Below are positions 1 to 34,778 of a stretch of DNA of 34,778 nt, one piece after another; within the stretch, counting starts at the first letter, position 1; each line of letters opens with the position of its first letter. The notes below the pieces were generated by a model. The model saw only the letters and a program-made list of their open reading frames with translations. It had not been told where the DNA came from and did no database searches. The DNA comes from Frankiales bacterium. GTDB lineage: Bacteria; Actinomycetota; Actinomycetes; Mycobacteriales; SCTD01. The stretch lies in contig JAOPVZ010000084.1 in assembly GCA_025965935.1 (NCBI GenBank), forward strand, positions 1 to 34,778. Reading direction: 5' to 3'. Made by a program: the position numbers and the translations under genes.

Positions 1-1585
1 TCTGGCCGACGAACTTGGTCTGCAGGAAGGACTCGAACGCCTCCGCGGCGTTGAGCCGCTTGAGGACGTGCAGCTGCAGGTCGCGGTCCGGTGCCTCGGC
101 CTTCTTCTCCACGCGCTCCTGGATCCAGCGGCGCTGCGCCGGATCCTGGATGTGCATGTACTCGATGCCGACGTTGCGGCAGTAGGAGTCGCGCAGCACC
201 CCGAGGATGTCGCGCAGCTTCATGACCCGCTGCCCGGCGAAGCCGTCGACCGGGAACACCCGGTCGAGGTCCCACAGGGTCAGGCCGTGCTTGATGACGT
301 CGAGGTCGGGGTGCGTGCGGACCTTGAAGTTCAGCGGGTCGGTGTCGGCCATGAGGTGGCCGCGCACCCGGTAGGAGTGGATGAGCTCCATGACCCGGGT
401 GCCCTTGTCGAGGTCGCCCTCGTGGGACGCCGAGACGTCGGGCACCCAGCGGACCGGCTCGTAGGGGATGTGCAGGGCAGCGAAGACCTCGTCGTAGAAG
501 CCGTCCTCGCCGAGCAGCAGCTGGTGCATGCGGCGCAGGAACTCGCCGGACTGCGCGCCCTGGATGATGCGGTGGTCGTACGTCGAGGTCAGCGTGATGA
601 TCTTGCTGATCGCGCTGGCAGTGATCGTCTCCTCGGACGCGCCCTGCCACTCGGCCGGGTACTCCATCGCCCCGACGCCGATGATCGCGCCCTGGCCCTG
701 CATGAGCCGGGGGACGGAGTGAACGGTGCCGATGCCGCCCGGGTTGGTGAGGCTGATCGTGGACCCCTGGAAGTCCTCGGTCGTGAGCTTGCCGTTGCGG
801 GCCCGCCGGACGATGTCCTCATAGGCCGCGAGGAACTCCGCGAAGTCGAGGGTGTTGGCCTCCCTGATGGCGGCGACGACGAGCGAGCGGGTGCCGTTGG
901 CGTTCTGCAGGTCGATCGCGAGGCCCAGGCCGACGTGCGACGGGGTCACGACGTTGGGCTTGCCGTCGACCTGCTGGTAGCTCAGGTTCATCACGGGCAC
1001 GTCGCCGACGGCCTTCACCAGCGCGTAGCCGATGAGGTGCGTGAAGCTGACCTTGCCGCCGCGGGACCGGCGCAGGTGATTGTTGATGACGGTGCGGTTG
1101 TCGGCGAGCAGCTTGGCCGGCACAGCCCGCACGCTGGTGGCGGTCGGGACCTCGAGCGACGCCTCCATGTTCGCCACGACGCGGGCAGCGGCGCCCTTGA
1201 GCGGCGCGCGGGTCGGCTCGGCGGCGGCCGGCTTCTCCGCAGCCGGCTCGGCGACCTTCGTGGTCGGCTTCTCGGGAGCCTTCTCGGGAGCCTTGGCAGC
1301 GGGAGCAGCGGGTACGGCGGCGGGCGCGGGTGCCGCAGCGGGCGCGGGCGGCGGCGGGGCCGGTGGGGCAGCGGCCGGGCTGGCCGGTGCAGCTGGGGCG
1401 GCGGTAGTGGCGCCGTTGCCCTGGTCGGGGTGGTAGTCGGCGAGGAACGCTCGCCAGGTCTCGGGAACGCTCTGCGGGTCCTTCTGGAAGTCCGCGTAGA
1501 GCTCCTGGATGTACCACTCGTTGGCGCCGAAGTCGCCGGGGATGTTGCCGTGCTGTCCGGTGTGCTGCTCGGATTGCGCTGACAC
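1..1585 (-). CDS. kgd: Multifunctional 2-oxoglutarate decarboxylase/dehydrogenase E1 with fused E2-like domain, N-terminal part (gene continues past the left edge)
   Basis: Minus-strand reading from GTG at 1585: [45 protein letters not shown]..., Ala/Pro-rich linker, E2-type acyltransferase core with [20 protein letters not shown], then start of the E1 part ([12 protein letters not shown]..). Absent from the ORF track because the stop lies outside the window. Confidence 0.93.
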
Positions 1586-1813
1586 GCTAAAAACGCCGCC
1601 TCGAAGGATGAGTCAGATGGCTGGCTGCCGAAAGGCAAGGCTACTCGCGTGTCACGCATCACTCGCGCGCAGCCCGAGCGCGAGCTGAGCGTGGCGCGCC
1701 GCCTGCCCCGACCGGCCTTCGAGCTGGTCGGTGAGGGTTGCCAGCAGCACCTCGAGACCAGACCGATGCCGAGCTGAGCAGGCATCGGGCCCAACCCCTG
1801 ACAGACTGGGCAG

Positions 1814-3364
1814 GTGCGACGACTCCCAGCCGCGAGATCAGCCGCCTTGCCAGCTGCGCTGGGCCTCACGGTGCTGCTGGTCGCCGCCTGCAGCGGCACC
1901 TCGAGCCCGCGGGCGATCCCGACGGGCTCGGCAGCTGCCTCGGCGACGCCCTCCTCGACGACGAGCTCTGCCTCGACGCCCAGCAGCCGTCCGAGCACCG
2001 CCCCGAAGCTGTCCTGGTCGTCGTGCGGCGGCGGCTTCCAGTGCACGACGCTCACGGTGCCGCTGGATCCCGCCAAGCCCGCGCTCGGCACAGTCGGGAT
2101 CGCGATCACGCGGCACAAGGCGACCGGCAGCCGGATCGGGTCGCTGCTCATCAACCCCGGCGGTCCGGGCGCCTCCGCGGTGGGCTTCCTGAAGCAGACC
2201 TACTCGTCGTACCCGTCGACCTTGCGCCAGCACTTCGACCTGGCTGCCTTCGACCCGCGGGGTGTGGGTCTGACCGCTCCGGTGCGTTGCCTGTCGACGT
2301 CTCAGCTGGACGCCTACTTCCACCTGGACCCGGTGCCGGACACCGCGGCCGAGCGGGCCGCGCTCGACGCCGGTAACAAGAAGCTGGCGGACGGCTGCGA
2401 GTCGCGGTCGGGGCGGATCCTGCCTTACGTCTCGACCCGGATCGTGGCCCAGGACATGGACCGGGTGCGGGCGGCGCTGGGCGACCAGAAGCTGACCTAC
2501 CTCGGCTACTCCTACGGCACGGCCATCGGCGCGTCCTACCTCGACCAGTTCCCCACGCACGTCCGCGCGATGGTGCTCGACGGCGCCCTGGACCCGAGCT
2601 CGACCTGGGACCAGCTGCTGGCCGGGCAGAGCAAGGGCTTCGACGTGGCGCTCAACGCGTTCCTCGCGAACTGCCAGCAGACCAGCTGCGCGTTCCGGAA
2701 GGCGGTCAGCGGCGACCTGGGCCAGGCGTTCGACGCTCTCGCCGCGAAGGTCGAGCAGCACCCGCTGCCGGGCGACGGCAGCCGCACGGTCGGTCCGGAC
2801 GAGTTCACCCTCGGGGTCGGCGCCGGCCTGTACAGCCGCGGCAACGGCTGGCCGTCGATCGCCGAGGCGCTGGCCGAGGCTGAGCAAGGCAGCGGGCGCA
2901 CGCTGCTGGCGCTCAATGACAGCTACCTCGAGCGCAACGCCGACGGCTACGCGAACGTCAACGAGGCCAACTTCGCGGTGAACTGCATCGACCGGCCCTG
3001 GCCGCGCACGGACGCGCCGTACTACGCGCTCGCCGCGCAGGTCGGCAAGGCCTACCCGCGCTTCGGCCCGGCGATCGCCCTCTCGGGACTGGGCTGCTCC
3101 ACGTGGCCGGTGCCGCCGACCGGCACGCCGCACAAGGTGACCGCTGCGGCCAGCCCTCCAGTCGTCGTCATCGGGACGACACGAGACCCGGCCACGCCGT
3201 ACATGTGGGCGCAGTCGCTGGCGAAGCAGCTCGCCCACGGCGTCCTCATCACCCACGTCGGTGACGGGCACACCGTGTTCCGCAACGGTGCGCCCAACTG
3301 CATCATCCGGCCGGTCGACGACTACTTCGTATCGCTGAAGGTCCCGAGCGCCTCCACGTGTTGA
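1814..3364 (+). CDS. Secreted alpha/beta hydrolase lipoprotein, TAP-like C-terminus (tripeptidyl-aminopeptidase-like)
   Basis: GTG start; signal peptide with lipobox LLVAAC; oxyanion region NPGGPGASA, nucleophile elbow GYSYGT, C-terminal DPATP and GDGHTV motifs. Confidence 0.9.
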   Translation: MRRLPAARSAALPAALGLTVLLVAACSGTSSPRAIPTGSAAASATPSSTTSSASTPSSRPSTAPKLSWSSCGGGFQCTTLTVPLDPAKPALGTVGIAITRHKATGSRIGSLLINPGGPGASAVGFLKQTYSSYPSTLRQHFDLAAFDPRGVGLTAPVRCLSTSQLDAYFHLDPVPDTAAERAALDAGNKKLADGCESRSGRILPYVSTRIVAQDMDRVRAALGDQKLTYLGYSYGTAIGASYLDQFPTHVRAMVLDGALDPSSTWDQLLAGQSKGFDVALNAFLANCQQTSCAFRKAVSGDLGQAFDALAAKVEQHPLPGDGSRTVGPDEFTLGVGAGLYSRGNGWPSIAEALAEAEQGSGRTLLALNDSYLERNADGYANVNEANFAVNCIDRPWPRTDAPYYALAAQVGKAYPRFGPAIALSGLGCSTWPVPPTGTPHKVTAAASPPVVVIGTTRDPATPYMWAQSLAKQLAHGVLITHVGDGHTVFRNGAPNCIIRPVDDYFVSLKVPSASTC

Positions 3365-3456
3365 CAGGTGAATCTCAGCCGCGACTGGGCCGGTGTTCAC
3401 CTGAGCACGACACGATCGGGTCTCCAGCCCGGACGCCCAGCAGTCGAAGGAGACCT

Positions 3457-4122
3457 GTGACCACCCGCCACGGCATCGAGATGCCACCCCTGCGATCGAT
3501 GATCGGGCGGATCGGCTTCCAGGTCGTGGAGGCCACGGTCGTCCCCGCCGCCATCTTCTGGGGCGTGCTGCACCTGTCCGGGCTGGTGTTCGCGCTCATC
3601 GCGGGCCTCGGCTGGTGCTACCTGATGATCGCGCGTCGCTGGGTCAAGGGCGGTGCCCTTCCGGCCGTGCTGCTCGTTGCGGCGCTGTTGTTCACGACGC
3701 GCACCGGAGTCGCCCTCGCCTTCCACTCGACCTTCGTCTACCTGCTCACGCCGACGATCAACGCGTTTGTGCTGGCCTTCGCGTTCCTCGGCTCCGCGCT
3801 GGTGGGGCGGCCCCTGACGGCCCGGTTCGCGCGCGACTTCGTCGGCCTGCCTGCGCACGTGACCGCCCTCGTCCGCGTCCACCGCGCCCTGCGCCGGCTC
3901 TGCGTCGTGTGGGCCGTCGCCAACGTGGTCAACGGCTGGGTCGCCCTGCAGCTGCTGGTCGCCGACCGCTACGACGCGGTGCTGCTCGCCCGCTCCGTCA
4001 TGACCCCGGTGCTGACCTCGGCCGCCGTGCTGTGCTGCGTCCTCATGGGCCGCCGCGCGCTGCGGCAAGAGGGCATCCACCTCCACCTGCGCTGGCGCGA
4101 CCCCGTCCCTGCCGCCTCCTGA
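3457..4122 (+). CDS. VC0807-type polytopic membrane protein
   Basis: GTG start after a GGAG-like RBS; several hydrophobic helices (VVPAAIFWGVLHLSGLVFALIAGLGWCYLMIARRWVKG). Confidence 0.7.
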   Translation: MTTRHGIEMPPLRSMIGRIGFQVVEATVVPAAIFWGVLHLSGLVFALIAGLGWCYLMIARRWVKGGALPAVLLVAALLFTTRTGVALAFHSTFVYLLTPTINAFVLAFAFLGSALVGRPLTARFARDFVGLPAHVTALVRVHRALRRLCVVWAVANVVNGWVALQLLVADRYDAVLLARSVMTPVLTSAAVLCCVLMGRRALRQEGIHLHLRWRDPVPAAS

Positions 4123-4135
4123 GGTCGACCTCAGG
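4118..4135. terminator. 18-bp perfect palindrome containing both convergent stop codons; candidate bidirectional terminator
   Basis: CCTGAGGTCGACCTCAGG; plus-strand TGA at 4120-4122 and minus-strand stop (TCA) at 4131-4133. Confidence 0.45.
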
Positions 4136-4547
4136 GCCGTCGGCGGTCCTGGAGCCGCACGACGAAGGCGAGGCCGGACCAGGTGGCGTCGACCGCGCAG
4201 ACCTTGACGTCGACGCGGCCGTGGGTCAGCCCGTGCTCGCGGACGACACCCTCGTCGAGGTCGGTCGGCACACCGCTGCTCCGCTTCGGCCAGGCGACCC
4301 ACAGCCGACCCGCAGGGGTGACCCGGGGGTGCACGGCAGCCCAGCGCTTGGCCAGCCGGCCCGAGTCCTTCACGAAGACGAGCGCGAGGTCGTACGACGA
4401 TGCTGCCCGTGAGGACAGCGTGACCCCGTCCGGGAGCGGTCCCAGGTCGAAGCCGTCGGGTGCGCCGTCGAGGAGCACGCGAGCCCCAGCCTTGATGCCG
4501 AGCTTCTGCGGCAGGGGCGTGCCGGAGTAGCCCGTCGGAGAGGTCAC
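4131..4547 (-). CDS. DUF3052 family protein
   Basis: MTSPTGYSGTPLPQKLGIKAGARVLLDGAPDGF...LWVAWPKRSSGVPTDLDEGVVREHGL...VDVKVCAVDATWSGLAFVVR. Confidence 0.85.
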   Translation of the reverse strand: MTSPTGYSGTPLPQKLGIKAGARVLLDGAPDGFDLGPLPDGVTLSSRAASSYDLALVFVKDSGRLAKRWAAVHPRVTPAGRLWVAWPKRSSGVPTDLDEGVVREHGLTHGRVDVKVCAVDATWSGLAFVVRLQDRRRP

Positions 4548-4583
4548 GCGCGGAGCCTAGTGAACGACGGTTAGCATCGCCGC

Positions 4584-5718
<1,135 letters not shown>

Positions 5719-5726
<8 letters not shown>

Positions 5727-6228
5727 GGTCGAGAGCTACGAGGCCGAGCTGCGGGCCGGCAAGGTCGCACGCGAGCTGGGTGCGCTGCCGCCGCACTACC
5801 CCACCTGCTTCGGCTGCGGGCCGGAGTCGGAGTACGGGCTGCACGTGGTCAACCGCCTCGTCGGTGACGAGATCCATGCCACGTACACCTTCTCGGAGAA
5901 GCACTCCGGTGCTCCGGGCATCGCGCACGGTGGGACGGTCGCTGCCCTGGTCGACGACGTCTGCGGTGGGCTGCTGTTCGTCGTGCGCGAGCCGGCGGTG
6001 ACCCGCAAGCTGGAGGTCGAGTACCTCAAGCCCGTGCTGGTCGGGGTGCAGTACAACCTGGTCGCGAAGGTCGATCGCAAGGAAGGGCGCAAGGTCTTCG
6101 TCTCGTGCGAAGGCCGGGCGGCGGACGGCACTCTCACCTTCCGGGGTGGTGGCCTGTTCCTGATCGTGGACGTCAGCCACTTCACCCGGGCGGTCCGGCC
6201 GGACGAGCCACCGCCCGTGGCTCTCTGA
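5719..6228 (+). CDS. PaaI/hotdog-fold acyl-CoA thioesterase
   Basis: HGGTVAALVDDVCGGLLF hotdog motif; GTG start overlaps the acyl-CoA dehydrogenase end. Confidence 0.85.
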
Positions 6229-7269
6229 TCAGTCCAGGACGACAAGGCTCGGCAGCCGCTGGGTGGTGCCCTTGGCGGTGTAGAGGGCGCGGTCGGCACG
6301 CTGGCGCAGCTCGCGGCCGTCGTCGCCGGCGTGCAGGACGGCGGTGCCGACACTGACGCCGACGCCCATGGCGGCGCCGACCTGCAGGAGGCGGACGCGG
6401 ACACGCTCGGCCAGCATCGAGGTCTCGTGCTCGCCGGCATCCGGGGCGATCACCGCGAACTCGTCGCCGCCGACCCGGCCCACGAGGTCGTGTCCGCGGA
6501 CCGCGTCGCGGAGCGCTGCGCCGAGGTCGGTCAGCAGCTCGTCGGCGACGACGTGCCCGAAGGTGTCGTTGGCGAGCTTGAAGTCGTCGAGGTCGAGCAT
6601 CAGCATGCCGAGCGGCCGCTGGGTGCGGTGTGACCGTGCCACCTCCTCCTCGACCCGCTCGACGAACGCGGTGTGGCTCAGGCATCCGGTGAGCCCGTCG
6701 TGCTGGGCCTGCCAGCGAAGCTGCTCGGTGAGCACCGCCTGCGCACTGAGCGAGGCGCGTAGCCGGCCGGCCGTCAGCGCACAGGTGGCGGCGATGAGTG
6801 CGAGCGCGTTGCCGGTGAGGACCGTCATCCAGGCACCGGGCGACCCGGCCAGGCAGGTGAGCAGGTAGCAACCGATGGTGGCCACGCCCATCACCACCGC
6901 GCCGTCACGCCCGAACCCGCTCGCGGTGAAGACGAGGGAGGCGGAGAACAGCAGGGCGAGCGGCGAGCGTCCTCCGCTGTCGAGCAGGGCCGTCGTCGTG
7001 ACGGCGACGAGCAGCGAGCCGCTCCAGGCGTAGAGGAAGGGCTCTCGGCGAGGCCCGGTCAGCACGCGCATTACCCGGTCGCTCACGATGACTGGGCAGG
7101 ACGCCAGGGCGAGCACGCCGATGAGCGCGATCAGCAGCCGGTGCGGGCTCGACCAGGTACTGAGCGCGTAGCCCAGGCCGACCGACGAGCAGACCGCCGT
7201 CGAGGCGGCACCCAAGCGGACGTGACCGCGCCAGAAGCTGCACTGGAGATCAGCGGGCGGATGGGGCAC
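6229..7269 (-). CDS. Membrane-anchored GGDEF diguanylate cyclase
   Basis: N-terminal multi-TM region; DLDDFKLANDTFGHVVADELL; GRVGGDEFAV; RGHD five residues before GGDEF (RxxD I-site). Confidence 0.92.
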   Translation of the reverse strand: MPHPPADLQCSFWRGHVRLGAASTAVCSSVGLGYALSTWSSPHRLLIALIGVLALASCPVIVSDRVMRVLTGPRREPFLYAWSGSLLVAVTTTALLDSGGRSPLALLFSASLVFTASGFGRDGAVVMGVATIGCYLLTCLAGSPGAWMTVLTGNALALIAATCALTAGRLRASLSAQAVLTEQLRWQAQHDGLTGCLSHTAFVERVEEEVARSHRTQRPLGMLMLDLDDFKLANDTFGHVVADELLTDLGAALRDAVRGHDLVGRVGGDEFAVIAPDAGEHETSMLAERVRVRLLQVGAAMGVGVSVGTAVLHAGDDGRELRQRADRALYTAKGTTQRLPSLVVLD

Positions 7270-7293
7270 ACGTGATAGATCGGACCCGCCGAG

Positions 7294-7312
7294 GTCGGGC
7301 TAGCGGCCCGAC
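7294..7312. promoter_or_regulatory. Inverted repeat just upstream of the GGDEF gene
   Basis: GTCGGGC-tagcg-GCCCGAC, perfect 7-bp arms. Confidence 0.35.
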
Positions 7313-7367
7313 AGCGCAGGACGGCTGCTCCGAACGGGTGAGGGATCCGGACACCGCGGACGCAACC

Positions 7368-7406
7368 CCTGACGTCGAGCCTCGGGGGAGAAGGCTCGAC
7401 GTCAGG
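7368..7406 (-). terminator. Perfect 15-bp inverted repeat overlapping the stop codon of the HtrA-like gene
   Basis: CCTGACGTCGAGCCT-cgggggaga-AGGCTCGACGTCAGG; minus-strand stop at 7402-7404 is inside the right arm. Confidence 0.75.
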
Positions 7407-8412
7407 CCGCCGCAGCCAGCTCCGTCGGCAGGATCCGAACGTCGACGAGGGCGCCCTTGCGCAGCAACGTCATGGACAACGACTGCAGTGAGGGCCGCGC
7501 CACCATCAGGCGCTGCAACTGCTGGGCGGAGCTGATCGGCTGCCCGTCAACGGTCAACGCGATGTCGCCCACCCTGATGTCGGCGTGCGCCGCTGGACTG
7601 CCGCTCACCACTTCGACGATGCGCAGCCCGCTGTCGCGCCCGAGCCGTTCGGCCATGATGGGCGGCAGGGGAACGGGGGTCCCGGCGAGGCCGAGGTAGC
7701 CGCGGTGCACCCTTCCGTCGGCGATCAGGGACGCGATGATCGTGCGCGAGCTGTCGTTGATAGGGATGGCCAGGCCCACGCCGATGCCCGCGACAGCCGT
7801 GTTGATGCCGACGACCGAGCCGTCGGACGTGGCCAGAGCCCCGCCCGAGCTGCCGGGGTTGAGCGCGGCATCGGTCTGGATGACGTCGTCGATGATGCGC
7901 ACGTTGCCGTCCGACCGCGTCGGCAGGGACCGCCCGAGCCCGCTGACGACACCGGTGGACACGCTGCCGGTGAGCCCGAGCGGGTTCCCGACCGCGAGCA
8001 CGAGCTGCCCCAGGCGCAAGCTGCTGGCCTCGCCGAGAACCGCCGGGGCTGGTGTCGGACCCAGCGCTCGGATGACCGCGAGGTCGGAGAGCGGGTCAGT
8101 CCCGATCACGCGGAACTCGCTGCCGGTGCCGTCCGCGAAGTCGACGCGTCCACCGGTGGCCGTCCCGACGACGTGCGCGTTGGTGAGCAGGAACCCGTCA
8201 TGGGTGAACACCACAGCCGACCCTGCGGCGCCTCTCAACCGGAGTGAGGCGACAGCGGGCGTGACGGCTTCCGCCACGGCTGTCACCACTTCCGAGAACC
8301 CGTCGAGCAGCGGGTCGGGCGAGGAGGGAGCCATGTCCAGGGAACAAGCCTGGTAGCGCCTGCGATCGCAGCGTTCGCTGCCGGCCGAATGCTCCAAGAG
8401 CCACGTCGTCAT
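7402..8412 (-). CDS. S1C trypsin-like serine protease with PDZ domain (HtrA/DegP-like, no obvious signal peptide or TM)
   Basis: LLTNAHVVG (His), SDLAVIRA (Asp), DAALNPGSSGGAL (Ser), C-terminal PDZ GSPAAHADIRVGDIALTVDGQPI. Start overlaps the upstream stop as ATGA (8409-8412); an internal ATG at MAPSSPDPLL is an alternative. Confidence 0.9.
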   Translation of the reverse strand: MTTWLLEHSAGSERCDRRRYQACSLDMAPSSPDPLLDGFSEVVTAVAEAVTPAVASLRLRGAAGSAVVFTHDGFLLTNAHVVGTATGGRVDFADGTGSEFRVIGTDPLSDLAVIRALGPTPAPAVLGEASSLRLGQLVLAVGNPLGLTGSVSTGVVSGLGRSLPTRSDGNVRIIDDVIQTDAALNPGSSGGALATSDGSVVGINTAVAGIGVGLAIPINDSSRTIIASLIADGRVHRGYLGLAGTPVPLPPIMAERLGRDSGLRIVEVVSGSPAAHADIRVGDIALTVDGQPISSAQQLQRLMVARPSLQSLSMTLLRKGALVDVRILPTELAAAA

Positions 8413-9482
8413 GGGTACGGATCCGTCGTCAGGTCCGAGCGCAGCAGGGTGAGGAGCTCCTGCTGCGAGCGGACGCCCAGCTTGCGGTAGACCGAGGTCA
8501 GGTGGTTGCGGACGGTGCTCTGGCTCAGGTACATCCGCTTGGCGATCATCTGCACGCGTTCACCGGCGACGAGACCACTGACGATCTCGAGCTCCCGTGC
8601 GGACAGCCCCGCCATCGCGGGGACCGAGGTGGCCGCGGGTGTCGACAGCAGCCCGGCGAGCACGCCGCTCGCGGCGATCTCACGGGCGATGCGCTGCAGA
8701 TGACCCTCGAGCTCCCAGGCCCGAGTGGCCACGGTGGGAGTGCGCGGGTCCTCGGCGGCGAGGGAGAAGCCGAAGCCGGGTGCCCGCACACCTGCCACCG
8801 GCGTGATCTGCGCCCGGCACAGCTGCGACTGGCCATCGGCGCGGCGGACGCGGAGCCGCAGCGTCGCGCCCCCGTGTCCTTGCAGGCCGTGGCCGACCGC
8901 GGTGAGGAGGTTGGGCAGGTCGTCCGGCTGGACGAGCATCGAGATGGACTGACCGACGACCTCGGCGACGGGATAGCCGAGCAGCTGCTCGACGTCGACG
9001 CTGATCCGGTCGATGCGCCAGCCCTCGTCGACGGTGCCCAGGACCACCGCAACCGATGACCGGGGGTTCGCCAGCGTCCCGGTCGGGCTCTCGTGAGCAG
9101 GGAGGAGGACTCCGACCGCGAGGCTGCGGGGCTCCTCGTCGTTGCACGCGCTGAGGCTCGCGTCGACGAGGAAGGTCTCCCCGTCGACGCGTCGGACGGG
9201 GAGCCGGTGGACGCGGTAGCTGTCGAGCTCGCCGGAGGCCAGCAGCGCCAGCCGCGAGCGGGCCGCGGACCGGTCGACGAGCAGGTCCGTCGCGTCACGT
9301 TGCAGCAGCTGGTCACGGTCCGTGCCGAACAGCGTGGCGATCGCGTCACTGACCTCGACGACGCGCCGGTCCTTCAGGCTCACCAGCCAGACGGGAAGCG
9401 GGCTCTCACGCACCAGGGCCCGGATGCTGCTGTCCTCCCTTGCGATGAACAAGTTGTGCGGACGGGGCTGCGGCTGGCTCAT
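8409..9482 (-). CDS. PAS-domain LuxR-type transcriptional regulator
   Basis: PAS-like repeats (SPLPVWLVSLKDRRVVEVSDAIATLFG) and C-terminal LSARELEIVSGLVAGERVQMIAKRMYLSQSTVRNHLTSVYRKLGVRSQQELL. Confidence 0.9.
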   Translation of the reverse strand: MSQPQPRPHNLFIAREDSSIRALVRESPLPVWLVSLKDRRVVEVSDAIATLFGTDRDQLLQRDATDLLVDRSAARSRLALLASGELDSYRVHRLPVRRVDGETFLVDASLSACNDEEPRSLAVGVLLPAHESPTGTLANPRSSVAVVLGTVDEGWRIDRISVDVEQLLGYPVAEVVGQSISMLVQPDDLPNLLTAVGHGLQGHGGATLRLRVRRADGQSQLCRAQITPVAGVRAPGFGFSLAAEDPRTPTVATRAWELEGHLQRIAREIAASGVLAGLLSTPAATSVPAMAGLSARELEIVSGLVAGERVQMIAKRMYLSQSTVRNHLTSVYRKLGVRSQQELLTLLRSDLTTDPYP

Positions 9483-9855
9483 CGCGAGCCCCTGACACAG
9501 CCGGCTGGCTCGCAGCAGCGGGTGCTGCTGCGATGCTGGTCGGGTGCGACGAGGTTCGTCATGGGTCGCGTCCCTTCATCGGCGGAGGCGTCCCGTCTCC
9601 GGGGGCGTCTTGCTCCGAGCCTGCTGCTCGGCAACGCCCCACGCACCACGTGTTCTCGTAGTCCCTTCCACAGCGGGCGCTCATCGTTGCGGTGGCCCGA
9701 TACGTCGCACAAGCGCGCGCACCGGGCAGACCGGCAACACAAGCACAATGAGGTTGGAGTCTCCTGAGTGCGGGACAAACCCTCCTGGTGCCGGACCTGC
9801 CTCGCGCGTAACGTGGCCCTTGCGCTGCGGCGCCTCGGGGGGCTGGTAGGAGCTC

Positions 9856-11025
9856 ATGGCCCAGAACATGCGACAAGCTCACGGGGACGACCCCACCGTC
9901 CAAAGCCTGCTCCAGCGGGCCCGGGAGACCCCCGGCGATCCGCGGAACCCTCGCGAGGTGATCCTGGGGTCCTGGTCGCGGTCTGCAGCGGCGGGGCTGA
10001 GGCCCGACCGGTTCGAGGTGCCCTACGACGCGGACGTCGATGACCGGGGACGGCTCGCGTGGGCGTCGGCGTCGGTGCTCGACCGGGTCGGTGCCGACCT
10101 GGAAGGCACGAGCATCGGCCTCGTACTGACCGATGACCGGGGGTTGGTGGTCAGCCGCAGGATCGGCGAGCGCAAGGCAGTGGGCCTGTTCGACCAGATC
10201 CAGCTCGCCCCGGGATTCCTGTACGGCGAGACGGGCATCGGCACGAACGCCATCGGTACGGCGATCGCCAGCCGGGCTCCGACGGTCGTGCAGGCCGAGG
10301 AGCACTTCGCTCAGGTGCTGACCGGAATGGCGTGCGCGGCGACGACGGTCACCGACCCAGCGACGGGACGGCTGCTCGGCGTGGTGGACCTGTCGTGCGC
10401 CGCCGCCGATGCCAGCCCGCTCATGCTGCCCCTCGCCAAGCGGGCTGCTTGGGAGATCGAGCAGCGTCTGCTCGAGGGGTCAGCGCTGGGCGAGCGCCCG
10501 CTCCAGGAGCAGTTCGTGCAGGCTGGGCAGACCACCAAGGCGGCGTTGGCTGCTGTCAGCGACAACACCCTGCTCGTCAACGCGGCGGCGGCCGGCCTCA
10601 TCGACGCTGGTGACCGGGAACGCCTCTGGGACTGCGCCCTCCAGGTGCTGCACCGCGGGCAGGACAGCTGCGAGTGTGCCCTCACCAGCGGCGTCTGGGT
10701 CACGGTCCGCTGCCGCGCCGTCCTCGACGGGTCGCGCGTCGTGGGAGCACTCGTGCGGCTCGAGCCCACGACGCCTGTCGGCTTGACCCGGCCGCGCAGC
10801 CGCTCGGGCGCCTACGGATGGGACAGCGTCACCGAGGCGGAGCTCGCGGTCGCCCGGCAGGTGTCCCAGGGCCTGACCAACCGTGAGGCCGCTGCCCGGC
10901 TGTTCGTCTCGCCGAGCACCATCGACTTCCATCTGCGGCAGCTGTTCCGCAAGCTGGAGGTGCGGTCCCGCGTCGAGCTGACCAGAGTCGTGCTCCAGCA
11001 GGAGGCCGGAGTCCCATCCCCTTGA
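9856..11025 (+). CDS. GAF/AcoR-type sensor domain fused to LuxR-type HTH regulator
   Basis: ILGSWSRSAAAGLRPDRF...GADLEGTSIGLVLTDDRG...GETGIGTNAIGTAIASR..EEHFAQVLTGMACAATTVTDPATGRLLGVVDLSC; C-terminal LTNREAAARLFVSPSTIDFHLRQLFRKLEVRSRVEL. Confidence 0.9.
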   Translation: MAQNMRQAHGDDPTVQSLLQRARETPGDPRNPREVILGSWSRSAAAGLRPDRFEVPYDADVDDRGRLAWASASVLDRVGADLEGTSIGLVLTDDRGLVVSRRIGERKAVGLFDQIQLAPGFLYGETGIGTNAIGTAIASRAPTVVQAEEHFAQVLTGMACAATTVTDPATGRLLGVVDLSCAAADASPLMLPLAKRAAWEIEQRLLEGSALGERPLQEQFVQAGQTTKAALAAVSDNTLLVNAAAAGLIDAGDRERLWDCALQVLHRGQDSCECALTSGVWVTVRCRAVLDGSRVVGALVRLEPTTPVGLTRPRSRSGAYGWDSVTEAELAVARQVSQGLTNREAAARLFVSPSTIDFHLRQLFRKLEVRSRVELTRVVLQQEAGVPSP

Positions 11026-11035
11026 GTCCTTCCGG

Positions 11036-11983
11036 CTAGGCGGTCCGGCGCCCGGCCCCTGACTGGTCGCGGCGTCGCTGCACCGACGGGATGAGCTGCA
11101 TGTTGTCCTTGGCAGCCCGCAGCGCCTGGACGAAGGTCACGAGCAGAGGCCCGGGCTCGGCATCGCGGCTGAACACCGCCAGCTCCCGACGGACCGGGTC
11201 CTGCAGTCGCAGGGCGACGCCTCCGAAGCCCGGCTCGAGGACGTTGGAGGGCACCATCGCCGGTCCTGCGCCGGAAGCCGCCAGCCTGGCCGCGGCGGAG
11301 ACCTGGGTGGTGCGGAGCCGCCCGCGCGGGGCGAAGCCGGCGCGAGCGCAGGCTGCGTGCACCAGCGGGCTCAGCCCCTGCTTCAGGGAGAACAGCACCC
11401 AGTCGCGGTCCGCCAGCAGTCGTAGGTCGATCGGCTCCGTGGAGGCGGCAAGGGGGTCGTCAGTGGCGACCACTACGACGAACTCCTCCCAGCCGAGCGC
11501 TTCGACGTGGCCGTACCAGTCGACGGGCCGCGGACCCACGGCGATGTCGCAGTCCCCGTCGCTGACTCCTTGCTCGAGGGCATCGCGGTGCTCGTACTCG
11601 ACCAGTTCCAGTGACAGCTCCGGGTGGTTGCGACGCAGCGCGGCGAGCGGCTCGGGCAGGACGCCGATGGACAGCGAGAGGACCGTCCCGATCCGCAGCA
11701 GGCCTGCGTCGCCCTCGCCGATGTTCGACAGGACTCGCTGTGCCCGCTGCGCGGCGGCGACCACAGCCTCCGCCTCCGGGAGGAAGGACTGGCCCTCGGC
11801 CGTCAGCTGCACGCCCCGAGGCAGTCGTTCCAGGAGCCGGCAGCCGAGCTCCTCCTCGAGAAGGCGCAGCTGCGCCGACAGCGCTGGCTGGGAGATGTGC
11901 AGGTCCATCGCGGCCCGCGTGAAGGAGCTCCGGTGGGCGATCGCCAGCAGGAACTCGAGCTGTCTGAGAGTCATAACCATCAC
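11036..11983 (-). CDS. LysR family transcriptional regulator
   Basis: MTLRQLEFLLAIAHRSSFTRAAMDLHISQPALSAQLRLLEEELGCRLLERLPRGVQLTAEG; start could be 11974, 11980 or 11983. Confidence 0.93.
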   Translation of the reverse strand: MMVMTLRQLEFLLAIAHRSSFTRAAMDLHISQPALSAQLRLLEEELGCRLLERLPRGVQLTAEGQSFLPEAEAVVAAAQRAQRVLSNIGEGDAGLLRIGTVLSLSIGVLPEPLAALRRNHPELSLELVEYEHRDALEQGVSDGDCDIAVGPRPVDWYGHVEALGWEEFVVVVATDDPLAASTEPIDLRLLADRDWVLFSLKQGLSPLVHAACARAGFAPRGRLRTTQVSAAARLAASGAGPAMVPSNVLEPGFGGVALRLQDPVRRELAVFSRDAEPGPLLVTFVQALRAAKDNMQLIPSVQRRRDQSGAGRRTA

Positions 11984-11984
11984 C

Positions 11985-12001
11985 TATGGGCATGGGTCAT
12001 A
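11985..12001. promoter_or_regulatory. Candidate LysR-type operator (T-N11-A with dyad)
   Basis: TATGggcatgggtCATA between divergent LysR and SBP genes; T11987-N11-A11999. Confidence 0.5.
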
Positions 12002-12057
12002 ATTGGTATTAGACTTATAGCACGGATCACAGGCAACCTTTGTTTCGTCAGCGTCAA

Positions 12058-12075
12058 CGCGGGGTTCACCCCGCG
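12058..12075. promoter_or_regulatory. GC-rich hairpin in the 5' leader of the first ABC operon
   Basis: CGCGGGG-TTCA-CCCCGCG, perfect 7-bp arms, 34 nt before the GTG start. Confidence 0.55.
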
Positions 12076-12109
12076 ATACCAAGGGTCGCTGCGTCTCCCG
12101 GAGGTCCCC

Positions 12110-13246
12110 GTGGCCCGAGTTCTCGTCCAGCGCCTGTGGCCGGCTGCGGTCGCCGCGGCCTCCCTCGTGGCCGTCACGGCCTGCGGAGGCGGTTCGTCGA
12201 ACGCCTCCGCCACCGGGGCAGGTGGCGCGGACGTCCAGAAGGCCAAGGACGCGGTGACCGCGGCCCAGGCGCTCCAGACCGCCTGGACCGGCCCGACCTC
12301 GTCTCCCAAGCCCCCGGCCGGCGCCAACGTCATCTACGTGAGCTCGGACCAGAACAACCCGTTCGCGTCGCAGTTCGGGACCTACCTCAAGCAAGCCGCC
12401 GCAAAGCTGGGCTGGCACGTCAGCATCATCGACGGCAAGGGCACGCCGTCCGGCTGGTCGGACGGTCTGCGGCAGGCGATCGCCTCCAAGCCCGGTGCCA
12501 TCGTGACGTCCGCTCAGGCGCCCTCCGTGCAGCAGCCCCTGGCGGAGGCGGCGGCGGCCGGCATCCCGGTCCTGGGACTGCACTCAGCTGCGGCGCCCGG
12601 CCCTGACCCCGCCGACCACCTCTTCACGAACATCACGAGCGACCCGGCGGCGGCCGGCAGGGTGATGGTCGACTGGGCGATCGCCGACTCCAACGGCAAG
12701 GCCCACATCGTCATCGTCGGTGACGACCAGTACCCGGTCTCGAACCTCAAGCGCGACGCGATGGTCGCGGCCATCAAGACCTGCAGCGGGTGCACGCTGG
12801 AGAAGAACGCGAACGTGCCCGTCGGCACCGCTGCCACTGACCTGCCGACCCAGCTGACCAGCTGGCTGCAGAGCTATGCCAAGCCGCTGTACGTCCTGTC
12901 CGTCGCCGACTTCTACTTCGACGTCGGGCTGAGCAGCCTCAAGAACCTGAACGTGCCCAAGAGCGACCTCCGGCTCGCCGCCACGGATGGCACGACACAG
13001 GCGTACCAGCGGGTCCGGACAGGTCAGTACCAGGTCGTCACGGTGCCCGAGCCGACCGAGCTCCTGGCGTGGCAGGCGGCGGACGAGGTGGACCGCGCCC
13101 TGAACCACCAGCCCCCGAGCACCTTCACCCAGCCGATCTACATCGTCACCAAGGACAACATCAACAGCCAGGGCGGCGACAAGGACGAGTTCGTGCCGCA
13201 GAACGACTACAAGGCCCGCTACGAGAAGCTTTGGGGGGTGTCATGA
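12110..13246 (+). CDS. Ribose-type (Peripla_BP_4-like) ABC importer substrate-binding lipoprotein (system 1)
   Basis: GTG start preceded by GGAGG; MARVLVQRLWPAAVAAASLVAVTACGGGSS lipobox; NVIYVSSDQNNPFASQFGTYLKQAAAKLGW. Confidence 0.9.
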   Translation: MARVLVQRLWPAAVAAASLVAVTACGGGSSNASATGAGGADVQKAKDAVTAAQALQTAWTGPTSSPKPPAGANVIYVSSDQNNPFASQFGTYLKQAAAKLGWHVSIIDGKGTPSGWSDGLRQAIASKPGAIVTSAQAPSVQQPLAEAAAAGIPVLGLHSAAAPGPDPADHLFTNITSDPAAAGRVMVDWAIADSNGKAHIVIVGDDQYPVSNLKRDAMVAAIKTCSGCTLEKNANVPVGTAATDLPTQLTSWLQSYAKPLYVLSVADFYFDVGLSSLKNLNVPKSDLRLAATDGTTQAYQRVRTGQYQVVTVPEPTELLAWQAADEVDRALNHQPPSTFTQPIYIVTKDNINSQGGDKDEFVPQNDYKARYEKLWGVS

Positions 13247-14727
13247 CATCCACTGCTCTTGAGGTTCGACACCTGAGCAAGAGGTTCGGCAGCATCCAGG
13301 CACTCCACAACGTCTCCATCCGCGTCCTTCCCGGCGAGCTGCACGCACTCGTGGGTGAGAACGGAGCCGGCAAGTCCACCCTGATCAAGGTGCTCGCCGG
13401 GGTGCACGAGCCGGACGAGGGCTCGGTAACGGACGGCGGGTCGGCCGGCAACCGGGCGATCGCGTTCATCCACCAGGACCTCGGGCTCGTGGACGACATG
13501 TCGGTCGCCGAGAACGTGGCACTGGGCGGTCACTACGCCCGCAATCACGTCGGCTTGATCTCCTGGCGCCGCGCGCGGGCGGACGCCGCCGCTGCGCTGC
13601 TCGCGATGGGGCTGCAGACCGACACCCGCCGCGACGTCGGTGAGCTCAGCATCGCCGAGAAGTCGATGGTGGCGATCGCGCGCGCGCTCGCGCTGCGGTG
13701 TCGGTTCCTCGTCCTCGACGAACCCACAGCCGCCCTCACGTACGAGGACGCTGACCGACTCTTCGCCGCCCTCGCGCATGCCCAGAGAGAGGGCATCGGC
13801 ATCCTCTACGTCACGCATCGGCTCGACGAGGTGTTCAGGATCGCTGACCGCGTCACCGTGCTGCGCGACGGCCGCTGTGTCGCCACCTGCGACGTCGACA
13901 CGATCAGCCCCGCGGAGCTCACGCAGCGGATCATCGGACGGTCACTGGCGGAGATGTACCCGGCCGTCAGCTCTCCCTCCGACGAGGTGGCGCTGACCGT
14001 GAGCAGTCTCCGGACCATTCGAAGCGGTCCGACCAGCTTCGAGCTGCGGCGCGGAGAGGTCCTTGCCCTGGCAGGTCGCATCGGCGCGGGGCACCAGCAG
14101 GTGGGTCGTGCCCTCATCGGTGACGAGCGCGTGCTGGGGGGTCGGGTCTCGCTGGACGGCAAGGAGTTCGCAGGGGCCCGGATCGGCAGTGAGCTGGCGA
14201 AGCGGCTGGCCTTCGTCTCCGGCAAGCGACAGGAGGAGAGCATCCTGAGCGGTCTGTCACTGACAGAGAACCTCTTCTGCAACCCGGCGCTCCTGAACCG
14301 CCGCGCGGGCTCCCTCACGACTCCCCGAGAGGAGGCACGGGCGGCCCTGACCCTGCTCGACTCGTGTGACGTCCGCCCTCGGGATCCCGATGCGGTCATC
14401 GACACCCTGAGCGGTGGCAACCAGCAGAAGGTGGTGCTGGCGCGATGGCTGGCGACCGGGCGGAAGGTCCTGGTCCTGGAGGAGCCGACTGCCGGCGTCG
14501 ACGTCGGCGCCCGTGCGCAGATCTACGAGCTGCTCTCGACCGTGCTCAGCACCGGCGGCTCGGTGCTGCTGATCTCGTCGGACTTCGAAGAGGTGGCCGG
14601 CCTCGCGCACCGGGCTCTGGTCTTCGACCGTGGGCAGGTGCTCGTCGAGCTCGCCGGGGACGACCTGGAGCTCGCGTCTCTCACGGAGGCAGCCTCCATG
14701 GGTGTCATGCCGGTGGCGGCGACATGA
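13243..14727 (+). CDS. Ribose/xylose-type tandem-NBD ABC importer ATPase (system 1)
   Basis: ATGA overlap with SBP; GENGAGKST Walker A; LVLDEPTAAL; second NBD with degenerate P-loop GRIGAGHQQ and LSGGNQQKVVLARWL. Confidence 0.95.
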   Translation: MTSTALEVRHLSKRFGSIQALHNVSIRVLPGELHALVGENGAGKSTLIKVLAGVHEPDEGSVTDGGSAGNRAIAFIHQDLGLVDDMSVAENVALGGHYARNHVGLISWRRARADAAAALLAMGLQTDTRRDVGELSIAEKSMVAIARALALRCRFLVLDEPTAALTYEDADRLFAALAHAQREGIGILYVTHRLDEVFRIADRVTVLRDGRCVATCDVDTISPAELTQRIIGRSLAEMYPAVSSPSDEVALTVSSLRTIRSGPTSFELRRGEVLALAGRIGAGHQQVGRALIGDERVLGGRVSLDGKEFAGARIGSELAKRLAFVSGKRQEESILSGLSLTENLFCNPALLNRRAGSLTTPREEARAALTLLDSCDVRPRDPDAVIDTLSGGNQQKVVLARWLATGRKVLVLEEPTAGVDVGARAQIYELLSTVLSTGGSVLLISSDFEEVAGLAHRALVFDRGQVLVELAGDDLELASLTEAASMGVMPVAAT

Positions 14728-15809
14728 GCACGAGGAACGCCACGCTCCGCAGGATCTCCGGGCAGGGCGGTGCGATGTTCAGCAAGTTCGGCTTGCTGGT
14801 CATGCTCGTCCTGCTGACGGTGCTCTTCTCGGTGCTCAAGCCGAACACCTTCGCGACCACCTTCAACTTCCAGTCCATCGGACTGAGCAAGTCCATCGTC
14901 GCGCTGCTCGCGCTGGCTGCGGCCATCACCATCAGCACCGGCGAGTTCGACGTCTCGATCGGCTACTCCGTCGGGCTCTTCCACGTCCTCGCCATCGGCT
15001 TCCAGACCAGGAACGGGATGCCGTGGCCTGTCGCGGTTGCCGCCGTCCTGGGCCTCGGCGCCGCTGTCGGGCTCGCCAACGGGCTGCTGGTCACGCGCGC
15101 CTACGTGTCGTCCTTCATCGCCACCCTCGGGAGCGGGACCCTGCTCTACGGCATCACCCAGTGGTACACGCACGGGCAGCAGGTCAGCGGCAAGCTCGGG
15201 GGCGGCTTCACCAAGATCGGTGGGCTCGTCGGGCCGATCCCGATCCCCGTCGTCATCGTCGTGGTCCTGTCGGCCCTGCTGTGGGTGGTGTCGGAGTACA
15301 TGCCGCTCGGGCGGATGGCCTATGTCGTCGGCTCGAACCGCAAGGCCGCAGAGCTCACCGGGATCTCGACGCGCAAGGTGGTGCTGGGGGCTTTCGTGGC
15401 CAGCGGTGTCCTGAGCGCCCTGGCCGGCGTGGTGCTTGCCGCGGAGCTCGGCGTGGGTGTGCCCGGTACCGGCTCCGAGTTCCTGCTGCCGGCCTTCGCC
15501 GCGGCGCTGCTCGGGAGCACGGCCATCCGGCCGGGACGCGCCAACGTCCTCGGCTGCCTCATCGCCGTCGCGCTCCTTGCCGTCGGCGTCAGCGGACTCC
15601 AGCAGCTGGGTGCCTCGACCTACGTCGACCCGCTCTTCAACGGAGGGGTGCTCATCCTCGCCGTGTCACTCACCTCCTATGCCGGGCGTCGCCTGCGGGC
15701 CCGCGCGAAGTCCGGTACCGGCAGGGACTCAGCAGCAGAGCAGCCACAGCCACAACCGCAACCGCTTTCCGTGTCCGATGACAACGTTCTGACAGAGGTG
15801 ACGAAGTGA
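14724..15809 (+). CDS. Ribose-type ABC importer permease (system 1)
   Basis: ATGA overlap; BPD_transp_2-like membrane protein (ISTGEFDVSIGYSVGLFHV, YVVGSNRKAAELTGISTRKV); C-terminal QPQPQPQP tail. Confidence 0.92.
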   Translation: MSTRNATLRRISGQGGAMFSKFGLLVMLVLLTVLFSVLKPNTFATTFNFQSIGLSKSIVALLALAAAITISTGEFDVSIGYSVGLFHVLAIGFQTRNGMPWPVAVAAVLGLGAAVGLANGLLVTRAYVSSFIATLGSGTLLYGITQWYTHGQQVSGKLGGGFTKIGGLVGPIPIPVVIVVVLSALLWVVSEYMPLGRMAYVVGSNRKAAELTGISTRKVVLGAFVASGVLSALAGVVLAAELGVGVPGTGSEFLLPAFAAALLGSTAIRPGRANVLGCLIAVALLAVGVSGLQQLGASTYVDPLFNGGVLILAVSLTSYAGRRLRARAKSGTGRDSAAEQPQPQPQPLSVSDDNVLTEVTK

Positions 15810-16213
15810 CCGGCCGCACGCAGCAGGGGGAGGCGCAGGACGCGCCCGACCATCGCAACCACCGCCACCAGGACGACCCCCACGAGTCGGGCGCGAACAA
15901 CCGGGCCGTCGGCACCCGGATGCTCTTCGAGAACGACCGGGTCCGTGTCTGGGAGATCGTGCTCGAGCCCGGCGAGCGTGCCCCGTTCCACCGGCACGAG
16001 GGCGACTACTTCTGGACCTGCGTCGAGCCCAGCGCAGCCCGCAGCCACACCGGCAGCGGTCGGTTCCAGGTGCAGCAGTACGCGATCGGTCAGACCAGCT
16101 ACTTCTCGTACCCTGAAGGGGAGTTCCTGGTCCATGACCTGGAGAACATCGGACCGAGCCGACTGCGGTTCGTGACGGTGGAGCTGGTCGAGCCGCGGAG
16201 GGCCGACGCGTGA
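15806..16213 (+). CDS. Cupin-domain protein
   Basis: NDRVRVWEIVLEPGERAPFHRHEGDYFWTCVEPSAARSH...; GTGA overlap with permease. Confidence 0.8.
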   Translation: MTGRTQQGEAQDAPDHRNHRHQDDPHESGANNRAVGTRMLFENDRVRVWEIVLEPGERAPFHRHEGDYFWTCVEPSAARSHTGSGRFQVQQYAIGQTSYFSYPEGEFLVHDLENIGPSRLRFVTVELVEPRRADA

Positions 16214-17148
16214 CCGGTATAGGTGTCCAGCTGCCAGTGGCGGGTGCGCACCCGTCCGTCCACGGGCTGCGGGCGATGGCGGAGCTCGTCGAGGACGAGG
16301 GCGCGCACTCCATCTGGGTCAGCGACCACATCCTGATGGTCGACGACGCCGCTTCCCGCTACCCCGGCAACGACGACGGGTCCACCTGGTGGAACCCGGA
16401 GGACGACTGGTACGAGTCGATGACGTCGTGTGCGTACATCGCGGCCGTCACTCATGAGGTGCGGATCGGCCCCGGCGTGCTCATCCTGCCGCAGCGCAAC
16501 GTGCTGGAGGTCGCGAAGCAGATCGCCACCCTGGACCAGCTCAGCGAGGGCAGGTTCGTCCTCGGGGTCGGCATCGGCTGGTCCAAGGAGGAGACGGAAG
16601 CGCTGGGCTACCCGTTCACCTCACGGGCCGGCCGGATGCAGGAGATGCTCCACGTGCTGCGTGACGCTCGGGGTGGCCGACCCCAGGAGTTCCACGGCAC
16701 GCACGTCGACGTCCCCCCGGGTGTGATCCTGCAGCCGCGTCCGGTCCAGCCCTCGGGCGTGCCGCTGATCGTCGGCGGTGAAGCTCCGGCGGCCCTGAAG
16801 CGGGCTGCCGTCCTGGGTGACGGGTGGCTCGCGCTCGCGAAGCACCAGTACGGCCCGTTCCCACTGGAACCGCTCGCGGAAGGGATCGCCGCGATCCGCG
16901 GCCACCGGGAGTCGCACGGCCTCGACGCTCCCTTCCAGCTCGTCCTCCGCCTCGTCCGGAGCCGGCCCGACGCGCTGCCCGACCTGCCCGCGCTGATCGA
17001 CGACCTGGCAGGCATGGGCTTCGACGAGGTCGTCATCCAGCCGCCCTGGGACGACCTCAACGAGACCAGGCGCTGGATCCGCCGCGCCTTGTCTGCCGTG
17101 TCTGTCTCGCCGCGGACGAAGGAGGTTGTCAGCCTTGCTCAAGGCTAA
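16210..17148 (+). CDS. LLM-class (F420- or flavin-dependent) oxidoreductase
   Basis: SIWVSDHILM, IGPGVLILPQRNVLEVAKQIATLDQLSEGRFVLGVGIGWSKEE; luciferase-like fold motifs; GTGA overlap. Confidence 0.92.
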   Translation: MTGIGVQLPVAGAHPSVHGLRAMAELVEDEGAHSIWVSDHILMVDDAASRYPGNDDGSTWWNPEDDWYESMTSCAYIAAVTHEVRIGPGVLILPQRNVLEVAKQIATLDQLSEGRFVLGVGIGWSKEETEALGYPFTSRAGRMQEMLHVLRDARGGRPQEFHGTHVDVPPGVILQPRPVQPSGVPLIVGGEAPAALKRAAVLGDGWLALAKHQYGPFPLEPLAEGIAAIRGHRESHGLDAPFQLVLRLVRSRPDALPDLPALIDDLAGMGFDEVVIQPPWDDLNETRRWIRRALSAVSVSPRTKEVVSLAQG

Positions 17149-17443
17149 GTTGACCGTGCGGATCCGGGGCAGTCACGACCGGCCGGACGAGTTCGAGGCG
17201 TGGATGACGCAGGACCACTTCCCGAAGATGCTGGCCTACCCCGGCGTGGAGGACGCCTCGCTGCTGCGCAAGTTCCTCGGCGACGATTCCTTCCAGTACA
17301 CGACCGTGTACACGTTCCGCGACGTCGAGACGCTGCGCGGGTTCATGTCGTCGGACGTGCTCGCGGGGCTGTCCGCAGAGTTCGACGAGCTCTGGGGCGA
17401 GGCGAGCACTCGTCAGCGCTTCGCCTACGAAGAGCTGTCTTGA
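17135..17443 (+). CDS. Small dimeric alpha/beta-barrel-like protein (EthD/ABM-like)
   Basis: TTG start with GGAGG 9 nt upstream (17126 TTG is an alternative); LLKAKLTVRIRGSHDRPDEFEAWMTQDHFPKMLAYPGVEDASLLRKFL...YTTVYTFRDVETLRGF. Confidence 0.6.
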   Translation: MLKAKLTVRIRGSHDRPDEFEAWMTQDHFPKMLAYPGVEDASLLRKFLGDDSFQYTTVYTFRDVETLRGFMSSDVLAGLSAEFDELWGEASTRQRFAYEELS

Positions 17444-18018
17444 CCTCTGAACCGCCGCCGTTTCCTGGGGCCATCCTCCGCTGGTCGCTGGTGCCGCCGG
17501 TGCAGGCCGCCGACGCGACCGCGGAACAGCTCGCGGTCATGGCGGGGTTCCACGCCGACCGGGGGAGCGAGGGCCAGCCGCTGCCCGACCTGTTCGCCTT
17601 GCTCTTCAACGCTCCGGAGGCCGCGGGCAGGCTGGCCGCAGTCACGGCGTACTGCCGGTTCCAGTCGGGCTTGAGCCCGCTGCTGCGCGAGGTGGCGCTC
17701 CTCGCGAGCTGCTACGCCACCGGCTTCGAGTACGAGGTCCGCTTTCACGAGCCGGTGGCCGTCGCTGCCGGGTTGAGCGGCGACGACCTGCAGGCCCTTC
17801 GCGAGGGGGCGTGGAACCGCGTCGCGCCTGAGGTCGCGGTGGTGGCGGAGCTCAGCCGGGCGGTGGCTCTGGGGACATCTGTACGTGGCAGCTCGCTGGA
17901 GGCTCGTGTCAGAGAGACGCTCTCCGCCAGGGAGATCGTCGACGTCACCGTCACGGCTGCTGCCTACCGGGCCCTGCAGTGCGTCGGCGCGGTCCTGACG
18001 AGCATGGAGGATCTCTGA
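17440..18018 (+). CDS. Carboxymuconolactone-decarboxylase/AhpD-like protein
   Basis: TTGA overlap; LFNAPEAAGRLAAVTAYCRFQSGLSPLLREVALLASCYATGFEYEVRFHEPVAVAAGLSGDDL. Confidence 0.75.
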   Translation: MTSEPPPFPGAILRWSLVPPVQAADATAEQLAVMAGFHADRGSEGQPLPDLFALLFNAPEAAGRLAAVTAYCRFQSGLSPLLREVALLASCYATGFEYEVRFHEPVAVAAGLSGDDLQALREGAWNRVAPEVAVVAELSRAVALGTSVRGSSLEARVRETLSAREIVDVTVTAAAYRALQCVGAVLTSMEDL

Positions 18019-18833
18019 TGCCCGAGCTGACCACGAACGACGGCGTCCAGCTCCACTACGAGGACAGTGGAAGCGGCCCGCCCATCGTCTTCCTGCCGGG
18101 CTGGTCCATGTCGTCCCGCTGGTTCGACGACCAGGCGTCAGCGCTGGCCGCCGACTACCGGGTGCTGCAGGTCGACCCGCGTGGGCACGGTCGCTCCGGC
18201 CAGCCTCGGCACGGCTACCGATTGGCCAGGAGCGCCCACGACCTCAACGAGCTGCTCGAGTCGCTCGACCTCCACGACGTCGTCGTGGTCGGCTGGTCGC
18301 TCGCCTGCAGCTCGGTGCTCTCCTTCTGGGAGCTCTTCCGCTCGCCGCGCGTACGCGGCCTGATCCTCACGGCGTTCACGCCCGTGATGCTTCCCCGGCA
18401 CGACTGGAGCTGGGGGTACGGCGACGATCCCCGTGAGGTGATCGAAGCGATCAGGTTGGACCACGCGGGGTTCGTCCGCTCGTTCATCCCGACGCTGTTC
18501 CACACGCACATTCCCGACGAGGGCGAGCTGGCGTGGATGGTCGATTCCTCCACGCAGGCGGCGCCCTGGGGGGTCGAGGCCATCCAGTGGGACCACTTCT
18601 TCCAGGACTGGCGGGACATGCTCCCGACGATCGACGTGCCCGTGCTGGTGATCGAGGGGGAGCAGGACAAGAACACGCCATGGCAGGCCGGCAAGTACGT
18701 CGCCGATGCCGTGCCCGACGGCCGCTTCGAGCTGTTCCACCACAGCTGCCACGTGCCGTTCTACGAGGAGCCGGAGAGGTTCACGGCAGTCGTCCGGGAG
18801 TTCCTCCTCTCGCTGCCTCGAGGCACCCCATGA
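18018..18833 (+). CDS. Alpha/beta hydrolase
   Basis: TGATG coupling; VFLPGWSMSSRWF, DPRGHGRSG, nucleophile elbow GWSLAC, VIEGEQDKNTP, C-terminal HSCHVPF. Confidence 0.9.
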   Translation: MPELTTNDGVQLHYEDSGSGPPIVFLPGWSMSSRWFDDQASALAADYRVLQVDPRGHGRSGQPRHGYRLARSAHDLNELLESLDLHDVVVVGWSLACSSVLSFWELFRSPRVRGLILTAFTPVMLPRHDWSWGYGDDPREVIEAIRLDHAGFVRSFIPTLFHTHIPDEGELAWMVDSSTQAAPWGVEAIQWDHFFQDWRDMLPTIDVPVLVIEGEQDKNTPWQAGKYVADAVPDGRFELFHHSCHVPFYEEPERFTAVVREFLLSLPRGTP

Positions 18834-19663
18834 CCACGGCGCTTCCCGACGAGGCACGCGGACAGGGCACCGCTCGCGGCCGGCTGCAAGGGCGGCGACT
18901 CATCGTCCTGGGTGCCGGGCAGCAGACGTACGGGCAAGCTGACCCTCCCGTCGGCCACGGCCGCGCGATCAGCGTGCTCGCGGCACGCGAGGGCGCCAGC
19001 GTCTTCTGCGTCGATCGTGACGCGGACGCGGCCGCCGAGACGGCAGCTGCCATCGTTGCGGAGGGTGGCACCGCGTGGGCGTCCGCCGCCGATGCCTCGG
19101 AGGAAGCAGACGTCGTCCGAGTCCTTGACGAGGCCAGGATGTGGCTCGGCGACCTGGACGGCCTGGTCCACAACGTGGGCATCGCCGAGGGGCAGGGCCT
19201 GGCCGGAACCTCGGTCGAGCAGTGGGACCGGGTCTTCGCCGTCAACGTCCGGTCGCACTTCCTGGCCTGCCGGCATGCCCTCCCTCGGATGCCCGCCGGG
19301 GCAGCGATCGTCCTCGTCTCGTCCCAGGCCGCGTTCTGGCCCGTCGGTGCCTGGCCTGCGTACAACGCCAGCAAGGCAGCCCTGAGCGGGCTGCTCCTGC
19401 AGGTCGCCAAGGAAGGCGCCGCGCTCGGGATCCGTGTCAACGCGGTCGCCCCGGGCCTCATGGACACCGCCCTCGGCGTCCACGTGGCCGGTGACTACCC
19501 GCAGCGGGCCAGCACCCCCGTCCCCCTCGGCCGCATGGGTACTGCCTGGGAGGTCGCCTATCCGGTCGTGTCGCTGCTGTCGACGGAGTCGAGCTACATC
19601 ACGGCGCAGACCCTGCTCGTCGACGGCGGTCTCACGGCGCTGCGGACCCCCGCAGCGCCGTGA
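18830..19663 (+). CDS. SDR family oxidoreductase
   Basis: ATGA overlap; Rossmann N-terminus VLGAGQQTYGQADPPVGHGRAIS, NVGIAEG, YNASK active site, LLVDGG C-terminus. Confidence 0.92.
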   Translation: MTTALPDEARGQGTARGRLQGRRLIVLGAGQQTYGQADPPVGHGRAISVLAAREGASVFCVDRDADAAAETAAAIVAEGGTAWASAADASEEADVVRVLDEARMWLGDLDGLVHNVGIAEGQGLAGTSVEQWDRVFAVNVRSHFLACRHALPRMPAGAAIVLVSSQAAFWPVGAWPAYNASKAALSGLLLQVAKEGAALGIRVNAVAPGLMDTALGVHVAGDYPQRASTPVPLGRMGTAWEVAYPVVSLLSTESSYITAQTLLVDGGLTALRTPAAP

Positions 19664-19667
19664 GACC
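19628..19667. terminator. 18-bp perfect stem, 4-nt loop, overlapping the SDR stop codon
   Basis: GGTCTCACGGCGCTGCGG-ACCC-CCGCAGCGCCGTGAGACC; TGA stop at 19661-19663 inside the right arm; precedes a convergent gene. Confidence 0.85.
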
Positions 19668-19718
19668 GGGTCGCGACGTCCTGACCAGACGGACTCGCCC
19701 GGCGGCCAGCCAGGCCTC

Positions 19719-20912
19719 TTACGCCAGGCTCGCGAACACCGCGTCGGTGAGTGCCTGCACCCGCGCGTCGGTGCCCATGCCGATGACCATGTAGTTGGTG
19801 ACGTAGCCGATTCCGACGCGGCTCTGCGGGTCTGCGAAGGCCATGGCTCCGCCGAAGCCAGGGTGGCCGAAGGATCCTTCGTTCGGGCCCATCGGGTACC
19901 GGAGCGGCGAGTTCAGCGCGTACCCCAGTCCGAGCCGGCTGTGGATCTTGGAGATGACGTCGATCCCGTTGAACGTCTCCGTCGCGAACGTGCGGATGGC
20001 CGCGGGCGAGACCAGGTTCGTCCCCTCGAGCGTGCCGTCGCACGCCAGCGCGCCGTAGATCCGTGCCAGCGAACGAGCATCCGTGTGCGGGCCAGCTGCG
20101 GAGACCTCGGCGACGCGGAAGTCAGGGTGGTTGAACGTCTGCGTGAACACCGCATCCAGACGCCGGGCCGGCCCCATGAACAAGCACTGCCCGCTGAGCG
20201 TCGACGGGTTCATGCCCTCGAACGTCTCGTCGTTCCCGAAGGCGGGATCTGCCTGCAGCGGCGCGACCCGCGCATGCTCCTGCTGCGGCAGCCCGACCCA
20301 GTAGTCGAGTGACAGCGGCTTGACGATCTCGGTGTGGATGAACTCCCCGACCGTGCGGCCGGTGATCCGCCGCACCAGCTCACCGAGCAGGAACCCCATC
20401 GTGAGGCTGTGGTAGCCGGACTCGGTGCCCGGCTCCCACAGCGGAGCCGCCGCCGCCAGCGCCGCCACGATGTCCTCGTGCCGTTGGAAGCTCGCCGGCT
20501 CGTCTGCGCTGACGATGCGCTGGTAGTCGGGGAAGGTCGGCAGCCCAGCGGTGTGGTTCAGCAGCATGCGGGTGGTGACGGCCTCTTTCCCGTTGGCGCC
20601 GAACCCCTCCCACACCGTGCTGACAGGTGCGTCCAGTTCCAGCTGACCACGATCCACCAGCATCTGGATCGCCAGTGTCGTGACGCCCTTACCGGTCGAG
20701 AACCCGCAGACCAGGGTGTCCTCGGCCCACGGCTTGTCCGCCTCGGCCTCGCCTCCCCAGAGGTGCACGACCTGCTCGCCGAGGTGGTACGCCGAGAAGG
20801 CCGCCCCCTGGCCCGCACCTCTTGTGAGGGTGGCGCCGAAGGCATCCCTCACGCGCTCGAACCCGGGAGCTACCGAGCCCCTGACGGTTGCCACGTCATC
20901 ACCGCTGTGCAT
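19719..20912 (-). CDS. Serine hydrolase, class C beta-lactamase/EstB-like
   Basis: FSTGKGVTTLAIQML (SxxK), ESGYHSLTMGFLLGELVRRITGRTVGEFI, GHPGFGGAMAFADPQSRVGIGYVTN. Confidence 0.92.
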   Translation of the reverse strand: MHSGDDVATVRGSVAPGFERVRDAFGATLTRGAGQGAAFSAYHLGEQVVHLWGGEAEADKPWAEDTLVCGFSTGKGVTTLAIQMLVDRGQLELDAPVSTVWEGFGANGKEAVTTRMLLNHTAGLPTFPDYQRIVSADEPASFQRHEDIVAALAAAAPLWEPGTESGYHSLTMGFLLGELVRRITGRTVGEFIHTEIVKPLSLDYWVGLPQQEHARVAPLQADPAFGNDETFEGMNPSTLSGQCLFMGPARRLDAVFTQTFNHPDFRVAEVSAAGPHTDARSLARIYGALACDGTLEGTNLVSPAAIRTFATETFNGIDVISKIHSRLGLGYALNSPLRYPMGPNEGSFGHPGFGGAMAFADPQSRVGIGYVTNYMVIGMGTDARVQALTDAVFASLA

Positions 20913-20967
20913 GGTCGAACCCTTCTGAGTGTTGTCAACGCGGCCGTCGTCGTGATGCCCGAACAGG

Positions 20968-21906
20968 TCAGGGCGCAGAACGGTCGCTGGAGGGGGTGGG
21001 CGCCGGGAAGTTCTCGCGCCAGTGGTCGGCGATCTCGGCTCGCCGGCAGACCCAGACGTCGTCGAACGTCTGCACGTACTTCACGAACCTGGCGAGTGCG
21101 GCGGCCCGGCCGGGACGGCCGGCCATGCGGCAGTGCAACCCGATGCTCATCATCTTGGGGGAGGTCGCGCCCTCCTCGTAAAGGAAGTCGAACGCGCCTC
21201 GGAGATAGGTCTCGAAGTCGTCGCCGCTGGAGAAGCCGGGGCTGATCGAGAACTTGAAGTCGTTGGCGTCCAGCGAGTACGGGACGAGCAGCACGGACTT
21301 GTCGCCGACCGTGGACCAGTGCGGCAGGTCGTCGTCGTACACATCGCTGTCGTAGCTGAAGCAACCCGCCTCGACGGCCAGTCGCCTGCTTCGGATGCTG
21401 GTGCGGCCGCCGTACCAACCGGCCGGCTTGGCCCCTGTCAGCTCCTCGATGATGTCGATGGAACGGCGGATGTGCTCGCGCTCCACGTCCTCCGGGACGT
21501 GCAGGTAGTCGATCCACCGCCAGTGGTGGCTGGCCACCTCGTGGCTCAGCTCGGCGAACGCGCGTCCCGCGGCCGGGTTGTCAGCGAGGGCCTTGCCCAC
21601 GGCGAAGACGGTCAGCGGAAGCCCCGCAGCCTCGAAGATGCGCAGCAGCCGCCACACACCTGCCCTGGCGCCGTAGTCGTAGAGCGACTCCGTGTTGACG
21701 TTGCGCAGTCCCACAAGTGGCTGCATGGGCGTCTCGCAGATGAACGTCTCCGAGTGGGAGTCACCGTTGAGGACGGTGTTCTCGCCACCCTCCTCGTAGT
21801 TGAGGACGAAGCTCACGGCGAGACGCGCACCGCCAGGCCACTGCGGGTCGGGCGGGTTGCTGCCGTAACCGACGAGGTCCCGGCCGTACTCCGGGGTGCT
21901 CAACAT
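20968..21906 (-). CDS. PuuE-like allantoinase/polysaccharide deacetylase-family C-N hydrolase
   Basis: MLSTPEYGRDLVGYGSNPPDPQWPGGARLAVSFVLNYEEGGENTVLNGD; EVASHHWRWIDYLHVPEDVEREHIRRSIDIIEELTGAKPAGWYGGRTS. Start at 21906; the ORF track extends further upstream. Confidence 0.88.
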   Translation of the reverse strand: MLSTPEYGRDLVGYGSNPPDPQWPGGARLAVSFVLNYEEGGENTVLNGDSHSETFICETPMQPLVGLRNVNTESLYDYGARAGVWRLLRIFEAAGLPLTVFAVGKALADNPAAGRAFAELSHEVASHHWRWIDYLHVPEDVEREHIRRSIDIIEELTGAKPAGWYGGRTSIRSRRLAVEAGCFSYDSDVYDDDLPHWSTVGDKSVLLVPYSLDANDFKFSISPGFSSGDDFETYLRGAFDFLYEEGATSPKMMSIGLHCRMAGRPGRAAALARFVKYVQTFDDVWVCRRAEIADHWRENFPAPTPSSDRSAP

Positions 21907-22043
21907 CTTCCCGCGTGACAAGCCGAGGGCACGGCTTTTCCGGCCGGACGGGGATGCGGGCTGTAGATTCCGCCTCCGTGACGGATCGTCCGACGACGCA
22001 TGCGCACCTCTTCCGACTCGGGGGCCTCGGCGTGGAGTGCCGC

Positions 22044-22080
22044 CAACCTTGTACTTGTCAGGTTGTCTGTCAAGAGACAG
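22044..22080. promoter_or_regulatory. Interlaced inverted repeats, candidate GntR/FadR-type operator in divergent intergenic region
   Basis: TTGTCAG-GTTGT-CTGTCAA (22055-22073), CAACCT-N10-AGGTTG (22044-22065), CTGTC-AAGA-GACAG (22067-22080). Confidence 0.6.
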
Positions 22081-22146
22081 CATCGTCGTGAGGATCTTCT
22101 TGCGAAGGTGCAAGGCACCCTCACGTTCCGCCTAGATTGGACACCC

Positions 22147-22896
22147 ATGTCGCTCAGCGCACTCCGTCACGGCAGCCTCTCGGACGACGTCGCCGAGCGG
22201 GTGCTGGCTGTCATCAGCAGTGGCGAGTTCAGCGCCGGCGACCGGCTTCCCACCGAGCCTGTCCTGGCTCAGATGCTCGGCGTGGGGCGCACGTCCGTCC
22301 GGGAAGGCATCGCCAAGCTCAGGATGCTCGGAGCGGTCGAGGTGCGACGCGGCCTGGGCACGTTCGTCACCGGACGTGGCGCCGCCGACCCGCAGTTCGC
22401 CTTCCTGCAGTGGGCCGCCGAGCACCGCTACCGCATCGTCGACCTGTTCGAGGTGCGCACGGCGCTGGAGACCACCGCTGCCTCGCTGGGGAGTCAGCGA
22501 GCCACCGAGGCCGAGCTGGACAACCTCGAGGCGGCGGCCAACGCGCACGTCTCGGCGCACGAAGCCGGCGACCTCGCCGACCTCGTGGACAGTGACCAGG
22601 ACTTCCATCTGGCGCTGGTGCGCTGCAGCCACAACGAAGCCCTGCTGCACGTCTACGAGATCCTGGTTCCGCAGTTCCGGGACTACCGCGGCAAGTCGCT
22701 CGCGCTCGAGGGGGCGGCGCACCGGTCCGGTGAAGACCACCTCGCGGTCGTCGCCGCGGTTCGGGCGCACGACAGCGAGGCTGCCAGTCGCGCGGTGTCC
22801 AAGCACCTCGCGACCTTGTACGAGGAGATCGTGGCTGCGGGCTCCAGCGCGGACGCCGGTGCTGACGCCGGACGTCCGCACAAGCCCGCCGGCTGA
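22147..22896 (+). CDS. FadR-subfamily GntR transcriptional regulator
   Basis: LSDDVAERVLAVISSGEFSAGDRLPTEPVLAQMLGVGRTSVREGIAKLRMLGAVEVRRGLGTFV; FCD-like C-terminal domain. Confidence 0.93.
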   Translation: MSLSALRHGSLSDDVAERVLAVISSGEFSAGDRLPTEPVLAQMLGVGRTSVREGIAKLRMLGAVEVRRGLGTFVTGRGAADPQFAFLQWAAEHRYRIVDLFEVRTALETTAASLGSQRATEAELDNLEAAANAHVSAHEAGDLADLVDSDQDFHLALVRCSHNEALLHVYEILVPQFRDYRGKSLALEGAAHRSGEDHLAVVAAVRAHDSEAASRAVSKHLATLYEEIVAAGSSADAGADAGRPHKPAG

Positions 22897-23032
22897 GCCG
22901 AGAACGCCTTCCGCGTCAGGGCCGCGACGCACCGCGGCCGTCAGCGCCCAGCCTGAGCCCGATGGGCTGCGCCGGCCGTGCCGTGCCTTCCGACGGCCGG
23001 TCGACCTGGCCCCCCGATGTGACATGAACAAT

Positions 23033-23073
23033 GGTATGACTTCAGGTTGACAGACGTCTGATGACTCCATACC
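23033..23073. promoter_or_regulatory. Roughly nested inverted repeats upstream of second SBP; possible second GntR site
   Basis: GGTATG (23033-23038) and CATACC (23068-23073) flank the perfect palindrome CAGACGTCTG (23051-23060); TCAGGTTG(A/T)C shared with the 22058 region. Confidence 0.45.
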
Positions 23074-23131
23074 TTCCTGTCACTCGTTGGACCCTCCGGT
23101 CCCGGTTCACCCTCTTCGAAAGGTGCGGGAT

Positions 23132-24163
23132 GTGAAGTTCCGTCCGCGTTCACTCGCTCTGGCCCTGGTCCTGCTCGCGGCTCTCACCGCCTGCAGCGGC
23201 GCCGCGGGCTCCACCGCATCGTCGGGCTCAGGCGGTACCAAGCAGATCCGGGTCGCCTTCTTCTCCGCGGTTCAGGCCAACACGTTCATCGCGGCCATGT
23301 ACAAGGGCATGCAGAGCGCCGCCGCGAAGCAGGGGAACGTGTCCATCACGGTCTTCGATGCGAACTTCGACGCCACCAAGCAGCTCAACCAGGTCGAGGA
23401 CGCCCTGACCACGAAGCGCTTTGACGCCTTCGTCATCGTGCCCCTCAACTACGCGGCCATGGTGGCCCCGACGAAGACGGCCATCGCCCAGAAGATCCAG
23501 GTCGTCACCTGGAACTGGCCGATCGGGAACAAGCTCGACACCGTCGAGCCGCAGGTCCCCGGGATGGCTGGGTCGGTCCTGACTCCCGCCACCGTCGACG
23601 GCGCCCACCACGTCGAGATGATCAACGCTGCTTGCCAGGGTTTGACGACGTGCAACGTGGCCTACGTCGCCGGCGCGATCTCGGGAGCCTTCGACGTGGC
23701 AACGATGAACCTCATCAAGGAGAACGCGAAGACGCACCCGAACATCCACGTCGTCCAGGAGGTGGAGGGCGGCTACGCGCGGAACCCCTCTCTCAAGGTC
23801 GTGCAGAACGTCCTGCAGGCGCACCCGAACGTGAACGTCATCGACGCTCACGGCGACCAGATGGCGCTTGGTGCAGAGGATGCTGTGAAGTCGGCGAACC
23901 TGGTCGGCAAGGTGAAGATCCTCGGCGGAGGCGCCAGCGTGATCGGCGTCACCGCGGTTCGCGCCGGTCGCTGGTTCGGCACCACCCTGACCCTGCCGGA
24001 GACCGATGGCACGACCTCGATGGACCTCGCGATCAAGGGCGTTCTCGGGCAGCCCGTTGCCGACAAGGGAGTCGACAACGCCTCAAATGGTCAGCTGCCG
24101 GCCATCCTCACCCAGGCGAACGCCGCTTCCTGGAAGGCCTTCCAGGCTCAGTGGGCCGGGTAG
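23132..24163 (+). CDS. Ribose-type ABC importer substrate-binding lipoprotein (system 2)
   Basis: GTG start; MKFRPRSLALALVLLAALTACSGAAGS lipobox; RVAFFSAVQANTFIAAMYKGMQSAAAKQGNVSITVFDANFDATKQLNQVEDAL. Confidence 0.92.
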   Translation: MKFRPRSLALALVLLAALTACSGAAGSTASSGSGGTKQIRVAFFSAVQANTFIAAMYKGMQSAAAKQGNVSITVFDANFDATKQLNQVEDALTTKRFDAFVIVPLNYAAMVAPTKTAIAQKIQVVTWNWPIGNKLDTVEPQVPGMAGSVLTPATVDGAHHVEMINAACQGLTTCNVAYVAGAISGAFDVATMNLIKENAKTHPNIHVVQEVEGGYARNPSLKVVQNVLQAHPNVNVIDAHGDQMALGAEDAVKSANLVGKVKILGGGASVIGVTAVRAGRWFGTTLTLPETDGTTSMDLAIKGVLGQPVADKGVDNASNGQLPAILTQANAASWKAFQAQWAG

Positions 24164-24184
24164 TCCTGCCACGGTAAATCAAGC

Positions 24185-24227
24185 TCCCCGGCCCACTGTC
24201 GTCCTCCAAAGGGCAGTGGGTCGGGGA
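24185..24227. terminator. Intercistronic stem-loop between SBP and ATPase genes (attenuator/processing-type)
   Basis: TCCCCGGCCCACTG - 15 nt - CAGTGGGTCGGGGA; 14-bp stem with one G-U pair; no U-tract. Confidence 0.75.
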
Positions 24228-24291
24228 TTCCACGGGCGCTGACGCCGCCACGATCGCCGCTTGTGTCCAACTCGTCGGGAGGAGCCCGTCC

Positions 24292-25809
24292 GTGGCAACT
24301 GCGCCGCACATGGAACTGCGCAACGTGGGAAAGAGGTTCGGCGGTGTGCAGGCTGTCGCCGATCTGTCGCTGAGCATCGACCGCGGCACCATCCACGCGC
24401 TCGTCGGGGAAAACGGAGCCGGCAAGTCCACGGTCGGGAAGATGATTGCCGGGGTGCACCGACCCGACGCAGGCGAGCTGCTGCTCGACGGCCGGGTCGT
24501 GCGCTACCACGCGCCGCGAGACGCCCTGGCCGACGGCGTGACGATCATCGCCCAGGAGCTCGCACTCGTGCCGCAGCGATCCGTGCTGGAGAACGTCTTC
24601 CTGCGCAGCGGGCGGGCCAGCCACCTGACTGCACGCGACAAGCGTCAGCGGTATGCCGAGCTGCAGGAGGAGGCCGGCTTCGAGGTCCCGGCAGACGTGC
24701 GGGTCGCCTCCCTCCGTGTGGCGGACCAGCAGAAGGTCGAGATCCTCAAGGCGCTCGCCCGGGACGCGCAGCTCATCGTCATGGACGAGCCGACAGCCGT
24801 CCTGAACTCTGCGGAGACCGAGCGGCTCTTCCACGCGGTGCGCGCGCTGCGGGACCGGGGAACCTCGATCGTCTTCGTCTCGCACTTCTTGGAGGACGTC
24901 CTCAGCCTGGTGGACACGGTCACCATCCTGCGCGACGGCAAGCACATCCGTACCGGTCCTGCTGCGCAGGAGTCGCCGGAGACCTTGGTGACAGGCATGC
25001 TGGGGCGCACGTTCGACACCAGCTTCCCGGAGAAGGTCCCGGTCGCGCAGGATGCACCGGTCGTTGCGGCGGTGCGGGGACTGTGCGCCGCGGGCTTCGT
25101 CAAGGACATCTCCTTCGACGTCCGCGCCGGCGAGATCGTCGGTCTCGCCGGCCTCGTGGGGAGCGGGCGCTCCGAGGTGGCAAGGGCGATCTTCGGCGCT
25201 GACAAGAGGGACGCCGGCGACGTCGAGGTAGCGGGAGAGGCGGTCGACATCGCTTCCCCCCGGGATGGCGTGAGAGCCGGCATCGCCTTGCTCCCTGAAG
25301 ACCGCAAGGGCCAGGGCCTGCTGATGCAGCGCTCGATCCTGGACAACATCACGTTGCCGCACCTGGACCGGGTCAGCGCAGGGGGAGTCGTCTCGCCGGT
25401 ACGCGAGCAGAAGGCCGTCGATGACCTGATCTCGCGGATCGGCATCCGAGCCAGCAGTCCGGCCGCGAAGGTGAACACGCTGTCGGGGGGCAACCAGCAG
25501 AAGGTGCTGTTCGCGAAGTGGCTGTTCGGCCGTCCCAGCCTGCTGATCACGGACGAGCCCACCCGCGGCGTGGACGTCGGTGCCAAGCGCGCCATCTACG
25601 AGCTCATCCACTCCCTGGCAGCAGAAGGCGTAGGAGTGCTGGTGATCTCCTCTGAGCTCGAAGAGGTCCTCGGCCTCGCTCATCGCGTCCTGGTGCTGCG
25701 CGAGGGTCGGCTCGTTGCCGAGTTCGATCAATCACAGATGAGCGAGGAGAGCGTCATGCGGGCGATCTTCGCGGCCGATGCCGGCGACGGCGAAGGGTTG
25801 GCGTCGTGA
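24292..25809 (+). CDS. Ribose-type tandem-NBD ABC importer ATPase (system 2)
   Basis: LVGENGAGKSTVGKMIAGV, LIVMDEPTAVLNSAE, LLPEDRKGQGLL, LSGGNQQKVLFAKWLFGRPSLLITDEPTRGVDVGAK. Confidence 0.96.
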   Translation: MATAPHMELRNVGKRFGGVQAVADLSLSIDRGTIHALVGENGAGKSTVGKMIAGVHRPDAGELLLDGRVVRYHAPRDALADGVTIIAQELALVPQRSVLENVFLRSGRASHLTARDKRQRYAELQEEAGFEVPADVRVASLRVADQQKVEILKALARDAQLIVMDEPTAVLNSAETERLFHAVRALRDRGTSIVFVSHFLEDVLSLVDTVTILRDGKHIRTGPAAQESPETLVTGMLGRTFDTSFPEKVPVAQDAPVVAAVRGLCAAGFVKDISFDVRAGEIVGLAGLVGSGRSEVARAIFGADKRDAGDVEVAGEAVDIASPRDGVRAGIALLPEDRKGQGLLMQRSILDNITLPHLDRVSAGGVVSPVREQKAVDDLISRIGIRASSPAAKVNTLSGGNQQKVLFAKWLFGRPSLLITDEPTRGVDVGAKRAIYELIHSLAAEGVGVLVISSELEEVLGLAHRVLVLREGRLVAEFDQSQMSEESVMRAIFAADAGDGEGLAS

Positions 25810-26798
25810 CAGTTCCTGAGGTCGAGACACCCCTGACACCTGGGGCTCGGCGACTGTCGAGCTCCTGGTTGCGCGTGGAAGCCGTCCGTGACTACGGGAT
25901 CGTGTTCGCGTTCCTGGCGATGTTCATCACGCTGAGCCTGTCGAGCCCCGTCTTCCTGACGTCAGCGAACCTGCTCAACGTGCTGAACCAGTCATCCGAG
26001 GTCGGGATCATCGCGGTGGCAGGCACTCTGGTGGTGATCGCCGGCGGGTTCGACCTGTCCGTCGGCGCGATCTACGCGGTCGGCGGTGTCGTCGCAGCCC
26101 AGACCGTCCCCGACATCGGAGTGCCCGGTGCCTTGCTCGCCGGCGTGCTGGTCGGTCTCGGGTTCGGGATCTGCAACGGGGCGATCGTGACCGTCGGGCG
26201 CATCAACCCGTTCGTCGCGACCCTGGCGTCGCAGATCATCGTTCGAGGCATCGCGCTGGTGCTGACCGGGGGGACGTTGATCACCGTGACCGACCCGTCA
26301 TTCGCCACGCTGGGCCAGGGCTCGGTGTTCACCATCCGCTACGCGGTGCTGGTGTGGCTGGGCTTCGCGGTGATCGTGGCACTGCTCCTGGGTCGCACGA
26401 CGTTCGGCCGGTACGTGTACGCGGTCGGTGGCAACGCGGAAGCCGCGAGGCTCTCCGGTATCCGGGTGGGTCTCGTGCGTGGGGTCACGTTCGCGTTGTC
26501 GGGTCTGGCCGCGGGGCTCGCCGGCGTGGTGGTCGCGTCGCGTGTCTCGACCGGACAGGCCGACACCGGCGCTGGCCTGGAGCTGGCGGCCATCGCGGCG
26601 ATCGTGATCGGTGGAACCTCCATCCTCGGCGGCGAGGGCGCCATCTGGCGCACCGTCCTCGGCGTCGTGCTGATCACGCTGATCGGCAACGGTTTCAACC
26701 TGCTGAACGTCGATCCCACGTACCAGCAGATCTTCCAGGGCGTCATCATCCTGCTCGCCGTCGGCATCGACGCGTGGGCCCGACGGAGCCGGCGGTAG
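25806..26798 (+). CDS. Ribose-type ABC importer permease (system 2)
   Basis: GTGA overlap; VVIAGGFDLSVGAIYAVGGVVAA, GRYVYAVGGNAEAARLSGIRV, GGTSILGGEGAIWRTVLGVVLITLIGNGFNLLNV. Confidence 0.95.
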   Translation: MTVPEVETPLTPGARRLSSSWLRVEAVRDYGIVFAFLAMFITLSLSSPVFLTSANLLNVLNQSSEVGIIAVAGTLVVIAGGFDLSVGAIYAVGGVVAAQTVPDIGVPGALLAGVLVGLGFGICNGAIVTVGRINPFVATLASQIIVRGIALVLTGGTLITVTDPSFATLGQGSVFTIRYAVLVWLGFAVIVALLLGRTTFGRYVYAVGGNAEAARLSGIRVGLVRGVTFALSGLAAGLAGVVVASRVSTGQADTGAGLELAAIAAIVIGGTSILGGEGAIWRTVLGVVLITLIGNGFNLLNVDPTYQQIFQGVIILLAVGIDAWARRSRR

Positions 26799-26802
26799 TG
26801 GC

Positions 26803-28038
26803 GTGGTCGACAGCCCAAGGGCTCTCGTGAGCAGCGGAGCGCTGGTCCTCCGGGACGGCGTCGCGTTCGTAGGCCCCGAGCTCGAGCGCAGGCCGTTCTC
26901 GACCCTTCGCATGGAAGACGGCCTCATCACGGGGATCGACGAGAGCGTGAGGGGGTTCGACGGCCTGGTCCTCGACCTCGCGGGGGCCTTCGTCGTCCCT
27001 GGTCTCATCGACTGCCACGTGCACTTCGACCTGGCGGCGCACCCAGCCGCGTACGGCCACTGGAGCGCGTCGCCGTTGACGAGGTCGATGACATGCCTCC
27101 ACAACGGACTGGTGGCACTGACCAAGGGCATCACGACTGTCCGGGACCTCGGCTGCATCGACCACCTCGTCCTGGACTACGCCGGGCGAGTGGAGAGCGG
27201 GTCCCTGATCGGCCCTCGGGTGATCGCCGCCGGACGTCCGATCACCATCACCGGAGGCCATTTCGCGCAGTACGGCCGGGTGGCTGACGGACAGGCCGAG
27301 GTCCGCAAGGCCGTTCGCGAGCAGATCGGCGCCGGTGCCCGGGTGGTCAAGCTCATGGCGACCGGTGGGATCTCCTCACCCGGCGACCCGACCGCGAGCA
27401 CCCTCACGCAGGAGGAGATGGCGGTCGCCGTGGAGGAGGCGCACAAGCGCGGCATCACGGTGGCTGCGCATGCCCACAACCGGGCCGGGATCCTGGCGGC
27501 ACTGCAGGCAGGGGTCGACTCGATCGAGCACGCGGCCTTCGCCGACGACGAGTCCCTCGAAGCCATCATCTCGCACCAGGCGACGCTCGTCCCGACGGTC
27601 AGTGCCCTCAACAACATCGCGCCGGACGTAGGCATCCCGATCGAGACCGTGCGGAAGAGCCTGCAGGCGCGGCAGACCTACGTGGAGAGCACCGGCAGGG
27701 CCATTTCTGCCGGAGTCAGGATCGCGGCAGGAACGGATGCCGGCACCGCCTTGAACCCGATCGGCGGTCTTGTCGACGAGCTGGAGATGTACTGCGCAGG
27801 TGGCATGTCGTGGTTGGAAGCGGTTGCCGCCGCGACCGTGAACGCCGGTGCCCTTGTGGGCGGCGGCCTGGGTGTCATCGCGACCGGGCGACCGGCGGAC
27901 GTGATCGTGGTCGACGCGGATCCGGGCGAAGCGCTCACGACACTGCGCGAGCCACTGCACGTCATCAAAGGCGGCGCCCTCGTGGATCTGCCCTGGGTCA
28001 GGCAGACCATTGCCGAGGTTCGAGCGGTGGCGTCATGA
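26803..28038 (+). CDS. Metal-dependent amidohydrolase (Xaa-Pro dipeptidase/imidazolonepropionase-like)
   Basis: VVPGLIDCHVHFD, VVKLMATGG (candidate carboxy-Lys), VAAHAHN, SIEHA, AAGTDAGT, ATGRPADVIVVDADP. Confidence 0.92.
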   Translation: MVDSPRALVSSGALVLRDGVAFVGPELERRPFSTLRMEDGLITGIDESVRGFDGLVLDLAGAFVVPGLIDCHVHFDLAAHPAAYGHWSASPLTRSMTCLHNGLVALTKGITTVRDLGCIDHLVLDYAGRVESGSLIGPRVIAAGRPITITGGHFAQYGRVADGQAEVRKAVREQIGAGARVVKLMATGGISSPGDPTASTLTQEEMAVAVEEAHKRGITVAAHAHNRAGILAALQAGVDSIEHAAFADDESLEAIISHQATLVPTVSALNNIAPDVGIPIETVRKSLQARQTYVESTGRAISAGVRIAAGTDAGTALNPIGGLVDELEMYCAGGMSWLEAVAAATVNAGALVGGGLGVIATGRPADVIVVDADPGEALTTLREPLHVIKGGALVDLPWVRQTIAEVRAVAS

Positions 28039-28790
28039 CCGGGCTGCTGACGGGCCGGGTCGCCCTGGTGACGGGAGCGGCGAGCGGCATCGGCGCTGCC
28101 ATTGCCGAGGCCTACGCGCGCGAAGGGGCGACCCTCTGCCTGGTCGACATCTCGACCGGGACCGGCCTCGCCGACGTGGCGAAGCGCTGTGAGGACTGGG
28201 GAGTCCGAACCATCACCCTGCTCGCCGACGTCTCCAAGGAGGACGACGTCACGCGAGCCTTCGCTGATGCCGAGGCCGAGCTCGGTGCAGTAGACATCCT
28301 CGTCAACAACGCCGGGATCCTGACCGAGTGCAGGGTCAGTGATATGTCGGCCGCGATGTTCGACGAGCTGATCGCGGTCGACCTGCGCAGCGTCTTCCTG
28401 TGCAGCCGGGCTGCCATTCCGGGCATGCAGCGCAAGCAGTTCGGCCGGATCATCAACGTGTCCTCCCAGCTGGGCCAGAAGGGCGGTGTCGGCCTGGCGC
28501 ACTACAGCGCGGCCAAGGCGGGCGTCATCGGCTTCACCCGTGCACTGGCTCGCGAGCTCGCTCGGGACGGGATCACCGTGAACTCCATCGCGCCGGGTCC
28601 GATCCACACCGCGCTCTCGTCCGACCTCTCGGACGAGTGGATCCGCACCCTCACCGAAAGCCTTCCGCTCGGCCGTTTCGGGTACCCGGATGAGGTAGCC
28701 CCCACCGCCGTGCTGCTGGCGAGCGAGCCAGGCGGCAACCTGTACACCGGCCAGACCCTTGGGCCCAACAGCGGCGACGTCATGCCGTGA
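28035..28790 (+). CDS. SDR family oxidoreductase
   Basis: ATGA overlap; VTGAASGIGAAIAEAYAREGA, NNAGI, HYSAAKAGVIGFTRALARELARDGITVNSIAPGPI. Confidence 0.95.
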   Translation: MTGLLTGRVALVTGAASGIGAAIAEAYAREGATLCLVDISTGTGLADVAKRCEDWGVRTITLLADVSKEDDVTRAFADAEAELGAVDILVNNAGILTECRVSDMSAAMFDELIAVDLRSVFLCSRAAIPGMQRKQFGRIINVSSQLGQKGGVGLAHYSAAKAGVIGFTRALARELARDGITVNSIAPGPIHTALSSDLSDEWIRTLTESLPLGRFGYPDEVAPTAVLLASEPGGNLYTGQTLGPNSGDVMP

Positions 28791-28812
28791 CGTGCCAAGC
28801 GGAAAGGCTGAC

Positions 28813-29505
28813 GTGATCGAGGTCTTCGGCAAGGAGGTCTACACAGAGCTCGCCGAGCTCGTGGACCCTGCCCACACTGCGCTCGTCCTGGTGGACATGC
28901 AGCGCGACTTCCTGGAACGGGACGGGTTCTTCGGTGGCCTGGGCATCGACTTGACCATGTACGACCGGACCCGGCCACGCCTTGCCGGCCTGCTGGCCGC
29001 AGCGCGACAACAGGGTCTGCTGGTGGTCCATGTGCAGAACACGGCGCTCGCGGACGGGCGCAGCGACTCTCCAGCGCAGCTCCGCTTCTACCTGCGCCTG
29101 CACGCGGCGGCCCGAGATGACGGACCTCCGTTGCGTTACACCGTGCCGGGGACGCCGGGGCACGACTTCGTCGAGGAGTTCGTGCCGAAGGCCGGTGAGC
29201 TGACCGTCCGGAAGTACCGGTCCAGCGGGTTCTGGGGCACGAACCTCGACCTGGTGCTCGAGAGCAACGGCATCAAGACGGTCGTGGTCGCTGGCTGCAC
29301 GACCGAGGGTTGCGTGGAGTCGACGGCACGCGACGCGCTGTTCTGCAACTACTACGTGGTCATCGCCGCTGACTGCGTCGGGAGCGATGACCAGGAGCAG
29401 CACGACGCGTCGATGCTGCTGATGCGGCACCGGTTCGATCTCGCCGACTCCTCAGACCTCATCGCGACATGGGACGAGGCTTCGTCTGCGTCGGCGGGGG
29501 AGTGA
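28813..29505 (+). CDS. Isochorismatase-family cysteine hydrolase (amide/ureido hydrolase type)
   Basis: LVLVDMQRDFLERDGFF (Asp), VRKYRSSGFWGTNLDLVLESNGIKTVVVAGCTTEGCVESTARDA (Lys and Cys). Confidence 0.9.
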   Translation: MIEVFGKEVYTELAELVDPAHTALVLVDMQRDFLERDGFFGGLGIDLTMYDRTRPRLAGLLAAARQQGLLVVHVQNTALADGRSDSPAQLRFYLRLHAAARDDGPPLRYTVPGTPGHDFVEEFVPKAGELTVRKYRSSGFWGTNLDLVLESNGIKTVVVAGCTTEGCVESTARDALFCNYYVVIAADCVGSDDQEQHDASMLLMRHRFDLADSSDLIATWDEASSASAGE

Positions 29506-29512
29506 AGCGCGT

Positions 29513-30802
29513 GTGAGGATCGTCGATGTGGTGTGCGTGCCCGCGCGCGCCGGCTTCTTCACCGACGATGCGGCAGCCATAGCCGCCGGGGCGAAGCACG
29601 ATGGCTTTCGGTACGCCGGTCCGCCGCTCACCCCGGGTTTCACGCAGATCCGCCAGCCCGGGGAGGCGTTGTCGGTGCTGCTCCTGCTCGAGGACGGTCA
29701 GGTCGCCCATGGGGACTGCGCCGCCGTGCAGTACTCGGGTGTCGGCGGGCGCGATCCAGTCTTCACCGCTGCCCTCGCCGGCAATGCCGTGCTGGAGGCC
29801 GTCGCCCCGGCGCTGATCGGTGCGGAGGTTGACGACTTCGCCGCTCTTTCGGCGCGCCTCGACGACCTCCGGTTCGGCGGAAGGCCGCTGCACACTGCGG
29901 TCCGGTACGGCGTGTCACAGGCGCTGCTCGACGCTGCCGCTCGCGCTCGGGGGATCACCATGGCAGAGGTGGTGCGCGACGACTGGGACACGGGTGTCGA
30001 GCTCGGCCCGGTGCCGATGTTCGTGCAGTCCGGCGACGACCGCTACGCCAACGTGGACAAGATGATCCTCAAGCAGGCCGGGGCGCTGCCGCACGGCCTG
30101 GTGAACAACGTGGAGACGAAGCTCGGCCTCCAGGGCGAGATCCTGGCCGAGTACGTGACGTGGGTGCGGGACCGGGTGCTCGCACTACGAGCCGGCTCCG
30201 ACTACGTACCGACGTTGCACTTCGACGTCTACGGGACAGTGGGCGCGGCCTTCGGCGGGGACACCGAGCTGATCGCGGACTACCTGGCGCGGCTGGGGGA
30301 GCTGGCCGCCCCGTTCGCCCTCACGATCGAGCAAGCTGTCGACGCGGGGAGCACCCCGGACCAGGTCAAGGCGATGTCGTCCTTGCGGGAGGCCTTGAGC
30401 AGCCGGGGGTCGAACGTCTCGCTGGCTGTCGACGAGTGGTGCAACACCTTGGCGGACATCGAGCAGTTCGTCGCCGCTCGAGCGGTCGACGTCGTGCACG
30501 TGAAGACGCCGGACCTGGGCGGGCTGCACGCAACGATCGAGGCGCTGCTGCTCGTCCGTCGTTCCGGGTTGCGCGCGTACTGCGGTGGCACCTGCAACGA
30601 GACAGACCGGTCCGCGCAGGTGTGCGCCCACGTCGCCATGGCCTGCGGAGCGGCGCAGGTGCTGGCCAAGCCGGGCATGGGCGTCGACGAGGGCCTGATG
30701 GTCGTCGGGAACGAGATGGCTCGGGTGACGGCGCTGGCAGCGTCCCGCAGCGCCCGTCCGGACGCCACGCCAGCGGTTGACGGTCGGCGGCGCTCGTCGT
30801 AA
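29513..30802 (+). CDS. Methylaspartate ammonia-lyase
   Basis: AAVQYSGVGGRDPVF, LPHGLVNNVETKLG, LHFDVYGTVGAAF, LAVDEWCNTLADI, VHVKTPDLGG, YCGGTCNETDRSAQVC, AAQVLAKPGMGVDEGLMVVGNEM: characteristic MAL motifs (enolase superfamily). Confidence 0.93.
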   Translation: MRIVDVVCVPARAGFFTDDAAAIAAGAKHDGFRYAGPPLTPGFTQIRQPGEALSVLLLLEDGQVAHGDCAAVQYSGVGGRDPVFTAALAGNAVLEAVAPALIGAEVDDFAALSARLDDLRFGGRPLHTAVRYGVSQALLDAAARARGITMAEVVRDDWDTGVELGPVPMFVQSGDDRYANVDKMILKQAGALPHGLVNNVETKLGLQGEILAEYVTWVRDRVLALRAGSDYVPTLHFDVYGTVGAAFGGDTELIADYLARLGELAAPFALTIEQAVDAGSTPDQVKAMSSLREALSSRGSNVSLAVDEWCNTLADIEQFVAARAVDVVHVKTPDLGGLHATIEALLLVRRSGLRAYCGGTCNETDRSAQVCAHVAMACGAAQVLAKPGMGVDEGLMVVGNEMARVTALAASRSARPDATPAVDGRRRSS

Positions 30803-31427
30803 GTTCCTGGACATCAGTACAGATAGTCTCAAGGCCGAGCAGCCTGCGACCGACGGGCGCCGCGCCCGTGGAGCAGCCAGTCGGCAGGCGATCCTGGAGG
30901 CCACGGCCAGGGTGATCGCGACGGCCGGACTCACCTCGGTGACCCACCGAGCGGTGGCGGCCGAGGCGGGGGTCTCGACGGCCTTGACGACGTACCACTT
31001 CGCCTCCCTCGACGACCTGCTGCAAGCGACGCTGTCGTCGCTGTCGGCGACCGCTGTCGCGCGGCTCGCCGCGGCGGCCGAGCTGGCCCGGTCCGGAGAG
31101 CTGTCGCTGGCTGACGCCGCGGCGACCTTCCTGATCGAGGAGCTCGGGCCGAACCGCCACAGCTTCATCGCCAGTCTCGAGCTGCAGTTCGCCTCGGTGC
31201 GCCGCCCCGCATGGTCGCCCGTGATGACCAGCACGCATGAGGCGTTCGTCGAGCTGATCCAGCACTACGTCAATGACGAGGAGGCCGCGAGGGCCATCTT
31301 CTCGGCGGCCTTCGGGTTCGCGGTCCTGCACGTTCTGGAGGGCCGCACGCCACCCAAGGGCACCTGCCGGAAGTTCGTGGCGGACCTTGTCAGCCGCTAC
31401 GACGTGCCGGACCCACGCCGGTCATGA
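30777..31427 (+). CDS. TetR family transcriptional regulator
   Basis: SRQAILEATARVIATAGLTSVTHRAVAAEAGVSTALTTYHFASLDDLLQATL; overlaps the 3' end of the MAL gene; exact start uncertain. Confidence 0.9.
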   Translation: MTVGGARRKFLDISTDSLKAEQPATDGRRARGAASRQAILEATARVIATAGLTSVTHRAVAAEAGVSTALTTYHFASLDDLLQATLSSLSATAVARLAAAAELARSGELSLADAAATFLIEELGPNRHSFIASLELQFASVRRPAWSPVMTSTHEAFVELIQHYVNDEEAARAIFSAAFGFAVLHVLEGRTPPKGTCRKFVADLVSRYDVPDPRRS

Positions 31428-32647
31428 CCGACACGGACCAGGGAGCAGCCTCGATGAGCACTCGACCAGAACGCGGCACGTCAGAGATCGCCTGGCCGCG
31501 CTCTCGGGGTACGAGGTCGAGCCTGATCGCTCAGTTCGGCTCCGAGCGCGCCGACCTGGCCGGATGGGCGCTCACGTCCGGCGACCCGCTGGCGGACGCC
31601 GTCGTGGCGGACGTCCACGACGGGCACCCGGAGGCTCGCCAGGCGGTTCAGCTGGGCATCCGGAACGGGCTGGAATCCCTCGACGACCCGCCGGACTCTG
31701 TCGTCGCCCTCCTGAGCCACACGGAGCGGTTGCCCGCCTACGCCGACGACCACCTGCTCGACCACGGGTCGGCACCCTTCTTCACCATGCCGCCTCCCGT
31801 GCACCTGATCTCGCTGAGCGCAGGCGCCTTGATCCGGGTGTACGAGTCACCCTCGATCGCCGCCGTGCTGACCAGCACCGGGCGCCTCGTCGACGGGGCC
31901 GAGCGGCGTATCCGGGAGACCGGAACGTGGGTCGCGACGGCGATGCTGCCCGGCTCGCTGAGGGTCGGCCAGCCGGGTTACGTGGCCACGTTGCAGGTGC
32001 GCCTGTTGCACGCCAACATGCGCCGGCTCGTGCGCAGCCGTGGTTTCGACGAGAGCGCGTACGGCACACCGATCAACCAGGTGGATCTCGCACGTACCTG
32101 GATGGACTTCACCATCACGTCGCTGCGGGCCGAGGAGCTGATGGGTTTCGGGCTGACGACCAGCGAGACGGCCTCGCTCTACCGCTGCTGGTGGTTGCTA
32201 GGCCACCAGCTGGGCATCGACGCGCGCCTGATCGAGGGCATTTCGAGCCATGAGCAGGCCCGTCGTGTCGACGAGCTCCTGCAGGCCGTCACCGGCCCGC
32301 TCGTCGCCGACTCGGCGACGCTCGCCGCAGCCACCCTCGGGTCGATCGCGGGCCAGCTCCACGAGGTGCTCAACGTGCCGGAGCCGATAGGTTCCAGGGC
32401 ATTGAGCGCACTCGCCCGACGGTTCCACGGCGATGCCATCGCCGACGAGCTGGGGATCGCGTCGTCCGGCGTGGCCGATGCGGTCATCGCGCGGGCGATC
32501 TCCGTGATCCGATCCCGTCGGGTCAAGGCGCGCCAGGACTCCGTGCGGTGGCAGCACAACCAGGACAAGAACCTCGCCGAGCTGCGCGCCCAGCTCGCCG
32601 AGGCCGAGCAAGCCCAGTACCAGACCCCTGGCCAGCTCATCCACTAG
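31424..32647 (+). CDS. Oxygenase MpaB-family (DUF2236) protein
   Basis: ATGA overlap; QVRLLHANMRRLVRSRGFDESAYGTPINQVDLARTWMDFTITSLRAEELMGFGLTTSE; internal ATG 31454 is an alternative start. Confidence 0.8.
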   Translation: MTDTDQGAASMSTRPERGTSEIAWPRSRGTRSSLIAQFGSERADLAGWALTSGDPLADAVVADVHDGHPEARQAVQLGIRNGLESLDDPPDSVVALLSHTERLPAYADDHLLDHGSAPFFTMPPPVHLISLSAGALIRVYESPSIAAVLTSTGRLVDGAERRIRETGTWVATAMLPGSLRVGQPGYVATLQVRLLHANMRRLVRSRGFDESAYGTPINQVDLARTWMDFTITSLRAEELMGFGLTTSETASLYRCWWLLGHQLGIDARLIEGISSHEQARRVDELLQAVTGPLVADSATLAAATLGSIAGQLHEVLNVPEPIGSRALSALARRFHGDAIADELGIASSGVADAVIARAISVIRSRRVKARQDSVRWQHNQDKNLAELRAQLAEAEQAQYQTPGQLIH

Positions 32648-32784
32648 CGGCCCGAGCTGCTCGTCCCGGCGCGCACACGCTCGCCGGCGATGCGGACAGT
32701 GGGGACGGCACACGTGCGGTGGAGCCAGCGGCGTCCACCCTGCTCGCGCTCCCCGGTTGCGGCAGGCGACCGGCGCCGAGGCGC

Positions 32785-33060
32785 ACCAGTTGATCGCCGG
32801 CCACGCGAGTGCGCGGGGGTGGTGGTCGCCGACCGGATCACCGCTGATGCTCGCGCTCTTCTGACGGCCTCAGGATGGTCGTGGCTGGATCTGCGCGGGC
32901 GATCGTCGGTGGCGTCGCCGTGGCCGCGTGGCTCGGTCAGGCCCACCGGGTCACCCGCGACGTGGACACCGTCGTCGACCAGGACCACTTGCCGGCGGCG
33001 ATCGCCGTGCTGCGGGGCCGGGTTCACGTCCCCGGATCTTCGCAAGGCGAATCCCGGCGT
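32785..33060 (+). pseudogene. Fused remnant: AbiEi-like antitoxin fragment joined out of frame to a nucleotidyltransferase (AbiEii-like) fragment
   Basis: One frame reads VVVADRITADARALLTASGWSWLDLRGR; a second frame beginning about 32875 reads VVAGSARAIVGGVAVAAWLGQAHRVTRDVDTVVDQDHLPAAIAVLRG; neither is a complete protein. Confidence 0.5.
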
Positions 33061-33080
33061 TGGGGTCGAGAGCGCTCGGG

Positions 33081-33716
33081 CTAGGGCACCAGCGGGGGTT
33101 CAGGGGTGTTGGCCAGGGACACGGTGAGAACTGCGTGCACTGCGGCGCTCACCCGTGCGGCTACGGCGTCCGGTGTCGAGCTGTCGAGTTTGCCGTCGAG
33201 GTGCAGGAACGCGAGTCCATGGACGAGCGCCCAGATTGCTGTCGACAACGCGTCGGGGTCGGCCGTCGGGAAGCACCGCTCGACGATCGCACCGACGTAC
33301 GTTGCGATCGCCGCTGTCGCGGCCACGCGCTCGCCGCTGTCCCGGTCACACGGCTCACCGAACATCACGCGGAACAGCGCGGGCCGCTGCAGCGCGAACC
33401 GGACGTAGGCCACCGCCACGGCGGCGAGGTCGTCCGTTGTCGACGGTGATGGGTGTGCGGTCGCGAGGTACTCGGCGAGCTCGCGGTAGCCCACGGCGGC
33501 CACGGCGGAAAGGAGCGCGTCGCGGTCGGCGTAGTGGCGATACGGCGCGGACGGGGCAACGCCGGCGCGTCGCGCCGCGGCTCGCAGCGAGAGCTCGGTG
33601 GCGCCGCCTTCTTCGAGCAGTTCAAGAGCGGCGCTCACCAGCGCAGCGCGCAGATCTCCGTGGTGGTAAGTGCCGCCCGTCGTCCGCACAGATCGCCCGT
33701 CCTCCCATGTGGACAC
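33081..33716 (-). CDS. TetR family transcriptional regulator (WHG-type C-terminus)
   Basis: TYHHGDLRAALVSAALELLEEGGATELSLRAAARRAGVAPSAPYRHYADRDALLSAVAAVGYREL; IWALVHGLAFLHLDGKL. Confidence 0.93.
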   Translation of the reverse strand: MSTWEDGRSVRTTGGTYHHGDLRAALVSAALELLEEGGATELSLRAAARRAGVAPSAPYRHYADRDALLSAVAAVGYRELAEYLATAHPSPSTTDDLAAVAVAYVRFALQRPALFRVMFGEPCDRDSGERVAATAAIATYVGAIVERCFPTADPDALSTAIWALVHGLAFLHLDGKLDSSTPDAVAARVSAAVHAVLTVSLANTPEPPLVP

Positions 33717-33717
33717 T

Positions 33718-33752
33718 GCTCACACCCTCGGTTAGTGTGAGCGCCGTTCACA
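33718..33752. promoter_or_regulatory. Overlapping inverted repeats between divergent TetR and OYE genes; candidate TetR operator(s)
   Basis: GCTCACAC-N9-GTGTGAGC (33718-33742) and TGTGA-N7-TCACA (33736-33752). Confidence 0.7.
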
Positions 33753-33780
33753 TGTTAGTCGATGCAGAGGCGGTTCTGGC

Positions 33781-34778
33781 ATGTCGAGCGAGCTGTTTGC
33801 ACCCTGCGCGCTGCGGTGCGGGCTGGTCTTGCCCAATCGGATCGGGAAGGCGGCGATGGAGGAGGGCCTGGCCGGACATGCACAGCTGCCGGACGAGCGG
33901 CTGGTCTCCTTGTATCGACGCTGGGGCGCCGGTGGCGCCGGGTTGCTGATCACCGGCAACGTCATGGTGCACAAGGAGGCGATGACCGGCCCGCGCGGCG
34001 TTGTGCTGGATCGCGATGCTCCGATCGAGTCGTTCGAGCGTTGGGCAGAGGCGGGGAAGGCCGGTGGGGCCGTGATGTGGATGCAGATCAGCCACCCTGG
34101 CCGTCAGGTGCGCGCCAACATGCCTGGTGTGGTCTGGGGGCCGTCGGCCGTTGCCATGGACCTTGGCAAGCACAGCAAGCGGTTTCACGCGCCGAAAGCG
34201 ATGACACCGGAGCAGATCGAAGCCACGGTGGACCGGTTCGTCGTGGCGGCCGTCCGAGCCGAAGCCGCCGGATTCGATGGGGTCGAGATCCACGGCGCGC
34301 ATGGCTACCTGCTGTCGCAGTTCCTGTCCCCGCTCGCCAACCAGCGAACCGACGAGTGGGGGGGCTCGTTGGAGAACCGCGCCCGGATGCTGTTGGACGT
34401 CGTCGCCGCGGTCCGCGCCTCGGTGTCGCCGGCGTTCGCCGTGGCGGTGAAGCTGAACTCCGCCGACTTCCAGCGCGGCGGGTTCGACGCCGCTGACGCG
34501 CGGCGGGTCATCGCCATGCTGGAGCCACTCGGAGTGGATCTCGTGGAGCTCTCCGGCGGCAGCTACGAGAGCCCAGCGATGTCAGGCCGACCGGCCGATG
34601 CCCGCACTCTTGCCCGCGAGGCGTACTTCCTGGACCTGGCGACAGAGCTCGCCGTGACCAGCCGACTGCCGCTGATGCTCACCGGCGGCGTCTCGACGCG
34701 AGACACCGCGGAGAAGGTGATCGCCGGCGGCGTCGACGTCGTGGGGATGGCGACCGCCCTGGGGGTCACGCCAGATCT
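33781..34778 (+). CDS. NADH:flavin oxidoreductase/old yellow enzyme family (truncated by right edge)
   Basis: LPNRIGKAAMEEGLA, MQISHPGRQVRANMPG, GFDGVEIHGAHGYLLSQFLSPLANQRTDEWGGSLENRARMLL, LTGGVSTRDTAEKVI. Confidence 0.93.
   Translation, partial: MSSELFAPCALRCGLVLPNRIGKAAMEEGLAGHAQLPDERLVSLYRRWGAGGAGLLITGNVMVHKEAMTGPRGVVLDRDAPIESFERWAEAGKAGGAVMWMQISHPGRQVRANMPGVVWGPSAVAMDLGKHSKRFHAPKAMTPEQIEATVDRFVVAAVRAEAAGFDGVEIHGAHGYLLSQFLSPLANQRTDEWGGSLENRARMLLDVVAAVRASVSPAFAVAVKLNSADFQRGGFDAADARRVIAMLEPLGVDLVELSGGSYESPAMSGRPADARTLAREAYFLDLATELAVTSRLPLMLTGGVSTRDTAEKVIAGGVDVVGMATALGVTPD

Follow-up and report, generated by a model that had tools for sequence, protein, structure and literature searches.

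Methylaspartate ammonia-lyase (MAL) is usually taken as a marker of glutamate fermentation via glutamate mutase, the vitamin B12-dependent enzyme that ordinarily supplies 3-methylaspartate. In the best-described setting, the methylaspartate pathway of clostridia and enterobacteria, it is encoded as glmS-glmL-glmE-MAL (PMC4682846). The gene cluster described here shares with that pathway a MAL predicted to make mesaconate, but it has no glutamate mutase and no mesaconase or citramalate lyase beside MAL; it has instead hydrolases, short-chain dehydrogenases (SDRs), importers and a MAL with His at position 329. In the haloarchaeal methylaspartate cycle (PMC5592240), as in relatives of this cluster, MAL is accompanied by a class III CoA-transferase and mesaconyl-CoA-hydratase-like proteins. 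Unlike that cycle, the present system has no glutamate mutase, a one-domain hydratase and hydrolytic input genes, and in our locus the downstream genes are unlinked. The haloarchaeal combination of mesaconate CoA-transferase, mesaconyl-CoA hydratase and mutase was not found in our genome, which has neither a RipB/mesaconyl-CoA-hydratase-like gene nor a mutase. Moreover, RipB/Ich-like and RipC/Ccl-like proteins of the kind used in itaconate degradation (RipABC) adjoin MAL in relatives; however, these score well below curated cut-offs and entry would be through MAL rather than itaconate.

The stretch of DNA analysed (the window) is the 34,778-nucleotide contig JAOPVZ010000084.1 of a Frankiales bacterium, whose genome is an incomplete metagenome-assembled genome (MAG; 84.8% complete). 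Pfam and NCBIfam profile matches confirmed every gene named in the initial annotation: importer, amidohydrolase, SDR, isochorismatase-type hydrolase (ISC), MAL, GntR and PuuE (Table 1). Orthologues of ISC favour 28813 as its start, and the start of PuuE was corrected to 21905. The divergent arm of PuuE and a serine hydrolase is also present, although the latter (19719-20912) lies beyond the span of 20968-30802 first assigned to the system. Because the ORFs are tightly spaced, with 4 bp between permease and amidohydrolase, 7 bp between ISC and MAL and an overlap of the amidohydrolase and SDR ORFs, positions 23132-30802 fit a single predicted operon. A search for a common operator in the two intergenic regions flanking GntR was negative, since shuffled sequences gave 14-mer matches as good as the best one observed.

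Table 1. Predicted genes of the MAL locus, with coordinates in the window.
Feature	Coordinates	Strand	Basis
Beta-lactamase-family serine hydrolase, LipL/esterase-like	19719..20912	-	Pfam/NCBIfam
PuuE-type allantoinase, canonical clade	20968..21905	-	TIGR03212 above cut-off; identity to P. fluorescens PuuE
GntR/FCD-family regulator	22147..22896	+	Pfam/NCBIfam
Substrate-binding lipoprotein, sugar type	23132..24163	+	Peripla_BP_4
ABC ATPase, double-domain sugar type	24292..25809	+	Pfam/NCBIfam
ABC permease, ribose/arabinose type	25806..26798	+	BPD_transp_2, AraH-like
M38-type amidohydrolase, Xaa-Pro/Arg carboxypeptidase-like	26803..28038	+	Pfam/NCBIfam, orthologues in other loci
Short-chain dehydrogenase SDR1, ISC partner	28035..28790	+	Pfam/NCBIfam, locus comparison
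Isochorismatase-fold cysteine hydrolase (ISC)	28813..29505	+	Pfam/NCBIfam, orthologue alignment, AlphaFold/Foldseek
Methylaspartate ammonia-lyase (MAL), mutase-free clade, His at 329	29513..30802	+	TIGR01502 552 bits, MAAL_N + MAAL_C

The window MAL matches TIGR01502 over its full length, far above the cut-off of 286 bits, and is 55-56% identical to the Clostridium tepidiprofundi enzyme. Alignment to Clostridium tetanomorphum MAL shows that the base K331, H194, Q172, T360 and C361, the metal ligands D238/E273/D307 and the methyl pocket F170/Y356/L384 are all intact (catalytic and methyl-pocket roles from PMC7241714). It is predicted to be a lyase of 3-methylaspartate or a close analogue, and the MAL tree places it in the mutase-free clade. 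Position 329 differs: Q329, which binds the substrate C4-carboxylate in characterised MALs, is His in the window and in 40 further members of its clade, and Gln in 11/11 clostridial-clade members. Gln at this position is a trait of characterised MALs, not a family-defining residue. The split is not perfect, given that L045, in which no mutase was found, has Gln, and that L052 combines His with a weak hit to GlmE (274 bits) lying within about 2 kb on the same contig.

No glmE was detected anywhere in the 84.8%-complete MAG, in agreement with the absence of glutamate mutase noted initially. Across the 54 loci retrieved by the query, MAL genomes fall into two types: a clostridial clade, where glutamate mutase occurs in 9 of 10 genomes, and an actinobacterial/Dormibacterota type, where canonical glmE was found in 0/44 and which forms the majority of this set. 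Consequently, glutamate fermentation should not be annotated from MAL alone.

We compared the neighbourhood of MAL across these genomes. SDR1 is 67-75% identical to the SDRs of loci L079, L080 and L081 (48-53% in the remaining ISC loci), and the window amidohydrolase has orthologues of 59-61% identity adjoining ISC/SDR in L080 and L081. Two Pseudonocardiales genomes share the window-type trio of amidohydrolase, SDR and ISC, and a third has SDR with ISC; all three encode a mutase-free MAL elsewhere in the genome. Since these genes recur together in other MAL-bearing genomes, as a conserved neighbourhood would predict, the grouping in the window is not due to chance. ISC itself is a tight orthologous family (58-71% identity across loci), present in 21/39 mutase-free MAL genomes and in 0/7 mutase-type MAL genomes tested. 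Against the 21/39, only 4/394 genomes of the class contain ISC (Fisher P ~3e-20 for this comparison, with a larger, conservative denominator), and all four have MAL within ~10 kb. Outside Dormibacterota, ISC is always found with an SDR partner.

The presence of a C-N hydrolase adjoining MAL was borne out, with the function of ISC predicted. All nine residues listed for isochorismatase-like hydrolases (PMC5806882), D33, Q35, F38, K139, F145, T148, G166, C172 and T176, are invariant in ISC, including the Asp-Lys-Cys triad (D33, K139, C172), and the best Foldseek matches to its AlphaFold model are biuret hydrolases. ISC thus resembles biuret and triuret hydrolases and RutB (PMC5806882, PMC7948467) in fold, active-site residues and triad, and is likely an amide or carbamoyl C-N hydrolase. 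It is not a plain biuret hydrolase, scoring 116 bits against the NF050097 (BiuH) cut-off of 370. Identity to these known hydrolases is 27-33% in the structural alignment. An invariant Ser replaces BiuH Lys145, and Gln215 has no counterpart; carbamoyl cleavage is consequently only possible, as the fold is retained without these two biuret-binding side chains.

The initial annotation had PuuE opening a cyclic ureide and ISC removing the carbamoyl group, giving 3-methylaspartate for MAL. Among solved structures, ISC comes closest, in fold as in sequence, to hydrolases of biuret, triuret and ureidoacrylate, and BiuH covalently binds N-carbamoylaspartate (PMC5806882); both points are consistent with such a route, yet the BiuH ureide contacts are those that ISC lacks. 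The window PuuE passes TIGR03212 (431.9 against 424.6 bits), keeps the canonical motifs and shares 57% identity with the allantoinase of Pseudomonas fluorescens; it is predicted to be an ordinary allantoinase. PuuE-like genes do adjoin ISC in seven loci, but their products belong to a separate clade with altered active-site motifs. At only 42-44% identity to these proteins, the window PuuE was rejected as their orthologue. Hence the expected co-occurrence of PuuE-like, ISC and MAL genes holds in those seven loci only with a different subfamily, and most ISC loci contain no PuuE-like gene; a module of glutamine-synthetase-like (GS-like) protein plus amidohydrolase, or an M38/short-amidohydrolase module, fills the same place, never together with PuuE-like genes. 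Weakened by the clade split, the module exclusivity and the missing biuret contacts, and with a substrate that has no known source, the ureide route is very unlikely, and nothing was found pointing to 5-methyl-dihydroorotate or a hydantoin.

We favour, with somewhat better than even confidence, a catabolic route through operon 23132-30802 that does not start from glutamate and leads from an imported amide-type compound via 3-methylaspartate, or an analogue, to mesaconate. The ABC transporter would bring in a small compound resembling an amide, a peptide or an amino sugar. Amide-type C-N bonds would be cut by ISC and the M38 amidohydrolase, and the SDR would oxidise an alcohol. The product, 3-methylaspartate or a close analogue, would then be deaminated by MAL to mesaconate and ammonia. 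A catabolic cluster, as first suggested, is supported. The gene families, the lack of a mutase, the conservation of linkage, the MAL clade and its Q329H change are computational results, whilst we infer in what order the reactions run, what class of substrate enters and that 3-methylaspartate is the intermediate. Counting against this route are the incompleteness of the MAG, the occurrence of a ribose-type importer near MAL in the window only among the compared loci, the lack of ISC in about half of mutase-free MAL genomes (e.g. Streptosporangiaceae and Geodermatophilaceae) and the location of the L079-L081 module away from MAL, as well as the state of the mesaconate genes described below.

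The other half of the substrate might be handled by the genes beside ISC and SDR1. Here a GS-like plus AmH2 amidohydrolase module (seven loci), PuuE-like, alone or accompanied by GNAT (seven), and an M38/short-AmH2 amidohydrolase module (four, window included) are mutually exclusive; GS and PuuE-like never co-occur, with a chance of 0.01 if kinship is ignored. Together with the family annotations of the module genes, this pattern could mean that an amide is split into 3-methylaspartate, for MAL, and an amino alcohol whose amine is protected (gamma-glutamyl added by GS-like, or acetyl by GNAT), oxidised by SDRs and deprotected by AmH2/EgtC-like proteins or by PuuE-like acting as a deacetylase. 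Such a scheme would resemble the gamma-glutamylated putrescine pathway. It is nonetheless doubtful: the window has neither GS nor GNAT beside ISC, L031 and L078 lack GNAT, Dormibacterota loci contain just ISC, MAL and, in some cases, a CoA-transferase, and the exclusivity could reflect lineage rather than function. 3-Methylaspartate is a constituent of lipopeptides and microcystins, and MAL might instead clear 3-methylaspartyl residues that unusual peptidases free from non-ribosomal peptides. Peptide-type ABC importers are found at many MAL loci, along with M55 D-aminopeptidase, Asparaginase_2 (an isoaspartyl-peptidase family), M20, M19, DUF885 and amidase genes, parts of which occur with ISC in L041, L039 and L068. 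Against this, the window has no such peptidase set apart from one M38 amidohydrolase, and its importer is of sugar type. Among the papers searched, nothing relevant connected MAL to microcystin or other 3-methylaspartyl peptides, nor to allantoinase, isochorismatase or carbamoyl/hydantoin; we regard this source as equally doubtful. Lastly, a leftover or moonlighting MAL in an operon serving an ordinary substrate would explain the unconserved importer and the rarity of MAL (4/396 genomes of the phylum). It is the least probable reading, given the conserved active sites, the mesaconate genes of relatives and the proximity of ISC to MAL, seen in 14 loci selected through MAL and in each of the four genomes picked by ISC alone.

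More broadly, the proposed route from amide to mesaconate would be conserved, mutase-independent and apparently undescribed. With slightly less than even confidence, we propose a recurring pathway of Actinobacteria and Dormibacterota in which an environmental amide or peptide would yield 3-methylaspartate through a dedicated ISC subfamily and the Q329H MAL clade, interchangeable protection/deprotection modules handling the other half. A clade with recurrent hydrolase and redox neighbours points to a so far undescribed nutrient, and yields a short list of candidate genes.

Genes for mesaconate use were found adjoining MAL in relatives, whereas in the window genome they are unlinked, distant or not found. 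No RipB or mesaconyl-CoA-hydratase-like gene was detected in the window genome and its RipC-type C-C lyase homologues are distant. Its best class III CoA-transferase, on contig C241, was rejected as a mesaconate gene, being 42% identical, with an enoyl-CoA hydratase-like ORF nearby and no MaoC/CitE seen there. One class I fumarase homologue (PF05681) lies on contig C288, unlinked to MAL; it could hydrate mesaconate instead, or may be an ordinary fumarase. In relatives, a CoA-transferase flanks MAL in 23/55 loci, mostly directly downstream, and a subset also carries MaoC (mesaconyl-CoA hydratase domain, RipB/Ich-like) and RipC/Ccl-like genes, so that class III CoA-transferase, mesaconyl/itaconyl-CoA-hydratase-like and citramalyl-CoA-lyase-like proteins would convert mesaconate to central metabolites.

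The gene cluster around methylaspartate ammonia-lyase (MAL) is genuine, and its conservation goes beyond what a single genome could reveal. Profile searches and matches to solved structures bore out every gene named in the initial annotation, although the serine hydrolase falls just beyond the span given there. Gene spacing in the window is operon-compatible from the binding protein (23132) through MAL (30802). A TetR-like regulator ORF overlaps the MAL 3′ end and precedes an MPAB/Lcp-type oxygenase-family protein.

Features of the window and gene sets adjoining ISC (isochorismatase-fold cysteine hydrolase next to MAL) and SDR1 (its short-chain dehydrogenase partner)
Feature	Position or loci	Remarks
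Second ribose-type ABC importer (binding protein, ATPase, permease)	11624-19663	followed by luciferase-like monooxygenase, alpha/beta hydrolase and SDR; possibly another catabolic cluster
PuuE	20968-21905	limits set from DNA
GntR gene		between binding-protein-to-MAL operon and divergent PuuE gene
ISC	28813-29505	start set from orthologues
TetR-like ORF and oxygenase-family protein	30777-32647	
Module 1	seven loci	GS-like and Amidohydro_2, sometimes with EgtC-like protein
Module 2	seven loci	PuuE-like clade, sometimes with GNAT
Module 3	window, L080, L081; L079 (short ones only)	M38 amidohydrolase (window-type) and/or two short Amidohydro_2

The initial annotation had reported no glutamate mutase and proposed a genome search. 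Consistent with this, profiles for mutase E (TIGR01503, PF06368) found none in the genome that carries the window (a MAG of 84.8% completeness). TIGR01503 matched nothing in any control, so the result depends on PF06368, a profile that matches where a mutase is expected. Among genomes with clostridial-clade MALs, 9/10 have a match of at least 698 bits; canonical matches occur in 0/44 genomes with actinobacterial/Dormibacterota-type MALs, and weaker ones above the cut-off in three. Nonomuraea has a 291-bit match on a contig other than that of MAL, and Microbispora corallina a 27-bit fragment. In Paractinoplanes deccanensis (L052:10001-13700) a 274-bit GlmE-like match lies near MAL (53% identical, His329) on the same contig; this may be a natural-product locus with 3-methylaspartate. 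MAGs make up many of these genomes, so an absence from any one of them carries little weight, in contrast to the pattern across all 44.

In the MAL tree, one fully supported branch unites 11 clostridial-type proteins and the window MAL sits among 42 others. The outgroup was two Chloroflexota MALs, one from a genome with a 596-bit mutase E match. Residue 329, a C4-carboxylate contact that contributes to stabilising the enolate (PMC7241714), is Gln in 11/11 clostridial-type MALs and His in 41/42 others, a lineage difference and not many independent changes. Because the remaining catalytic and methyl-pocket residues are unchanged between groups, the likeliest substrate would be a 3-alkyl aspartate.

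Using tblastn and ORF clustering around 54 MAL loci, plus family searches, we found three settings. In clostridia, a three-gene cluster lies upstream of MAL and its third gene coincides with the GlmE match; we read it as glmS-glmL-glmE, with only the E subunit tested by profile and the others named from gene order and length. In the second, a peptide importer accompanies M55, Asparaginase_2, M20, M19, DUF885 and ApbA/amidase genes. At L022, L019, L010 and other loci such genes adjoin MAL, with peptide-type ABC importers and ketopantoate-reductase-like/amidase genes that are sometimes fused, again without glutamate mutase. The third setting, to which the window belongs, is centred on ISC. The latter two combine in L039, L041 and L068 and may therefore be parts of one larger metabolism. 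Matches of MAL-adjacent MaoC-like and CitE-like genes to the mesaconyl-CoA hydratase and RipC/Ccl profiles score below the equivalog cut-offs. The L039/L069 record is labelled Spirochaetaceae, yet the genome search groups its genome (G155) in the window's own class; it is probably mislabelled.

ISC orthologues (58-71% identity) occur in 14 MAL loci. A genome-wide search added seven mutase-free MAL genomes with ISC at 65-70% identity and two at 44%; 0/7 mutase-type genomes had it. In the reverse direction, ISC as query against 395 class genomes gave only four carriers besides the window's own genome, all four with MAL within about 10 kb; two of them are the source genomes of L004 and L039. The Fisher P value of the association (about 3e-20, with a conservatively enlarged denominator) is inflated by kinship, but its direction is clear. 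One of three modules adjoins ISC and SDR1, and no two were found at one ISC locus; all three are missing from six Dormibacterota loci where ISC accompanies MAL. We infer that the GS-like and PuuE-like modules are alternative routes to protect and release an amine. The fullest PuuE-type cluster (L070:11566-17485) also encodes an aminotransferase, an RraA-like aldolase, two CN_hydrolases and a cyclase-family protein, contents that could help to identify the pathway substrate.

Taken together, these data support a non-glutamate route into MAL, as initially proposed, but not its ureide chemistry. The suggested co-occurrence of PuuE, isochorismatase and MAL families holds for a PuuE-like clade, never found with the other modules; the window PuuE lies outside it. 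Clade members share at least 77% identity among themselves and 42-48% with the window protein and P. fluorescens PuuE, and their motifs are altered (GRT to REM and GLHCR to G[IL]HPR). The window PuuE is closest to a real allantoinase (57% identity) and far from this clade, and so may simply serve allantoin use, its tie to MAL being putative.

By fold and sequence, ISC (structure model, mean pLDDT 81.9) groups with biuret, triuret and ureidoacrylate hydrolases, and all nine active-site residues of the isochorismatase-like hydrolase family are invariant. However, two residues that hold biuret in biuret hydrolase (BiuH) are missing from ISC, with an invariant Ser in place of Lys145 and nothing corresponding to Gln215. 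Several invariant Arg residues (R96, R100, R141, R178 and R212 in ISC alignment numbering) might suit an acidic substrate.

For mesaconate use, the window's genome has no RipB-like hydratase, weak C-C lyase homologues and a CoA-transferase not linked to the cluster. It also encodes a class I fumarase homologue. This protein might serve as a mesaconase, an activity demonstrated in enterobacterial enzymes (PMC4682846).
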